From positions 1-59,384 of IMG/VR virus record IMGVR_UViG_3300042485_000753: a stretch of 59,384 nt of DNA. One strand, 5' to 3'. The DNA comes from a virus. Position numbers and translations under genes: made by a program. Positions 1-59,384 of the stretch are shown in pieces. Numbering within the stretch: position 1 is the first letter of the stretch; every line of letters begins with the position of its first letter. The notes under the pieces were generated by a model. That model did not search any database, had not been told where the DNA came from, and saw only the letters and a list, made by a program, of their open reading frames with translations.

Positions 1-348
1 GTGCTGTAAGCAGTTATATATCCAAACTTCGTCCCAATCTGTTTCGTCAATTTCTTCCCCCGAAACAACATTAACACTTATGTTATGGATACTGTATCTT
101 TCTTTAGTCCAATTTGGATAATCTATAGGGTCACATACTTTTCCCTCTACTAGGTTATTGCATTTTAATAACATTGATACTGGTCCGCCCCCGATATCCA
201 GTATACGTTTTTTTCCTGCGTCAAATGAATATCCTGCAATGTGTATTCCCATAAATTTTGCGTATACATAATGCTTTTGCTCTTCATCAAAAGTATTAGC
301 GCAATTGCCCCAATAATCTATTTCAAATTCGTGATCGGTGTGTGACAT
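1..348 (-). CDS. SAM-dependent methyltransferase, partial (runs off left edge)
   Basis: The first 116 codons of a gene that continues beyond position 1. A glycine-rich SAM-binding motif (ILDIGGGPVSMLL, about residues 44-56) is followed by an acidic residue after the next strand (VCDPIDYP), as in class I Rossmann methyltransferases. Its ATG lies 2 bases beyond the stop of the upstream glycosyltransferase, so the two are probably co-transcribed. The neighbourhood of fibres and a glycosyltransferase suggests a sugar or surface substrate, but that is inference; the substrate is unknown. Confidence 0.75.
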   Translation of the reverse strand, partial: MSHTDHEFEIDYWGNCANTFDEEQKHYVYAKFMGIHIAGYSFDAGKKRILDIGGGPVSMLLKCNNLVEGKVCDPIDYPNWTKERYSIHNISVNVVSGEEIDETDWDEVWIYNCLQH

Positions 349-350
349 AA

Positions 351-1484
351 TTAATTTCCTGTAGGAATATCTTTTTTAAACCAGTTTAAGTTATCTCTTT
401 CATGTCTTTGATACCATCCTTTATCAGTATGTACATCTAACACATTTTGAAAATATTCTTCATACATGGGTGCTACTTTATCAAGTGTAAAATTCTCAGC
501 CCATTGTCTGCAATTCTTTGGATTGATCAAGTGTATGTTTTCTGTAGCATGAACAAACTGATCAAATGTGCGACAACGATACCCTGTTAATCCGTGTATG
601 TTGTTTTCAGTAAACGAACCCCAGTCTGTTGTGATAGTAGGTGTACCTGAAAGCAGCATTTCTATCTGTACCCCGCCAAACGGTTCTACATACATTGATG
701 GTACAAATGCGCCTTTAGCACCAGCCATTAGTTTTTTTCTTTTCTCGGTATCTGCGTATCCTACAAATTCTACATGGGGAGGAAACTTTGTATTATCGGG
801 ATTTTGTCCTGCGATAACAAGTTTCTGATTAGCTGCGGCAGTAGCTTGAATAGCAATATTAATACCTTTACCAGAATATACTCTACCTAGAAACAAGAAA
901 TAGTCTTCTTTCTTTTCTTGAAAAGTAAAATCATCGGGATCAAAGTAGTTTGGAATTACACAATCATACCAGTCTTGTTTACAAGTGCCCACATTGTCTA
1001 ATCCGCAGTAAGCGTGATAGATAGCATAGCTTTCAAATACTTTCCAACGAGCCCAATGTCCACCGGCATAACCAATTCCCGGCTCTACTGTGATCAAGTC
1101 AGGATGTGCGTCACACACTGGTCTTACACCTGATCCCCAAAATGGTAAGATAAAGTCATGTTTTTGTTTTCTTTTACCAACTTCTATGATTGCGTTCTTA
1201 TAAAAAGTTTGATACGCATGATCTCCGGTATTAAACTTGAAAAAGTTATTACGCCAATCATAATTACCATATGCTATTTCTAAGTCTTTGTTAGTAATAA
1301 CGGTAACATGTTCATCACATATAAGATCAGAATCTTCGTGACCATAATGAATAATTGTATGTCCTCTGGCTTTCATCATTTTGCCAAACTTAACAACTTT
1401 TTGCGTATATGCGCAAGCAGAGTATTCTTTGCTTGATACGGTGTGCGGTAAACCTAATATGTGAAATGTAAATTTTTGAGTCAT
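351..1484 (-). CDS. Glycosyltransferase, GT-B fold (GT4-like)
   Basis: 377 residues. The C-terminal half has the GT4 nucleotide-sugar domain: [19 protein letters not shown], then KLVIAGQ, and an acidic segment [19 protein letters not shown] matching the E-x7-E donor-binding region. The N-terminal half is the acceptor domain. It sits directly after the tail-fibre operon, so modification of a virion or host-surface glycan is plausible. Its ATG follows a terminator hairpin whose loop contains a perfect TATAAATA box, so it may have its own late promoter. Confidence 0.85.
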
Positions 1485-1488
1485 TAAA

Positions 1489-1525
1489 AAACCTGCTATA
1501 AAGTAATAATATTTATAGCAGGTTT
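1489..1525 (-). terminator. Rho-independent terminator with embedded late box
   Basis: A perfect 14-bp stem (1489-1502 with 1512-1525) encloses a 9-base loop and is followed on the minus strand by six T. It ends the fibre region transcript. The 3' arm and T-run end only a few bases before the ATG of the glycosyltransferase. Confidence 0.85.
1510..1517 (-). promoter_or_regulatory. Late-promoter-like box TATAAATA
   Basis: Exact match to the T4 late promoter consensus, inside the loop and arm of the terminator. With T4 geometry transcription would begin near 1504, giving the glycosyltransferase a leader of about 20 bases. Confidence 0.55.
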
Positions 1526-1561
1526 AGTATGTATTATAATTTTACGGGCTTTTATGGATTG

Positions 1562-1810
1562 TTAACCTATACGCCAGTTAGTACCATCACACCAAACACA
1601 TACAGTATTTGAACCGCTGTTACCTACAATTGCACCAAAGTTTCCTACCGGTGCTAAGTTAGCGTCACTGACAAATGCTCTAAATCCTGCTACTGCAAAT
1701 TGACCGGATGGTAATGTATCCACTGTTAGCACAGGACTTTGAGTAACGCCGACTTCAGTAAACAAATAGTTTTTAGCATTGGTTGTTAATTTAATACCAT
1801 TTACTGAGGT
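1562..1810 (-). pseudogene. Vestigial tail-fibre tip (C-terminal fragment)
   Basis: An 82-codon open frame with no ATG and no ribosome site, preceded in frame by TGA. Its product resembles the last ~85 residues of the fibre at 7109-8596: both contain a GVEL/GIKL segment, then RAF(I/V)(T/S)D(G/A)NL, GNFGA, and end TNWRIG. At DNA level both 3' ends share 17 identical bases (CCTATACGCCAGTTAGT on plus). It lies beyond the stop and terminator of the 1733-residue fibre, so it is probably an old fibre end left after tip replacement. It could instead be the untranslated tail of a frameshifted gene. Confidence 0.65.
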
Positions 1811-1856
1811 TCAGACCTTGCTTGAAGAAGTAGATTCACTTCCGAAAGAGTAATTA

Positions 1857-1880
1857 GAAAGCCCCCGAAAGGGGGCTTTC
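1857..1880 (-). terminator. Terminator after the long tail fibre
   Basis: A perfect 10-bp stem GAAAGCCCCC/GGGGGCTTTC with a TTTC loop lies directly downstream of the fibre stop at 1892. The following T-tract is short. Confidence 0.75.
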
Positions 1881-1891
1881 TTGTATTATGA

Positions 1892-4800
1892 TTATGCGTT
1901 TGGTGCCTTGATAACCATAAATCTTATAGTGATTGTCTCATCACTAGTTGTAAAACCACTGATGTTTACAATGTTTAAAAAGAATCCAGGGTTGAATCCA
2001 CCGATAACAGCAGGGTTTGCAATACAGTTATATGTTCCTTGGTTAGGACTAACTATTTGTGCTAATACAATATCATTATTAGGATCCACTGAACTATTTG
2101 TGACAGAGAATGTATCAATTTCGGTTGCCACCATAGCAGCACTAGTTGTTATAATAGTTCCTGCTATAGCATTGATAGTTACCCCGGTGCCTCTATTTGT
2201 AGCTTGAGTAACAGTTGAACCTGATGCATAACCAATCTTACCTGTTGAAGTCAATGTACCAGTAACATTAGCACCGGTGCCAGTGACTGTCATAGTTGTA
2301 TTACCAACTGCGTTTATAATAACATTACCGTTTGCTGTTGCGATAGAAACATTACTGTTACCGTTAGCGATGATAGATGATGATGGAATAGCAGCGAATG
2401 CACCGTCGCCTAACAGTACCTGACTTGTGTTTCCATTCAAGTTGATAGTGGCGATATTACCAAATGCTGCTGAACCATTAGCAAATTTAATTGCTACTGC
2501 ATTACCCGGTAGCGTCAAGTTACCTGCACTGTCAAACGCCCAAGTATTGAGTGTACCAGTAGCATTAGTTTGAATGGTAGCATTAGTAGCATATGCTGAT
2601 ACGATACTAGTTGCAGCTCCTGCATTAGTCATTGACAACAATTGTGCTGGATTGTTTGTACCATTATCAACTGCTGCAACACCGATAGAAGCATTTGCTA
2701 CTGTCTTGATGAATCCGCCCGATGACCCTGGGATAATCAAGTTACCAGTACTATCAAACGTCCACAAGTTTGAATTAGCATTTACAGTAACATTTGAGTT
2801 ACCGTTAGTAAATTGTAGTGCGCTTACACTAGAGAAGCCACTAAGTGTAGGAGCAGGACTTGCACCACTGCCTACAATAGAGCCGGGTACAATCAGATTA
2901 CCAATCAAACTACCAACTGTTGGTAATGTTAGGTTGCCATCGGTACCAAATGTCCAATCAGTTGGTAAAGTATTATTATTGGCTTGATTTGCTGAAATAT
3001 TATATTTGGTTATTACAAATGTGCCAGTACCACCATCTACTCCGATAACATCACCGTTGGTATAACCTGTTCCAGGATTGCTTACACTAACACTAACCAA
3101 CTGACCACTTATACCATATCCAAAGTTGACAGTCATTCCTGTACCAGTACCACCTGTTGTCGTAGTTGGTAATGGAGTACCACTAGTATATCCACTACCT
3201 GCATTTTGTATAGTGCAGATATTGTATTCAACTTGTGCTGTTAATGTTAGGTCGTCTGTCCACGGTGCAATAATAGTAGCAATATCGGGTAATGTTAATG
3301 TACCGTCTGCTCCAAATGTCCATTGATTTGTTCCGGTGTTTAGCGATATTGCGCCAGGAGCAGTTGGACCAGCACCACTATATATTGCGACATTGCCACC
3401 TATATATGGTCCTGTAGCATTTCCGCCTCTTAGTGTAAGGTCTCCACCTACTTCTCCCCAACTCTGATTACCTATATTGGAACCTGCATCACCGGCAGTG
3501 ATTGTTAGGTCACCGCCTGCTCCGGAATTCCAACCAGTTGCAGCAACGCCGCCTGTACCAGCAGTGAGTGTTAACGGAGCCCCGGCTGTACCGGTTGTAA
3601 AGCCAAGGACAGCATTGGCGCCGTTAGGAGTTACAAGACTGCCCGGTACTGTTAGAGTACCATTTACACCAAAGGCCCATGTATTAGCATTGGCTGTGAT
3701 ATTAACACTAGTATTAGCAGTTTCACTTATTTGGCTACCTTGAGGCAATGTCAATGCACCGGCTTCATTAAATGTCCAAATCTTTGCATTCGCACTATCA
3801 CCTGAATTGGCTTGTGCGGTTAAGACCACCTTGGCAAGATCGTCTCCGCCGAGTCGGGTAACAGCGACAGCCGCATACTGAGATGCCGCATTAGGATTTA
3901 CAGTCCAGGCTAGTGCCGCAGAACCACTATTACCTTGTCCTTGAACGCTGAATAACTTTCCACTGTCAGCAATGATCTTAGGATACTGAACGTTTCCGTT
4001 ATAATCAATTGATACACCAATAGGTAATGTTAAACTACCGTCTGTGCCAAAGTCCCATAGATTAGGTCCAGCGTTACCACCATTTTGTCCTACTGCTATT
4101 CTAACAATCTTTGATCCTGAAGTAGGATTAGCATATACTGCCGCTATATTACTAGTGCCGACGTTGCCAATATCTTCTACCCAAAGACTTGATACACCAC
4201 CGTTACTACTACTTGATACTGATAGTAATGGTACATCATTATTTGATTGTAGTAATGCAACATTTGATCCAAATACATTTGTAAGACCATTGATTACTAG
4301 ATTACCTGGTAGTGTTAAGTTACCAGTTGTGTCAAATGTCCAACTGTATTCAGTATTGCCGCCTGAGTTAGCCCAAATCTGAAGATTTGCTGTTGAACTA
4401 ATTTCACCATCATCAGGATAAATCTTAATTGCGTCCCCATTGAAACCAGTGAATATAGTAGTAAGAGCCGAAATACCAAGATTAGCAGGACCTGCTAAAT
4501 TTGCATCAATTGCACTAATGCTAGGATTTGCACCACCGACAATAGTTAAGATAGGATCAGCAGTATTAGGATCAGTATCACGCGGGAATGCTAGAATACC
4601 AGTAGTATCAAATGTCCAAGTGTTACCGCCGCTGTGAACGAATAAGTTAGGAGCGGCACCGTTATAGTAACCTACTTCAAAACTTGAATCTTCGCCACCT
4701 AAGAAGATATTAGCATCTGGTTCGTCAATATTTGCACCTGGTGCTCGTAAGTGAATATGACTTGGACCAGTTGGGTCAATAACTAATGATTGTGAGGTAT

Positions 4801-7093
4801 AATTTTGATCCGGTGTAAAGACCATTGTGCTGACATTTGCATTATTTGGATCCAAAGAACTGTTAGCGATACTTTGAATCACACTGTTGCCACCTGCTAA
4901 TATTAAATTACCAGTTGTGTCAAATGTCCACATAGCAGTATTGCTATTACCATCATTACTGTTGATGACAACATTACCTGTATTTGCTAACTTAACATAG
5001 AAGTTATCACTACCTAAGAACAACTCGGTTGTATACAAGTTTCCACTTGTCATATGTATATGGTCACCGTCATTCGCAGTTGGATATATTAATAACTGTT
5101 GATTGGCAGTAGTTCCACCTATTGGTTTTAAAGCAATAGCACTACCACTAAGTGCTTGGTCTGGAATGTTGGTTTCATGAACAATACTGCCTAATGGTAA
5201 TGTTAAGTTGCCAGTAGTATCAAATGTCCAAGTATGTGTGCCATTGGCATCACCGGCTTGTATAGACACATTACCATCAACATTGACAGCGACATTAGCA
5301 AAGTCATCAGTACCGAGAATAACAGTTTCACCGTTGCCGGCAATGTGAATGTCTGGACCTGCGGTTAAAAAGATATCTAAATATGCACCAGCATTAGCCG
5401 AATCAGGTTGTAGTTTTAAGTTTCCTGTGCCAATGACATTAATATTATTGAATGTTACATTACCTGTATTAGCACCACCGCCACCAATTGATACTTGAGT
5501 ACCGTTAGCGTAGTTAACTGCAAAAGTATTACCTGGTAGTGTTAGGTTACCGTCATCCTGAAATTGCCATTGCCAAGCATTGCCGTTGGTATCAGTATAG
5601 ATGTTTACTGCACTAGATGCTTCAAGACTGATAGCACTAGTGCTACCAATATCAATGTTGTTGCCTTCATTACCAATAGTTCCGCTATTAGGTAGTTGAA
5701 TTATTCCATTACCGTCAAATGTCCAGGTGCCGCCGGCTTGAATCACAACACTACCTGCCAATCCGCTAGCATCAGCGGCGCCTGAAGTTAGATAGATAGT
5801 GCCACCAGGATCACCATTACCTGTGCTATCACCGGCTTCTATGTATACATCACCACCGCTATCACCTAGGTCAATATTGCCATTGTTATTACCGGCATCG
5901 CCTGCACGAAGTGTAAGAGAACCGCCGCTTTGTGCAGAGTAATTAGCACCTACGGCATTACCGCCTCGACCGGCCTCTATACGAATGAATCCACCATCAC
6001 CACCAAAATCAAGATTGGCTGCGCCACCACGACCGGCTTCAATGATAACATCACCGCCGCTAGAATCACCATCTTCAGCACTATCACCTGCATAGATATT
6101 AATGTCACCACCTTCACTGGTAGATCCTATATCACGATCACGGGCTTGTAGTGTAATATCGTCGGCTGAATATAGATTGATATCTGCACCGTTACCAGTA
6201 GCACGGTTGTCAAATTCTATTGTATTGGATCCAATAATAATTCCTGGGATGCCAATATTGCCGGTAGCACTGTCAAATGTAAAACCAGAATTAGCACCAA
6301 AATTACCATTGTCATTAAACTGTATTTGTGTATTAGAACCACCAGGTGTACCGTTGCCCCCGCCGGCTACTGCCGCAAATACTCCGTTACCGTACAACAC
6401 ATTAGCATTGCTACCGTTTAGATTTATACTTGCAATGTTTCCCAAAGTACCGATATTGCCGCCAGTTAATTCAATACTATCCATAACAATACTGTTGCCG
6501 TTAGCAGTGATTGTAGCATTACCTAGATATAGTGTATTTCCTGTTAGATATAAATCTCTCCACCTATGTGTAGTATTACCTAGGTCAGATGCGTCATCAG
6601 TTGCAGGTATTAAATCTGTTAATGCTAGTAAATTAGCAGTAGGCCCGGTGGCGCCTGTTACTCCAGTAGCACCTGCGGCGCCTGTTACTCCGGTCGCACC
6701 TGTTACTCCGGTCGCACCTGCCCCGGGAGATGCCCAAGATAATGCTCCGCTGCCGTTAGTAGATAAAACATAACCTGCTGTTCCGCCGGTGATAGTAACA
6801 TTACTAACAGGTCCTAAATTTGATAATCCACTTACTGTAAGATTTGCTAGTGTTCCTACTGATGTAATAGCAGGTTGCGCAGCATTACTTACTGTCTGTG
6901 CATTGATAGCTTGGGCAGCAGCAGCAAAATAAGAGCCGCCTGCTCCACTCAAAATCAAGTTACCTAGTATTTGTAAGTTTGCTTTTTCTGTTGTAGGTGT
7001 ACCTGTCATGTTTACTACTGGTACTAATGTAGTATAAGCTATTGAGTTTCCTATATTGTTAAGTGCTGTTATTTTAATACTTGATATGCTCAT
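1892..7093 (-). CDS. Long repetitive tail fibre
   Basis: 1733 residues. An N-terminal ~120-residue region is followed by a collagen-like GATGVTGATG stretch (about residues 127-150), then a body of about 13 diverged copies of the pattern W-x-F-x3-G-x-L-x2-P (for example WTFDTTGNLTLPG) separated by 60-110 residue spacers rich in G, N and T. The C-terminal ~120 residues (from about STGKIGYASGSTVTQATNR) look like a trimeric fibre tip. Likely a host-recognition fibre or part of the tail-fibre complex. Short Shine-Dalgarno ACAGGA precedes the ATG, and it is probably co-transcribed with the fibre gene just upstream. Composition is extremely poor in K, C and H. Confidence 0.85.
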   Translation of the reverse strand: MSISSIKITALNNIGNSIAYTTLVPVVNMTGTPTTEKANLQILGNLILSGAGGSYFAAAAQAINAQTVSNAAQPAITSVGTLANLTVSGLSNLGPVSNVTITGGTAGYVLSTNGSGALSWASPGAGATGVTGATGVTGAAGATGVTGATGPTANLLALTDLIPATDDASDLGNTTHRWRDLYLTGNTLYLGNATITANGNSIVMDSIELTGGNIGTLGNIASINLNGSNANVLYGNGVFAAVAGGGNGTPGGSNTQIQFNDNGNFGANSGFTFDSATGNIGIPGIIIGSNTIEFDNRATGNGADINLYSADDITLQARDRDIGSTSEGGDINIYAGDSAEDGDSSGGDVIIEAGRGGAANLDFGGDGGFIRIEAGRGGNAVGANYSAQSGGSLTLRAGDAGNNNGNIDLGDSGGDVYIEAGDSTGNGDPGGTIYLTSGAADASGLAGSVVIQAGGTWTFDGNGIIQLPNSGTIGNEGNNIDIGSTSAISLEASSAVNIYTDTNGNAWQWQFQDDGNLTLPGNTFAVNYANGTQVSIGGGGANTGNVTFNNINVIGTGNLKLQPDSANAGAYLDIFLTAGPDIHIAGNGETVILGTDDFANVAVNVDGNVSIQAGDANGTHTWTFDTTGNLTLPLGSIVHETNIPDQALSGSAIALKPIGGTTANQQLLIYPTANDGDHIHMTSGNLYTTELFLGSDNFYVKLANTGNVVINSNDGNSNTAMWTFDTTGNLILAGGNSVIQSIANSSLDPNNANVSTMVFTPDQNYTSQSLVIDPTGPSHIHLRAPGANIDEPDANIFLGGEDSSFEVGYYNGAAPNLFVHSGGNTWTFDTTGILAFPRDTDPNTADPILTIVGGANPSISAIDANLAGPANLGISALTTIFTGFNGDAIKIYPDDGEISSTANLQIWANSGGNTEYSWTFDTTGNLTLPGNLVINGLTNVFGSNVALLQSNNDVPLLSVSSSSNGGVSSLWVEDIGNVGTSNIAAVYANPTSGSKIVRIAVGQNGGNAGPNLWDFGTDGSLTLPIGVSIDYNGNVQYPKIIADSGKLFSVQGQGNSGSAALAWTVNPNAASQYAAVAVTRLGGDDLAKVVLTAQANSGDSANAKIWTFNEAGALTLPQGSQISETANTSVNITANANTWAFGVNGTLTVPGSLVTPNGANAVLGFTTGTAGAPLTLTAGTGGVAATGWNSGAGGDLTITAGDAGSNIGNQSWGEVGGDLTLRGGNATGPYIGGNVAIYSGAGPTAPGAISLNTGTNQWTFGADGTLTLPDIATIIAPWTDDLTLTAQVEYNICTIQNAGSGYTSGTPLPTTTTGGTGTGMTVNFGYGISGQLVSVSVSNPGTGYTNGDVIGVDGGTGTFVITKYNISANQANNNTLPTDWTFGTDGNLTLPTVGSLIGNLIVPGSIVGSGASPAPTLSGFSSVSALQFTNGNSNVTVNANSNLWTFDSTGNLIIPGSSGGFIKTVANASIGVAAVDNGTNNPAQLLSMTNAGAATSIVSAYATNATIQTNATGTLNTWAFDSAGNLTLPGNAVAIKFANGSAAFGNIATINLNGNTSQVLLGDGAFAAIPSSSIIANGNSNVSIATANGNVIINAVGNTTMTVTGTGANVTGTLTSTGKIGYASGSTVTQATNRGTGVTINAIAGTIITTSAAMVATEIDTFSVTNSSVDPNNDIVLAQIVSPNQGTYNCIANPAVIGGFNPGFFLNIVNISGFTTSDETITIRFMVIKAPNA

Positions 7094-7108
7094 TTTATTT
7101 TCCTGTTT

Positions 7109-8596
7109 TTATCCTATACGCCAGTTAGTGCTATCACTATATACCGGAACATTGTTAGCCCCGCCTCCGGAAACCATGGCTCCGAAATTTCCTGCTGCTA
7201 CTAAATTACCATCTGTAATAAATGCTCTACTACCTGCTCCTGCAGTAGATGCTGAAGGCAAAGCAGAGTACAATGCTGCGGTAGATTTTACCACCATTCC
7301 AACTGTAACGTTTGCATTTATACTTACAGCATTGGCGGTGTTAGCAATTAATTCAACACCATTATTAAAACGAATATCTGCTTGTTTAAATGGAACATCC
7401 AGTCCAACTAGTCCTAGATTGATCCATTGTAAGTCAAGACCATAATCAAATCCTGAACCACCTGTGCTATTTTTCATGCTTACGCCATAAGCAGCAGTAG
7501 CAGTTGTTAAACCACCGTCACCATCTAAATAAGCAACAACCGCAGCGTCCGCAGTAGTTGTTTGATCGCCCACAACACCAAGCACCCCGGCTTTTATAAA
7601 ATTACTTGCGTTTGTTCCAGTAATTAAGTATTGTCCAGTAACACCGGTTAAATAGTTGCTATTACCAGTTAAGTTAGAACCCGTAATACGACCACGTAAA
7701 CCCTGTGCGCTTGCTGGACTATTAGGATCACTGCTTCCAAAAGCAGAACTAACAGTAAGGATTGAACTAGCACCTACAGTAGCACCTGCACCTACTGCAT
7801 TAGCAGTTCTCGTGATAGATACACTATTAGCAGCAATGTTGCTAGTTACTATATTACCAGAGAAAGTAACATTGTTTGGTAAGTTAACAGAAATAGTTCC
7901 CGCTGAAGTTACCGGGCTGCTGGCAACTACTAATTGAGAACTTGATATACCTACTGAAGTAACTGCACCTGAACTTGCAGCCGATACAGTAATATTGCCA
8001 GTACTACCGCTTAATGTTATTCCGGATCCGGCTGATAATCTTGTAACACCCGTATTCGTAACTGTAATGTTACCATTAGAAGTAATAGGGCCGCCGCTTA
8101 TTTGAATTCCTGCTCCTGGTATGAAGCCTACGCTAGTAACAGTACCTGCAATAACATTAGTAGACGCACTTGTTATTCTTCCTGTTGCATCTACTGTTAT
8201 TGTGGGATTAGTATATTGAGCAGCAGCTACTCCTGAACTTGCTAAGTTTAAAGTAACATTTCCAAAGTATCCGGTGCCTGTTAAACCAGTACCGGCGATT
8301 ACTCCAGTGATCGTACCATTACCACCCCCATTGCCACCTAACGAGTCAATTATGATTGCTCCGTTAGAGTTAGTAAGTATAATGTTATTACCTGCTACTA
8401 AGTTAGCAGATACAGTAATAGCGTTAGCTACGTTGCTTATTGCTATACCGTTACCTGCTAAAGGCGTAGGGCTAGCGTTAGCAAATAAATTAGTAAAATT
8501 GTCTTTAGTTTTATTGAAGGCAGCGTATAGTGAATCACTGCCTGTAGATTCATTAGGGAGCCCTATATTGATTTGTTGTAAACCTTGTATAGCCAT
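7109..8596 (-). CDS. Tail fibre protein with TNWRIG tip
   Basis: 495 residues, low-complexity and rich in G, N, S, T and V. The N-terminus (MAIQGLQQINIGLPNESTGSD) is typical of proteins attached to a baseplate or neck. The central region holds repeated beta-rich motifs (GAGIQISGG, GSGITLSGS), and the C-terminal ~90 residues form a tip also found as a fragment at 1562-1810. A late-promoter-like box lies at 8618-8624 with an AGGAC ribosome site. First gene of the fibre operon. Confidence 0.8.
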   Translation of the reverse strand: MAIQGLQQINIGLPNESTGSDSLYAAFNKTKDNFTNLFANASPTPLAGNGIAISNVANAITVSANLVAGNNIILTNSNGAIIIDSLGGNGGGNGTITGVIAGTGLTGTGYFGNVTLNLASSGVAAAQYTNPTITVDATGRITSASTNVIAGTVTSVGFIPGAGIQISGGPITSNGNITVTNTGVTRLSAGSGITLSGSTGNITVSAASSGAVTSVGISSSQLVVASSPVTSAGTISVNLPNNVTFSGNIVTSNIAANSVSITRTANAVGAGATVGASSILTVSSAFGSSDPNSPASAQGLRGRITGSNLTGNSNYLTGVTGQYLITGTNASNFIKAGVLGVVGDQTTTADAAVVAYLDGDGGLTTATAAYGVSMKNSTGGSGFDYGLDLQWINLGLVGLDVPFKQADIRFNNGVELIANTANAVSINANVTVGMVVKSTAALYSALPSASTAGAGSRAFITDGNLVAAGNFGAMVSGGGANNVPVYSDSTNWRIG

Positions 8597-8617
8597 TTAT
8601 ATTAGTCCTGTATGATG

Positions 8618-8624
8618 TATTTAT
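8618..8624 (-). promoter_or_regulatory. Late-promoter-like box ATAAATA
   Basis: TGATAAATAC, followed after about 16 bases of leader (with AGGAC) by the ATG of the 495-residue fibre gene. Confidence 0.6.
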
Positions 8625-8650
8625 CATACCTAAATAAAATAGGACACTTG

Positions 8651-9496
8651 TTACATCACAAAGATTTTACCAACAGAACTAGATAGTACATCATCAAACA
8701 TGTACTCCATGTCTCTACCTAATATTTCTGCTGCTTCTCTAGCGTCTTCGTTGTTTTTATATTCAGGTTTCATGTTTAAGTATTGTGAAGGATTGCCCCA
8801 TACTTTTCTGCCATAACCTAGATTACCAGGTAATGGTTTAAAAGTTACTTTACCGGTGCCTAAGTATTGAGCAAATATTTCATATAAGAATTCATACGGT
8901 CTTTTTATTTCATTGTTTCTACTACTACGCTGAGTACCGATAGCATTGAACAGAGCATTGTATTCTGGAGTTAAGTCTGATTTCATAGAACCAGATCCAC
9001 CGTATGCTCTGCCTTTATTATAGTATTCATACAGCATAGAGTTAACTTGATTAAAGAAATGTTTTTCTGCTTCTTTCCAAGTACTCCATCCTGTATTTTT
9101 ACGAACACCCGCTTGAATAGCATGACCAAATCTGTGAGCCATGATCCATGGGGTCATTGGCACTTTAGCATCACCTGCATTTCCTACGAAAACTACAGTG
9201 ATAGCATCTTCACTACCTGCGATTATTTTTTGTGCTTGCTCATCGCCAAAGATTTCTTGTAGTTTAGCAGCATCAGCCGGGCCATACTCAGAGTACTTAC
9301 CAGTACCCGATATGTTGCTAAAGAACAGTCTAAAGTCGTAGGGAGTCTTTTCTAAGAATCTTTGTGTCTTTAAGATATTTGTAGGATGAGGCACTAGTTT
9401 CTTATCAGGTCCTTTGAATGGCCCCGGTTTATTAAAGTCGCCCATGGTGTCATAGCTTTGTAATGGTGCTTCCGTAATAAAATCTGTTGCTCTCAC
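8651..9496 (-). CDS. Zincin-like virion protein (HRFGH motif), probable packaged cargo
   Basis: 281 residues. The N-terminus MRATDFITEA matches a T4-like capsid-targeting peptide with an I-T-E cleavage point. Around residue 123 it has PWIMAHRFGHAIQAG, which aligns with the HExxH helix of zinc metallopeptidases but carries R in place of the catalytic E. A later glutamate-rich helix (YEFLYEIFAQYLG) could supply the third ligand. It may therefore bind metal without classic protease activity. Stop and start overlap with the upstream gene (ATGA), so it is co-translated with another tagged protein. Exact role unknown. Confidence 0.55.
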   Translation of the reverse strand: MRATDFITEAPLQSYDTMGDFNKPGPFKGPDKKLVPHPTNILKTQRFLEKTPYDFRLFFSNISGTGKYSEYGPADAAKLQEIFGDEQAQKIIAGSEDAITVVFVGNAGDAKVPMTPWIMAHRFGHAIQAGVRKNTGWSTWKEAEKHFFNQVNSMLYEYYNKGRAYGGSGSMKSDLTPEYNALFNAIGTQRSSRNNEIKRPYEFLYEIFAQYLGTGKVTFKPLPGNLGYGRKVWGNPSQYLNMKPEYKNNEDAREAAEILGRDMEYMFDDVLSSSVGKIFVM

Positions 9497-9894
9497 TTTG
9501 GATATCCTTTAAATCCTTTTACTGGAGATCCTTTATTTGTGTCTAACATTTCGTCACTACCTTGTGAACTTACTGTTTTTATTCCCTTCTTATTAACTTT
9601 TTTCAATGCTTGTTGAATTACTTGTTTAACATCGGGATCAAAGCTACTTATTATTAAATTAGGTCCCCACTTACTTTGAGCGCGAAACTCTGGAGTTTTA
9701 TGCGCATGTACATTATCATTCCCGCTTTCACCTCGCACTGCTGCTACCGCAAGACCAAAACGATAAATGTCATAAAAATTACTATTGTTTATTTCTGGCA
9801 TCATATAAGTATTTGGTAACGATAACGCTGCTACATCTAGCGCATCATGTACATCTGATAACTGTTGTTCTGTTAAAAACTCTTTAGCTCTCAT
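9493..9894 (-). CDS. Conserved phage protein with capsid-targeting-like N-terminus
   Basis: 133 residues, starting MRAKEFLTEQQ (L-T-E cleavage-like point). The middle has YRFGLAVAAVRGE, a pattern I associate with uncharacterised small virion proteins of marine T4-like phages. No catalytic motif is visible. It overlaps its neighbours by 4 bases on both sides, in a run of four coupled genes (8651-10618). Confidence 0.6.
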   Translation of the reverse strand: MRAKEFLTEQQLSDVHDALDVAALSLPNTYMMPEINNSNFYDIYRFGLAVAAVRGESGNDNVHAHKTPEFRAQSKWGPNLIISSFDPDVKQVIQQALKKVNKKGIKTVSSQGSDEMLDTNKGSPVKGFKGYPK

Positions 9895-10067
9895 CTTTTC
9901 TTTACTCTTCCTCTAAACCCTTGAGGGAAACTGTCAGTATTTACCGGTCTATTAAACCATTCTGGTGATCCAATCTTATAACTTAGTTGTTCTGTAGTTG
10001 ATTGTTCTTTAGTTTCTTTTATACCAGCTATTCTTTTCCACTGTGCTAGTTCTTGATCATGTGTCAT
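9891..10067 (-). CDS. Small hypothetical protein (58 residues)
   Basis: Starts MTHDQELAQWKRIAG and ends in the basic tail GFRGRVKKR. Its ATG overlaps the stop of the superoxide dismutase gene and its TGA overlaps the next ATG (ATGA). This perfect coupling in an otherwise empty gap supports it being real. The segment GSPEWFNRPVN is the only distinctive stretch; no function is recognised. Confidence 0.75.
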   Translation of the reverse strand: MTHDQELAQWKRIAGIKETKEQSTTEQLSYKIGSPEWFNRPVNTDSFPQGFRGRVKKR

Positions 10068-10618
10068 AAACTCTTACCCCACCTGGTAGATATCACATTC
10101 CAGTTGATAATCTTCCACTGTTCGTTTAAGTACTTTTCTTTGTCAGTTCCATAGTCCAACAAAAATGCATGTTCCCACCAGTCAATGAGTAACAATATAT
10201 CATCTCTGACTTCATGATTCTTGATTGTTTTAATCTTGCCGTCGTAGGCCAAGTAAGCCCAACCTGATCCCTGTATAGTCATAGCTTCTTTCAAAAACTC
10301 ATCTTTAAAGTTTTCATAACTTTTAAAGTGTTTGTTTATAAAACTTAACACAGGACCATTAGGTTTATTGTTGTTTCTTACTTCACGATACTGAGTGAAT
10401 AACGTGTTATGTAAAAATGCTCCTGCGAAATTAAACTCAGGATCTCCTTCACCAGCATTATATCGCGTAGCATAAGCGTGGGCAAGTTTGCCATAGTGTA
10501 GTTCTATGGTATCTTTACTCATAACGGGACTAACTTCACTATCAGTAAAGTTGCGTTTGATTATCTCAATGTCTTGAGGTTTTGACTTTTGTTCTAATAA
10601 ATTTATAATATCGCGCAT
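10064..10618 (-). CDS. Fe/Mn superoxide dismutase-like protein
   Basis: 184 residues, close to the family's ~190-200. The four metal ligands are visible: H41 (IELHYGK), H70 (AGAFLHNTLF), D146 and H150 (DWWEHAFLLDYG). Also GSGWAYLAYDGK and the C-terminal INWNVI typical of the family. The usual NHxFYW is altered to LHNTLF and the outer-sphere Gln of FeSOD is not at its normal position, so activity needs testing. The N-terminus MRDIINLLEQ extends ahead of the fold and fits a capsid-targeting peptide with an L-L-E point, so the enzyme may travel in the virion. A late box lies just upstream. Confidence 0.85.
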   Translation of the reverse strand: MRDIINLLEQKSKPQDIEIIKRNFTDSEVSPVMSKDTIELHYGKLAHAYATRYNAGEGDPEFNFAGAFLHNTLFTQYREVRNNNKPNGPVLSFINKHFKSYENFKDEFLKEAMTIQGSGWAYLAYDGKIKTIKNHEVRDDILLLIDWWEHAFLLDYGTDKEKYLNEQWKIINWNVISTRWGKSL

Positions 10619-10625
10619 AATCTAG

Positions 10626-10632
10626 TATTTAT
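10626..10632 (-). promoter_or_regulatory. Late-promoter-like box ATAAATA
   Basis: CATAAATACTAGATTATG: only 7 bases separate the box from the ATG of the superoxide dismutase, so a T4-type start would give a nearly leaderless message. Confidence 0.55.
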
Positions 10633-10650
10633 GATTGTGCGAGAATTAAG

Positions 10651-10869
10651 TTACTTTCGTCTAGTGATTCTTCCACGATTCAAATCATAGGGTGAGCATT
10701 CTATTTCAACTTTGTCACCCATCAAAATTCTTATTTGATTCTGACGCATCTTGCCAGATATGTGTGCGAGAATAGTATGTCCTATTTCAGTCTTGACTTT
10801 AAACATAGCATTTGGCATAACATCTACTATGTCTCCTTCTAGCTTTACTGTATTGTCTTCTTTGGCCAT
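10651..10869 (-). CDS. infA: Translation initiation factor IF-1
   Basis: 72 residues, the same length as E. coli IF-1. It begins MAKEDN and contains [20 protein letters not shown] and [14 protein letters not shown], nearly matching the bacterial protein across the whole OB fold. In bacteria IF-1 binds the 30S A site and helps IF-2 and IF-3 select the start codon. A phage copy could replace or bias the host factor. It sits among late structural genes. No strong Shine-Dalgarno precedes the ATG. Confidence 0.93.
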
Positions 10870-10889
10870 ATAAGTGGTTTTTATTGCTC

Positions 10890-11300
10890 CTATTTTTTAA
10901 TTGTGTTCCAAATCTTTTCTTTCTCTAAGATATCTTTTTCAAGTTCTCTATACTGTTCGCCTAGTGCTTTTAACTGTTCCCAACGTTCTTCTAAGTCTTT
11001 ATTAGGGTGTAAAATAGCTAATCGTTTTTCAATATTATCTATTGCGTCTGCTAAACTTTTACCTTTTATTTTTAGATCACCCTCAATTTCAGCATCACCT
11101 TTAACATGTAATGGATTATTACTTGTAATAGTAGTATCCCAACTTGTGTTAATACCATTCCACATTAGTGTTTGCCCTGCCGCACTTAGTGTTTGCCCTG
11201 CCGTACCGGTGTTGATAGTATAAGGAGACAGCGTGGTACCTGTAGTGTAAATTCCCTGAGCACTGATAGATTCAAGTGATGTAATAGTTTGTTGACTCAT
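10890..11300 (-). CDS. Probable structural protein with C-terminal coiled coil
   Basis: 136 residues. The N-terminal half is fibre-like ([18 protein letters not shown], then [21 protein letters not shown]), and the C-terminal half is a charged coiled coil (about residues 80-136: [10 protein letters not shown] through EKIWNTIKK). Its ATG overlaps the stop of the AbrB-like gene. Similar short proteins occur near tail and neck genes in marine myoviruses, so a virion location is likely; no enzymatic motif. Confidence 0.65.
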
Positions 11301-11488
11301 TTATATACCTTTTTAATAAAAATGCGGCCATCTTCTCCTACGCCTATGTCTAGTTCATCACCCTCTTTCCATCCCATTTGTTTTAGTAAATGAGGCGGAA
11401 TAGGAAGAATTAAATCTCCTGAGCCGTCGTCGGCTTCGTGAGTAATAGTTTCATAACGTAAATTGTCTTTACCGGGTTGATTGGCCAT
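11297..11488 (-). CDS. AbrB/SpoVT-like swapped-hairpin protein
   Basis: 63 residues with the AbrB-type signature: DGSGDLILPIPPHLLKQMGWKEGDELDI, then VGEDGRIFIKKV. These domains dimerise and bind DNA as transition-state regulators or antitoxins. No toxin gene is adjacent, and it is fused by ATGA overlap to a structural gene, so a regulatory or structural use is as likely as an antitoxin role. Confidence 0.7.
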   Translation of the reverse strand: MANQPGKDNLRYETITHEADDGSGDLILPIPPHLLKQMGWKEGDELDIGVGEDGRIFIKKVYK

Positions 11489-11538
11489 GTTGTTATTATA
11501 TTTACTTTAGAATGATAAGTCAATAATAAAAGGTAACA

Positions 11539-12018
11539 TCACCAAGCCCTGCAACTCCAATAACGTGCTTTCCAGCGAGGCCCGGGATTATCACAGTTAT
11601 GTCTAGCTCTGAATGATTTTCTACGAGCAGGATTAGACTTTTTTATACGCATGTTTTTATCGCCAAAGTTTACTTTAACTACTTTGCCGTTTGGCTTACG
11701 GACATAGACCTTCGATTTGGCTACATCTCCAGCCATTGGCTTGCCAAGAGGAACTTTTCTGCCTTGATATTCTGCTTCATCTAAATCTTCAGACTCTAAC
11801 AACACACCATTAAAGTCTAAAAACTCAAGCATAGATTCATCAGCTTCAACGATAATACCATCTTCAGTAAACCCGACTACGCCAGTTTCAATCACAAAGC
11901 TTTCTGAAAGCTCAATATCAAAACTGTCGTATAAGCTTATTTTAGTATCATCCTCGACACTTAGCTCGTTTATCTTTTTAAAGATATCTCTTATTACATC
12001 ATTGCCATCATTGCTCAT
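11539..12018 (-). CDS. Capsid/core-type protein with basic Cys-containing C-terminus
   Basis: 159 residues. The N-terminal ~85 residues are acidic. The C-terminal ~50 residues are strongly basic, with ARRKSFRARHNCDNPGP and a final RYWSCRAW that contain two cysteines. I recognise this tail from uncharacterised phage proteins, where it may bind DNA or core proteins. The start has an I-N-E run (FKKINEL) but not the usual first-ten-residue tag. Overlaps the HAD gene by 11 bases. Confidence 0.6.
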   Translation of the reverse strand: MSNDGNDVIRDIFKKINELSVEDDTKISLYDSFDIELSESFVIETGVVGFTEDGIIVEADESMLEFLDFNGVLLESEDLDEAEYQGRKVPLGKPMAGDVAKSKVYVRKPNGKVVKVNFGDKNMRIKKSNPARRKSFRARHNCDNPGPRWKARYWSCRAW

Positions 12019-12589
12019 TGTTGTTATCCTTGTTGAAAAAGATTTTTTCTAATCTTTTTATAGTTCTTTCCGCAGCATCAGGTGTTTCATATTCATCTTC
12101 ATGCTTAATACCAATACCGCCAGCTTGTTGCCATGCATTAATCTTTTTACCATAATCATCAATCAAGATGTTTGGTCTGCCGCCGTCTAGTGCGTGTTCG
12201 TGCTTGTCATGTTTAAAGATAGCACCTTTAACAGCGTTTGGCGTATACTTTTGTAACCATGCTTGCTTACCCATTATACTAGATTTTGCGTATGGGCCTC
12301 TTAGAGGCGCACTTAAAATAGTATAAGAAATGTTATTACTATTTAGCCAATCTGTGATTTTTTTACCACCTGGTAATTGTTTAAGCTCAGCAAAGAATTC
12401 GTAAACTGCTTTAGGAGAACTATGTGCTAAACGCTCAATTTCATCTTCAGTTTTTTGTTTAGCTTCTTTATGTGACACTCCAATAGCATCTTGTATTCCA
12501 CCAGCAAAATCCACCTGTACACCATCCATGTCAAGAAATACATGCGGCATCTTTTGTGTAGTATTTTCAAACAATTCTTTAATTTTCAT
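12008..12589 (-). CDS. HAD-superfamily phosphatase (5'-nucleotidase-like), probable cargo
   Basis: 193 residues. Motif I is FLDMDGVQVDF (D20 and D22), motif II SAPLRG, and motif III/IV is NILIDDYGKKINAW. The arrangement fits the C1-cap HAD nucleotidases found in phages, acting on a nucleotide or other phosphomonoester. The N-terminus MKIKELFENT carries a capsid-targeting-like L-F-E point ahead of the fold. A late box lies 5 bases before the ATG. Confidence 0.75.
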   Translation of the reverse strand: MKIKELFENTTQKMPHVFLDMDGVQVDFAGGIQDAIGVSHKEAKQKTEDEIERLAHSSPKAVYEFFAELKQLPGGKKITDWLNSNNISYTILSAPLRGPYAKSSIMGKQAWLQKYTPNAVKGAIFKHDKHEHALDGGRPNILIDDYGKKINAWQQAGGIGIKHEDEYETPDAAERTIKRLEKIFFNKDNNNEQ

Positions 12590-12594
12590 ATTAT

Positions 12595-12601
12595 TATTTA
12601 T
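12595..12601 (-). promoter_or_regulatory. Late-promoter-like box ATAAATA
   Basis: AATAAATAATAATATG: by T4 spacing the first transcribed base would be the A of the start codon of the HAD phosphatase. Confidence 0.5.
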
Positions 12602-12882
12602 TCGTGAACAAGGATAAAGGCAAGATAGTCTTTTTCAGATTCAAAAGAAAAGACATAATCTAAGTTGTATTTGTTAGTTTTATCAAGAATGGCTTTTGTC
12701 CAATTATAGCTACTAAGACTTGTATCATCATGATAGGACCATTTTTCTTTGCAATTGCGGTAACACCAGTCTAAGACTGATTGAAGTTTTCCAAAAGGAA
12801 TAGATAGTTTAGATTTATAAGTCAGGTTCAGCGTACTTATGGACCTTAACTCCAGTTTTCTTTAAGAATTCAATACCGTCAT
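12598..12882 (-). CDS. Hypothetical protein (up to 94 residues)
   Basis: An open frame with a clear protein-like C-terminus: KLSIPFGKLQSVLDWCYRNC, then KWSYHD, and VFSFESEKDYLAFILVHE. The first ATG in frame (12882) lies 68 bases inside the dCMP deaminase gene and has no good ribosome site, so the true start may be a non-ATG codon nearer 12815. It fills the otherwise empty gap before the HAD gene. Function unknown. Confidence 0.6.
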
Positions 12883-13339
12883 TTGAACGATAATCGTGCT
12901 TGTAGTATACATCACTGATACCGGTATTGTAAATGCTTTTAGCACACTCTAAGCAAGGCGAGTGGGTAACGAACAGTGTAGCACCCAGTGTGCTTTCGTT
13001 GCTTGCTGCAACCTTGTCAAGGGCGTTTCTTTCGGCATGCATTGTCTCTGGTTTGGATTTAAGCTTATATCTCATTTCTCTGCCCGCATCAGGTCTGTAT
13101 TCCTTGAATGGCCATTCTTCTTCAATATCTTCTGCGTCCAACCACATACCAGCATCAGATTCTAACCATTGTTTTTCCTCACATACATTTTCCCAACCAG
13201 AAGGCATACCGTTAAAACCCGATGCTAGTATCTGATTACCCTTAACGATAACTGCACCAACATTCAAACGAACAGCATAGCTAAGCTTAGCAGTAAGTTC
13301 AGCTATTTCCATATAATACTTTACAAACTTTGGTTTCAT
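12815..13339 (-). CDS. dCMP/cytidine deaminase (zinc-dependent)
   Basis: 174 residues from the first ATG; a GTG 30 bases upstream is a longer alternative. Zinc motifs are MHAERNALDKVA (His ligand and catalytic Glu) and SPCLECAKSIYNTG (two Cys). NVGAVIVKGNQILASGFNGMPSGWENVCEEK is the usual N-terminal strand and loop, and GFNGMP is typical of dCMP deaminases. It would convert dCMP to dUMP for dTMP supply. An inserted segment (about residues 60-85) separates the fold and the HAE motif, as in T4 Cd. Confidence 0.9.
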   Translation of the reverse strand: MKPKFVKYYMEIAELTAKLSYAVRLNVGAVIVKGNQILASGFNGMPSGWENVCEEKQWLESDAGMWLDAEDIEEEWPFKEYRPDAGREMRYKLKSKPETMHAERNALDKVAASNESTLGATLFVTHSPCLECAKSIYNTGISDVYYKHDYRSNDGIEFLKKTGVKVHKYAEPDL

Positions 13340-13347
13340 AGTATTAT

Positions 13348-13731
13348 TTAAGACTTTAACTCTTCCCACATTTTTTTCTTGTCAAGGTTAACTTTTCTTG
13401 TTCTTTGTATAAAGTAACAAATTACTGCTAATGGTATTACTACTGGCCAACCAACTGCTACTATAAACGGTATGAGAAAAATACTCATTGCTGTCATCAG
13501 ACAATTAACAGGATGTTTGAAGTAAAAGGGATTTATATAAAATCTTATATCTGATAGGTTTGTTATAGTTAAGGTAGGAATGCTAGTAAATTTAGGAATG
13601 TCATCACCCTTAGCATACCTATATACAAAGTAAATTAATGACAACACAACATAAATCACAGCAAGTGATCCGCTTGTTATTATTGCTAAATCACCAAAAG
13701 ACTTATAAATTTCTAACAAGGGCATATTCAT
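13348..13731 (-). CDS. Membrane protein, unknown
   Basis: 127 residues with three hydrophobic segments (about 16-36, 78-95 and 92-107) and a charged C-terminus (KVNLDKKKMWEELKS). No recognised family. It overlaps the next gene by one base (TAATG type). Confidence 0.6.
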   Translation of the reverse strand: MNMPLLEIYKSFGDLAIITSGSLAVIYVVLSLIYFVYRYAKGDDIPKFTSIPTLTITNLSDIRFYINPFYFKHPVNCLMTAMSIFLIPFIVAVGWPVVIPLAVICYFIQRTRKVNLDKKKMWEELKS

Positions 13732-14075
13732 TACTCCTTAGGATTAATTTCAAATTCAATTTCATCTAAAACATCACCAGTAACAAACCAAATTTCTTTG
13801 TTATTGTGAGTTACTTTTGCTAGTTCTATTTTTCTTACTTCTAGCAATTTTTCAGCAAGCTCTTCTATTGTTGCGGCTTGACATTGAAAATTGTTTGTTT
13901 TCTTGTCATACAAGTAAACAGTATTACCGTCAATTTCAGTAAACATAGTTGGTATGCTATCGCGTACTTTTTTCTCAATTAGTTTATCTAGTTTCTTTAA
14001 CTGGTAGTTAGCAAAAATATTAAGTAAGCATAACACTACTGAAAAGATTATTATAAATGGTATTAACAGTTCCAT
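13731..14075 (-). CDS. Hypothetical protein with N-terminal membrane anchor
   Basis: 114 residues. A single hydrophobic segment (MELLIPFIIIFSVVLCLLNI, residues 1-20) is followed by a basic stretch and a soluble domain (FTEIDGNTVYLYDKKTNNFQ, later EIWFVTGDVLDEIEFEI). Likely an inner-membrane protein with a cytoplasmic domain. Function unknown. Confidence 0.6.
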   Translation of the reverse strand: MELLIPFIIIFSVVLCLLNIFANYQLKKLDKLIEKKVRDSIPTMFTEIDGNTVYLYDKKTNNFQCQAATIEELAEKLLEVRKIELAKVTHNNKEIWFVTGDVLDEIEFEINPKE

Positions 14076-14077
14076 AA

Positions 14078-14521
14078 TTAGTCTACTAGATACTCAGTGT
14101 GAATAATCCAATTGTCGTTTACTAAAAAGCCCCAATCTCTTTTTCTTCTTTTAGGGATAAAAAGAGTTACAGCTGGTTGATTGTTATCTAATTCAAGCCA
14201 ATGAAATTCATGTGCGCCGCGACTAATAATACTACCAAAACCACGCCAAACTACTTGATCTGCTATTACTTTACCTTGACAGAATTGGGGAGTGTGTTCC
14301 CAATAACCGCCTCTTAAAACGATTGTAGTGTAGTCCCATGGGTGGTCATGATAAACCGGGTCGTCACTTCTTACAATCTTATGCAAAAGTAAATTAAATG
14401 GAAACGATACCCGATCTTTGAACAAAAGATAATATCGGTGCATGTATTGTTCATGCGATTGACGATCAAGAATAAGACGGTATCTACCTAGTTTGGTCAT
14501 CAATTTATGAAAGATGTTCAT
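14078..14521 (-). CDS. Cupin-like protein
   Basis: 147 residues from the ATG at 14521, chosen because the longer frame begins at a TTG inside a terminator and AAGG precedes this ATG. Metal-site-like motifs PVYHDHPWDYTTIVLRGGYWE and GAHEFHWLEL give the two cupin motifs with His residues. Similar small cupins occur in phages; the substrate is unknown. Confidence 0.65.
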   Translation of the reverse strand: MNIFHKLMTKLGRYRLILDRQSHEQYMHRYYLLFKDRVSFPFNLLLHKIVRSDDPVYHDHPWDYTTIVLRGGYWEHTPQFCQGKVIADQVVWRGFGSIISRGAHEFHWLELDNNQPAVTLFIPKRRKRDWGFLVNDNWIIHTEYLVD

Positions 14522-14530
14522 AGTAGCCTT

Positions 14531-14563
14531 AAAAAAGAAAGCGGGTTTTAGAAAGGACCCGCT
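14531..14563 (-). terminator. Rho-independent terminator
   Basis: Stem AGCGGGT/ACCCGCT (14557-14563 with 14540-14546), then TTCTTTTTT on the minus strand. It ends transcription of the small HTH gene upstream. Confidence 0.85.
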
Positions 14564-14585
14564 CAAGAACCTTTAGTATCTGCTA

Positions 14586-14855
14586 TTAAACAGTTTCGTT
14601 CATTTCAGCCAATGCGCGGTAACCAGCAGCTACCACTGCGCGACTAGGATTGCCAATGCGATACTTAGTGCTTACACGACCTTTTGTGTCAGTCTTACGG
14701 TTAGCATATACTGCGTAGCCGTGACGAAGGCGAAGATCGCTTACAGTAGCGGTTGGGTTTGCGATGTTAAATCGTGCTGCAATTTGCTTAGCAGTAAGTT
14801 CTTCACCGTTTTTAAGCGCCTCTACTAGACGCTGAGTTTTAGTTTCTGTCATCAT
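14586..14855 (-). CDS. Small helix-turn-helix DNA-binding protein
   Basis: 89 residues. LTAKQIAARFNIANPTATVSDLRLRHGYAVYANR reads as a helix-turn-helix followed by a wing, as in small phage HTH proteins. A terminator follows it, so it forms a monocistronic unit, consistent with a regulator expressed on its own. Possible weak sigma70 promoter at 14910-14938. Confidence 0.7.
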   Translation of the reverse strand: MMTETKTQRLVEALKNGEELTAKQIAARFNIANPTATVSDLRLRHGYAVYANRKTDTKGRVSTKYRIGNPSRAVVAAGYRALAEMNETV

Positions 14856-14909
14856 TTTTGATTTCCTATTTTATTCGCTGCATTTCGTATAAACCTACAG
14901 CGTATACAT

Positions 14910-14938
14910 ATAATACAATAGTAAGTATATGAAAGCAA
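14910..14938 (-). promoter_or_regulatory. Possible sigma70 promoter for the HTH gene
   Basis: TTGCTT, 17 bases, TATTAT. Weaker than the other promoters here and not part of the conserved cassette family. Confidence 0.35.
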
Positions 14939-14962
14939 TAGAAAAGGTTAATTTTGTTTATT

Positions 14963-15799
14963 TTAGATGTCCAAATACTTAAACTTGTAGTTTTCAGCAA
15001 TTGGCTCGTGACCGTGATAACCTCTAGGATTACACACTACGCGAGTATTACCCAACATGTAATCAAATGCATGATGTGTGTGACCATGATACCACTGGGT
15101 AATGTTGCTATCCATGATAACCTCTTCCAAGTTGGTCCTATATGCGCCGTTCATTAAATGTTGGTCTTTATAACATTCAGCTACCGAAAGATCACTAGGA
15201 GCGTGATGAGTTACTACTACTATTTTTTTGCTAGTATTAGCAACTGTATTTTTTATAAACTCCAAGCTTTTATTATGACGAACGATAACATCATCTGGAT
15301 GTAAGCTATGGTATCCATTCTTATCATTTTTAATGATTCTAAAATCACTCATACCCTGCTTGACTTGGTACTTTGTATGCCAATCATTGTTGTTCATGTC
15401 AGTCCAAAGCGTAGCACCAACGAACATAACATCGTCTATTTCTTTAACTTGATCTTCCAAGAAATAGATATTTGCAAACTGATTACATTCCAGTTTCATA
15501 GTCTCAAGTGCTTGATACCACCGACCATGATAAAACTCATGATTACCTGCAATCATGATTACATGCTTGAATTGGCTACTTGCTCGTTCTAGAAAACCTC
15601 TGTACTTGATAGCTTCTTTTTGTCTATCACCCAACTTGTTGCCAAGATCAATAGAGCGTTGAATAGAGTCGGCGCTATGGTCATAGAGGTACTGGGCGAT
15701 CATAATGTCACCTGCTAAAATTAATACATCAGCACCTTCGTTGGTAAACTCTAAGTCACCAAACTCCAAATGTATGTCACTGGCTAGTGCTATTTTCAT
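14963..15799 (-). CDS. Calcineurin-like metallophosphoesterase
   Basis: 278 residues. All metal motifs are present: ALASDIHLEFG (D-x-H), LILAGDIM (GD), MIAGNHEFYHG (GNHE), VVVTHHAPS and WYHGHTHHAFDY (GHTHH). Start chosen at the ATG right after the upstream stop; the longer frame reads through the upstream gene. It would be a dimetal phosphatase or nuclease; the substrate is unknown. A degenerate relative is at 28334-29029. Confidence 0.88.
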   Translation of the reverse strand: MKIALASDIHLEFGDLEFTNEGADVLILAGDIMIAQYLYDHSADSIQRSIDLGNKLGDRQKEAIKYRGFLERASSQFKHVIMIAGNHEFYHGRWYQALETMKLECNQFANIYFLEDQVKEIDDVMFVGATLWTDMNNNDWHTKYQVKQGMSDFRIIKNDKNGYHSLHPDDVIVRHNKSLEFIKNTVANTSKKIVVVTHHAPSDLSVAECYKDQHLMNGAYRTNLEEVIMDSNITQWYHGHTHHAFDYMLGNTRVVCNPRGYHGHEPIAENYKFKYLDI

Positions 15800-15800
15800 A

Positions 15801-16217
15801 TTAGTTTCTACGCATATTAGCAATATCTACTGCATCTTGTTTAGCAAACACAGGAACCATGTTAGACTTGTGGAGGGTAGCAATACCCAAGAGTTTTTGT
15901 TCACCTGAATATGTTTGCGGTTGTTGCTTTGAACAGACAGCCAAACCAGTACCCGTTATACTAGCGTATGTATTAGCACGGTAAGTTGTCGGGATATTAC
16001 TCACAAAGGTTTCTGTTTTCTTTTTCTCTTTAGTTACCCTACCAAATACTTGGTCAACATATTCTTCAAAAGTAATTTTAGCCATGTGCTTGGACTTCAA
16101 GAATTTATTATACTCTTTGAAGTCTTGCACTAGCTGAGCCTGTTTAGCCTTTGTGATTTTTTGCTTGGGCTTGCGTGTACTTAAAGTACATACGCCCTTA
16201 ATAAGATGCATGGTCAT
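15801..16217 (-). CDS. Conserved phage protein (STRKPKQK family)
   Basis: About 138 residues. STRKPKQKITKAKQAQLVQDF and the C-terminal LLGIATLHKSNMVPVFAKQDAVDIANMRR match an uncharacterised protein widely seen in enterophages. The start is uncertain: a putative promoter at 16225-16253 excludes the longest frame, leaving ATG 16217 or 16211. Confidence 0.65.
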   Translation of the reverse strand: MTMHLIKGVCTLSTRKPKQKITKAKQAQLVQDFKEYNKFLKSKHMAKITFEEYVDQVFGRVTKEKKKTETFVSNIPTTYRANTYASITGTGLAVCSKQQPQTYSGEQKLLGIATLHKSNMVPVFAKQDAVDIANMRRN

Positions 16218-16224
16218 AACAAGT

Positions 16225-16253
16225 ATTATAACACCTCTTTGATATGTTTGCAA
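16225..16253 (-). promoter_or_regulatory. Sigma70-like promoter
   Basis: TTGCAA, 17 bases, TATAAT at the 3' end of the SWIM gene. It would drive the genes at 14963-16217, with a very short leader. Confidence 0.45.
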
Positions 16254-16555
16254 GTACCTTTGCCAAACTTAAACGCTGGACAAGAGCAGGTACTTTTGTC
16301 TGGGTCCACCCAATAACTGTTGCCCTTGCTACCTTTGATTTCAATCAGTGTTGACTTTACTTGTGCTTTGAAAGGGCTGATCTTTAGTTCTTGAAACTTG
16401 CGGCCACGCTGGTCTATTCTCATAGGGCGGTTAAGATAAGTAGGCTCAGTTTTACCCATGGGTATGTAAGCCATGATCTTGTCACCATCTAACAGATAGA
16501 TGTGATTGGGCTGGCTTTCCATATCCCAAAGAGTAACTTCTTTAACTGCTATCAT
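16226..16555 (-). CDS. SWIM zinc-finger protein
   Basis: 109 residues. The C-terminus has the SWIM pattern C-x-C then C-x-H (STCSCPAFKFGKGTCKHIKEVL), which binds zinc and often DNA or protein. The N-terminal region (HIYLLDGDKIMAYIPMG) is unrecognised. Common as a small early phage protein of unknown target. Confidence 0.75.
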   Translation of the reverse strand: MIAVKEVTLWDMESQPNHIYLLDGDKIMAYIPMGKTEPTYLNRPMRIDQRGRKFQELKISPFKAQVKSTLIEIKGSKGNSYWVDPDKSTCSCPAFKFGKGTCKHIKEVL

Positions 16556-16556
16556 A

Positions 16557-16793
16557 TTAGATAAACTCGTTAAGGCTGCTAAAAACTTGAGTAATAAACT
16601 TGTGTTCCAGGATTACAGTTTCGCCTGCATCGCGCTTTACTGCGCCCTTAAACAGGGAAAACCCTTTGTCAACTGTAACATGATGCTGAACTTCACCGCC
16701 AAATGCTACACGGCTGAGTTTGACCACACCGCTTACATTTACCGAATCCATGTAACGACCCTTAACGCGAAGACCTTCCAAGTTCCAGTTCAT
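16557..16793 (-). CDS. Conserved small phage protein
   Basis: 78 residues starting MNWNLEGLRVKGRYMD; AAAGGAGTG lies upstream of this ATG, so the longer frame is rejected. A beta-rich sequence (GVVKLSRVAFGGEVQHHVTVDKGF) also seen in other phages. Function unknown. Confidence 0.7.
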   Translation of the reverse strand: MNWNLEGLRVKGRYMDSVNVSGVVKLSRVAFGGEVQHHVTVDKGFSLFKGAVKRDAGETVILEHKFITQVFSSLNEFI

Positions 16794-16794
16794 G

Positions 16795-17016
16795 TTAGTT
16801 CCACTCCTTTCGGTTATCAGCATTGTCAGCATAGCCCTGCTTGTATGCAGCCACTTCTTCAGCACTCATGTCTACTTCTTCAATCTTAGTTGAAGAGTAA
16901 GTAGCACCAGTAAAGTAATGGGGCGTATAAGGGCGACCGTAAAAAGCATCTGCTGCACCACGATCATAAGCACCACCGTGTCGTGTGAATGGAGTGCGTT
17001 TTGAGTAGTCTGTCAT
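16795..17016 (-). CDS. Small conserved phage protein (RHGGAYDRGAADAFYGRP)
   Basis: 73 residues. The N-terminal motif RHGGAYDRGAADAFYGRPYTPHY is typical of a small conserved protein of phages, and AYKQGYADNADNRK ends it. First gene after a strong cassette promoter (17049-17076) with an AGGAGC site; the ~80-residue gene after it follows 1 base away. Function unknown. Confidence 0.75.
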   Translation of the reverse strand: MTDYSKRTPFTRHGGAYDRGAADAFYGRPYTPHYFTGATYSSTKIEEVDMSAEEVAAYKQGYADNADNRKEWN

Positions 17017-17048
17017 GCTGTTTGCTCCTGTTCGTTGACTATAAAGCT

Positions 17049-17076
17049 ATTATAGCAGATTTGGGCAAGAAGTCAA
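17049..17076 (-). promoter_or_regulatory. Sigma70 early promoter cassette
   Basis: TTGACT, 16 bases, TATAAT, in the repeated AAGGCTTGACT context with the leader ATAGTCAACGAACAGGAGC. It drives 16795-17016 and downstream genes. Confidence 0.9.
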
Positions 17077-17079
17077 GCC

Positions 17080-17259
17080 TTAATCAAAAAAGTTGCCGGG
17101 CTGACATACAAATTCATTCTTACCAGCATCAGCCCATACCATGGGATGCAAATCCAACTTGTCAATAACCTGACGGTTACACATTTCCATCGCCTTACCA
17201 ATGGACTCAGCGGTGAACTCGTAGGTTTCTTTCTTTACATAAAATTTGACTGTAATCAT
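17080..17259 (-). CDS. Small hypothetical protein (59 residues)
   Basis: Starts MITVKFYVKKETYEF and ends FVCQPGNFFD; AGAGGATCAAATT gives a good ribosome site 8 bases before the ATG. Its stop lies at the -35 of the next cassette promoter. Function unknown. Confidence 0.8.
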   Translation of the reverse strand: MITVKFYVKKETYEFTAESIGKAMEMCNRQVIDKLDLHPMVWADAGKNEFVCQPGNFFD

Positions 17260-17290
17260 AATTTGATCCTCTTTATTTTAGTCAAGCCTT

Positions 17291-17647
17291 TTAGATCAGT
17301 ACTTGAATTTTGTTGAAACCGAAATCGTCAACCATGTGAAACTCACCGGTTGGATCTTGGATGATATCGCCGACACTGACAGAATGCATACGGTCAAGGC
17401 GAACTATTTTTGCTTCAGGACCGACATTACCGACATGAAATACTTCATCTAAGTCACTAGCGGCAATTTCACACACGGGGGTAAAGTAGGCGAACATTGA
17501 TGGTTCCCACTTAGCAGAACCTTGAAAGCGGATGTCCATTGAAACTTTATATTCGGGGTATTTAACAGCAGCTTCAGCGTGTCCGACTTCATTAACGTAA
17601 TCGTACACTTGTCTTGCAATCTTAAGCTGGTAAACTTTGTATGACAT
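17291..17647 (-). CDS. Hypothetical early protein
   Basis: 118 residues. YKVYQLKIARQVYDYVNEVGHAEAAVKYPEYK is helical and charged; the C-terminal SVSVGDIIQDPTGEFHMVDDFGF looks like a small beta domain. It follows its own cassette promoter. Function unknown. Confidence 0.75.
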   Translation of the reverse strand: MSYKVYQLKIARQVYDYVNEVGHAEAAVKYPEYKVSMDIRFQGSAKWEPSMFAYFTPVCEIAASDLDEVFHVGNVGPEAKIVRLDRMHSVSVGDIIQDPTGEFHMVDDFGFNKIQVLI

Positions 17648-17680
17648 CTAGACTCGCTCCTTTTCTCAATTTGTATAGCT

Positions 17681-17708
17681 ATTATAGCAGAAATTACCCA
17701 AATGTCAA
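17681..17708 (-). promoter_or_regulatory. Sigma70 early promoter cassette
   Basis: TTGACA, 16 bases, TATAAT; the spacer carries TTTGGGTA. The leader variant CAAATTGAGAAAAGGAGC leads to the gene at 17291-17647. Confidence 0.9.
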
Positions 17709-18058
17709 GCCTTATTGAACTCCTGAACGTCTTTAATTGCGCTCAATACTTCAGCCAGTGCAGCCAATTCATACTGTTCAATAAGATTTGAAGTTGGTAA
17801 AGTACTTTGTGCTGGGTACTTGGCTTTATGAATAACGCGATCAGTAACGATAGAAACTATATCGTCACCTTGTTCAATGCTTTCAAGTACTTGTTTTAAC
17901 ACACGTTCTTTGGCGGCAGCTTGAAAAACTGAAATACCCCAAGTAAGAGTATAAGCAGCATCAACTGCCATTTTAGCAGTAAATTCAGCAATCTCGGCTT
18001 GTACGCTTACCAAGTCACGCTGAAAACGATTAGTGATATACGCTTTTTCTGAAATCAT
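17705..18058 (-). CDS. Hypothetical early protein
   Basis: 117 residues, mostly helical (VQAEIAEFTAKMAVDAAYTLTWG). No recognised family. Own cassette promoter and AAAAGGAGC ribosome site. Confidence 0.7.
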   Translation of the reverse strand: MISEKAYITNRFQRDLVSVQAEIAEFTAKMAVDAAYTLTWGISVFQAAAKERVLKQVLESIEQGDDIVSIVTDRVIHKAKYPAQSTLPTSNLIEQYELAALAEVLSAIKDVQEFNKA

Positions 18059-18089
18059 TTTACTGCTCCTTTTCTCAATTTGTATAGCT

Positions 18090-18117
18090 ATTATAGCATA
18101 TTTGGGTAAGAAGTCAA
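18090..18117 (-). promoter_or_regulatory. Sigma70 early promoter cassette
   Basis: TTGACT, 16 bases, TATAAT, with ACCCAAA both before the -35 and in the spacer (direct repeat). Drives 17705-18058. Confidence 0.9.
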
Positions 18118-18157
18118 GCCTTTGGGTGAAATAATTTTCCTAAGGAAATCAGTGCTT

Positions 18158-18427
18158 TTATACAGTCTGAGTTACAGTAACATCACCTTCATACACAGTT
18201 ACTTTCAGTCCAGGTCCCAGATTCCGAATCTGAGCGGCTATAGTATTCGCCTCAGCTTTGCTGATGTCCGGGGTCCAGGGACCAGTCCTGGTTGACCGAT
18301 TATCATAAACGCGATATTTATACCCGCGATAATCACCGTAGTTAAAGTTGTCTCTGCGAGTTTTGGCAACTGTCAGACCGGTAACATTTTTGATGATACG
18401 GTTAATTGCTGATGCGTAACTTTTCAT
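18158..18427 (-). CDS. Hypothetical early protein
   Basis: 89 residues, basic N-terminus (SYASAINRIIKNVTGLTVAKTRRDNFNYG) and a compact beta-type C-terminus. Function unknown. Own cassette promoter. Confidence 0.7.
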   Translation of the reverse strand: MKSYASAINRIIKNVTGLTVAKTRRDNFNYGDYRGYKYRVYDNRSTRTGPWTPDISKAEANTIAAQIRNLGPGLKVTVYEGDVTVTQTV

Positions 18428-18462
18428 GTCTGATTTCTTCGTGTTGTTTGCTATATGTAGTT

Positions 18463-18490
18463 ATTATAGCACATTTGGGCAAAGAGTCAA
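18463..18490 (-). promoter_or_regulatory. Sigma70 early promoter cassette
   Basis: TTGACT, 16 bases, TATAAT, followed by an unusual leader lacking the GTCAACG block. Drives 18158-18427. An AT-rich conserved tract lies upstream. Confidence 0.88.
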
Positions 18491-18725
18491 GCCTTTGGCT
18501 AAGATATTTTCTATTATTTTAAAGAAACCACTAAGCTAAGTTGTTGATTTATAAAGAGATTTTTAACAAAGAATCAATAGCTTACGTTACCTGCTCAACA
18601 TCTAGGATACTTATGTGAGTGTTGATGCTGCTGTAAAAAAGAAAAACCTGAAACTGTAATGAAATCAATCACTTACAGTTTCAGGTTATGTTTAGCAATC
18701 CTAATAAAATCAATGACTTAGTTGG
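18491..18725. other. Non-coding gap before terminator
   Basis: About 235 bases with no convincing gene. It holds the upstream AT-rich part of the preceding promoter cassette and a terminator at 18645-18687; the rest shows only AT-rich sequence. Confidence 0.7.
18640..18687 (-). terminator. Strong rho-independent terminator
   Basis: Perfect 15-bp stem (18645-18659 with 18673-18687) with a 13-base loop, followed on the minus strand by TTTTCTTTTTT. It ends the operon starting near 21933. Confidence 0.92.
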
Positions 18726-18941
18726 TTACCAAGTTTCCTTGATCTGATCAACGATATTTTTAAAAGTGGGTGCTGTTTCTTTAATCTGATTTCTTATAAT
18801 CCCAACCATGGCCTTTGCTGTTTCCCAAAGCACCTCAGCAACAATCAGTAGTAACAGAAAGGGAGCAGCACACAATGCCATCAAAATAATAAGAGGTCTG
18901 CGTACCCAAGGGTTTTCCATATCAGGAAAATAGTTGTTCAT
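18726..18941 (-). CDS. Small membrane protein
   Basis: 71 residues with one hydrophobic segment (about 15-37, RPLIILMALCAAPFLLLLIV) and an amphipathic C-terminus. Function unknown. Last gene before the terminator. Confidence 0.65.
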   Translation of the reverse strand: MNNYFPDMENPWVRRPLIILMALCAAPFLLLLIVAEVLWETAKAMVGIIRNQIKETAPTFKNIVDQIKETW

Positions 18942-19162
18942 ATATCCTCACTTTGTTTATTTGTTATACCAAATTTAATGTATTTATACCATATTCTTTC
19001 GTGCATGTAGTACCATACTGTAGCAGTTACTAACTTTGCTCCTCCCAGTATCGCACCTAATTCAAAACTACCAGTTACTAACCATGCAATTAGTAAACTG
19101 TCAATTGAACCTATTATTCGCCAACTTATAGCTTTGGCAACATGCCTACGCTTTAGGATCAT
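18938..19162 (-). CDS. DUF2061 family membrane protein
   Basis: 74 residues. RRHVAKAISWRIIGSIDSLLIAWLVTG, GAILGGAKLVTATVWYYMHERIW match the two-helix DUF2061 family, known in bacteria and some phages. Function of the family is unknown. Overlaps both neighbours by 4 bases. Confidence 0.8.
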   Translation of the reverse strand: MILKRRHVAKAISWRIIGSIDSLLIAWLVTGSFELGAILGGAKLVTATVWYYMHERIWYKYIKFGITNKQSEDI

Positions 19163-19404
19163 TTAATATCAAAATGTCTTTTAATCGCAGCACTACATTC
19201 TTTGGCAAATATAGCAGTAGGTGCTTGGTCATGTAGAAAACTTCCACCGTCCACAACATTTACACATTCTTTCACAATCAACTCGGCGAACTGTTCCATC
19301 TGTTCGTAACTTCCACCAATTGAGTATCTACCCACAGTGATGTCATCGCCAAAATCCGCCAACACATTTGCTTGTTTAGCAATTTCTAAAATTCGTTCGT
19401 TCAT
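19159..19404 (-). CDS. Conserved phage protein (MNERI... family)
   Basis: 81 residues from the ATG at 19404 (the longer frame has no ribosome site). MNERILEIAKQAN, MEQFAELIVKECVNVV and IKRHF are typical of a small uncharacterised phage protein. The upstream gene has a nearly identical N-terminus (see 19462-20520). Confidence 0.7.
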   Translation of the reverse strand: MNERILEIAKQANVLADFGDDITVGRYSIGGSYEQMEQFAELIVKECVNVVDGGSFLHDQAPTAIFAKECSAAIKRHFDIK

Positions 19405-19461
19405 CGCTTTATCACATCCAATTCCATAATTAAAACTATCCTCGCATAATACCAATGTTTT

Positions 19462-20520
19462 TTATTTGTTTTCATCTTTTTTCCATTTGTTAATTATTTC
19501 AATAAAAGTTGTATTAGATTGTAATTGTTGGTACATCTGCTTAGCCAAATCATAATGTTCATTGGGGCCCGGATGAACGTAGTCTCTTGCTATCGTTTGA
19601 ACAAACAAATTTTCATATAGCGTTTTGTCTCGTAGATGAGCATCAATGTAGTGATTCTGTAATTCTTCAGGTATAGAACAATCTATATTTGTATCTTCGG
19701 TGTGAGCGGCTATATTATAAGCACTAAGGTCATTACCCCAAAAACTAAAGAACCACGGTATATTTTTAGATTGTAAAAAATATTTGATGAACAGTAGACT
19801 ACGAAAACAGTCATGGTATAATTGTCTGTAGTTAATATTTTTTGTCATCGCTTCGTGAGCTGCTGTCGCGATGTGCGATGCGCCGGGACGCAAATAACCT
19901 AAATAATGCCAAATATACGGTATATTTTTATCGTCAGTTATTATTAATTCTTTTCTAGTAACAGGTGGAAATAAAAAATAAACCATATCAGGACTAGCAT
20001 TATCATGCTCAATTGCAGTATACACATATCGTATAGCTGCATCTAAGCTTCTACCTCCCTTCCCTAAATTTAATTTTGCTATAGGTGCACTAATTTGTGT
20101 GCAAATCATGTCAGTCAAAAAACTATGCCAAATGTGGTCTTCCGGCAAGCCAATCCCTTCAGTTAATGAGCATCCACTTACCATCAAAGTTTTATATTTT
20201 CGGGCATCTTCAAATTCTGAAGGGGCGCAACCTGCGCGATGCCCTCTAGAGGTATAGGAATATACTATGTCATTTTCGCCATATGTTTTATTACTCGGCA
20301 CTAAAGCATTCTTTAAGGAGTTTTTTCTGAATGTCTGTTCATCATCCCTTGTACAGTACCATTTAAATGACGTAAGAGCTTCCCCAAATGTTGTAAAATC
20401 ATACCAATTCCAAAGATTTACTCTATTAGCTGGATAGGGACATGTTTTTGGTAATCTTGCTACACTACTGCTGTCCCGGACATTTGCTTGTTCAGCAAGT
20501 TCTCTAATTCGTTCGTTCAT
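19462..20520 (-). CDS. SGNH/GDSL-type hydrolase with captured N-terminus
   Basis: 352 residues. SGCSLTEGIGLPEDHIWHS (about residue 115) gives the GDSL Ser block, and DYVHPGPNEHYDLA near residue 315 gives the Asp-His block; a LNLGKGGRSLD segment matches block II. Likely an esterase, lipase or polysaccharide deacetylase. The first 13 residues (MNERIRELAEQAN) duplicate the start of the adjacent 19159 gene, including about 50 bases of DNA, which suggests a fused translation start. Confidence 0.75.
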   Translation of the reverse strand: MNERIRELAEQANVRDSSSVARLPKTCPYPANRVNLWNWYDFTTFGEALTSFKWYCTRDDEQTFRKNSLKNALVPSNKTYGENDIVYSYTSRGHRAGCAPSEFEDARKYKTLMVSGCSLTEGIGLPEDHIWHSFLTDMICTQISAPIAKLNLGKGGRSLDAAIRYVYTAIEHDNASPDMVYFLFPPVTRKELIITDDKNIPYIWHYLGYLRPGASHIATAAHEAMTKNINYRQLYHDCFRSLLFIKYFLQSKNIPWFFSFWGNDLSAYNIAAHTEDTNIDCSIPEELQNHYIDAHLRDKTLYENLFVQTIARDYVHPGPNEHYDLAKQMYQQLQSNTTFIEIINKWKKDENK

Positions 20521-20756
20521 CGTTTTAACACATCCACTAAGTGTATTTGATCGTAAGCTACTTTAGCAGCTTCGTTTAGTTTGTTTAAATAAGTAGCATA
20601 ATCATGTGCCCTGCGCGTTTGTGTTTCTTTATCATAAAGATCACCAAAAGGAAACACAGCGGCATGCGGTCTACCTTCACTGACATCACGAGCATCAGAT
20701 ACTACTATCCAATCACCTCTGTTGTTGATCCAAACTTTAAATACGCGATTACTCAT
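20517..20756 (-). CDS. Hypothetical protein
   Basis: 79 residues; FKVWINNRGDWIVVSDARD, later AHDYATYLNKLNEAAKV. Coupled to neighbours at both ends (overlap of 4 and 1 bases). Function unknown. Confidence 0.65.
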   Translation of the reverse strand: MSNRVFKVWINNRGDWIVVSDARDVSEGRPHAAVFPFGDLYDKETQTRRAHDYATYLNKLNEAAKVAYDQIHLVDVLKR

Positions 20757-21019
20757 TAGTGAATCCTCTCTTCATCCTCAAACGCCACAAACTTACCAGC
20801 GTCAATCAGGTTTTCAATTTCAGTGTCAATAGCATCCAGTTCAGGCATTTCAAATTCTAGTTTACCTAATTCAGATAAAAAATCAATCACAGAGTCTTCA
20901 GCACCTTGCGGAATAACGATCACTCGTGGCTCACTTTTATCAAGATGATCATAGTTACCTTCAGCAGCCTGTTCTATCATTTGTTTTAGTATATCACGCC
21001 AATCCATTTTCTCACTCAT
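20756..21019 (-). CDS. Small acidic protein
   Basis: 87 residues, strongly acidic (more than 20 D/E), ending FVAFEDEERIH. Acidic small phage proteins often act as inhibitors of host enzymes, but nothing specific supports this here. Confidence 0.65.
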   Translation of the reverse strand: MSEKMDWRDILKQMIEQAAEGNYDHLDKSEPRVIVIPQGAEDSVIDFLSELGKLEFEMPELDAIDTEIENLIDAGKFVAFEDEERIH

Positions 21020-21437
21020 AAGTCCAGCCCAATACCTTCTTTAGTTTATTCTTTACTAAAAGATTGGGCATTCTAACACGCTTAGTGTCTTCAAAGCCCA
21101 TCATAACTCCGACTTCTGCTACTGCCCCGCTACGGCACAATCCAGCATGGCAATGTACTATCACATGGCGTTTGTAGAACAAAGCAAGTTCCAAGATTTC
21201 TATGATCTCCAGAGCCTGAGCATCTGTGATCAGCTTTTTGGGCACGAAAGGAAATTCTCCAGCGCCCTCGTTGTCTTCAGCATCATGAAACTGAAAATGG
21301 TGCTTGGCAACATAGCTATGCGCAGTAACAGGAGCAGGGGTACCTGGATCAGTAATCTGAATCAGATAGCTATCACCAGGATGAGGGTAGTCACCTGACT
21401 CAGCTTGTGCGTAAGATATGTTGATGATTTTGGGCAT
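21012..21437 (-). CDS. Dual-specificity/tyrosine phosphatase-like protein
   Basis: 141 residues. The signature VIVHCHAGLCRSG contains the C-x5-R loop (C96, R102), with a possible general-acid Asp at D52 (FQFHDAED). It may remove phosphate from a protein or small molecule. Overlaps the next two genes by single bases or 8 bases. Confidence 0.8.
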   Translation of the reverse strand: MPKIINISYAQAESGDYPHPGDSYLIQITDPGTPAPVTAHSYVAKHHFQFHDAEDNEGAGEFPFVPKKLITDAQALEIIEILELALFYKRHVIVHCHAGLCRSGAVAEVGVMMGFEDTKRVRMPNLLVKNKLKKVLGWTYE

Positions 21438-21700
21438 TAAAATGCTACCTTTTGCTTTTCAACATCACGAAAGTTTACCTGAAATTTCATCATTTTCAAG
21501 TAGCCGTGAGTACCGCAGAGTCGCACATGTTTCTCTAAACCATAATATTCATGTGCAAAAGTTTTAATCGTGATCCAGGGAATCAATTCTTGATTGGCGT
21601 TCAGATCCAGATCAATAGATGTAATCTCTCCACGCATGGTACCTGCATGACACTCCCAGCGTACACGATCACCTACACGGATATCAGTAACATTGCTCAT
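21437..21700 (-). CDS. SH3-like small protein
   Basis: 87 residues; RVGDRVRWECHAGTMRGEITSIDLD reads as the start of an SH3-like barrel. No function recognised. Confidence 0.6.
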   Translation of the reverse strand: MSNVTDIRVGDRVRWECHAGTMRGEITSIDLDLNANQELIPWITIKTFAHEYYGLEKHVRLCGTHGYLKMMKFQVNFRDVEKQKVAF

Positions 21701-21933
21701 TATCTTGCTCCTCTAGTGTATGATTTTACTGAATCAATTAACTTTTTTGCTTCAGATTTATTTTTAACAAGTATCATGCTGTGATTCATAATGCCAAAAA
21801 CATTTTTCTTATCTTTTGTCTCTAGCCAACATGCAGCATCGGCCACAACCAGCCATCCGTGCTGTTTTTTACGAGCCACTGCAATCCTACGCTTCCCATC
21901 AAAAGCAACCAGTGTATTATCTTTGATGGTCAT
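21700..21933 (-). CDS. Hypothetical early protein
   Basis: 77 residues, basic (RIAVARKKQHGWLVVADAACWLETKDKKN). First gene of the operon 18726-21933. Own cassette promoter and AAAGGAGC site. Confidence 0.7.
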   Translation of the reverse strand: MTIKDNTLVAFDGKRRIAVARKKQHGWLVVADAACWLETKDKKNVFGIMNHSMILVKNKSEAKKLIDSVKSYTRGAR

Positions 21934-21964
21934 CTGTCTTGCTCCTTTCGTTGACTATAAGATA

Positions 21965-21992
21965 ATTATACACTATCTGGGTAGAATGTCAA
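21965..21992 (-). promoter_or_regulatory. Sigma70 early promoter cassette
   Basis: TTGACA, 16 bases, TATAAT, then the leader ATAGTCAACGAAAGGAGC. Starts the operon 18726-21933, which ends at the 18645 terminator. Confidence 0.9.
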
Positions 21993-22483
21993 GCCGCGTT
22001 AAGCTCTTTCAAAGCTTTGCAAGTATCATTATATCCCAGAACACGCCCGTCCCTGAAGGTATATGAAACATCGTAGTTTGCGCGTTCGCCACCGGTCTGC
22101 ATATCATACTGCTCGGTTTTAAAAGCAACTTCCTGACGCATATATCCGTATGCGTCATTCATAACAGTGCGCCTAGCGACCCAGCGACCCTGCTCATAGA
22201 ACAGTTCAAACGGGGTTTCCCATTCTTCGCACACAGTAGCATCATCGTCCATGATTGACCAATCAATCACATACTCTTGAAAACTCTCGTTGCTAGTCTC
22301 AACCAAAGACTTAAGAGTAGGAATACCCGTATCCTTGATCTTGAGAACTTGCGTAACCGTGAGATTGGGTACTACATAAGTGTCGCCGCCCTTGCACTTC
22401 CAATGCTGCGGGCACTCACCTTTACCGTCCCAATCATGCGCACCGTAGTTTTCACGAACTTGAGTCTGAATTACGAGTTTCAT
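21989..22483 (-). CDS. Conserved phage protein
   Basis: 164 residues. QTQVRENYGAHDWDGKGECPQHWKCKGGDTYVVPNL near the N-terminus includes a Cys pair. Related unknown proteins occur in phages and plasmids. Own cassette promoter. Confidence 0.7.
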   Translation of the reverse strand: MKLVIQTQVRENYGAHDWDGKGECPQHWKCKGGDTYVVPNLTVTQVLKIKDTGIPTLKSLVETSNESFQEYVIDWSIMDDDATVCEEWETPFELFYEQGRWVARRTVMNDAYGYMRQEVAFKTEQYDMQTGGERANYDVSYTFRDGRVLGYNDTCKALKELNAA

Positions 22484-22513
22484 TTGTTGCTCCTTTTCGT
22501 TGACTATATGATT

Positions 22514-22541
22514 AGTATACAGTATTTGGGTAAAGAGTCAA
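22514..22541 (-). promoter_or_regulatory. Sigma70 early promoter cassette
   Basis: TTGACT, 16 bases, TATACT, then the leader ATAGTCAACGAAAAGGAGC. Drives 21989-22483. Confidence 0.9.
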
Positions 22542-22580
22542 GCCTTTGGCTGAAAATAAAACTCTTTGAAAATCAACAAC

Positions 22581-22955
22581 TTACATTGACCAATACGTTT
22601 CCGAAGCAGGGGAGCAGCACAGCGGGGTATCAGCGCGTTCCTGAAACTCTTTACCTGACATAAGATTTTTGCGAGTAACCATACGAGCACCGCCATAGCT
22701 ATTATAGCTGCGAATTCGGCTCTGACGGTTGCAGCGAATAACTTGAATATCAACTTTTTCATTCAAAGCATTTTTGGCTTTCATGTAGGTAGACATATCA
22801 CAGTCTTCCTCAAGAAACACGTTATCGCCCTTGGTATAGCTGTAATGAGTAATTTTGTCAGCAATATCAAGACGTTCCAATTCGCTATAAGGAACGCGCA
22901 ACCAACCATGACCGGGATCAGAGTAGAACTGAAACTTGCTTTTTGCTTTAGACAT
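22581..22955 (-). CDS. Hypothetical early protein
   Basis: 124 residues; FYSDPGHGWLRVPYSELERLDIADKITHYSY is characteristic of an uncharacterised phage/plasmid protein. The C-terminus (DTPLCCSPASETYWSM) holds two Cys. Own cassette promoter. Confidence 0.7.
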   Translation of the reverse strand: MSKAKSKFQFYSDPGHGWLRVPYSELERLDIADKITHYSYTKGDNVFLEEDCDMSTYMKAKNALNEKVDIQVIRCNRQSRIRSYNSYGGARMVTRKNLMSGKEFQERADTPLCCSPASETYWSM

Positions 22956-22985
22956 TTCGCGCTCCTTTTCGTTGACTATGAAGTA

Positions 22986-23013
22986 ATTATAGCAGGTTTG
23001 GGTAAGAAGTCAA
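22986..23013 (-). promoter_or_regulatory. Sigma70 early promoter cassette
   Basis: TTGACT, 16 bases, TATAAT, then ATAGTCAACGAAAAGGAGC. Drives 22581-22955. Confidence 0.9.
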
Positions 23014-23480
23014 GCCTTTTTACTAACTATCTGAACCCGGTTGGTGTAGTTATTGAATTCTTGTTCGGTCAGCTCTTTGCCGTTGATATACCACTCACAA
23101 CTGCCATTAGCCCATTCACGAGCAGGGCCGTCTACGCGGTGCCGTTTATCGTTGACATACCACGCGCGGTCTCCGTTAGTACATTCCACAGCAGGCCCGT
23201 CTGTGCGGTGACGTTTGCCGTCGACTACCCAAAAACGGCTACTAGCATATTCGCAAGCAGGGCCGTTTTCGCGGTGAAGTTTGCCGTTGAAGTACCAAAC
23301 GCGGACCCCGGTAGTATATTCGAAAGCAGGGCCATCTGTTCTGTGTGGTTTGCCGTTTACCCACCAAGCACGATAGCCATTAACCCCTTCGATAGCAGGG
23401 CCGTCTTCGCGGTGACGTTTGCCATTGACATACCAAAAACGGTCGCCGTTGTCATGTACTTTTACTTGATATTTTTTCAT
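23010..23480 (-). CDS. MORN-like repeat protein
   Basis: 156 residues from the ATG at 23480; the promoter lies inside the longer frame. Six copies of a ~23-residue unit W-Y/W-x-N-G-K-x-H-R-x-D-G-P-A (for example WYVNDKRHRVDGPA). Such repeats fold as antiparallel beta sheets and may bind membranes or proteins. Function unknown. Confidence 0.8.
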   Translation of the reverse strand: MKKYQVKVHDNGDRFWYVNGKRHREDGPAIEGVNGYRAWWVNGKPHRTDGPAFEYTTGVRVWYFNGKLHRENGPACEYASSRFWVVDGKRHRTDGPAVECTNGDRAWYVNDKRHRVDGPAREWANGSCEWYINGKELTEQEFNNYTNRVQIVSKKA

Positions 23481-23513
23481 GCATTCGTGCTCCTTTTCGT
23501 TGACTATGTGTAT

Positions 23514-23541
23514 ATAATAGCACATTATACCCAAATGTCAA
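23514..23541 (-). promoter_or_regulatory. Sigma70 early promoter cassette with palindrome
   Basis: TTGACA, 16 bases, TATTAT. A perfect inverted repeat TACCCAAA-9-TTTGGGTA (23528-23552) straddles the -35. Drives 23010-23480. Confidence 0.85.
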
Positions 23542-23592
23542 GCCTTTGGGTAAAAATAAAACTCTAATAAAATCAATGACTTACGAAAACTC

Positions 23593-23599
23593 ATAAATA
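23593..23599 (+). promoter_or_regulatory. Late-promoter-like box ATAAATA (plus strand)
   Basis: CATAAATAATC upstream of AAGGAG and the ATG of the SpeD-like gene. Confidence 0.6.
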
Positions 23600-23627
23600 A
23601 TCTTTATCTTTCAAGGAGTTATGCAAT

Positions 23628-23999
23628 ATGCTAGTACACAAACATTTGATTATTAGAGCAGAAATTAATAACCCACCCCGTGACCCTGAATGGGTTATTA
23701 ACTGGTTAAAAGAGTTGACAGGTAAAATTGGTATGAAAATCTGCATGGGACCTATCAGCGCATATGTTGACGTTCCCGGCAATAGAGGGGTAACTGCGGT
23801 TGTAGTAATTGAAACTAGTCATATGGCTATACATGTTTGGGATGAGGGAAGTCCTAGTTTGATTCAAATGGATGTGTACACTTGTGGCCAGTTAGATACC
23901 GATATTATCTTTAAAGAACTAGAACAGTTTGAACCAGTTAAACTAGAATACAAGTATCTAGACAGAGAACATGGATTAACAGAAATCTCTGTTAACTAG
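23628..23999 (+). CDS. speD: S-adenosylmethionine decarboxylase-like protein
   Basis: 123 residues. IETSHMAIHVWDEG and MDVYTCG match the bacterial-type AdoMetDC; S64 of the ETSH segment would become the pyruvoyl cofactor, H65 and C86 the catalytic pair. In bacteria the product feeds spermidine synthesis. No spermidine synthase is in the window. One of the few plus-strand genes; preceded by a late box and AAGGAG. Confidence 0.82.
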   Translation: MLVHKHLIIRAEINNPPRDPEWVINWLKELTGKIGMKICMGPISAYVDVPGNRGVTAVVVIETSHMAIHVWDEGSPSLIQMDVYTCGQLDTDIIFKELEQFEPVKLEYKYLDREHGLTEISVN

Positions 24000-24381
24000 T
24001 AACTCGTTTATAGTCAAACCATCCCAAAACTTCTGCACCTGAAATCTTTTGTTCTTTAAGAGTATTCAGGTGCTTTTCTATGTATCTAAAAAGAAAGCCA
24101 TGCATATCTCTTTGTTCATGCTCTTTTCTTCCATCTAGTATGTGATCCCATTTACCTAATGTTTCAAACGCATTAGCATAGTAAAGTTTTCGGTAGTTAA
24201 GATTTAATTCTCGCCTCATCTCTGGAGTAGGATAAATGTTTAACAATGTACCGCCAAAACAAAGAGCCATTTTATGAGGCATTACTATACCATTCCAATA
24301 TACAATATAATCATCGCATTGTGGAACGTATTTTAAAACTGGTCTATTATCTAACAAACTCCAAGCTTTTTCTGCTGACAT
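23992..24381 (-). CDS. Hypothetical protein
   Basis: 129 residues; WSLLDNRPVLKYVPQCDDYIVYWNG near the N-terminus, later FRYIEKHLNTLKEQKI. Its end overlaps the convergent SpeD gene by 8 bases. Function unknown. Confidence 0.65.
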   Translation of the reverse strand: MSAEKAWSLLDNRPVLKYVPQCDDYIVYWNGIVMPHKMALCFGGTLLNIYPTPEMRRELNLNYRKLYYANAFETLGKWDHILDGRKEHEQRDMHGFLFRYIEKHLNTLKEQKISGAEVLGWFDYKRVTS

Positions 24382-24389
24382 GTTAACCC

Positions 24390-25088
24390 CTAAAGTGTAT
24401 TGTCGTAATCATCAGCACCAGCAAAATCCCAAGAAGAATCTTTAAATTCTTGAATAGCTTCTATTGTACCCTCTACAGGATTAAATCCATAAGTCCAATA
24501 CTTGATTAATCTTTTAGGCGCTTGTTTAGTAATATGATTAAATCTAAGTGAATGACTATTAATATCCTTAACAGTCATTTCACCTAAAATCCATTCGTTA
24601 CCAGTTGTAGCTACTTGACATACACTAATGTCAAAGTGATCAATAACTTCTTTAATAGTGTCAAAATACTTACAAGTAATTATTTGTACTTTCCAATTTT
24701 TATTATTTGCATTTATATTAAACGTACATGCGTTATCCGTTTTTATAACTACATGCGAATGACCATGGCTATAGTCCGACAATCCAATATGTTTAATATA
24801 GTCTATTAGCTTTTCTGCTTGTTTTTCATTTTTACAAAAAACATCTATGTCGCTGTGTTCACCAACTGGAATATTTTGAAACCAACGTAAACAAGCTCCA
24901 CCTGCAATCCAAGGGCCTTTATCTATATCAGGGTTAATAACATTGACGGGCAATTGATCATCAGGATGAACTGTTTGATATTTACATAGTGAACCCAGTT
25001 CTTTTTTCGCTCGTTTTGGCTCACTAAAGATTGAATCTTCTTGGTTCCACGGGATTGCGATTACATTAGACCATATGCTCATTTTCAT
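24390..25088 (-). CDS. Nucleotidyltransferase-superfamily protein
   Basis: 232 residues. IAGGACLRWFQNIPVGEHSDIDVFC fits the G-G/S then D-x-D pattern of Pol-beta-like nucleotidyltransferases. It could add nucleotides to RNA, a protein or an antibiotic-like molecule. Coupled to clpP by a shared base. Confidence 0.6.
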   Translation of the reverse strand: MKMSIWSNVIAIPWNQEDSIFSEPKRAKKELGSLCKYQTVHPDDQLPVNVINPDIDKGPWIAGGACLRWFQNIPVGEHSDIDVFCKNEKQAEKLIDYIKHIGLSDYSHGHSHVVIKTDNACTFNINANNKNWKVQIITCKYFDTIKEVIDHFDISVCQVATTGNEWILGEMTVKDINSHSLRFNHITKQAPKRLIKYWTYGFNPVEGTIEAIQEFKDSSWDFAGADDYDNTL

Positions 25089-25675
25089 TACCTCTTAGTA
25101 ACTACTTCGTCTGCTAGTCCATATTCAACAGCTTCGGCAGCAGACATAAAAAAGTCTCGCTCCATGTCCTTAGCTAATTCTTCAAACGTTTTATTTTTAC
25201 TGTTATGCTTGACATAGATTTCAGTAAGAGACTTCTTCATTGCCAAGATTTCTTTTACTTGAATTTCCATATCAGTTGCTTGACCACGAGCACCTCCGGA
25301 GGGCTGATGAACCATATGACGAGCATTGGGCAGAATTTTACGTTTACCAGGAGAACCAGCTTGTGCTAAAAGTGATCCCATTGAACAGGATTGTCCCATT
25401 ACAATAGTGTTCACATCTGGTTTGATAAACTGAATTGTATCGTAAATAGCCATGCCTGCAGTAACAGAGCCGCCGGGAGAATTTATATAAAGAAAGATGT
25501 CTTTGTCCGGATCTTCTGATTCCAGAAACAAAAGCTGGGCTACAATCAAGTTAGCCATTTGATCATGAACTTCACCTTCAAGTAGTATTACCCGATCTTT
25601 TAACAAACGTGAATAAATGTCGTAACTACGTTCACCGCGTGAAGTTTGTTCAATTACAATGGGAATCAATGCCAT
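25088..25675 (-). CDS. clpP: ATP-dependent Clp protease proteolytic subunit
   Basis: 195 residues, full length. The catalytic triad S98 ([14 protein letters not shown]), H123 ([11 protein letters not shown]) and D174 ([20 protein letters not shown]) is intact. It would form the 14-subunit barrel. No propeptide is evident. Together with clpX, clpS and hsp20 in this window it gives a phage proteolysis set. A terminator hairpin lies immediately upstream, its 3' arm containing the AAGAGGA ribosome site. Confidence 0.95.
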
Positions 25676-25728
25676 AAAAAATCCTCTTAGTTATATTATG
25701 TGAGATTCTATAATACACTAAGAGGATT
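25676..25728 (-). terminator. Terminator hairpin overlapping clpP ribosome site
   Basis: Perfect 11-bp stem AATCCTCTTAG/CTAAGAGGATT (25718-25728 with 25680-25690), followed by T's and the clpP ATG. The 3' arm carries the AAGAGGA Shine-Dalgarno, so folding could limit clpP translation from read-through RNA. Confidence 0.75.
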
Positions 25729-25738
25729 AGTAAATCAA
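25710..25738 (-). promoter_or_regulatory. Sigma70-like promoter for clpP
   Basis: TTGATT, 17 bases, TATTAT; it overlaps the terminator stem. RNA starting here would keep only part of the hairpin. Confidence 0.5.
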
Positions 25739-25750
25739 TATAAATGGTGA

Positions 25751-27286
25751 TTACTTGCGTTTGGCTCTACCCACATCACCTGTTTTTGTCTTGTCTTTTT
25801 CAGGTCTAGTAGCTCTGCCAGTTGCGATTTGTTTTGCTGCCTTATCTAGTTTTACTTCGGGTTTCTTGCCTGCAGCACTTGCAGTTTCTTCACTATCTTC
25901 TTTTGGAACTCCCGCTCCTTTGTCTATCTTAAAGGTAAAGTTTCCTTTTATGCCTGTACTGTAATAAGTTTTACCAGCAGAAAGATAAACACCTTTAATA
26001 GAATCTCCTGGATACACAGTGTTGAATTCTTGTAGAGTCCAAGTATCTTTACCTTCTTTGGCTTTAGTATAAACTTGAACTAATGCGCCGTTGTTTAAGA
26101 TATCAGATGCAGCTTTTGGAAAGTCAGTATTATCGTTAACTTTATCTGCTGCTTTGTGTGCTACTTCTGCTAATAAATGAAAATATAAACTAGTGTTTTC
26201 AGGAGTTTTAGTTCCTCTGTTCAACGCCATTTTCTTTAATCGTGATGATATGTCCACACTGTCTATATCGTTTAAGTTTATAGGAGCCATATTTTTTAAG
26301 TCTTCTATTTGACTAGCTTCTTTGGCATTGATAATACCAAATTTTACTCCTAACATCAAAGGGGCACCTGATTGTCCTTCTCTTTTAATATCTTCTAATA
26401 AACCAATAGTTTCTTGATGCTTTCTTATTAATCTACTACCTGCTGGAGTTTGTTTCATTTCTTCAACACTATCTAACAAGTTTTTAACACTTGCTTTAGC
26501 CCCAGCCCCGCCTTTAGTACTTATTTTTATAATCTTACCTTGAGGATTGGTTAGAATGCTATCACTAAGTCCAGCAGTTTTACTAGTATCAAACGTGATA
26601 AGAGTATCAGCAAATGATCCATCCATGAACACTTCGGCAGCTTCACCTGCGTTACCTGTATAGTTTCCAGTTTGTAGTGCCATTGGTTGTAAAATCTCGC
26701 AGAAGTAATCTCTAAACGCACTAAAGCTTACATCACTAGGAGCAGTAAAATGCAATGGTAGTTTTTCACCATTAGCTATTCTTCGTGCCACTGTATATAG
26801 AGGATTGTCTGTACCTAAACTAGTAGCTAGTTGATTTATGATATCGTCTGAAGTTAAATCAATCTTGTCAGATAATAAATCTTGTGGTGATAAACCTGCT
26901 TGTGCTTTAGCAGCAGCTTTACCTGCAAAAGAGTAATCTCCTATTTTGTTAGGGAAAAAATTACTAGTTAAGTTTGGTTTTATCTGCTCAAAATATTTAC
27001 CAAAATATAATTCACCTTGATCTGAAGAAAAAGATGCAATAGCAAATCCGCCAGATTTCGCTGAAGGTGAGTTCGTCCACTGAACTTCAATACCATCCGT
27101 AACTTGATTTACTGTTTGCTCAAGTTCTTCTTTGGTTAGTTTTCCGCCACCTTCAGGAAAAAACTGTATACTATTGAATACTATTTGGTCATTTTCTGAA
27201 TTGCGGAAAACGTCTCCGGGCTTTCTACCCGCTAGACCAGTTGATTCGGTTAATAATTCTAATGTGTTTAATAAGTTTCTAATCAT
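25751..27286 (-). CDS. Large probable virion cargo protein, possible nuclease
   Basis: 511 residues. N-terminus MIRNLLNTLELLTES with an L-T-E cleavage-like point. The middle segment E-x-F-M-D-G...DTLITFDTS...GKIIKISTKGGAGAKAS (about residues 217-267) resembles a PD-(D/E)xK core (acidic, acidic, then S-x-K), but this is tentative. The C-terminus is disordered and basic. Late box 4 bases before the ATG. Confidence 0.5.
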   Translation of the reverse strand: MIRNLLNTLELLTESTGLAGRKPGDVFRNSENDQIVFNSIQFFPEGGGKLTKEELEQTVNQVTDGIEVQWTNSPSAKSGGFAIASFSSDQGELYFGKYFEQIKPNLTSNFFPNKIGDYSFAGKAAAKAQAGLSPQDLLSDKIDLTSDDIINQLATSLGTDNPLYTVARRIANGEKLPLHFTAPSDVSFSAFRDYFCEILQPMALQTGNYTGNAGEAAEVFMDGSFADTLITFDTSKTAGLSDSILTNPQGKIIKISTKGGAGAKASVKNLLDSVEEMKQTPAGSRLIRKHQETIGLLEDIKREGQSGAPLMLGVKFGIINAKEASQIEDLKNMAPINLNDIDSVDISSRLKKMALNRGTKTPENTSLYFHLLAEVAHKAADKVNDNTDFPKAASDILNNGALVQVYTKAKEGKDTWTLQEFNTVYPGDSIKGVYLSAGKTYYSTGIKGNFTFKIDKGAGVPKEDSEETASAAGKKPEVKLDKAAKQIATGRATRPEKDKTKTGDVGRAKRK

Positions 27287-27290
27287 AATG

Positions 27291-27297
27291 TATTTAT
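27291..27297 (-). promoter_or_regulatory. Late-promoter-like box ATAAATA
   Basis: GATAAATACATTATG: 4 bases from the ATG of the 511-residue protein, so transcription by T4 rules would start inside the start codon. Confidence 0.5.
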
Positions 27298-27298
27298 C

Positions 27299-27784
27299 TT
27301 AACACTTATCTAATCGTTGATATCTAAACCATCTTTTCATGCCGCTTGATCTTTTCAATACAAGTCCGTATTTAGCAAGTTGTTTTCTAAATGTATAGAA
27401 ACTAGGACCATGACTCATTACGGGGTATTTGCCTTCTAAATGTCTTGTTTTACTGTACACATCCCATTGATACTGATGAGCCATTTCGTGTGCTAATGTG
27501 TTTATTAGCCATTGTTTACAATACCATTTATCAGACAGTCTTATTTTACATTGGGAACTTTTCTTTTTAGGATTGAATCCAGTAGACATACACATACCCC
27601 AGTATCCTCTACAATGACTTTTTACTTCTAACTTAGCAGGCGGTAATTCGTTGTTGAAAATTTCTTCATTGATAATGTTATAAAGTTCTCTTACTTCTCT
27701 TTTGGTAGTTCTATATGATAGCTTTTTTTGCAAGACAAGACTTGGAAGAGGTTCAGACATTAGTAGCATTAGTTTAGAAGTCAT
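27299..27784 (-). CDS. SprT-like zinc metalloprotease
   Basis: 161 residues from the ATG at 27784. LINTLAHEMAHQYQW holds the HExxH zinc site; ELYNIINEEIFNNELPPAKL and the later basic FRKQLAKYGLVLK match SprT-type proteins. In eukaryotes SprT proteins degrade DNA-bound proteins; here the role is unknown. The ATG coincides with the predicted start point of a late box at 27790-27796. Confidence 0.8.
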   Translation of the reverse strand: MTSKLMLLMSEPLPSLVLQKKLSYRTTKREVRELYNIINEEIFNNELPPAKLEVKSHCRGYWGMCMSTGFNPKKKSSQCKIRLSDKWYCKQWLINTLAHEMAHQYQWDVYSKTRHLEGKYPVMSHGPSFYTFRKQLAKYGLVLKRSSGMKRWFRYQRLDKC

Positions 27785-27789
27785 GCAAT

Positions 27790-27796
27790 TATTTAT
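27790..27796 (-). promoter_or_regulatory. Late-promoter-like box ATAAATA
   Basis: TGATAAATAATTGCATG; the predicted start lies at the A of the chosen SprT start codon. Confidence 0.5.
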
Positions 27797-27856
27797 CAAT
27801 ATAAAAATACAAAGTATGCAATAATTAACTAAATATAGTTTTAGGAGATGATCTTT

Positions 27857-28330
27857 ATGATTATAGAAAGTATTATTGGTATCGTAGTAATAGGAGCAGT
27901 TGCATATTTGTTTTGGAAAAGCAACAAAGATGCACCCAGTACTGATTTAAACAATGACGGAAAAACTGATATAAAAGATTTTTTTGTAGCTTTAGAAAAA
28001 TCTGTATCAGGCTTAGCATCAGTAGCTGATGTTAACAAAGATGGAAAAGTAGATGTAGATGACGCTAAAGTAGTTGTTGAAACTGTTAAGACTAAAATTA
28101 GTGAAACAGTAGAAAAAGGCAAAACGGTTGCAAAAAAGATTAAGAAATCTACACCAGAAGTTAAACCCGAACCTGCTGCTACTCCCAAAAGAGCTAGAAA
28201 CAACGGGAAACTTGTTGCTGACAACCCTGCTACCCCTGAAGTAAATGAAGCTTGGGAAGGCGGCAAAGCACCAGAAAAGAAACCAAAACCCAAGAAGCCA
28301 AAAAAGCCTAAAATGACCGTAGTAAAATAA
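27857..28330 (+). CDS. Membrane-anchored dockerin-like EF-hand protein
   Basis: 157 residues from the ATG spaced 9 bases from AGGAG. An N-terminal hydrophobic helix (IIGIVVIGAVAYLFW) is followed by two Ca-binding loops DLNNDGKTDIKDF and DVNKDGKVDVDDA, as in type I dockerins, then a K/P-rich tail. Probably sits in the inner membrane with the loops in one compartment. Plus strand. Confidence 0.7.
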   Translation: MIIESIIGIVVIGAVAYLFWKSNKDAPSTDLNNDGKTDIKDFFVALEKSVSGLASVADVNKDGKVDVDDAKVVVETVKTKISETVEKGKTVAKKIKKSTPEVKPEPAATPKRARNNGKLVADNPATPEVNEAWEGGKAPEKKPKPKKPKKPKMTVVK

Positions 28331-28333
28331 ATT

Positions 28334-29029
28334 ATGGAAATAGGGTTTGATGTAATTAGTGATCTTTGTCTGTCCCCTAACGATAATTTCAAGTGGACAA
28401 ACAAAGCAACTAGCTTGTATTGCATTGTTGCAGGTAACATAAGTTCTGATACTAGAACTATCATTCAAACATTAGGTCATCTTGCTAAGTACTACCAGGG
28501 AGTTTTTTATATTCCTGGTAGATTAGAATATGAAGGCTTTGATGATGTTGAAATGAGAACTGAAGAGTTGGCAGCAATATGTAATCATTTGGATCATGTA
28601 GCAATACTTTATCATAATGTAGCCATGATAGATGGTGTTGCAATAGTGGGTGTAAATGGATGGGGTAACTTAACTGAAGAGTATAGTATTCCTAACATTC
28701 AACGGTTGCATGAACGAGAAGATGATTTACTATACCTTTATAAAACCATAGAAAGACTACAAGTACATTTAGATGTTAAAAAAATATTTATAGCTTCTAG
28801 TGCTGTTCCTAGAAAAGATTTATATTTCGGTCAACTTCCTGAGTATATAGACACTATGCCTACGCTAAGCTCATGTGCTCAGTATGATACAGAAAAAAAG
28901 ATGTCTAATTGGGTGTTTGGTACGTATGAAAACGTAGTTGACATTACGATTGATAATGTCAACTACGTTAACAACCCTTATTTTAAATCAAGAAATTATT
29001 GGGCCAAACGAGTAACTATTAAGATATAA
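28334..29029 (+). CDS. Degenerate metallophosphoesterase-like protein
   Basis: 231 residues. The layout follows the calcineurin-like fold of the 14963 gene, but the metal residues are gone: SDIH becomes SDLC, AGD becomes AGN (VAGNISSD), GNHE becomes GRLE (YIPGRLEYEG). A catalytic role is therefore unlikely. It follows the dockerin-like gene by 3 bases. A 16-bp perfect inverted repeat lies in its coding region (28931-28969). Confidence 0.55.
   Translation: MEIGFDVISDLCLSPNDNFKWTNKATSLYCIVAGNISSDTRTIIQTLGHLAKYYQGVFYIPGRLEYEGFDDVEMRTEELAAICNHLDHVAILYHNVAMIDGVAIVGVNGWGNLTEEYSIPNIQRLHEREDDLLYLYKTIERLQVHLDVKKIFIASSAVPRKDLYFGQLPEYIDTMPTLSSCAQYDTEKKMSNWVFGTYENVVDITIDNVNYVNNPYFKSRNYWAKRVTIKI
28931..28969. 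repeat. 16-bp perfect inverted repeat with 7-base loop
   Basis: AACGTAGTTGACATTA, loop CGATTGA, TAATGTCAACTACGTT, within codons for ENVVDITIDNVNYVN of the phosphoesterase-like gene. The strand symmetry is not required by the protein. Confidence 0.9.
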
Positions 29030-29335
29030 TTACTGTTCGCTTTCTACTTTGATCTGAAGTGGAAATCCCTGTGATCTAGCATCAAGAGTTACTTCAATGC
29101 CGCGCTGCTCAGCAATTTCATAAGGTAGCACTGCTACTACTGCACTTCCAATCTCATGAATTTTTTGAGTTATGGTAGACGCAGTATCTGGATTGTAATT
29201 AAAATACTCAATAAGTGAAGATATAACAAATTCCATAGATGTTACATTATCATTCATATAAATAATTTTAAACAAAGGCGGTTCTTTTAAACTAGTGTTG
29301 GGTTTGATTTTACTGTTTATTTCTGCATTTGGCAT
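29030..29335 (-). CDS. clpS: ClpS-like adaptor protein
   Basis: 101 residues. PPLFKIIYMNDNVTSMEFVISSLIEYFNY and KIHEIGSAVVAVLPYEIAEQRG align with ClpS, which delivers N-degron substrates to ClpA. The conserved N-D-N and M-E-F residues that form the N-degron pocket are present. No ClpA is in the window, only ClpX, so the phage protein may use the host ClpA or have changed partner. Convergent with the gene at 28334. Confidence 0.88.
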   Translation of the reverse strand: MPNAEINSKIKPNTSLKEPPLFKIIYMNDNVTSMEFVISSLIEYFNYNPDTASTITQKIHEIGSAVVAVLPYEIAEQRGIEVTLDARSQGFPLQIKVESEQ

Positions 29336-29350
29336 TTCGTATTACCTCTT

Positions 29351-29379
29351 GTAAAAGCAGCCAGCAAAACACTGACTGC
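29351..29379 (-). terminator. Hairpin between hsp20 and clpS
   Basis: Stem of 8 pairs (one G-U) 29372-29379 with 29357-29364, then TTTTAC. It may be a weak terminator for hsp20 or a 5' leader hairpin of clpS, because a late box lies at 29395-29401. Confidence 0.5.
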
Positions 29380-29393
29380 GTATGTTTATATTA

Positions 29394-29849
29394 CTATTTA
29401 TTGTAAGCAATAGCAATTGTCTTGGGCTTTTGTTCTTCTGGAATTTCACGTTTTAAGTAAATAGCAAGAATTCCCAATTCAAGATTCGCATTTACAATTT
29501 CTACATGATCAGCTAGTTTAAACTCACGCTTAAAGTATCTGCTACTAATTCCTTTATGTAGAACTTTATAACTAACATCATCTTCATGAACTGGTATCAG
29601 TGGGTTACCTTCTATCACTAAAAAGTTTTTATCCTTAGTAACTTTTAAGTTTTCTGGTCCAAAACCAGCTACAGCCAATGAAATTGAAAACTCATCTTCA
29701 TTGATTTGAGTTATGTTATATGGAGGGTAGTTATCAGTTTGTTTAGAATCTAGTCTAAACAGTTCGTCAAAGACTGAATCAAACCCGATTGCGAATTTGT
29801 GTATTGAGGGAATATCGGTGGAACGAAGGGTTAAAGTTTTGCTTGTCAT
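29394..29849 (-). CDS. Small heat-shock protein Hsp20
   Basis: 151 residues. The alpha-crystallin domain spans about residues 40-140, with YNITQINEDEFSISLAVAGFGPENLKV and NANLELGILAIYLKREIPEE, similar to IbpA. It would hold unfolded proteins for refolding or degradation. Hsp20 is common in marine T4-like phages. Placed between clpS and clpX. Confidence 0.93.
   Translation of the reverse strand: MTSKTLTLRSTDIPSIHKFAIGFDSVFDELFRLDSKQTDNYPPYNITQINEDEFSISLAVAGFGPENLKVTKDKNFLVIEGNPLIPVHEDDVSYKVLHKGISSRYFKREFKLADHVEIVNANLELGILAIYLKREIPEEQKPKTIAIAYNK
29395..29401 (-). promoter_or_regulatory. Late-promoter-like box ATAAATA (clpS)
   Basis: AATAAATAG about 60 bases upstream of clpS, with a hairpin in the leader. 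Confidence 0.5.
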
Positions 29850-29879
29850 AGTAGTCTCCTTAAGTTAAGCAAGATTTTT

Positions 29880-29912
29880 TAATGTAGACCTGACCATTCA
29901 GCATCTACATTA
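29880..29912 (-). promoter_or_regulatory. 5' leader hairpin of hsp20
   Basis: Stem TAATGTAGA/TCTACATTA with a 15-base loop begins next to the late box at 29914-29920, well ahead of the AAGGAG ribosome site. It may protect the message or act as a control element; it does not hide the ribosome site. Confidence 0.45.
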
Positions 29913-29913
29913 G

Positions 29914-29920
29914 TATTTAT
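29914..29920 (-). promoter_or_regulatory. Late-promoter-like box ATAAATA (hsp20)
   Basis: AATAAATACTAATG upstream of the hsp20 leader hairpin. Confidence 0.55.
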
Positions 29921-29950
29921 TATACATGATTGCGTAAAAAAATATATCTT

Positions 29951-31156
29951 TTAGGGAAAATAAAGTTCTTTTGGATCTAAGACCATGTCTTGTGTAATTA
30001 CTAAATCCTTAATACCATTTGTTACATAGTGCGATATATGAAACATATGCGGTAATAACACTTTTTCTATTTCACTGTGTAATCCCCTCGCTCCAGTTTT
30101 AAGAATGATACAATTTTCTGCAAGTTGATCTATTGCTTCTGTAGTAAATCTTAAATCTATACCGTCTAATGAAAAAATATACTTATACTGTTCTATGAAA
30201 CTGTTCTTGAGTTGTGTTAGTATTCTTATCAACTCAGGTTTATCTAATTGTTCTAATGTTACAGTAGTTGTAAATCTACCTATAAATTCTGGTATCATTC
30301 CAAACTTAATTAAGTCTTCGGGAGTAACCAAACTTTGGTCAATAATATTATCTTTTGATTTTACTTCAGCACCAAATCCAATTGATGACCCTTGTACTCT
30401 ACTTCTTAGTATATCACTCAAACCACTAAAAGCTCCGCCGGCAATGAACAAAATATTTTTTGTATCTACTTCTATTGTATCACTGTTTGGATTCTTTCTT
30501 TTACCTGAAGCACTTACGCGACATTTCGTGCCTTCTACAAGTTTGAGCAATGCTTGTTGTACACCTTCACCAGAAACGTCACGAGTAATACTAGTGCTTT
30601 CTCCTTTTCTAGCTATCTTGTCTATTTCATCAATAAACACTATTCCTCTTTCAGCAATAGAAACATCTCCGTCAGCTATTGCCAATAACATTGATATCAT
30701 ACTTTCTACGTCATCACCTACATAACCTGCTTCAGTTAAGCTAGTAGCATCAGCAACCACGAAAGGCACATTAAGATACTTAGCAACTGATTTAGCAAGT
30801 AATGTTTTACCGCTGCCAGTTGGACCTATCATTAATACATTACTTTTTGCTATTTCAATATCTTCAGGAGGTTCGTTATTGATTCTTTTATAATGGTTTG
30901 TTATTGCAACACTAATTGCGATTTTTGCTCGGTCTTGCCCTATAACATGATTATCTAAATGCTTTTTTATACTGTAAGCATCTGCTTTTTTTGCTTTACT
31001 TTCTATTATAGTTGGATTGTTTTCTTCTACTATAAGTTGGTTACATAACTCAATACAGTCGCTACATATAGCAACGTTATCACTTACTATCAATTTGGTA
31101 ACTAAATCTTTATGATTATTACAAAACGAACAATAAGACAATTTATTTTCTGACAT
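29951..31156 (-). CDS. clpX: ATP-dependent Clp protease ATP-binding subunit ClpX
   Basis: 401 residues. An N-terminal zinc domain (C9, C12, C31, C34: YCSFCNNH, ICSDCIELC) is followed by Walker A GPTGSGKTLLAKS, pore loop GYVGDD, Walker B GIVFIDEIDKI, an RK-type loop (GKRKNPNSDT), the ClpP-docking IGFG loop, and sensor 2 ARGLHSEIE. All elements for unfolding and ClpP docking are present. Start chosen at ATG 31156 (spaced 9 bases from AAGGG); ATG 31162 is an alternative. A late box lies upstream. Confidence 0.95.
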   Translation of the reverse strand: MSENKLSYCSFCNNHKDLVTKLIVSDNVAICSDCIELCNQLIVEENNPTIIESKAKKADAYSIKKHLDNHVIGQDRAKIAISVAITNHYKRINNEPPEDIEIAKSNVLMIGPTGSGKTLLAKSVAKYLNVPFVVADATSLTEAGYVGDDVESMISMLLAIADGDVSIAERGIVFIDEIDKIARKGESTSITRDVSGEGVQQALLKLVEGTKCRVSASGKRKNPNSDTIEVDTKNILFIAGGAFSGLSDILRSRVQGSSIGFGAEVKSKDNIIDQSLVTPEDLIKFGMIPEFIGRFTTTVTLEQLDKPELIRILTQLKNSFIEQYKYIFSLDGIDLRFTTEAIDQLAENCIILKTGARGLHSEIEKVLLPHMFHISHYVTNGIKDLVITQDMVLDPKELYFP

Positions 31157-31181
31157 GAACACATGATCCCTTAGATAATGA

Positions 31182-31188
31182 TATTTAT
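31182..31188 (-). promoter_or_regulatory. Late-promoter-like box ATAAATA (clpX)
   Basis: CATAAATATC, about 20-25 bases upstream of the clpX start with AAGGG between. Confidence 0.6.
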
Positions 31189-31189
31189 G

Positions 31190-32725
31190 TTAAGAATTAT
31201 GAGTGCTTAAGTATTCTTCTATTTGATTCCTTTCCTGATCAGAAAGAAGCTCAGCATCGTACTCTCCGCTGTCTATTTTTTCAACTAGATATTTGATGTA
31301 TTCTTGGTCATAAAGATATGTTGCTGTAAGACTTTTATTTATTTCAATCCATTTGTTACCATCAAACCTAAATACTCTATTAGGTAATGTGTCTACTCTA
31401 ACAAATATATCTTTCTTTTTTGCCATTTTAGGAAATTGAATACCAAAGCTAGAATGTGGCATTACTGAATCTGGTCTAATAGTAAACAAATCAGGTTTTA
31501 TTTCTTTTAACGCATCTTTTTGAAAAAGTTGTTTATTATATTCTATGTACCCGTCACCTACATCATGTAGTGGAGTAACTCCTTCAGTGATTATATCTTT
31601 AGTAGTTATTAAAGTTTTTTTTATGGCTGATTCTGTGATAACTTGTGCTGCATCATCTACACTAGAAGGTTGATCTTGTACACTTGTGATGATATCAATT
31701 GCCCCTGCTGGTTGTAAAGGTACAATATCTCGTTCAGTTGTTTCTGCGACTGTCTCTTGTAAATCGTCTGTTCTTTCAAGATAGATTGATTCTGTTCCAG
31801 ATTCTGGTTGTTCATTGCTGCTGGATGTGCTTGTATCGGAGGTAATGGGTGGTTCGGGGATATCTGTTGTATCGCTGACATTGTTGGAATCCTCTTTAAC
31901 ATTTAATACTTCCTCAGTATTTACTGGTTCTTCTAATATAAGAGTGGGTTCTTCTACTAGTGGAGCAGAAACTAAGTCTTGTTTTTTTCTATTTACTAAT
32001 GTGTAATTAGCAGCCATTAACAAAAGAATAGCCATTGGATCAAATACAAATATAAACGCAATGATAACCCATCTAACAGCTTCTTCGGTTCTATCCTGCC
32101 CGTCATTATATATTAATTCTGCTATATATTTTATAGGACCAACTTCTAATTCAATGGCTCGTAGCTGTTGCGATAGTTCTAGTTTTTGATCTTCTAACCC
32201 GTCTAATTCTGTTTGTGCTGTATCAATAGTTTGACGTAGTAATTCTCGCTGCTCAGCTTGTGATTCTCTAACTGCTATGGCTCCGTCTGGTCCTCTGATA
32301 CGATCAAAATTAATTAATGCTTGAACACTTTGATCTAGTTGTGAAATAACTTGTTCAGCATCAGTAATTCTAGACTGCTCTCTAGTAATTTGTTGGTCAA
32401 GTCTTTCAATTTGGATTTCATTATTTGCTACTGGGCTAGTTTGTTCTAAGTGTGCTTTAGATAACAATCCAAAGATACCCATTGAAGTTAGCAACATAGC
32501 AATTAATACTAATGGTGCCATTGCGTACTTGATTTTAGTAGGTTCATTCCAATTTCTATATAACCAACTAATTCCAACTACTTTGCCTAGTTCAATAACA
32601 GCACCCATAACTAAGGCAAATTGAGGCATGCCAGCAAAGATAGCAATGATACCATATATGGCAAAAACTGCCGCAACAGTTGCCATTGATAGTGCGGTTA
32701 ATAAGGTGATTATAGCCATGAACAT
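31190..32725 (-). CDS. Membrane and coiled-coil protein, possible structural
   Basis: 511 residues. Three N-terminal membrane segments (about residues 5-30, 38-56, 70-90), a long coiled coil (about 103-200), one more membrane segment (about 218-243), an acidic S/T/E-rich linker (about 250-390) and a small C-terminal domain (FVRVDTLPNRVFRFDGNKWIEI). Resembles uncharacterised proteins of marine T4-like phages. Could act at the host envelope or in superinfection control. Confidence 0.6.
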   Translation of the reverse strand: MFMAIITLLTALSMATVAAVFAIYGIIAIFAGMPQFALVMGAVIELGKVVGISWLYRNWNEPTKIKYAMAPLVLIAMLLTSMGIFGLLSKAHLEQTSPVANNEIQIERLDQQITREQSRITDAEQVISQLDQSVQALINFDRIRGPDGAIAVRESQAEQRELLRQTIDTAQTELDGLEDQKLELSQQLRAIELEVGPIKYIAELIYNDGQDRTEEAVRWVIIAFIFVFDPMAILLLMAANYTLVNRKKQDLVSAPLVEEPTLILEEPVNTEEVLNVKEDSNNVSDTTDIPEPPITSDTSTSSSNEQPESGTESIYLERTDDLQETVAETTERDIVPLQPAGAIDIITSVQDQPSSVDDAAQVITESAIKKTLITTKDIITEGVTPLHDVGDGYIEYNKQLFQKDALKEIKPDLFTIRPDSVMPHSSFGIQFPKMAKKKDIFVRVDTLPNRVFRFDGNKWIEINKSLTATYLYDQEYIKYLVEKIDSGEYDAELLSDQERNQIEEYLSTHNS

Positions 32726-32732
32726 AATGTAT

Positions 32733-32942
32733 TTAGTCTTTTTCTACTTCAAAAAGATGCCCATAAGTACCAATAAACTCATTAAGCTCCATTATTAGTT
32801 TTCTAGGAATGCCTGGACCTTGTTGTATATGGTAAGTGACTAGATGTAACTCTTCATTACGACTTTTTACTTGTATGACTTCAATAGAGTCACCGTCTTC
32901 AAATTGGTGTTTGATACCAACTATATTATCTTTCGTTAGCAC
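32733..32942 (-). CDS. Hypothetical protein
   Basis: 69 residues; IVGIKHQFEDGDSIEVIQVKSRNEELHLVTYHIQQGPG. Overlaps the HIT gene by 17 bases. Function unknown. Confidence 0.6.
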   Translation of the reverse strand: MLTKDNIVGIKHQFEDGDSIEVIQVKSRNEELHLVTYHIQQGPGIPRKLIMELNEFIGTYGHLFEVEKD

Positions 32943-33282
32943 GATAGTTTCCTTTTTCTGGTATTACATGGCGAACTCCGCCGCGAGGATCTTTCATGTC
33001 ACCATACCGTCTAGGTATTAGATGTACATGTGGATACATAACTGTTTGTCCAGCAGCAGTTCCTATATTCTGTCCTATATTGTATCCGTCGCAATAATCT
33101 TCTAAAACCCAACGTTCTCCCCATTCATATGCTTCTTGCCAGCATAAGACTAAGTTATCTACCATATTTACTTTTGGTACAAAAAGAAGATGACCTTCTG
33201 TTACTGGAAAGCCATCTTTAAACACTACATAATCTTCAGTTTCGTAGACCTTTTCAGTCCACGGTGTTTCATTTATTTTCAT
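32926..33282 (-). CDS. HIT-family (histidine triad) protein
   Basis: 118 residues. QTVMYPHVHLIPRRYGDM then DPRGGVR is the HIT motif; the first His of H-x-H-x-H is Tyr, but the middle (nucleophilic) and last His remain. Related proteins hydrolyse dinucleoside polyphosphates. Shares its last base with the start of the ligase gene stop. Confidence 0.85.
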   Translation of the reverse strand: MKINETPWTEKVYETEDYVVFKDGFPVTEGHLLFVPKVNMVDNLVLCWQEAYEWGERWVLEDYCDGYNIGQNIGTAAGQTVMYPHVHLIPRRYGDMKDPRGGVRHVIPEKGNYRANER

Positions 33283-34613
33283 TATACCCCTTGTTTGGCT
33301 TCTTCAAAGATTTGCTTGATTTTAACAAAGTCATCGGCTTCAGTCTTATCCAGTCTTTCTTCTACAAGACGGGGCAAGAACAGTGCCGCAATATCGTTAG
33401 ACTCCATGATAGAGTTGGCACGAACGGTAATGATTTTCTTGTCAATCCATTCATCACGTTCTCCATTGATACGCTCACGATCTTTATCTGAAATACCAGA
33501 AACGTTTACACGCAGTTTGCCGTCACTACTTTCAGCAGCAATAGAACCAAACAAGTGAGCATTCTTGCCGTTACCTGGATTGAACCCGCGAACGATCAAG
33601 TCTACTTCAGCTTCAATTTTCAGTTTGATTTGATCTTTAGAAGTTTTGTCTTCCCAAATAGCGTTTGGATTCTTGATCACCGTACCTTCAATACCGTGTG
33701 AAGTCATATCAACATAATGCTTAAATGCTTCATCAAGTGAATAGACGATCTTGGTAGGGATAACATCTACAAATTTACCTTTGATGTTTTGGATAGCAGC
33801 AAAACGGTCTTTGTACCTGGTTTTGTTTTTGCCATCAGCAATAGCATCACTTACTGGTACGCGATCCCATACATAGTAAAAGGGCTTTTGATTAGCTTCA
33901 AAACATCCGCCCTTTAACACACTGTTCAAGACACCATTACCCAGCTCACGGGGCATTACTTTACCATCTTCAAGTACCAACAATTCACCGTGATAGCAGT
34001 AACCTTCATCAGCTACGTTGACAAACTCCTGAATAAAGTCTTTGAATTCGGTGTTAGCAAAAAGAGTGCCATTGCGGCTAGTAATCTTGGTAATAAGATC
34101 GGGATACAGATAAATGTTAGCAAACATCCCGTCTGCTTTTTCTTGCGAATAAACACCAGCTTTCCAATCAAAGTTAGCAATATTGCTGCCTTTCATTAGA
34201 GAGCAACGCATGTAGGGATATTCAGGAATAGTGTTGGGAAACATTTTGTTGATTGTAGCAACACTGATACCGCAACGCAGATCGCCCTTGATCATGTTGA
34301 TGGCTATAGTGGCTTCTTCTGCTGTCAAAGTATTGAGCATAGCTTCAACTTCAGCACGAGCAGCATTACCTGTGACACTTCTGCTGGTCAGACGATCAAG
34401 CAATGTTTCTACTTGATCCCAAATATTAACCAGTGTGTTAGTACCTACAGAAGTTTGTTCCATTTTCTTGATGCCGTAAACATACTCAGGAGAGTAAGCA
34501 CGGTTAAGCAAACGAATGAACTTAGGTTCTTGTTTACCAAACTCATTAACTTTACTTTCTTTGAACAAACGACTTTGATCGGAATTTATTACTTCAATGA
34601 AATTAGAAAACAT
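33282..34613 (-). CDS. ATP-dependent DNA ligase (T4 type)
   Basis: 443 residues. The adenylation motif EKADGM places the active Lys at K159, the same position as in T4 gp30. KLKIEAEVDLIVRGF fits motif V. It seals nicks in replication and repair. A sigma70 promoter at 34642-34669 and AAGGATC precede the ATG. Confidence 0.93.
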   Translation of the reverse strand: MFSNFIEVINSDQSRLFKESKVNEFGKQEPKFIRLLNRAYSPEYVYGIKKMEQTSVGTNTLVNIWDQVETLLDRLTSRSVTGNAARAEVEAMLNTLTAEEATIAINMIKGDLRCGISVATINKMFPNTIPEYPYMRCSLMKGSNIANFDWKAGVYSQEKADGMFANIYLYPDLITKITSRNGTLFANTEFKDFIQEFVNVADEGYCYHGELLVLEDGKVMPRELGNGVLNSVLKGGCFEANQKPFYYVWDRVPVSDAIADGKNKTRYKDRFAAIQNIKGKFVDVIPTKIVYSLDEAFKHYVDMTSHGIEGTVIKNPNAIWEDKTSKDQIKLKIEAEVDLIVRGFNPGNGKNAHLFGSIAAESSDGKLRVNVSGISDKDRERINGERDEWIDKKIITVRANSIMESNDIAALFLPRLVEERLDKTEADDFVKIKQIFEEAKQGV

Positions 34614-34641
34614 AACAGATCCTTAACTAAGTAGAAATTCT

Positions 34642-34669
34642 ATTATACAGGAATTACAAGAAATGTCAA
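34642..34669 (-). promoter_or_regulatory. Sigma70 promoter for DNA ligase
   Basis: TTGACA, 16 bases, TATAAT. Lacks the conserved early-gene leader. Confidence 0.9.
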
Positions 34670-34677
34670 GTACTAAC

Positions 34678-35070
34678 TTAGTGAATTTGCTCTATATAAA
34701 ACGGCCCCGGAACTAAAAGTTTGGGTACACTAATTTCCCATCCCTGGTCTGCGTACTGCATAGTAGATTCTAAGAGATCAGATGCTCTTGCTTTTTCCCA
34801 AGTCCATTCAATCGTTTCTTTTTCTATAGCAGTAAAATTACCAGAATATGTAAACTTAGTGCCTTGAAGGTTACCAGGATTATGTTTGCTATAACTGGTA
34901 TCAATGGTCCAGTCTTTTTCCTCACTATAAGGGAGTTCTAATGCGCTAGCAACAAAACCCATATCTGATGAATACGTATCTATTACTTGCCAACGTCTAT
35001 TTGTACTTGCTTGATACGCTTGAACAAAAATAGAAACTGTATTACCTTGTTTGGAACCTACTGTAAACAT
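34678..35070 (-). CDS. Hypothetical protein
   Basis: 130 residues; TNRRWQVIDTYSSDMGFVASALELPYSEEKDWTIDTSYS. No recognised domain. Shares a base with the next gene. Confidence 0.6.
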   Translation of the reverse strand: MFTVGSKQGNTVSIFVQAYQASTNRRWQVIDTYSSDMGFVASALELPYSEEKDWTIDTSYSKHNPGNLQGTKFTYSGNFTAIEKETIEWTWEKARASDLLESTMQYADQGWEISVPKLLVPGPFYIEQIH

Positions 35071-35408
35071 TAATTACTCTCCCTAAGTTTTCTTACTAGA
35101 TTTTCATTGCGAAGGTCTTGCTCTTTTCTTTCTCGTTTTTTGTCGTTCAGCTTTCCTATAACCATGCTGTCATAGTTTCTAGCCCACTCAATACCGCGAA
35201 GCCATATTTTAAGGTCTTCAATTTCACCCACGAATAGTTCAGCATCGCGTGAATATACAGGAAGAGCCTCGTTATCTTTAGGAAACAAGGATACCACATC
35301 ACCACGGCCGCCGCGGTACTCGTGTTTAGAGTGACCCAAACGAAATCCCAGTTTATCGCAATTTTCTTTAAGCCTTTCTATTTCTAAGATTAAACTATAA
35401 CCTGACAT
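35070..35408 (-). CDS. Hypothetical protein
   Basis: 112 residues; SLILEIERLKENCDKLGFRLGHSKHEYRGGRGDVVSLFPKDNEALPV, then a charged C-terminus. Own promoter at 35439-35466. Function unknown. Confidence 0.65.
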   Translation of the reverse strand: MSGYSLILEIERLKENCDKLGFRLGHSKHEYRGGRGDVVSLFPKDNEALPVYSRDAELFVGEIEDLKIWLRGIEWARNYDSMVIGKLNDKKRERKEQDLRNENLVRKLRESN

Positions 35409-35438
35409 TATAAATCTCTTTAGAGTTTAAGATTATTA

Positions 35439-35466
35439 ATTATACACTGAAAACAAACGTTGTCAA
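35439..35466 (-). promoter_or_regulatory. Sigma70 promoter
   Basis: TTGACA, 16 bases, TATAAT. Drives the genes 34678-35408. Confidence 0.85.
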
Positions 35467-35669
35467 TCGGATTTGGTAACAGCTTTATGAAAGTGTAGCA
35501 TATAATCATACGAGGTTTCATGTTTACAAACATTTACACATTTAACCACATGATTAGCTAAATGTGTAGAACTTGTGTACATTACCAATTTATCAAACAT
35601 GGTATCAATAACGGAGTAATATTTTACTCCGTTAGGATTAAAGCTAATTTCAATCATTCCCCTATTCAT
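35463..35669 (-). CDS. Hypothetical protein
   Basis: 68 residues; MIEISFNPNGVKYYSVIDTMFDKLVMYTSS. Its ATG overlaps the stop of the preceding small membrane gene (ATGA). Function unknown. Confidence 0.6.
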   Translation of the reverse strand: MNRGMIEISFNPNGVKYYSVIDTMFDKLVMYTSSTHLANHVVKCVNVCKHETSYDYMLHFHKAVTKSD

Positions 35670-35776
35670 TTAAACAGATTAGTTACTAACTGATATGTAG
35701 TAATAGGGGCAATCAGTACAAACATTGAAATTATAAAAAAAGTATAAAGTATTACTGATTTGATCTTTTTTAACAC
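35666..35776 (-). CDS. Small membrane protein (36 residues, GTG start)
   Basis: GTG start 8 bases after GAGGA; LKKIKSVILYTFFIISMFVLIAPITTYQLV is one membrane segment. Fits between its neighbours with ATGA coupling. May be a small phage membrane modulator; unproven. Confidence 0.6.
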   Translation of the reverse strand: MLKKIKSVILYTFFIISMFVLIAPITTYQLVTNLFK

Positions 35777-35813
35777 TTATCTATCCTCACATTGAGCAAA
35801 AGCAGATTAAACT

Positions 35814-35984
35814 TCAATCTGCATACTCAAACTGATCTTCTAATGTACTCAACTTTTGTTCTAAGGACTCATGTGATTTCATCTCAACTTCACACATATA
35901 GTCGTTTTCTGAGTAATATTCGTACAAAACAGCACGAAGTACTTGCAGTTCATCAAAACTTAACTCTACAGTGTTCTTGCTCAT
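35814..35984 (-). CDS. Small acidic protein (56 residues)
   Basis: MSKNTVELSFDELQVLRAVLYEYYSENDYMCEVEMKSHE. AGGAGAG ribosome site and a cassette promoter (36019-36046) precede it. Acidic helical protein; function unknown. Confidence 0.8.
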   Translation of the reverse strand: MSKNTVELSFDELQVLRAVLYEYYSENDYMCEVEMKSHESLEQKLSTLEDQFEYAD

Positions 35985-36018
35985 GTGCTACTCTCCTGTT
36001 TCATCAATTTATACAGTT

Positions 36019-36046
36019 AGTATAGCACATTCTACCCAAATGTCAA
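36019..36046 (-). promoter_or_regulatory. Sigma70 early promoter cassette with palindrome
   Basis: TTGACA, 16 bases, TATACT. A perfect inverted repeat TACCCAAA-9-TTTGGGTA (36033-36057) straddles the -35, as at 23514. Conserved AT-rich upstream tract. Confidence 0.88.
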
Positions 36047-36088
36047 GCCTTTGGGTAAAATAAAAACTCTTTATAAATCAACAACTTA

Positions 36089-36298
36089 CTAAGGGGTGTA
36101 AGTAAGCTCCATTCCAAACTTGTTCCCTATATAGTGTTTTCCAGTATTCATCAGCACGATTTTCTCGTTGGCCAAGTATATAGTAATAGCTTTGTTCGTC
36201 ATTTCTGCAACTTCTACTTCAACCTTTTTACCGGTATTGGTGTTAGTTACAGTAATAGTTTTGGGGCGGTTATCGCCAAACTTAGTATTAGGTCTCAT
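36089..36298 (-). CDS. Hypothetical protein
   Basis: 69 residues; RPKTITVTNTNTGKKVEVEVAEMTNKAITIYLANEKIVL, beta-rich. Overlaps the DEDD nuclease gene by 4 bases. Function unknown. Confidence 0.65.
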   Translation of the reverse strand: MRPNTKFGDNRPKTITVTNTNTGKKVEVEVAEMTNKAITIYLANEKIVLMNTGKHYIGNKFGMELTYTP

Positions 36299-36723
36299 AG
36301 TAGTTTACTCTCAATATCAGCTTCCCATAATGCTTTGGCGTCTTCTAAAGCATTGTGTAAAAGTTTGCTGTTCACGGCACTTAAATCTCTACGCACTTCA
36401 CAAGTAAAATTAGGTATGTTCAACATAATACCCGGGCCAGTAATTATTGCCGCACAAAAGTGTGCGATATCTTCAGGCCAATCCGCAATTAAGTGTAAAC
36501 TAGTAAATTCGTTTAAGAATCCAAATAACTTCATTCTAAAGATATGCTCAGGTACAGGATCTTTGTTCAATATAGGCATAACATTTTGTGCTACCCAAGA
36601 TTTTGGATTAGTACATTCTAAGACTTCATAAAATTCTGATCCATCCTCAGCCACTAATGCCATAGAAATAAGTTCACCCTTAAACTCGTTAAACTCTGTG
36701 TCAATATAAATTCTCACTTGCAA
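36295..36723 (-). CDS. DEDD-type 3'-5' exonuclease
   Basis: 142 residues. D8-x-E10 (YIDTEF), the second acid in IADWPEDIAHFC, and H-x4-D in LLHNALEDAK give a DEDDh active site. Similar to small phage exonucleases that trim RNA or DNA. Overlaps the next gene by 10 bases. Confidence 0.8.
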   Translation of the reverse strand: MQVRIYIDTEFNEFKGELISMALVAEDGSEFYEVLECTNPKSWVAQNVMPILNKDPVPEHIFRMKLFGFLNEFTSLHLIADWPEDIAHFCAAIITGPGIMLNIPNFTCEVRRDLSAVNSKLLHNALEDAKALWEADIESKLL

Positions 36724-37088
36724 TCTACCTCAATGTTTCTAATCCATCGTTTCACACAATCAACAAGCACATGCTTTTGTGTGATGTTTTTGTATCCCAA
36801 AGGAGACCAATCATCCGTTTCTAGCATGGTTTTTACTGTACTATAGTCTAGAACAGGAATGCTTTCCTCACCTGCCATCCACATAGCCAAATACTGATCT
36901 TCTCTTTTTTCAGATTTATCTCCGCCCATTGAGTGCCAAAAGATATACCAATCGCTTATTTCAGCATCTGGAGTTTTATTTTCTTTACACCACTTTTCAG
37001 TAGCTTCTAAACCGTCACCGATAAGAGCAATATATTCTTTATCAGTTAACTCACAGTTAATGATACTACCCCAACGAACATAACTCAT
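36714..37088 (-). CDS. Hypothetical protein
   Basis: 124 residues; SIINCELTDKEYIALIGDGLEATEKWCKENK, later WSPLGYKNITQKHVLVDCV. Function unknown. Confidence 0.6.
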   Translation of the reverse strand: MSYVRWGSIINCELTDKEYIALIGDGLEATEKWCKENKTPDAEISDWYIFWHSMGGDKSEKREDQYLAMWMAGEESIPVLDYSTVKTMLETDDWSPLGYKNITQKHVLVDCVKRWIRNIEVDCK

Positions 37089-37291
37089 TTTAGTTTTTCT
37101 TCAGCTACTAATTTTTCATAGTCATGAAAAAGATTTTCAAACTTGATTTGGTATAATGTGAAAAGACCTAGTAGAGCATTTTGCATTTCGTTTTCATCTT
37201 TATACAACCGTTCACAATGGTAAACTGCTTTTAAGTCATCAACAACTTGCCAGCATTCTTGTATCTTTTGTTCTAGGTCGAATTTATCCAT
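37085..37291 (-). CDS. Small helical protein
   Basis: 68 residues from the ATG at 37291, which overlaps the stop of the preceding small gene (ATGGATAA). MDKFDLEQKIQECWQVVDDLKAVYHCERLYK is mainly helical. Function unknown. Confidence 0.65.
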   Translation of the reverse strand: MDKFDLEQKIQECWQVVDDLKAVYHCERLYKDENEMQNALLGLFTLYQIKFENLFHDYEKLVAEEKLK

Positions 37292-37451
37292 TATGTGTTT
37301 CTTTTGCTTGTTGTTCATGATTGCGTCTAACGAATTCTTGATAGTCATACGCTTGTTGACTCAACCGATTACGAGACCTAACCCTTCGGTCTCGAAGTTT
37401 TAAATCAGTGGCAGTTGGCTTTTTAAAAAAGTTAATCAGTTTTTCTTTCAT
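37284..37451 (-). CDS. Small basic protein (55 residues)
   Basis: MKEKLINFFKKPTATDLKLRDRRVRSRNRL, strongly basic. Interlocks with both neighbours by start/stop overlaps. Could bind nucleic acid; function unknown. Confidence 0.75.
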   Translation of the reverse strand: MKEKLINFFKKPTATDLKLRDRRVRSRNRLSQQAYDYQEFVRRNHEQQAKETHNG

Positions 37452-37791
37452 GTTTCTTCTCAAAGTTATTAATAGAGTTTTCTACTGCTTGAATCCAATT
37501 TTTAGCAGCTTGTGGTTTCAGTAAAATTTCATGCTCTTGTTTATTAAGACCAGTAAACAAAATACTAGCAGCTTGCTTAACGCGATCCCAAAAACTTTTC
37601 GGGAACTTGTTGTACATAGTCAAATAGAAGCTAACACTGATATCTGGAATATCGTCCCATTGTTTTTCTACTTCTATTCTAGTGTCTACCGCATGATTGT
37701 GACTAGTACATTCACACTCAATACGATAACATACTGAGTCACTAAATTCTTGTATTTTGGATATACCTGTTGCTGGCTTTTCTGCTTTCAT
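37432..37791 (-). CDS. Hypothetical protein
   Basis: 119 residues from ATG 37791, which follows the upstream stop; a TTG 12 bases earlier is an alternative. YRIECECTSHNHAVDTRIEVEKQWDD has Cys and His near each other; no clear motif. Function unknown. Confidence 0.65.
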   Translation of the reverse strand: MKAEKPATGISKIQEFSDSVCYRIECECTSHNHAVDTRIEVEKQWDDIPDISVSFYLTMYNKFPKSFWDRVKQAASILFTGLNKQEHEILLKPQAAKNWIQAVENSINNFEKKHERKTD

Positions 37792-37793
37792 AC

Positions 37794-38528
37794 CTAATCC
37801 CAAAGTCCTCTGTAGTGCTTAGCGAACAGTCTCAAACCATTTTGAATACGATCATTTACTTTTTTCATACCTTCATGATCAATAGTGAAAGTATCGTTTT
37901 CACCTTTAATCATTTCATACAAACCGTCTTCGCGTTTTACTGTAAGAGTTTCGTGGTTGCCGGAGTAAAACTCATGTTCCCAATCATCGTCTACTAGCTT
38001 TTCAAAAGCCCAGATCATTTCATCAAGCGCGTAATCCCAACGCTTAAAATGGTTGTCGTCAGTATCCCAATCGTTTTCCTTTGCAGGGGCTGATGTACTC
38101 TTTAGTTCGTCAGGTACATCTTCATCGTCAACAAACGGTGCACCATGCGTAGTGTCTTTTAGTTGCTTAAGCATGGGCAAAATAATCATGCTTAAAGTAT
38201 GATCAACGCTCCAAGTATCCCAGGGATCAATTTGAATCTTGATCACACGCTCACCTTGTAGTTTAGCTATTAGGCTCAAGGCGCCGCAGATTAGTTTAGA
38301 GACCCAAGTTTGCTTGCGTTCTTCTTTACCAAACATAGGTCTTTTTTCACCTACTTCAGGCTCAGACTCTACATAACCATATGCTAGCCACTCGCCAAAG
38401 TCGTGTACCCAATCTGGCTTACGTTTGAAGCCGTATTCGTCTTTTACTGGCTTAGCCCAAAAGCAAAGAAGTTCTGCTAACTGATATGGCCCAAAGTAAT
38501 CCTTGTACTTTCCTATTTTTATTTTCAT
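37794..38528 (-). CDS. Conserved phage protein (244 residues)
   Basis: Contains IDPWDTWSVDHTLSMIILPMLKQLKDTTHGAPFVDDEDVPDEL and WDYALDEMIWAFEKLVDDDWEHEFYSG, which I recognise as a conserved protein of many T4-like phages of unknown function. No catalytic motif visible. Confidence 0.75.
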   Translation of the reverse strand: MKIKIGKYKDYFGPYQLAELLCFWAKPVKDEYGFKRKPDWVHDFGEWLAYGYVESEPEVGEKRPMFGKEERKQTWVSKLICGALSLIAKLQGERVIKIQIDPWDTWSVDHTLSMIILPMLKQLKDTTHGAPFVDDEDVPDELKSTSAPAKENDWDTDDNHFKRWDYALDEMIWAFEKLVDDDWEHEFYSGNHETLTVKREDGLYEMIKGENDTFTIDHEGMKKVNDRIQNGLRLFAKHYRGLWD

Positions 38529-39193
38529 TTAATCCCCGTTCTTACGTTGCTTAATCTAGTAGTTTCGTGTTTGGTATATTGATCAATAAATAGTGCCTTA
38601 ACAATAGCATTAGCAGTTACTACACTATTAACACCAATTAGTCTTTTATTCTTAGTAGAGTATGTAATCATTTTATTATCAGTAGTAATAGCAGTTATAT
38701 AATGTCTTTCCCATTCTTCAGAATAATATGACTTTATAATCTTAAAGTTAACTTGTACTTTGTCGCCTTCTAAACCCACATAACTATGGTTACATTCTCT
38801 TACTTGTCTAAACTGTTCGTCTTTTAACTGTTCTCTGATTACAGCATGAGGTGCTGAGGCAATATACGCAATATTTTTATCAGTAAGTTTTAACTCATCA
38901 TCGGATGCCAAGTTGATCAGCTTTTTAAAATAGTCATGTAGCTTATCTTCAGATAGCATTTTAAAAAGCATACCTTTTAGATAATTGCGAACTTCTGTAC
39001 CATCTTTAATACTTTGTTCACTGATTTTGTCAGTGTTGAATGCGTAAAATTGAATCAGTTCTCGGTTAGCTTGTTTACCCTGATGATCTTCTGAATATGT
39101 AATATCTTCAGGTTTTAAGTAACCGTTATTAATGCTAAGTGCCTGACAACTAGCACCCCAAATAAGTTCAACTGTGATATCAGGCATGTTCAT
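38525..39193 (-). CDS. Hypothetical protein
   Basis: 222 residues; TVELIWGASCQALSINNGYLKPEDITYSEDHQGKQAN, later NSVVTANAIVKALFIDQYTKHETTRLSNVR. No recognised family. Overlaps its neighbour by 4 bases. Confidence 0.65.
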   Translation of the reverse strand: MNMPDITVELIWGASCQALSINNGYLKPEDITYSEDHQGKQANRELIQFYAFNTDKISEQSIKDGTEVRNYLKGMLFKMLSEDKLHDYFKKLINLASDDELKLTDKNIAYIASAPHAVIREQLKDEQFRQVRECNHSYVGLEGDKVQVNFKIIKSYYSEEWERHYITAITTDNKMITYSTKNKRLIGVNSVVTANAIVKALFIDQYTKHETTRLSNVRTGIK

Positions 39194-39197
39194 TTTG

Positions 39198-39371
39198 TTA
39201 GCCTAGTAGTGTATTAGATTCGTCTATGTGAACCAGTACTTTTTTCGCTTCTTGTTTAGCTATAGCGGAAATAAGCCTAAGTGCTTGATAAAGTTCTTTA
39301 TCAGACTTGGGCTCTTTGATTTCTTTAACAGCAGCTTCCAAAACTCTTGCAATACGATCATTTACCATCAT
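39198..39371 (-). CDS. Small helical protein
   Basis: 57 residues from the double ATG at 39371, chosen because GAGGTG precedes it; a longer start at 39437 overlaps the next gene by 80 bases. DRIARVLEAAVKEIKEPKSDKELYQALRLISAIAKQEAKK. Function unknown. Confidence 0.6.
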   Translation of the reverse strand: MMVNDRIARVLEAAVKEIKEPKSDKELYQALRLISAIAKQEAKKVLVHIDESNTLLG

Positions 39372-39513
39372 GGTCTGCACCTCGTGATTTAAGCTTGACT
39401 TTGCTTTCTCTACGCAAAGCTTTGAAAGTCTTGCCATGCGCTACTGATTGCTTGTTAGAGCGTATCATAGCTAATACAACATGATTTCTGGGTTTCATTT
39501 TCTTGTCGCTCAT
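39358..39513 (-). CDS. Small basic protein (51 residues)
   Basis: MSDKKMKPRNHVVLAMIRSNKQSVAHGKTFKALRRESK, typical of a small basic phage protein. Cassette promoter immediately upstream gives a very short leader with no clear ribosome site. Function unknown. Confidence 0.65.
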   Translation of the reverse strand: MSDKKMKPRNHVVLAMIRSNKQSVAHGKTFKALRRESKVKLKSRGADHDGK

Positions 39514-39530
39514 AATCTAATATATATGCT

Positions 39531-39558
39531 ATTATAGCATAAACGGACAATAAGTCAA
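39531..39558 (-). promoter_or_regulatory. Sigma70 early promoter cassette
   Basis: TTGACT, 16 bases, TATAAT, preceded by the AT-rich tract. Drives 39358-39513 and the genes downstream. Confidence 0.9.
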
Positions 39559-39601
39559 GCCTTTTTGCGAAATAAAACCTTAGTTAAAACAATAACTTAC
39601 G

Positions 39602-40045
39602 TTAATTGACAGATAAAGTTACGGGGATCAAGCTTCCTACTACTGGGCTAAAGCTTCTGTACACGGTGTGATAGCTACCATTTACGTCAACTGTTACTTT
39701 GTACTGAGAAACTTGTTGTACAGTAAAGGGTTCACTCACGCATTGATTTCTAGTTACTGTTCTGTCACCTGCTTGATTTTGCCCTATAGCTGCACCAGTT
39801 ACAGCACCAACCGCTGTTGCGATATCTCTACCTGAGCCTCCGCCAACTTGATTACCAAGGGCTGCACCAATTGCGCCACCTAGCAAAGTGCCGCCGATTG
39901 ATCTGCGAGTTTCTGTTACAGGAGCGCATACTTCACGATGCTGAGTACTCGTGGTATACACCGGTTCAGTAGCAACTACTTTTGCATCAACAGCAAATAC
40001 ATTAAAACTTACCATTGCAAGTACTAAAAACAAAAACGCTTTCAT
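39602..40045 (-). CDS. Exported glycine-zipper protein
   Basis: 147 residues. A signal peptide (MKAFLFLVLAMVSFNVFA, cut near residue 18) leads into a glycine-zipper region (SIGGTLLGGAIGAALGNQVGGG... GAVTGAAIGQNQAG), as in the Rick_17kDa/SlyB group. No lipobox Cys follows the signal. Expected in the periplasm or outer membrane of a Gram-negative host. Late box upstream. Confidence 0.85.
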   Translation of the reverse strand: MKAFLFLVLAMVSFNVFAVDAKVVATEPVYTTSTQHREVCAPVTETRRSIGGTLLGGAIGAALGNQVGGGSGRDIATAVGAVTGAAIGQNQAGDRTVTRNQCVSEPFTVQQVSQYKVTVDVNGSYHTVYRSFSPVVGSLIPVTLSVN

Positions 40046-40075
40046 GTCTATCTCCTATGTGTTATACTATAGTAC

Positions 40076-40082
40076 TATTTAT
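40076..40082 (-). promoter_or_regulatory. Late-promoter-like box ATAAATA
   Basis: AATAAATAGTACTATAG, about 30 bases upstream of the glycine-zipper gene, which has an AGGAGATA ribosome site. Confidence 0.55.
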
Positions 40083-40111
40083 TCTATCCAATATACAACT
40101 ATTTTGGGTAA

Positions 40112-40276
40112 TTATCTACCCCTACCAGTTCGCTTTACTACGCCCTGGCTTGAATGTCCTTTTTGCGGTTTTGGCTTATTACCTTTTTGATATGAATTAT
40201 TGCTTGTTTTCATCTTGTTAAGCATTTCACCATAAACACTGTTTTTTACTACTTTTTTGTTTTCATTGTCGCTCAT
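40112..40276 (-). CDS. Small basic protein (54 residues)
   Basis: MSDNENKKVVKNSVYGEMLNKMKTSNNSYQKGNKPKPQKGHSSQGVVKRTGRGR, strongly basic and disordered. ATG chosen after GAGGTG; the longer frame lacks a site. Function unknown. Confidence 0.7.
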   Translation of the reverse strand: MSDNENKKVVKNSVYGEMLNKMKTSNNSYQKGNKPKPQKGHSSQGVVKRTGRGR

Positions 40277-40281
40277 ACTAT

Positions 40282-40689
40282 TCACCTCACTGAGTCTAAG
40301 TATTCTTGTAGTGTACCGTATATGGTCATCCACATTGCTATTTTATCATCATAAATTATGATTTCAGGTTCTGTTTTTACATCTTTATTTAATTTGATAA
40401 TATAAAAAGGACATTTTATCTTTTTACTTAAAGATAAGGTATAACTGTTAGGATTGTTTAAAATACTAGTATAATCGGTTTTGTTTGTAAATAATGGAAA
40501 CTTATAATGTGCTATATTAGCTTCTGTAAATGCTTCGTATCCGTCATCTTTCAACCTTAAGCTCTGCCCACCTCTGCCACTTACCCACCATTTGAACATT
40601 GATTGTTCAACCGTAAAACTACGATGTTTACTATGCTCAGGTAGTTCTTTAAATACAGCTTCAGTGATTTCTAACTTGGTGTTACTCAT
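40282..40689 (-). CDS. Conserved phage protein
   Basis: 135 residues; KWWVSGRGGQSLRLKDDGYEAFTEANIAHYKFPLF and later KIKCPFYIIKLN, a conserved protein of marine phages. Function unknown. Confidence 0.65.
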   Translation of the reverse strand: MSNTKLEITEAVFKELPEHSKHRSFTVEQSMFKWWVSGRGGQSLRLKDDGYEAFTEANIAHYKFPLFTNKTDYTSILNNPNSYTLSLSKKIKCPFYIIKLNKDVKTEPEIIIYDDKIAMWMTIYGTLQEYLDSVR

Positions 40690-40981
40690 CTGAATCGGGG
40701 TAAACTTGTCTACCAGAGTTCATAAAGACTACAGTGAACTTATTAGTTTTAAACTGCGTATTAAGCTTTTTACATAAGTTTCTTGCGTGACCTGGATTAG
40801 AAAAACTAGTTTTCTTGTATTTAGGTACCGTATCGTTAGACAAGTAATGTGAGGATTTTAAATTGATAGGTTGACCATCTAACACAACAGCCCATATACC
40901 CGCAGCTTCTACGATTTGATCACATTTGTATGTTTGTTTGTCAACTATTTCCATTAATACTTTTGGTTGAGACCTGCTCAC
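40682..40981 (-). CDS. Hypothetical protein
   Basis: 99 residues; VLMEIVDKQTYKCDQIVEAAGIWAVVLDGQPINLKSSHYLS, KFTVVFMNSGRQVYP. Function unknown. Coupled to both neighbours. Confidence 0.65.
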   Translation of the reverse strand: MSRSQPKVLMEIVDKQTYKCDQIVEAAGIWAVVLDGQPINLKSSHYLSNDTVPKYKKTSFSNPGHARNLCKKLNTQFKTNKFTVVFMNSGRQVYPDSDE

Positions 40982-41178
40982 TTAAACGACCCACCTGTTA
41001 GTTCTACTTGGATTACTTCGTCTTTCTTTTGTTCGCTTGTTAGTAGATGTAGGTCAGCTAACAGCTTTGCTATATCATCTCTTAAACCCCTAGCCTCTTG
41101 CATGGAAATTACTACATCTTTGTTTTGCTTTGATTCCATTGCAGATATTTTATCTATAAATCTTTTTATATGTATCAT
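40978..41178 (-). CDS. Small hypothetical protein
   Basis: 66 residues; KQNKDVVISMQEARGLRDDIAKLLADLHLLTSEQKKDE, helical. Function unknown. Confidence 0.6.
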   Translation of the reverse strand: MIHIKRFIDKISAMESKQNKDVVISMQEARGLRDDIAKLLADLHLLTSEQKKDEVIQVELTGGSFK

Positions 41179-41633
41179 CTACTATTTAGTACTTGATTTG
41201 CTTGGATTTCAGATGTAAATGGACCGTGATACTCATAACGCTGAATAAAGATGTATTTCGGGCAAAAAAGTACTTGTATGACACCGTTTTGATTTACAAC
41301 AAACCATCCAGCAACATGAAAACATTTACTCTTAGGTGAAGTAGTGAATAAGTGCAGCTTTCGCTTAACATCCATTACTGAGTTATATACTTTATTAGTA
41401 GTTGGATACTCAGGATATGGATGATTTTGTTTAGATTTTAGATTTTTTATAGATTGAAAAATAATCTTGGTTTTTTGTTTGATATCGTCAGTACTAGCAA
41501 AATGCAAATTAGTACCATTTAATTTTACATCAAAGCCATTTTGGTCGGCAACAACGTTACCAACCTTTTTGTCACCGTCAGTGACAACCCAATACTGATT
41601 TTTTATAATAGGTTTTGCGATCAAGTCTGACAT
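41175..41633 (-). CDS. Conserved phage protein
   Basis: 152 residues. PYPEYPTTNKVYNSVMDVKRKLHLFTTSPKSKCFHVAGWF is conserved among phages. Function unknown. Confidence 0.65.
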   Translation of the reverse strand: MSDLIAKPIIKNQYWVVTDGDKKVGNVVADQNGFDVKLNGTNLHFASTDDIKQKTKIIFQSIKNLKSKQNHPYPEYPTTNKVYNSVMDVKRKLHLFTTSPKSKCFHVAGWFVVNQNGVIQVLFCPKYIFIQRYEYHGPFTSEIQANQVLNSR

Positions 41634-41634
41634 A

Positions 41635-42096
41635 CTACTCCTTTTGTTGTTCTTTTGTTAATGCCCATACTGTTATAAAGTGGTCATATGCTAATTTTAC
41701 TGCAGGAACTTCAAACATCTTTTCTACTTCTTGTTCTAATGCTTTGATACCTGCTTTTGCTGCATCTGTCGCTGAAGCACCGTGAATCGCAAAATCTTGA
41801 TCAGCAAAGCTTTGTTTAAGCTCTTGCCAAAGCTCACGCTGTCGTTCAGTAATAGGCTGTTGCTTTGGTTTGTATTCCATAGCTTTAACGATAGCACTAC
41901 TCATACTATCTTCGGCGTACTTACCTGCTGCCAGCATTGGTGCAAACATGGGATCAACATCATACATGTATGAAGTCGTACCCGGTCGACATACAACAAG
42001 AGTTGTTCCTTTAGGGAAAGCATCCATTAACTCTGAATCATACTCTTTTACTGGCTTGTAACGTTTACCTACTTTTTCGTAAAATATTTTCTTCAT
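41635..42096 (-). CDS. Conserved phage protein
   Basis: 153 residues; CRPGTTSYMYDVDPMFAPMLAAGKYAEDSM, then a helical C-terminus. Function unknown. Confidence 0.65.
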   Translation of the reverse strand: MKKIFYEKVGKRYKPVKEYDSELMDAFPKGTTLVVCRPGTTSYMYDVDPMFAPMLAAGKYAEDSMSSAIVKAMEYKPKQQPITERQRELWQELKQSFADQDFAIHGASATDAAKAGIKALEQEVEKMFEVPAVKLAYDHFITVWALTKEQQKE

Positions 42097-42320
42097 GACT
42101 TTAACTCTTCCATCATTAATCGTTTAGACCGTTCGTTAAGTTCATGCTCTTCACGTTTAATCATATGCGGAGCCATGATAGTAACATATTCTAAGATGGC
42201 TTCTTTACCCTCTTCAGTAAGATGACAATACTCTGAAGAGTAACTCTGGTAGTAAAAAGACTTGTCTTTCAAAATCTCCATCAATCCAGCATAAACTTGT
42301 TTCTCAAGCGGCGTTTTCAT
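42093..42320 (-). CDS. Small hypothetical protein
   Basis: 75 residues; QVYAGLMEILKDKSFYYQSYSSEYCHLTEEGKEAILEY resembles a winged-helix-like fragment (a Thr-Glu-x-Gly turn). Overlaps the flap nuclease by 17 bases. Confidence 0.6.
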   Translation of the reverse strand: MKTPLEKQVYAGLMEILKDKSFYYQSYSSEYCHLTEEGKEAILEYVTIMAPHMIKREEHELNERSKRLMMEELKS

Positions 42321-43314
42321 AAAGAGTACCTTTGTAAGGTGAATTCAACCAACGAGCATAAGTTTCAGCTTGTTCACTGATTTTGTTAAGCTCATATTTT
42401 CCTGCAAATTTCATAAAGTGAACACCAACCTGCGGTATGTGATCAAGCTTTACTGTATCATGAATAGTTGTATCAACTTGCTGTTTGATATCTTCAGGCT
42501 GTGCTGTTAAATCAATCAAGATACGGTTACGTTCGTAATCATCACGTACTCTACGTTCAACACCAAGATGATCTGTCCACTTTTGCAGCATCATGTTGTT
42601 CCAGTTAAAACCCTTCTTGTCACTGTCAGCAAATGCTTCTATCAAGCCAACTTTGTTTTTGCTACCTTTAGTTCTAACACCGGGATATGCTGAAAACACG
42701 TTATCAGTAGCATCACCGCGCATACACTTTTCAAACAAGATAAACTGTGGATCGTCTAGTCCTTTATGCTGCTTAGTTTTCTTGTCAATCACTGGACGAT
42801 CACGATCATCGTAGTAACCACTAAGTGTGATCAACTGATTAGTAATACCATTGTACTGCTTTACATTTTCAGTAATCAGTTGAATAAAGTCAGTATCCGA
42901 AGAAACAATAATGTGTTGATCATTTGGATGCAAGTGAATGAAACGTGCAATGATATCATCTGCTTCAGCTACGGGATTTCTGATAACTGAACAGTTTGTT
43001 TTCTCACGCAAGTATACTGTCAGAGCCTCATAAGTATCCCAAAACATTTTGTTTTCTTCTACTTCGGATTCAGTCATTGCAGACTCATCAAGCTTTCTGT
43101 TAGCTTTATATGGCTTGTAGAAATCTTTACGCCAAGACCTGCCTTCTAAACAAAATACCACATGATCAATACCATGTCGCTTTACAACTTGATTGACTGA
43201 AGCCAGTGTAAGATGTAGTGCCATACCAATCTTTTGCCAAGTATCGGCATTACGCGATGCTACGTGACGGGCACGAAAGAAAGTGTTAGCAGTGTCTACA
43301 AGTGCGTATTTCAT
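42304..43314 (-). CDS. 5'-3' exonuclease / flap nuclease (T4 RNase H family)
   Basis: 336 residues. The metal-binding acids are in EADDIIARF, VSSDTDFIQL and MRGDATDNVFSAYPGVRTKGSKNK, and KPYKANRK matches the basic cleft. The enzyme would remove RNA primers and 5' flaps during lagging-strand synthesis. Promoter at 43346-43373. Confidence 0.93.
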   Translation of the reverse strand: MKYALVDTANTFFRARHVASRNADTWQKIGMALHLTLASVNQVVKRHGIDHVVFCLEGRSWRKDFYKPYKANRKLDESAMTESEVEENKMFWDTYEALTVYLREKTNCSVIRNPVAEADDIIARFIHLHPNDQHIIVSSDTDFIQLITENVKQYNGITNQLITLSGYYDDRDRPVIDKKTKQHKGLDDPQFILFEKCMRGDATDNVFSAYPGVRTKGSKNKVGLIEAFADSDKKGFNWNNMMLQKWTDHLGVERRVRDDYERNRILIDLTAQPEDIKQQVDTTIHDTVKLDHIPQVGVHFMKFAGKYELNKISEQAETYARWLNSPYKGTLYENAA

Positions 43315-43345
43315 TTATTAATCCAAAGTTATAGTAAGTTTTTAT

Positions 43346-43373
43346 ATAGTAGCATATTTAAATATAATAGCAA
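43346..43373 (-). promoter_or_regulatory. Sigma70-like promoter
   Basis: TTGCTA, 16 bases, TACTAT. Drives the flap nuclease operon. Confidence 0.6.
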
Positions 43374-43409
43374 GATAAAAGGGCAAAAACAACACGAATA
43401 AGACAACCA

Positions 43410-43850
43410 CTACAAGAAAGTTTCTATAAAATCCCAGTATTCGGGCATAGACGGATCTCTGTATGGATTACCTTTGTAACCATGCCATATTCTTGTTTTG
43501 TGCCCGGCACGATAATTTTTCACCGTAATTCCTTTTAGTTTTGAATGACCGTAACCATGCTCTTTTCGTATTCTTTCTTTGGTATCATCTTCCGGGTATT
43601 CAACCGCATTTATTCCTAGAATTTCGTAATGTTCCAGCGTATGAAGAGGATAATATGAATCGTCTTTTACCCATGATAAAAACCTATCATGGTCCGCACA
43701 ATAAATAGCAGGGCGGTGTAACCAGTCACAGTATGTTTCTTTTATTATAAGTCTGCAATTCAAATGCTCTTTATTTTTTTGTAGTGTATTGAGTATAAAA
43801 AGTTCAATCTCAGATAAACCTTCTACCCATTTTTGTGTAACTCCTATCAT
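43410..43850 (-). CDS. Hypothetical protein
   Basis: 146 residues; FILNTLQKNKEHLNCRLIIKETYCDWLHRPAIYCADHDR and HGYGHSKLKGITVKNY. No recognised family. Its upstream flank is the duplicated gene end at 43861-43970. Confidence 0.65.
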   Translation of the reverse strand: MIGVTQKWVEGLSEIELFILNTLQKNKEHLNCRLIIKETYCDWLHRPAIYCADHDRFLSWVKDDSYYPLHTLEHYEILGINAVEYPEDDTKERIRKEHGYGHSKLKGITVKNYRAGHKTRIWHGYKGNPYRDPSMPEYWDFIETFL

Positions 43851-43860
43851 AATAAAATCT

Positions 43861-43970
43861 TCAACTCACCTCTGCCCGGCCATCGCCGATATTTTTAGTT
43901 TGAATTACTCGTATTTGGGATCGTATGTCCTAGTATGCTGGTTGATATTCATGCATTCTAACATTACATT
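43861..43970 (-). pseudogene. Duplicated 3' end of the 45606-46049 gene
   Basis: Translation gives NVRMHEYQPAY-stop-DIRSQIRVIQTKNIGDGRAEVS, matching the end of the intact gene (MYEQQQADPDTRAQQMRVIQTKDIGDGRTEVS). The last 52 bases (43863-43914) match 45608-45659 at 46 positions. An in-frame stop shows it is not expressed. Confidence 0.85.
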
Positions 43971-44013
43971 TTTGTATCAGCAGGTATACTTATTTACCCA
44001 CGTGATATGTTAC

Positions 44014-45021
44014 CTATAAATTATCAAGCCTAGAATATACTACAGTGTTATCGCTACTTTTTGCGTTTTTGTTAAGTGTTTGATTACTTTGTCTTTTACT
44101 ACTTGCTACTGTAAGAATATCCGAAATTTGATATCCAAATTCTTTATGATACTTTTCAACATCAACGTTCATATCACGATTTTTAACCTTTCCCACATTC
44201 CAGCAGCTAACTCCATTTTCATTAAGGTGAACTAATCCTAACCTAATAACTTCTCTCAAAAAATCGTCAGCCCAATCTTGATACGTAGACATGTTTTTAA
44301 TACTTTGAGTATCTTCGTGTACATACACTTCTAAATCAAAATAGGGAGGACTGGTAAGCACCATATCAACTTTAGGAATGTTATAACGTGACATATTTCT
44401 AGCATCATCACATATTAACGTGACCTTATCTTGGATTCCGAGAAAGTTTACAATCTTTATTAGATTGTTATATGTTGTAGTGTTTGGTTCAAACCCAATG
44501 TAGTTAGCACCATAGCTGACTGTACCTAACATTCTACCTCCCCAACCTGCACAAGGGTCTAAAACATATTTAGGTTTGTATTTAATACATGTCAGTTTCA
44601 TCATTTGAGGACGATACATTGTGTTTTTTGTCATACCACAGCAAAAGTAAATTCCCCGTTTTATCTCACTCAAATACGGAGTACTATGGCTCTTGCGGTT
44701 CCAACGTAAAATCTTTTCTAAGTTCTTAGCCGTCCATAGACTTTTGTAACTTGTGCCAGTTGCGCTCTCAATATCGTAAAAGTTGGGACAAAAGTGTTCG
44801 CTCAACTTCATACCTAGGCGACTAGTAGAATTGATACTATCTTCTGTAGTAGTCCAATCGCAAAGCTTTTTCCAATCCTTTCTCATATCTTCATCAGTAT
44901 AAGAAAAGTAAAAACTAGTCTGCTCAAGTTCTAGGGCAAGCATGGGTAATGCTGCTTCAAAATCAGCATCACTCATGTTTCTAGTAGAATGTCGTTTGTT
45001 TAAAATATCACGTAAGAGCAT
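44014..45021 (-). CDS. N4-cytosine/N6-adenine DNA methyltransferase
   Basis: 335 residues from ATG 45021 (14 bases overlap with the next gene's stop). SAM motif VLDPCAGWGGRMLG (about residues 153-166) precedes catalytic TSPPYFD (about 223-229). SPPY favours N4-cytosine but N6-adenine is possible. Paired with the gene at 45008 as a putative restriction-modification cassette. Confidence 0.85.
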   Translation of the reverse strand: MLLRDILNKRHSTRNMSDADFEAALPMLALELEQTSFYFSYTDEDMRKDWKKLCDWTTTEDSINSTSRLGMKLSEHFCPNFYDIESATGTSYKSLWTAKNLEKILRWNRKSHSTPYLSEIKRGIYFCCGMTKNTMYRPQMMKLTCIKYKPKYVLDPCAGWGGRMLGTVSYGANYIGFEPNTTTYNNLIKIVNFLGIQDKVTLICDDARNMSRYNIPKVDMVLTSPPYFDLEVYVHEDTQSIKNMSTYQDWADDFLREVIRLGLVHLNENGVSCWNVGKVKNRDMNVDVEKYHKEFGYQISDILTVASSKRQSNQTLNKNAKSSDNTVVYSRLDNL

Positions 45022-45604
45022 TATATCTCTTTTTAAGCATATCAAAGTGCGGCTTAGATATGCTATTTGTTTCGGCAATGAGATTTTCGTTTAGATACTT
45101 AATCTGCAAGCTATCATGATCATAATTCTTGTAACCGAATTCACATACTACTCTTTTGCCAATCCTGGCGCTATCAACTCTCGTCTTGAGTTTGGGCTTA
45201 ATTACCTCGTACGGAATTTCAATGACATACAGGAATCTCCCTTCATGAAAACCGGCGCAAATAACATCACACCCGTCCTTCTTATCCAGCAATTCATTTG
45301 TCATATCATTGAAATTGCCACTATTGGCACCGATCTTTTGACCTTCAACGATAAACTTAGGCTTAACCTCTTTTTGCTTGCCTGTTAGAGGACAGTAGCC
45401 ATCCATGCCATGCTTTTCCGTATATGAAGTATAATTTAGCATACGCAGTACCATTGCCTCTCTAAGCGTTGATGAATTATTATCACTTAGCATAGCCAAC
45501 AACAAATTGCGATATCCTGGATCTAAATTTTCAAATACGCTATCATTTCCTAAGGCATATTGGATAGCAAGGTCAATATTTTCGTCTGAAAGTAAATTTT
45601 TCAT
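45008..45604 (-). CDS. Unknown partner of methyltransferase, possible endonuclease
   Basis: 198 residues. CDVICAGFHEGRFLYVIEIPYEVIKPK might be a PD-(D/E)xK core (D, then E-x-P), and KIGANSGNFNDMTNELLDKKDG resembles segments of some type II enzymes. The evidence is the gene order rather than a firm motif. It starts 2 bases after the stop of the 45606 gene. Confidence 0.45.
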   Translation of the reverse strand: MKNLLSDENIDLAIQYALGNDSVFENLDPGYRNLLLAMLSDNNSSTLREAMVLRMLNYTSYTEKHGMDGYCPLTGKQKEVKPKFIVEGQKIGANSGNFNDMTNELLDKKDGCDVICAGFHEGRFLYVIEIPYEVIKPKLKTRVDSARIGKRVVCEFGYKNYDHDSLQIKYLNENLIAETNSISKPHFDMLKKRYNALT

Positions 45605-45605
45605 C

Positions 45606-46049
45606 TTAACTCACCTCTGTCCTTCCATCACCGATATCTTTAGTTTGAATTACTCGCATTTGTTGAGCGCGAGTGTCTGGATCTGCTTGTTGCTGTTCAT
45701 ACATTTCTAGTACTACGTTTCTGCATACTTGTGTAAACCAACGATCTACGATATCTGCATCAGTATCGTCAGGTTTCATTTTGTACCCAGCTTTAATTAA
45801 GTTTAACACAAACTTATCGTTCCAGTCAAGATCAAATGAACCATTATTAATATCATTTGGATCAACATCAACTTTCAAAATATTGATATATGGGTCACCT
45901 TTTGCGGTTGCTTGTTCTTTTGCGCTTAGTGTGGGTTCAACTGGTTTAGGTTTTTTAGCTCTAGGCTTTGGTTCTTTAACAGGTTTTTCTACTGGCTGCT
46001 CTGGTTGTGCTTCAGCTTTCTTAAATAGATTTTTCAGTTTATCAAACAT
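45606..46049 (-). CDS. Conserved phage protein with duplicated 3' end
   Basis: 147 residues from ATG 46049 (AAGGAG site; the longer frame is rejected). A K/P-rich N-terminus leads to GSFDLDWNDKFVLNLIKAGYK and DTDADIVDRWFTQVCRNVVLEMYEQQ, which I recognise from marine T4-like phages. Its 3' end is repeated at 43861-43970 beyond the methyltransferase cassette. Function unknown. Confidence 0.75.
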   Translation of the reverse strand: MFDKLKNLFKKAEAQPEQPVEKPVKEPKPRAKKPKPVEPTLSAKEQATAKGDPYINILKVDVDPNDINNGSFDLDWNDKFVLNLIKAGYKMKPDDTDADIVDRWFTQVCRNVVLEMYEQQQADPDTRAQQMRVIQTKDIGDGRTEVS

Positions 46050-47061
46050 TAGTTTTCTCCTTAATGTATGTATCGTATAATGCAAAGCTAGCAAGGTTTT
46101 TTGCTTTGCTTTCGCACAGCATGTCGGCCCACTCATTGTGAGTTATAGCCCAATCATTAACCGCTGTGTTCCAATAGTAATCAGAATGAGCGCGAAGGTG
46201 TTGTTTTTTGTGCCCAGTTTCTAATAGTGTAGTAAGATTGGGTAGTGTGTTTTTACAATGATTAACTAAGTAATCTTCGCGTGAAACACTATAATGAATA
46301 ACAGGTCTAACACCGCGCCAAGAATCAATCACTCGCTTGATACGATCATCTGTAGCTTCAATATACTCACCTGTTTTCACCCAATGATGATGAATATCTA
46401 GGACTAGTGCAACATGATCTGCAAGCTCAAGTGAAGCATCCAATCCCCATGTCATTTCGTCATTTTCAATAGTGATCATGTTTCTTGCTTCAGGAGACAA
46501 ACGAGGCAAAACGTCAATAATACCTTGAGGACCTTTTCTGCCAGAGATATGCACATTGATCTTAAAGTCTTGAAACTGTTTGCCATAGCCCATCATGCGA
46601 GCCATATCAACATGATATTCAAATTCTCTAATAGAGTTTTCTACTATAGAGGGAGTTTCCGAAGCTAGCACTGTAAACTGACCGGGGTGAAATGAAAGTC
46701 TAACGTTATGCTTTCTAGCAGTTTCACCAATGGGCGCAAATAGTTGCTCCATGCGCTTTACTACGTCAGGCAGTTTGTAAAAGTATTGCCAATCTTCGTG
46801 AGTGTAGGCTGTCATCATGTCGCTCGTCAACCTCACAATTCTAAGCTCAAGTGGAAGTTTAGCAACACGCATAACAAGATTATGTGTGTGTTTGATGTTA
46901 GTTTCCATTACTTCCCACATTTTGCGTTCAGCTACATTCTTGCCCACTTTTTTCAAGTAAGTAAGAGTAGTGCCGCCAGTGTTAAGACCTTCAACACTTT
47001 CAACAAGACCTTTCTTGTTGATTGCTACAAATTTACACGCAAATCCAATCTTTTTGATCAT
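46042..47061 (-). CDS. UV damage endonuclease (UvsE/UVDE family)
   Basis: 339 residues from ATG 47061, which follows a promoter at 47094-47121; the longer frame would start in the -35. RLSFHPGQFTVL, KINVHISGRKG, MITIENDEMTWG and LDIHHHWVKTGE are the metal-binding strands of the TIM-barrel family. It cuts 5' to UV photoproducts. Overlaps the next gene by 8 bases. Confidence 0.9.
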   Translation of the reverse strand: MIKKIGFACKFVAINKKGLVESVEGLNTGGTTLTYLKKVGKNVAERKMWEVMETNIKHTHNLVMRVAKLPLELRIVRLTSDMMTAYTHEDWQYFYKLPDVVKRMEQLFAPIGETARKHNVRLSFHPGQFTVLASETPSIVENSIREFEYHVDMARMMGYGKQFQDFKINVHISGRKGPQGIIDVLPRLSPEARNMITIENDEMTWGLDASLELADHVALVLDIHHHWVKTGEYIEATDDRIKRVIDSWRGVRPVIHYSVSREDYLVNHCKNTLPNLTTLLETGHKKQHLRAHSDYYWNTAVNDWAITHNEWADMLCESKAKNLASFALYDTYIKEKTNV

Positions 47062-47093
47062 TGTAGATACCCAGTATAATGATAGACTAGTTA

Positions 47094-47121
47094 AGTATAC
47101 ACGGTTATTTAGAAATGTCAA
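47094..47121 (-). promoter_or_regulatory. Sigma70 promoter for UV endonuclease
   Basis: TTGACA, 16 bases, TATACT, with a leader of about 26 bases. Confidence 0.88.
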
Positions 47122-47135
47122 TAGATTTGATGAGA

Positions 47136-47159
47136 AAGGGGTATATTATTATACCCCTT
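47136..47159 (-). terminator. Terminator after the gp88-like gene
   Basis: Perfect 10-bp stem AAGGGGTATA/TATACCCCTT with a 4-base loop followed by TTCTC. Confidence 0.7.
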
Positions 47160-47164
47160 ACATA

Positions 47165-48433
47165 TCAATGCTTTAAGAGTAGGGTACTTAGTACGCCCTG
47201 AGAGTTTGCTGTTAGATCGGGTTCACCGGGAGCAATGATAACATTCCATATATTGTTTATAGAATCTTTACCCTTTTTCTCCCATTCATCATAGCTAAGA
47301 ATAGTATTTTTATTTAAACCGTATTTAATTGCTAGTCTGTCTTTAAGAGTATCTAATGTTCCTGGCTGAAGTTGCCATTGTCCACTTGGTCCCTTTTCCA
47401 ACTTTCCGTCTTTCTTGAGCAACAAATCTTTGAATAATTCGTCGGGAACAATTCTAGAGTTCTTTGTTTTTTCTAAGTTAGGATCAGTTGCTTTAACTTG
47501 TCTTTCTTGTTGTTTACTAGCACCCTCACTCCAGTTTATCATAAAGTTGTCTGGTTTCTTTCCTAATGCTGCTCCAGCGATTTTAGTGTAAGCATAGAAA
47601 TTAACATCAGGTATAGATTGAGCCATTTTAAATGCCAAATCCATATACTGCGGACTAAAGAAATCCCCAGCATCGTGCCATCTAATAGTAACACGATATC
47701 CGTTTTTATCTCCTAAACGTTTTTCTTTTTCAATTTCGGTTTTCAATTGATTAAAGAACCCGTCTGGATCATTTAACAAATATGTTAATATTCTACCATC
47801 GCTTATCCATGCGTTCTTGAACTGAATCTTTCCGCCTTTCATAGCAAAACAATCAACTTTACATGATCCAGCACCCGGACATGTATTTACGATAATCAAT
47901 TTATTATCTGATTCATCAACTGCGATACCAGTTAACGCAGCAAAACCAACGTTAAAGAACTGTTCTAGTTCTCCGCTGGAGTGTTTCATTTTTTCGTTTT
48001 CTTTTAACAGTTCTTTTGGTCTTTGAGACAACACATCAATAACTTTCTTTTCGTCATATCTGTTACCCGCCGCATCGTAATATTCTATTACGCTAGATCG
48101 GTGCATGTATGGTAATTTATATCTATCTGTCTTTTCTTTACCCGATACATACTTTTCAATACCTTTCTTATCTACTTTAGGATTACCTTGTTTATCTAAG
48201 TCAGGTGTTCCTATGATTCTTTTCATATAATCTTGAAATTCTTGATCACCAAATTCTCTAGAAGGAGCCGAGAGTTTCGTAGCTTCGTCTACAACTTCAT
48301 CTTCCGAAATCTCGTCATCACTTAGTTCAGCTTGTACGAATTCTTCTGGTGACATTATCTCTACGCCAGCAGTTGACCCCGGAAGCGACTCTGCCGCTTC
48401 ATTAATAATATCTAAAAGTTTTCTAAAATCCAT
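47165..48433 (-). CDS. gp88-family protein with Cys cluster, probable cargo
   Basis: 422 residues. N-terminus MDFRKLLDIINEAAES has an I-N-E cleavage-like point. The core TCPGAGSCKVDCFA holds C185, C191 and C195, followed by YRVTIRWHDAGDFFSPQYMDL; this matches the phage 'gene product 88' family, whose Cys may bind an iron-sulphur cluster or metal. Role unknown. Late box at 48457-48463. Confidence 0.7.
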   Translation of the reverse strand: MDFRKLLDIINEAAESLPGSTAGVEIMSPEEFVQAELSDDEISEDEVVDEATKLSAPSREFGDQEFQDYMKRIIGTPDLDKQGNPKVDKKGIEKYVSGKEKTDRYKLPYMHRSSVIEYYDAAGNRYDEKKVIDVLSQRPKELLKENEKMKHSSGELEQFFNVGFAALTGIAVDESDNKLIIVNTCPGAGSCKVDCFAMKGGKIQFKNAWISDGRILTYLLNDPDGFFNQLKTEIEKEKRLGDKNGYRVTIRWHDAGDFFSPQYMDLAFKMAQSIPDVNFYAYTKIAGAALGKKPDNFMINWSEGASKQQERQVKATDPNLEKTKNSRIVPDELFKDLLLKKDGKLEKGPSGQWQLQPGTLDTLKDRLAIKYGLNKNTILSYDEWEKKGKDSINNIWNVIIAPGEPDLTANSQGVLSTLLLKH

Positions 48434-48455
48434 AATAAGTTACCTGTCAGTTGTA

Positions 48456-49298
48456 CTATTTATCTAAAGTAAGCAGTTGTTCAACAGTATACAACTCTAC
48501 CATATACGGTGAAACATTTTCTAATACACTTGATGGTAAGTCCCCTTTCCTCCTAGAACCTTCTTTAACTTTAAAGTCACAGTTGTTTACTTGTTTAAAT
48601 ATATCAACCATTTCTCTTACAGTGTGACCGATCCCGTGCCCTAAGCTTTCTACTTTGTTACTAGGAGTTTCAATAGCTAACTTTAATGCAGTACATATTT
48701 CCATAACATGTACATAATCTCTAACCGCTGTACCGTCCCATGATTCTCTATAGTCAGTACCAAAGATAGTAAACTCATCAGTGTCTCGTGCTTTCATTAA
48801 ATTATACATTAAGCCGTCAGGATTAGTTGGCTTGATACCATAATGACTACCGATCACATTATAAAATCTAAAAATAGTATAATCCATTGGCTTGTGTACA
48901 GTACACATTTCTCTTACACAATCTTCTGCTGCCCGTTTACTAATACCATATGCTGATTCACACCCAACCGCTGCTCCAGTAGATGCAAATATAAAGTTGT
49001 TAGTTGGTATTTTATTCATTACATTTGTTGTACCATTTAGGTTAGTAAAATAGTACAGCATAGGCATTTGTTCACTTTCCCCTACATTAACTAATGCTGC
49101 TAAGTGAATAACAGCGTCATATGGTTCAGTTTGATCTGGGATAGTAAACAGTCTAGTAATGTCTACTTGATAAAACTTTTTGATAGGTACTTGAGGTTCT
49201 TTAACATCTAAACCATGTATTTCATATTCGTTTTCTAATAGTTTGCAAAGATGTGAACCAATATACCCTGAGCAACCTGTAATTAAAATCTTTTTCAT
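48456..49298 (-). CDS. NAD-dependent sugar epimerase/dehydratase (GalE-like)
   Basis: 280 residues. Rossmann motif ILITGCSGYIGSHLCKLL and catalytic Y-G-I-S-K (YGISKRAAED), with AALVNVGESEQMP. Acts on nucleotide sugars, probably supplying the adjacent glycosyltransferases. Shares a base with the glycosyltransferase at 49298. Confidence 0.88.
   Translation of the reverse strand: MKKILITGCSGYIGSHLCKLLENEYEIHGLDVKEPQVPIKKFYQVDITRLFTIPDQTEPYDAVIHLAALVNVGESEQMPMLYYFTNLNGTTNVMNKIPTNNFIFASTGAAVGCESAYGISKRAAEDCVREMCTVHKPMDYTIFRFYNVIGSHYGIKPTNPDGLMYNLMKARDTDEFTIFGTDYRESWDGTAVRDYVHVMEICTALKLAIETPSNKVESLGHGIGHTVREMVDIFKQVNNCDFKVKEGSRRKGDLPSSVLENVSPYMVELYTVEQLLTLDK
48457..48463 (-). promoter_or_regulatory. 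Late-promoter-like box ATAAATA
   Basis: AGATAAATAG inside the end of the epimerase gene, about 20 bases before the gp88-like start. Confidence 0.55.
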
Positions 49299-50650
49299 TA
49301 TAATCCTTCAAATAATGCATTTGGTGTATCATCTGTTGGTACAAAAGTTAAATCTTTTGTTAACCATGTATCTTGATCTGTATATATTACTCTAAACTTG
49401 TGTTTATTAGATAATACGCTTTCAAAGTCCTCTCTTGCTATTTGTGTTCTGTTGAGGTCTTTTATATAGTCTTTGTAATTTACGGTTTCGTAAGTGTTTA
49501 TCTTAGCTGTATTAGTTTTTGCTTGTTTAGCTTTAAAGTCAACTAACAACTGTTCCCAGCCTTCTGCAACTTGATCATCTAACGATCTGACGTAATCCAA
49601 AGCTTCAGGAAGTTGATTAATACCAGCTAACGCCAAGATATATTCATGTGCTTGTGATAAACTTGTTTTATGATAGAATTTGCTATCAAAGTTATCTGAC
49701 CAATCTTGAGTATCTAGAACTACGCAAGGCATGTGTCCTAAACATTCTAAAAAGGCAAACGGATAGTTTTCTCTTAAACTAGGCATGAAAAATATTTTAG
49801 AACTTTTAATAAAGTCTACTTTTTCACTACCCACTATACCTGCTTTTATTTGATAGTCTGTTATACCTGCTTCTTTAAAAGCTTTTTCAAACTTTTTAGC
49901 ACCGTTGGAATTAGTCATTACTTTGCAGGGTAACTTACACTCTTTCATCACTTTAATATATGCTTCAGGGTTTTTACCTTCTTCCCATCTGCCGATAAAC
50001 AACACACCCGATTTAGTTCCTGCATAGGGTTCTAGTAATTGTCTTTCGCTCATTGGCATTTTTAACAGCTTACAATTAGTAGAACCATGTTTGGTTAATT
50101 CGTTGATATTTTTTTGACTTTGTGTTCCTATAATAATATCACTAAACTCCATGTGCTTGTTATAGAAGTTGTGATAACTTGATAGAAAAACATCACTACC
50201 TTGTGTTTCTCTAAAGATCATACTGTGTAAATGAGTATAGAACACGATTGGTATGTAGCTGTTTAGAGTCATTGCATAAGCAGCAGACATTGCTTCCTGT
50301 GTGTTACATATTAGCATATCATAAATGTTTGTTTCAAACCCGATAATAATAGATTTGCGAAAGTTTACTATCTTTTCAAAGTTAATAGTATCACTAAATG
50401 CAAATGTATTAGTATGGTCAGTGTATCTAAGGTTGTCTGAAGGATAAACAATGTTTGCACCTAATGACTGCAACAGTTCACTAAACTCGTTAGTAGGTTT
50501 TTTATCTACGATGATATCAACTTTCCATTGTAGTCTTGCACACATTTCAGTAAAACCTTTAGCAAACTGGCCTATCCCGCCATGAGGGATAAGATGCTGG
50601 TCGCTTATTAAAAATCCAATTCTTTTGTTATATGTTTTTATGTTCCCCAC
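49298..50650 (-). CDS. Glycosyltransferase, GT4-like
   Basis: 450 residues. Donor-domain motif VLFIGRWEEGKNPEAYIKVMKE and a later P-F-A-F-L-E-C-L-G sugar-nucleotide loop (NYPFAFLECLGHMPCVVLD). Adjacent to the epimerase. May glycosylate virion proteins, host surface or DNA; not resolved. Confidence 0.85.
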   Translation of the reverse strand: MGNIKTYNKRIGFLISDQHLIPHGGIGQFAKGFTEMCARLQWKVDIIVDKKPTNEFSELLQSLGANIVYPSDNLRYTDHTNTFAFSDTINFEKIVNFRKSIIIGFETNIYDMLICNTQEAMSAAYAMTLNSYIPIVFYTHLHSMIFRETQGSDVFLSSYHNFYNKHMEFSDIIIGTQSQKNINELTKHGSTNCKLLKMPMSERQLLEPYAGTKSGVLFIGRWEEGKNPEAYIKVMKECKLPCKVMTNSNGAKKFEKAFKEAGITDYQIKAGIVGSEKVDFIKSSKIFFMPSLRENYPFAFLECLGHMPCVVLDTQDWSDNFDSKFYHKTSLSQAHEYILALAGINQLPEALDYVRSLDDQVAEGWEQLLVDFKAKQAKTNTAKINTYETVNYKDYIKDLNRTQIAREDFESVLSNKHKFRVIYTDQDTWLTKDLTFVPTDDTPNALFEGL

Positions 50651-51483
50651 CTATTCCCAAAAAGCGGGATATGAAGTCTATCGCTGTATCTTAATCCATG
50701 TTTCATAGCTAGTTCAGCTACCCGTTGATTGTTTAACCTATATACGCTTTCTACGCCACCGATTGGCATCAAGTAAACAGGACCTTTGAACCCTTCTTTT
50801 CTATACAATTCAGTTACTTCTATAGCTTCCATAGCATCTTCATCGGTTGCTATAACAAACTTTAAGTAAGTGTATCCTGCATTTTGATAATCTACAACGA
50901 TTTCGGGAATAATAGCATCTTCACGTTTTTCACCTGAACAACTTAATTTAGGACTTACTGAAAATGTGATTTCTCTATCCCAATGCTGAGCCGCCCACTC
51001 ATTCCTTAAGTAATGTCTAAACTCTTTAAACAATGGTTGTGTGCCATTAGTTTCAAACGTAATCTCTTTTAATGATTGCATCTTTGGATGATTTAATAAG
51101 TCAGGATAAGATCGTTGCCACCCTAACAAAGGTTCACCACCAGTAATAACCAAATGTTCGTCACGCCATTCTTTAAATGGCAACAGATTAACTATTGCTT
51201 CAGCAATCGCATCAGTAGTAAGTTTAGGGGATAAGTGTTTAAAGTTTACATCCCAGCTTGCGTAACTGTCACAACCAGTCGTAACTAATGGCAAGTCATT
51301 ATAGTTTTTATAGCTTTTAGGATGAATTAGATTTCTTTCGTTACTGATTTCACCTTTAGGCATACCAAATCCTGAACAAGTGAAGTTGCAACCAAATGTT
51401 CGTAAGAATACACTTGGTACACCAGTATATCTGCCTTCTCCTTGTACTGAATAAAATAGTTCGCTGATCTTTATATTAGACAT
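50638..51483 (-). CDS. queE: 7-carboxy-7-deazaguanine synthase (QueE)
   Basis: 281 residues. Radical-SAM enzyme: FGCNFTC (C32, C36) and CDSYASWD (C71) give the three cluster Cys with a ~34-residue insert instead of the usual CxxxCxxC spacing; TGGEPLLGWQ and VSPKLS match the family. It converts CPH4 to carboxy-deazaguanine. Overlaps the small 51476 gene by 8 bases. Confidence 0.9.
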   Translation of the reverse strand: MSNIKISELFYSVQGEGRYTGVPSVFLRTFGCNFTCSGFGMPKGEISNERNLIHPKSYKNYNDLPLVTTGCDSYASWDVNFKHLSPKLTTDAIAEAIVNLLPFKEWRDEHLVITGGEPLLGWQRSYPDLLNHPKMQSLKEITFETNGTQPLFKEFRHYLRNEWAAQHWDREITFSVSPKLSCSGEKREDAIIPEIVVDYQNAGYTYLKFVIATDEDAMEAIEVTELYRKEGFKGPVYLMPIGGVESVYRLNNQRVAELAMKHGLRYSDRLHIPLFGNRWGT

Positions 51484-51679
51484 TTGTATCTCGTTTAGTT
51501 TTCAGGGTCGGGTTCTCTACCGGTCTGCATGATAACTGACTATCACACAAACCGTATCTAGTAGTTTCTGTTATTATCTCATAACCGTTGTAAATTACAA
51601 CCTTTTCGGTAGTTTCTGTTTCTAAAAACTTTTTAAAAGAACCAAGTGTGTCCCATTTTAACTTTTTGGGTACATACAT
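51476..51679 (-). CDS. Small hypothetical protein
   Basis: 67 residues from ATG 51679 (overlaps the upstream stop as TAATG). VPKKLKWDTLGSFKKFLETETTEKVVIYNG. Sits between queE and the phosphoribosyltransferase. Function unknown. Confidence 0.65.
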   Translation of the reverse strand: MYVPKKLKWDTLGSFKKFLETETTEKVVIYNGYEIITETTRYGLCDSQLSCRPVENPTLKTKRDTNV

Positions 51680-52227
51680 TACTTCCACCAGTTTTCCCAA
51701 GAAAACTCTATCCAAGAATCTTCTTCAGCTTTGTTAATAGACAAAGAAGTATAGGCTATATCTTTAAAGTCGCTGGCTTCATTGTTTATCAATGTAGCAA
51801 ACTTTACATTATGATTCCATACTGTATCCCAGGCATACCTTTCATTTGGCATACATGACGATTCCCAGTCTTTCTTAATCCATTTGATAGTTTCACCCGT
51901 ATCATTGATATCATCTACAATCAAGATATTCTTTCTACGTGATACGTCCCAACGTGACTTTTCAGTTTGTCTTATTTCAGTTGACAAGTAGCCAAAAGCA
52001 TGTTCAGGCATCCAAGCATTACACTCTTGTTGCGCATGGTCTCTTAAACTAACTCGCAATGTTTCCATTGGCACATTATAATACTGACTGATTAAAAGTG
52101 CAGGAAGTAAACCACCTCGCGTAATACCCACAACGTAGTCAGGTTTATATCCAGACAAAGTTATTTGTCTGATGATATCCATAGTCATTTTTTGTACATC
52201 TGAGTTTGATAACGTTACTGTGTTCAT
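51679..52227 (-). CDS. Purine phosphoribosyltransferase (Gpt-like)
   Basis: 182 residues from ATG 52227 with AAGGA before it. PRPP loop ILIVDDINDTGETI and VVGITRGGLLPALLIS fit type I phosphoribosyltransferases of the XGPRT/HGPRT group. It could return guanine or hypoxanthine to the nucleotide pool, or act on a base of the deazaguanine pathway. Confidence 0.8.
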   Translation of the reverse strand: MNTVTLSNSDVQKMTMDIIRQITLSGYKPDYVVGITRGGLLPALLISQYYNVPMETLRVSLRDHAQQECNAWMPEHAFGYLSTEIRQTEKSRWDVSRRKNILIVDDINDTGETIKWIKKDWESSCMPNERYAWDTVWNHNVKFATLINNEASDFKDIAYTSLSINKAEEDSWIEFSWENWWK

Positions 52228-52228
52228 A

Positions 52229-52693
52229 TTATCCTTCATAAATTGCTGAGTTAGCATCATGTTCAAATACTTCTACGCTTTTAACAGATACTGTTTTGTT
52301 TAATAATGTGCCTGCTTTTTGGCTTTCGTCTAAAATTTGCGTCATTTTCTTAAAAGCCATTTCAGCAAATCGTTCACATCCAACTGCTGGAACAATTCGC
52401 AAATCAGCTACATGTGTGGGCAAATTCTTTAACTGTTCAAGTTCGGGATCATCTTCAGCTACTAACAAAGTATGATCAAACATGTGTTCTAGCCACTGTT
52501 TAAATTCTTTAAGCCCGCCAAAATCCATGACCCAGTTTCTTTCATCCAAGCTTTCACATTCAAAGATGATTTTAACACCTATTGAATAGCCATGAAGTAG
52601 CGAACAATGACTATGAGTAGAACGCCACTGTCTAAAGCAACAGCTTAGTCCCCTGTCATTACCATATGTTTTTGTACTATAAAACTTACCCAT
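52229..52693 (-). CDS. queD: 6-carboxytetrahydropterin synthase-like protein (QueD)
   Basis: 154 residues, T-fold. FRQWRSTHSHCSLLHGYSIGVKI contains the catalytic Cys and zinc His residues (the usual HGH is HGY, with H27/H29 nearby), and WVMDFGGLKEF and FDHTLLVAEDDP complete the family pattern. It converts dihydroneopterin triphosphate to CPH4. Adjacent to queE and folE. Confidence 0.88.
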   Translation of the reverse strand: MGKFYSTKTYGNDRGLSCCFRQWRSTHSHCSLLHGYSIGVKIIFECESLDERNWVMDFGGLKEFKQWLEHMFDHTLLVAEDDPELEQLKNLPTHVADLRIVPAVGCERFAEMAFKKMTQILDESQKAGTLLNKTVSVKSVEVFEHDANSAIYEG

Positions 52694-53150
52694 TCTTTCT
52701 CTCCGATTCTGTTACTCGTTTACGTAAACTACTAGAGCTAAAACTATGATTTCTTTTATTATAAATGATTTCTATGTCAATTGCAAGACAATATTCTTTA
52801 CCAGTGAAATCTTTGTCCATGTACTCTGCTCCCAATATACGAACATCTACTGGAAGTATTTTTAGTAAATCAAGCAAGTCTTGTTCAGTTTGGTATACCA
52901 CAACTTCATCTACAAACCTACATGAACTTAATTGTATCTGTCGTTCAACGATACTTTGTACTGGTTTGTTTTTGGTGTCAGGTCTATCTATAGTTGGATC
53001 AGTTTGTAATCCAGCGATCAGGTAGTCGCAGTGATTTTTAGCTTCAGCTAACATTGCTATGTGTCCGGCATGAAGAAGGTCAAAAGCAGAAAATACTATG
53101 CCTATCTTTTTTCCTTCTTCTTTTAATTGTCTAATTACATTAAAGATCAT
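52686..53150 (-). CDS. Cytidylyltransferase-like nucleotidyltransferase
   Basis: 154 residues. AFDLLHAGHIAMLAEAKNHCDYLIAG has the HAGH motif and SFSSSSLRKRV the C-terminal nucleotide motif. Related enzymes make CDP-glycerol or ADP-heptose. In this cluster it may supply an activated sugar or alcohol. Substrate unknown. Confidence 0.82.
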   Translation of the reverse strand: MIFNVIRQLKEEGKKIGIVFSAFDLLHAGHIAMLAEAKNHCDYLIAGLQTDPTIDRPDTKNKPVQSIVERQIQLSSCRFVDEVVVYQTEQDLLDLLKILPVDVRILGAEYMDKDFTGKEYCLAIDIEIIYNKRNHSFSSSSLRKRVTESERKNG

Positions 53151-53833
53151 TTCTGAGGTTTTCCCATTCGTGCAATGCTTAGAAACTCTGCTCTTGCTGC
53201 TGGATCAGTTTTGAAACCTCCACCTAATTTACAAGTTACTGTGCTTGACCCAGTGTCTTCAACACCGCGGCTCTTAACACAATAATGCTGTGCATCTATC
53301 ATAACAGCAACATGTTCAGTTTCTAAAATATAGGAAAGTGCATGGAATACTTGTTCAGTCAGTCTTTCTTGGATCTGAGGACGCTTACTGAAATACTCAA
53401 CAATCCGATTGATCTTTGAAAGACCCAGAACCTTTTCATGGGGCACGTATGCTACAGTAGCAAGACCATCAATGATTACAAAGTGATGTTCACAATTAGA
53501 TTGTACGTTTACGTTGCGTTCAACGACCATTTCGTCATAGCCCATCTTGTTTGCAACAGTAGTACATTTTGGGAATGCATCATAGTCTAGACCCCAAAAG
53601 ATTTCATTAACATACATCTTAGCAACACGCTTGGGCGTTTCTATAAGACTGTCATCAGATAAATTTAACCCGAGGGCTTGCATAATATCGGTAAACTTAG
53701 CTTCAATGATTTCAATTTTGTCTGTGCGACTTAGATTGTTTTCAACTTGAGGAGTTTCAACTCCCATTTTGACTAGATATTTGTGTATCTTTTGACCCAA
53801 CTCTGGATCACATTTTACTTTATTAAATGACAT
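53147..53833 (-). CDS. folE: GTP cyclohydrolase I (FolE)
   Basis: 228 residues. NVQSNCEHHFVIIDG and the later DAQHYCVKSRGVEDTGSSTVTC hold the zinc and catalytic residues, with MYVNEIFWGLD typical of the N-terminal domain. It starts the pathway from GTP to the deazaguanine. A structured leader lies upstream (53852-53908). Confidence 0.93.
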   Translation of the reverse strand: MSFNKVKCDPELGQKIHKYLVKMGVETPQVENNLSRTDKIEIIEAKFTDIMQALGLNLSDDSLIETPKRVAKMYVNEIFWGLDYDAFPKCTTVANKMGYDEMVVERNVNVQSNCEHHFVIIDGLATVAYVPHEKVLGLSKINRIVEYFSKRPQIQERLTEQVFHALSYILETEHVAVMIDAQHYCVKSRGVEDTGSSTVTCKLGGGFKTDPAARAEFLSIARMGKPQK

Positions 53834-53851
53834 TTATATTCTCCTTTTGAA

Positions 53852-53908
53852 AGCATCTAACGTTAATGCTCAACGACCTTTCGGTATTTGCTACCTTTGT
53901 GTAGCAAA
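53852..53908 (-). promoter_or_regulatory. Structured folE leader (three hairpins)
   Basis: Hairpin 1 TTTGCTAC-6-GTAGCAAA (53887-53908), hairpin 2 ACC-GAAA-GGT (53876-53885) and hairpin 3 AGCAT-9-ATGCT (53852-53870) precede the folE AAGGAG. No known riboswitch consensus is recognised. Confidence 0.5.
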
Positions 53909-53910
53909 GA

Positions 53911-53917
53911 TATTTAT
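53911..53917 (-). promoter_or_regulatory. Late-promoter-like box ATAAATA (folE)
   Basis: AGATAAATATC at the end of guaC; the start would fall just inside hairpin 1 of the folE leader. Confidence 0.5.
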
Positions 53918-55017
53918 CTCTTGTCAAGAAACACCGAATTAAATTGTTTGTTCACTCTAACAAATGTTGTACACTTTGACAAGTCTTTTAGGCTCGTTGC
54001 ACCAACATAAGTACAAGTACTGCGAACCCCACCTAAGATATCTTGTACTGTTTTAGCTACTGGACCTTTGTATGGAACCTTAACAGTCCTACCTTCTGAA
54101 CTACGATATTCTGCTACCCCGCCATGATGTTTAGTCATAGCAGTATCGGAACTCATACCATAAAACTGAACAAACTGCTTCTTTTCTTCAAGCTTTCCCA
54201 AACGATTACCGGTTTCAGGGTCAAAGATTATTTGATTGGTTTCGTATACTTCTTCAATTATTTCTCCGCCACCTTCTGTGTGACCAGCAAGCATACCGCC
54301 TAGCATTACAAAATCTGCGCCACCGCCGAATGCTTTTGCTATATCACCAGGACAAGTACAACCACCATCAGCAATGATATGACCGCCCAAACCGTGTGCT
54401 GCGTCCGCGCATTCAATAATGGCTGATAGTTGAGGATACCCAACACCTGTTTGAATACGAGTAGTGCAAACACTACCAGGACCAATACCCACTTTAACAA
54501 TGTCTGCTCCACGTAAAATTAACTCCTGTGTCATATCTGCGGTAACTACATTACCTGCAATAATAGTTTTAGTTGGACATAATTTTCTAACTTTAGCAAC
54601 AAACTCACCAAAGTGTTCTGAATATCCGTTAGCTATATCAATACAAATAAACTGTATCATGTCAGGATACTTATAAAGAATACTTTGTAACTTTGTAAAG
54701 TCACGATCACTAGTACCAGTACTGATAGCAGTATTGTAAGAAAAGAATTTTGAAAAATTATCTTCCAAATCTTCTAAAGAATAACTTTTAACTAAGCAAG
54801 TAATCATATTATATCCAGCAAGCGCAACTGCTATGTCAAAAGTACCAACACCATCCATGTTTGCAGCTAGGATAGGCACACCAGTCCAATTTGCGTTACT
54901 GTGCTTGAACTGATAAGTTCTTTCCAAACTTACTTCTTTTCTGCTAGACAGTGTTGATCTTTTTGGACGGATTAGAACATCACTGAAATCTAGTTTTACT
55001 TCATTTTCAATACGCAT
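53914..55017 (-). CDS. guaC: GMP reductase (GuaC)
   Basis: 367 residues. [14 protein letters not shown] opens the TIM barrel; [20 protein letters not shown] contains the catalytic Cys loop, [26 protein letters not shown] the phosphate-binding strand and the later [10 protein letters not shown] the flap. It converts GMP to IMP with NADPH. Immediately upstream of folE, so it shares the guanine supply with the deazaguanine pathway. Confidence 0.93.
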
Positions 55018-55018
55018 A

Positions 55019-56218
55019 TTAGTACTTGTTTTCCTTTGTGTGTTTTCTATAATCTGTAGACATACGTAACCATTGCTCGCCTTTGCCTTCTATGATGTCA
55101 CAAATTCTATCAACAGTTTTGTCTGTCCAATCACTGATTTTGCCCATGTTTTTATGAGGTTTATCCAACAAAGATTCTAGTTTGCTGATCATATCTTCTA
55201 TAGACCAGGGCACATACATTCTTTCATGATCGTTAGCAAATACTTCAGGGAAAGAACGATACGCAGGGAATAAGACATTACATCCTAGTGCGTCAGCTTC
55301 ACTTACAGTATTACTAGTCCAATCTTGTAGTGCAGTATTAACTAAAACTCTAGAGTCTGTGAGTAAACGATAGTACTCATTTTTAGACAAGTTTTCATAA
55401 ATCGTAAGCAACTTTTCTTCTTGCATAGCTCTAGCCATATCAACAAATTCTTGTTTGTTACTACGCAACGTTGAGCCTGTAAATATAGAAAATTCTATTT
55501 CACCAAACATTTCTTTGGGATATTTAGCATACCATTCTTTGATTAACTGAAGATAAAAGTCTGGATTCTTTTCTTGATCCCAACGTGAAGAAAAGCATAC
55601 GCGCATTTTGCGTTTATTGAATAAGATTAGGTTATGATCTACACGTTCTCTAACTTCTTGCTTATTAAATGCTAAACCAGATACGTTGTAAATGTTTGCA
55701 GTCCATCCTGCTACTTTCATGTGTGCTACCATTTCTTCGTTTGATGCTAATACAGCACCTTTAGAAATAGAAACAATAGTGTTGACCATTTGTTCGTATT
55801 CGCTCATCCACTTTTGCATACCCCAAACATGAACAAAGTCATCTGGATCAATAGTTTGTGCTAAACAGCGAACAAAGATACGAGGTCTTAGATTTTCTGG
55901 CACTTGAGTGATAATATATCCCAAGCTTTCAAAACCGGGCTGAAACATATCTTCAAAGTAAATTACGTCTTCATTTGTTACTTCACCCTGCTGCATCATA
56001 CGAACCAAGTTCATCATTTGACTCATAGCAAAGTAACTACGTCCGTGTGCATCTAAAACTTGACCTACTACAATTTGGTTAGAGTCATCAAGAGTTTCGC
56101 CCGGAACATAAACTACTTTCATCCTTCTATGATCAAATACTCGCTTGTTCCATTCAGTTAATTGAAGTGTGTACCTTGCTTCGTAACTTTCAAGCCCCAT
56201 GTAAAACAGTTTTTGCAT
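55019..56218 (-). CDS. Glycosyltransferase, GT-B-like
   Basis: 399 residues. [42 protein letters not shown] and the later [30 protein letters not shown] are a GT-B donor domain. One base separates it from guaC. It lies inside the deazaguanine region, so a modified base or a virion glycan are both possible acceptors. Confidence 0.75.
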
Positions 56219-56236
56219 TCTATCCTCTTTATTAGT

Positions 56237-56264
56237 AAAGAATGGGCTTGAAAGCCCATTCTTT
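56237..56264 (-). terminator. Terminator hairpin
   Basis: Perfect 13-bp stem AAAGAATGGGCTT/AAGCCCATTCTTT (56237-56249 with 56252-56264) with a 2-base loop, downstream of the small 56272 gene and upstream of the glycosyltransferase. Confidence 0.8.
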
Positions 56265-56271
56265 TTAGATT

Positions 56272-56499
56272 TTATCGTGATCCCGAAAGTCTTTCAAGTT
56301 GCTGAGCCCACTGATCTTTTACTTCCTTGCCAGTTAGTAGCTTGCCGTATTGACGCCAGACATAGCTACGATTGCTGTACAAGTCAGCTTCATCAAACCG
56401 GTACCCATACTCTCTACAGAAATTTCTATATTTATCCAAATCATCAAAAACTTTCTGAGTACGCGGATTAGGTTTAATATTGTTAGTTGAACGTGACAT
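56272..56499 (-). CDS. Small conserved phage protein
   Basis: 75 residues; TQKVFDDLDKYRNFCREYGYRFDEADLYSNRSYVWRQYGKL, similar to a small protein of marine T4-like phages. Ends at a terminator. Function unknown. Confidence 0.7.
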   Translation of the reverse strand: MSRSTNNIKPNPRTQKVFDDLDKYRNFCREYGYRFDEADLYSNRSYVWRQYGKLLTGKEVKDQWAQQLERLSGSR

Positions 56500-56569
56500 A
56501 AATAAAATTACTCCAATAAGTAATTAAGGTTAAAGTTAAGTTGTTTGAGAAAATTTTATACACTTATTC

Positions 56570-57013
56570 TCATCGTGTTAAGCAATTATATTCTATTTCA
56601 CAACCGTTTTCATTATCTTCGGCAACAGAGATTACTATTTTTCTCCCAGAATAACGAGTTGCAATTACTTCGTACAAATCATCAGCAATCATTTCGCAAC
56701 TTTTATGATTAAGTTCCAAAACACTATTCTTATACTGATTTTCTAACCAGCGTTTGAATTGGATAAATTCAATATCTCGGTCATTATGGAAAACTTGAAT
56801 AGCTACCTTAAAGTAGAAAATATGTCTATGAGGCCAACCTAAAAAGCTAACATCATACTCATCTTTAGTTTTTAGATTAGGATCAGTGCTAGCATCAGGA
56901 TAACAATGAATACCTTCCTTTTGAAAAGTTACCCAAATCATACGAGTAGCCTTATTTTTGATTTGATTTCTTTGTTCTATCATAGCTATTTCTCTTTGAT
57001 TAACTGCACTCAT
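56570..57013 (-). CDS. Possible second T-fold protein (QueD-like layout)
   Basis: 147 residues. FLGWPHRHIFYFKVAIQVF, then LELNHKSCEMIADDLYEVIATRY and VISVAEDNENG follow the order of QueD/PTPS proteins (H-x-H strand, N-H-K helix, E-D strand), but the first zinc His and catalytic Cys are not evident. It may be a relative using another pterin or no catalysis. Confidence 0.5.
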   Translation of the reverse strand: MSAVNQREIAMIEQRNQIKNKATRMIWVTFQKEGIHCYPDASTDPNLKTKDEYDVSFLGWPHRHIFYFKVAIQVFHNDRDIEFIQFKRWLENQYKNSVLELNHKSCEMIADDLYEVIATRYSGRKIVISVAEDNENGCEIEYNCLTR

Positions 57014-57219
57014 CTATCATCACCGTAATCCAATCGTTCATGAGTTTCTTCCCATTCTTCTTTTATAAGTCTAGACAGTTCCAAAGAGTACTCATTTTTT
57101 TGCTTTTGCATTTCAACAAGTTTTTGTTTATTGTAATTCTCGTCTTTCATAGCTGCTTGTATCAGAGTAGTAAGACGGTTAATATTTTCTCGCACAAACT
57201 GAATTCTACTTTTATTCAT
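57010..57219 (-). CDS. Small coiled-coil protein
   Basis: 69 residues; SRIQFVRENINRLTTLIQAAMKDENYNKQKLVEMQKQKNEYSLELSRLIKEEW is one long helix. Overlaps the 56570 gene by 4 bases. Function unknown. Confidence 0.7.
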   Translation of the reverse strand: MNKSRIQFVRENINRLTTLIQAAMKDENYNKQKLVEMQKQKNEYSLELSRLIKEEWEETHERLDYGDDR

Positions 57220-57232
57220 ATCTTTTCTCTTG

Positions 57233-58789
57233 TTAACTAATACTAAATAAATCAGGATTACCCCACTGCGGTAATACTTTCTTTTCTAACTTATCTATTA
57301 CCATTTTATCATGAAGGTCATCACCCTCAAAATTATCCGTAAGTGTAGTCATGTTGTTTACTGCTTTCTTACCAGAAAAGCCCTGACTTCCTGACTGCAT
57401 TTGCATCCAAAACTTGTTATACTGTTCAATAGTATCTAAACTTTCTTGTCTAGTTTTTTTACTAAAGATTTCATCTACGATGTCATTAAAGTGTTTGGGT
57501 TCAAACTTGTTCATAATCATTTTTGGCATAATGCCCTGCTCGTACCTACGATTAGCTTCTTGAACAGCATAGATGTGTTGATACACATTATGGGCTTGAA
57601 CTAGTGTATAACTCAAAGTATCCCAACTTGTTTTAGTTTCTTTACCATGCTGTCCCAAAAAGCCATGACCCCTATAACACAAGTCCTTAATAAGCATTTT
57701 ATCAGTTACAGGAGAATCAGTAAATATTTTATGGATGCCGTCAGCTAAAACTGCGTCACTAAACTTTCTATTATCTGTATCATAGTTTTTATTTTCAGCA
57801 GTTTTTTCCATTGAATAGGACCATTTCTTATCATGTTCAATAGAATTATTAAAGTAAACCAAACCTTTTGCTGCTGCGAAAAACGGGCTAGCACAGTCAA
57901 ATGTAATTTGCAAGTTTGGATTGTGATACTTTCTAACTGCACGTTGAATGTCAGTAAACAGAACCGCATACTCTAAGATACTAGTACCCAAACAGTGAAT
58001 AAGATCGTGTTTACCTGTTTCTAGTAATCCATCGTAAATCATGTTTACTATACGTTTGAGCATCAAGTGAATGTCAATTTTATTCTGACCACCAAACGCC
58101 CAACCGTTAAAGTGATTAGTTGGATATACTTTTGGATCACAGTACTTTTTCATTTCAGCATACCATTCATCACTTTGAGTATGAGTTAATCCTTGAAGTA
58201 CGTTTAATAACTTACATTCGCCTGTTCTGTTATTGATAAAATACTCATTGTTGATATGAGTAGCTGCAACAGCTTGTTCTATTGTAGAAATACCGTGCTT
58301 GTCAAGTAAGTGTTTGTTTCTAAGAGTTTGAGTAGGAACGTCAAGACACATACCATAGTCCATATAAGTATCCATCCATTTTAGTACTAGTTGACGCTGC
58401 TTCATAGCTTTAGGACAGTTAGGATCTTTCCAATCAGCTGGCCATTGCCCCTTCATAATCTGAAATCCACCTGAGTCGCCTAACATGAAAGTACCCTTTT
58501 CACGCTTTCTGATAATTGACTCACTTGGATCATCTTTAGTAATGTCTAGATTAGCGTGACCTGCAGAATACAAGCCCCATTTGTACTTGTACAAACCCTG
58601 AGTAGAGTTCAAGAAGTTAAGTGGTTCTACGTCACCATTAAACCCTTGAGGAATTCTAGCAGCATCAAAGTACTGCTCACCTTCTCGTTGTTTGCCTAAT
58701 CCTGCGATAAAGAATGAAGACACTGCCGGTAAGAACAGTGCCCATTCTGGATTGTGTGCGTTAGTAAGATTATGCTGGATCTGATCCAT
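57233..58789 (-). CDS. dpdA: DpdA-like DNA transglycosylase (tRNA-guanine transglycosylase homologue)
   Basis: 518 residues. TGT-type motifs FMLGDSGGFQI (D105, general acid/base position), CLDVPTQ, GWAFGG and TFDCASPF (D298, nucleophile position). The zinc site of tRNA TGTs is not evident, as in phage DpdA proteins. It would exchange guanine in DNA for a 7-deazaguanine made by FolE, QueD and QueE. AAAGGA precedes the ATG. Confidence 0.9.
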   Translation of the reverse strand: MDQIQHNLTNAHNPEWALFLPAVSSFFIAGLGKQREGEQYFDAARIPQGFNGDVEPLNFLNSTQGLYKYKWGLYSAGHANLDITKDDPSESIIRKREKGTFMLGDSGGFQIMKGQWPADWKDPNCPKAMKQRQLVLKWMDTYMDYGMCLDVPTQTLRNKHLLDKHGISTIEQAVAATHINNEYFINNRTGECKLLNVLQGLTHTQSDEWYAEMKKYCDPKVYPTNHFNGWAFGGQNKIDIHLMLKRIVNMIYDGLLETGKHDLIHCLGTSILEYAVLFTDIQRAVRKYHNPNLQITFDCASPFFAAAKGLVYFNNSIEHDKKWSYSMEKTAENKNYDTDNRKFSDAVLADGIHKIFTDSPVTDKMLIKDLCYRGHGFLGQHGKETKTSWDTLSYTLVQAHNVYQHIYAVQEANRRYEQGIMPKMIMNKFEPKHFNDIVDEIFSKKTRQESLDTIEQYNKFWMQMQSGSQGFSGKKAVNNMTTLTDNFEGDDLHDKMVIDKLEKKVLPQWGNPDLFSIS

Positions 58790-58910
58790 TATTGTCCTTT
58801 AGTAGTATTTTTACTATCTGTATCTTTTCTTCAATATCAGCTTTTTGTTTTAAAAGATCAGCAAAAGTGGGATTGTCTTTTAATTTTTCTATTGCTTTTT
58901 CTTCTGCCAT
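58770..58910 (-). CDS. Small helical protein (46 residues)
   Basis: MAEEKAIEKLKDNPTFADLLKQKADIEEKIQIVKILLKDNNGSDPA. Its end overlaps the dpdA start by 20 bases, so they may be coupled. Function unknown. Confidence 0.75.
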   Translation of the reverse strand: MAEEKAIEKLKDNPTFADLLKQKADIEEKIQIVKILLKDNNGSDPA

Positions 58911-59125
58911 TTTTTACTGGCCCAGTCCATAATCATTCGTGTGTTATAGTCAATATCTATATTAACTGTAGATGATATTTTATACCAAGACGAACCATCG
59001 TAAACTTCCATATCTGTCCCGTTATATCTAACCATGCCAGCACTAGGATTATTCAAACTTACATAAAGGCCTGAAGAGCCGCCAGTACTTAATAATCCCA
59101 AACCTGTTGTTATCTTTGTAATCAT
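58889..59125 (-). CDS. Virion protein, small fibre/structural
   Basis: 78 residues; TTGLGLLSTGGSSGLYVSLNNPSAGMVRYNGTDMEVYDGSSWYKI reads like the small structural proteins of marine T4-like phages, ending WASKKWQKKKQ. ATGA overlap with the next gene. Confidence 0.7.
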   Translation of the reverse strand: MITKITTGLGLLSTGGSSGLYVSLNNPSAGMVRYNGTDMEVYDGSSWYKISSTVNIDIDYNTRMIMDWASKKWQKKKQ

Positions 59126-59384
59126 TTTGCGTGAGCAGGAAGAATGTATGTATAAGTAGCTAAGCCTGAATCTACTGTGATTTCAGTTGCACCCTGATCA
59201 GAGATTTTAACTGTTTTATCACCCGGTAAATCCATGATAGACAAAAATACTTTTACGGGCCAGTCCCAAGATTTACTCAGTGTACCTGAAACATCAGTCT
59301 GAAATACAAAATTACCTGAGTGCGTCGAAGGATCACCAAAGAATACTTTTAAGTTACCCTTTTCAGTTTTAGTAGAAAAAGTAG
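59122..59384 (-). CDS. Virion protein, partial (runs off right edge)
   Basis: 87 codons of the C-terminal part. SGTLSKSWDWPVKVFLSIMDLPGDKTVKISDQG and GLATYTYILPAHAK resemble a structural protein next to the 78-residue one in related phages. The start lies outside the window. Confidence 0.65.
   Translation of the reverse strand, partial: TFSTKTEKGNLKVFFGDPSTHSGNFVFQTDVSGTLSKSWDWPVKVFLSIMDLPGDKTVKISDQGATEITVDSGLATYTYILPAHAK

Follow-up and report, generated by a model that had tools for sequence, protein, structure and literature searches.

Downstream of its active long fibre gene, the large virus of bacteria (jumbo phage) analysed here carries the detached end of a second fibre, which is probably an untranslated scar of fibre replacement, left when a fibre end with one tip (tip Y) displaced an end with another (tip X). 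The window, i.e. the whole stretch of 59,384 nucleotides, was compared with contigs from IMG/VR. The features at and around the scar are as follows:

351–1484, minus strand: glycosyltransferase, directly downstream (PHROG 3408, E = 1.7e-201; syntenic with contig L001)
1562–1807, minus strand: orphan tip X, the last 81 codons (SVNGIKL...TNWRIG) and stop of a long-fibre C-terminus, with 91–95% nucleotide identity over 246 nt to fibre ends in L083–L090
1805–1807: recombination joint, with TCA common to both parents, or TCAGT (1803–1807) if the parent was L169-like
1806–1853 (start approximate), plus strand: last 15 codons (EVQTLLEEVDSLPKE) and stop of a convergent 67-aa gene, which in its complete form adjoins the same terminator in L119/L168, L170 and L169/L171
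1856–1881: hairpin of a bidirectional terminator, separating the fibre end from the convergent gene; the same hairpin is present in L119 and L170, and in L169 with the loop flipped
1892–7093, minus strand: the active long fibre of 1733 aa, containing WTFDTxGNLTLPxG repeats
1892–2242, minus strand: tip Y, which makes up the last 116 residues (KIGYASG...IKAPNA) of the active long fibre and is also found on fibres in L012, L116, L119, L128 and L170
1902–1906, minus strand: second joint of the mosaic, at GCACC within the conserved tip-Y 3' end (...IKAPNA*), where identity switches from L116 to L119/L170
7109–8596, minus strand: upstream 495-aa fibre, with a weak match to a PHROG tail-fibre family

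In the sequence of events that we infer, the ancestor would have had a long fibre ending in tip X and adjoining the glycosyltransferase. DNA from a relative would then have come in, bringing a tip-Y fibre end, the terminator and the adjacent part of the convergent 67-aa gene, and one of its ends would have joined illegitimately inside tip X via 3–5 nt of shared sequence. The product would be the arrangement seen here, an active tip-Y fibre with its terminator, followed by 15 codons of a foreign 67-aa gene, 81 codons of tip X and then the glycosyltransferase. In support of this course, the terminator and the 67-aa gene come after a tip-Y fibre in L119 and L170; counting against it, we did not find where the replaced segment begins upstream. 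The scar records how such swaps take place and, as one more case of an already known type of event, is otherwise ordinary; the papers that we found describe no comparable scar of a phage fibre. Fibre-tip exchange is usually inferred from clean mosaics, whereas here the debris remains in place, with both parents, the illegitimate joint and the homologous joint readable within about 100 bases.

The orphan tip matches long-fibre ends of other phages

An open frame runs on the minus strand from 1810 to 1562, with the terminal residues ...VWCDGTNWRIG*. Over 246 nt, tip X and the terminal part of a 739-aa fibre in L083 are 94.7% identical (E = 1e-107), which excludes chance as the source of the match. 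Eight other IMG/VR contigs contain tip X at 91–99% amino acid identity, and in all eight it closes a long ORF, of 313, 739, 1156 or 1490 aa where the ORF is complete and cut by the contig end in the rest; the DNA 3' of the tip-X stop is mostly dissimilar from one of these contigs to another. All other tip-X copies found are ends of fibre reading frames, and searches of phage records and bacterial genomes gave no match to tip X. The fragment is thus nearly identical to the end of complete genes elsewhere (fibres of 313–1490 aa), as in a recombination scar.

The initial annotation had described a start-less open frame resembling a fibre tip, lying beyond the stop and terminator of the 1733-aa fibre, and had taken it for a vestige left by recombination at the fibre locus. 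Each of these observations holds: the remnant has no in-frame ATG (TTG and GTGs are present), it lies past the fibre stop (1894–1892) and the hairpin, and the proposed comparison with related phages did turn up fibres ending in this tip, so that a vestige of recombination is supported, with the long-fibre ends of other phages as its close relatives. The extent given, 1562–1856, needs correction, as tip homology covers 1562–1807 while 1806–1853 is the opposite-strand end of a different gene. The reported match to the tip of the neighbouring 495-aa fibre stands in part. That fibre terminates in ...VYSDSTNWRIG*, and it does share with the remnant TNWRIG and 17 identical 3' bases, which directly precede the third base of the last codon; its end (7112–7363) is, however, only a distant relative of tip X, the whole tips being 47% identical in amino acids. 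We therefore rejected the fragment as a duplicate of the 495-aa fibre's tip, considering its 91–99% identity to other phages.

An illegitimate joint is likely to have produced the orphan

Coming from the fibre side, 95 of 96 positions in the window agree with L119 as far as 1805, and 29 of 104 beyond it. Agreement with L083 is the reverse, 100 of 107 positions from 1807 onward and 19 of 93 before. The joint is sharp and lies between two identifiable parents (L119 to 1805, tip-X fibres from 1807), a further property of a recombination scar. Because the parents are alike at only 20 of 70 positions around the joint and share 3–5 nt at it, the break is the result of illegitimate recombination and does not lie at a conserved 3' end. 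The latter location, put forward in the initial annotation, does not apply to the orphan: the joint that made it forms the remnant's 5' boundary, some 240 nt ahead of the stop codon, where within the tip module the fibre abuts the end of an unrelated convergent gene.

The remaining part of the convergent 67-aa gene is missing from its place at the scar. A pattern search found the end of this gene in four loci; the gene faces a tip-Y fibre across the same terminator in L119/L168 and L170, and a fibre with a different tip in L169/L171. It has no PHROG or Pfam match. We found neither a complete 67-aa gene nor a complete 122-aa gene in contigs G001 and G002, whose coverage does not reach the region past the glycosyltransferase. 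Terminator-like sites numbered 3, compared with 0.4 expected in shuffles. The hairpin loop distinguishes L169/L171 from L119, L170 and the window, one group having TTTC and the other GAAA, as if the loop had been inverted between the hairpin's arms.

The conserved 3' end of tip Y carries a joint of its own. Upstream of 1902–1906, the tip-Y coding sequence follows L116/L128, with 79 of 80 positions identical to L116 and 61 of 80 to L119; downstream, 38 of 38 positions are identical to L119/L170 and similarity to L116 is absent. This second joint has the kind of location put forward in the initial annotation, but it is a separate event and did not give rise to the orphan.

Direction of transfer

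The glycosyltransferase is probably native to the locus. L001 likewise has a fibre and then this glycosyltransferase, and synteny with it extends to either side of the fibre; identity to L001 is 70–82% for the backbone around the locus and 79% for the glycosyltransferase. In another phage (L053), the same small-fibre gene is succeeded by a tip-X fibre, and the glycosyltransferase lies 3.4 kb downstream. Relative to L119, the flanking backbone is only 67–71% identical, whereas the terminator and the end of the 67-aa gene are 99% identical. Given this difference, and a glycosyltransferase as diverged from L001 as the backbone, it is simplest to regard the L119-like end as having arrived later, at a locus to which the glycosyltransferase side is native. 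These uneven identity values, on which the direction of transfer rests in this one contig, suggest that a foreign fibre 3' end came in beside the native glycosyltransferase, cutting off the tip-X fibre.

The same joint would result from transfer in the opposite direction, with the 1733-aa fibre, the terminator and the 67-aa gene as residents and a segment containing the tip-X end and the glycosyltransferase inserted into the 67-aa gene. L119 and L170 indeed have the fibre, terminator and 67-aa gene in this order with no glycosyltransferase intervening. We nevertheless consider this direction unlikely, as the glycosyltransferase is approximately as diverged from L001 as the backbone and L001 has the same order of fibre and glycosyltransferase, and as the terminator segment stands out by its 99% identity to L119 against the backbone. 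The scar suggests that in these uncultured jumbo phages fibre ends can travel with the terminator and the edge of the next gene.

Expression and age of the remnant

The remnant is in the fibre's frame, and three in-frame stops (1894, 1888 and 1813) as well as the terminator stand ahead of it. Alternative in-frame starts within the remnant are TTG at 1765 and GTG at 1732 and 1723, with no obvious ribosome-binding sequence at any of them. Considering the stops and terminator upstream and the lack of an ATG or ribosome-binding site, the remnant is probably silent, and nothing points to its being part of a translated gene. Translation, either by stop readthrough from the fibre or from an own TTG or GTG start, would be in keeping with the shared frame and with substitutions among tip-X copies that are mostly synonymous; however, the synonymous pattern is expected from the past of these copies as fibre ends, and the tip-Y relatives end at the same stop without a tip X. 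Together with the stops, the terminator and the missing start signals, this makes translation extremely improbable.

Compared with the eight relatives, the changes private to the window are 2 synonymous and 0 nonsynonymous. The remnant thus looks young, in keeping with a recent event; a remnant still under selection would likewise keep its frame intact, and the changes to judge from are few.

Tip modules and their exchange

The whole tip-X module comprises about 174 residues, and in distinct fibres it starts directly after the body motif GNLxLPxG, usually WTFxxxGNLTLPxG. The 47-nt repeat encoding WTFDTxGNLTLPxG is present in 11 copies at ≥60% identity in 1480–9900, and such repeats may be natural places for homologous exchange. 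The orphan retains only 81 residues, the second half of the module, and its joint is therefore not at the usual module boundary. Only the last part of tip X is also found in L091, on a body resembling the 1733-aa fibre, indicating that the tip-X sub-domain is compatible with this fibre family; the remnant includes the sub-domain seen on other fibres. More generally, one N-terminal module occurs with several tips (X, Y, Z and others), so that the same body family carries alternative tips, and the bodies of tip-X fibres have segments in common with the 1733-aa fibre. The latter fibre, which is probably used in host recognition, has no match in phage records. Sequence matches of the tip module in the PDB were not significant, and an AlphaFold model of it (mean pLDDT 42.8) was unusable. 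What is one fused frame in the window, the 1733-aa fibre, corresponds in L116 and L119 to two separate reading frames, of which the first closes with a different tip (...EFGIAVD); this tip is also that of a first frame in L117 and L125.

The intact frame, with no amino acid change private to the window, the exchange of tips among these fibres and the L091 arrangement would each fit a maintained store that supplies tip sequence to active fibres by recombination, a role that the initial annotation had also thought possible. If that were so, a complete C-terminal sub-domain, in frame behind a terminator, could be recombined onto jumbo-phage fibres and change host recognition. We consider such a role highly improbable. 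Among roughly 170 loci there was no further orphan tip, save one match cut off by the contig end, and we found no indirect sign of transfer from a silent to an expressed copy. Moreover, the remnant is cut inside the tip module, the tip of the active long fibre is unrelated to tip X, and the 495-aa fibre offers only 17 identical bases, at which crossing over would remove the long fibre.

Relation to known systems

At the distal tail-fibre locus of T-even phages, modular tips are reportedly swapped between related phages, with joints at short conserved motifs. Similarly, the conserved tip-Y 3' end holds one of the joints here, and a shared body repeat marks the start of the tip-X module. Unlike at the T-even locus, the other joint is illegitimate, located in a neighbouring gene, and has left an orphan tip; the proteins, moreover, match no known fibre families beyond the one weak PHROG match. 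Displaced C-terminal ends downstream of an active long protein are also known from Rhs/CdiA-type proteins, for which they form serial arrays in bacterial genomes. The displaced end 3' of an active long protein would have arisen here in the same way, by end replacement, but as a single phage remnant and not as an array. Shufflons and invertible tail-fibre cassettes (R64 PilV, phages Mu and P1) likewise hold alternative C-terminal ends near one adhesin gene, as this locus does; in contrast to those cassettes, the tips here are not in inverted arrangement. No inverted repeats flank the tips, the sole pair of ≥20 nt in 1480–9900 being at 5515 and 8824, with 79% complementarity.

Contigs of the same phage

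G001 (266,967 bp; L114) is identical to the window over 5906–45905 and starts inside the fibre at 5906. A second contig of the same phage, L115 (47,368 bp), stops at the same spot (window 5906–5909); across the 10 kb that we compared, both L114 and L115 match the window at 100%. An exact search of IMG/VR gave no second contig spanning the joint at 1805–1807, the principal weak point of our reading. An assembly or library chimera of two phages would be consistent with this, the contigs of the same phage ending within the fibre and no independent contig crossing the joint. It is nevertheless very unlikely, considering that the window is 100% identical to G001 across 40 kb upstream, that L001, syntenic on both sides, also has a fibre and then this glycosyltransferase, and that assemblers need more than a 3–5 nt overlap to join sequences. 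The last four bases of L115 (AATG) differ from the window and resemble L119-type fibres, a weak hint of coexisting fibre variants in the population.

At the far end of the window, 52 of the 56 differences from G001 over 45906–59379 fall within the last 340 bases (59046–59384), a cluster that could be due to either a sequence switch or a contig-end assembly problem. Upstream of the fibres, this phage genome also encodes a protein with an iron/manganese superoxide dismutase C-terminal domain (10064–10618, minus strand; Pfam PF02777, E = 2.4e-25).
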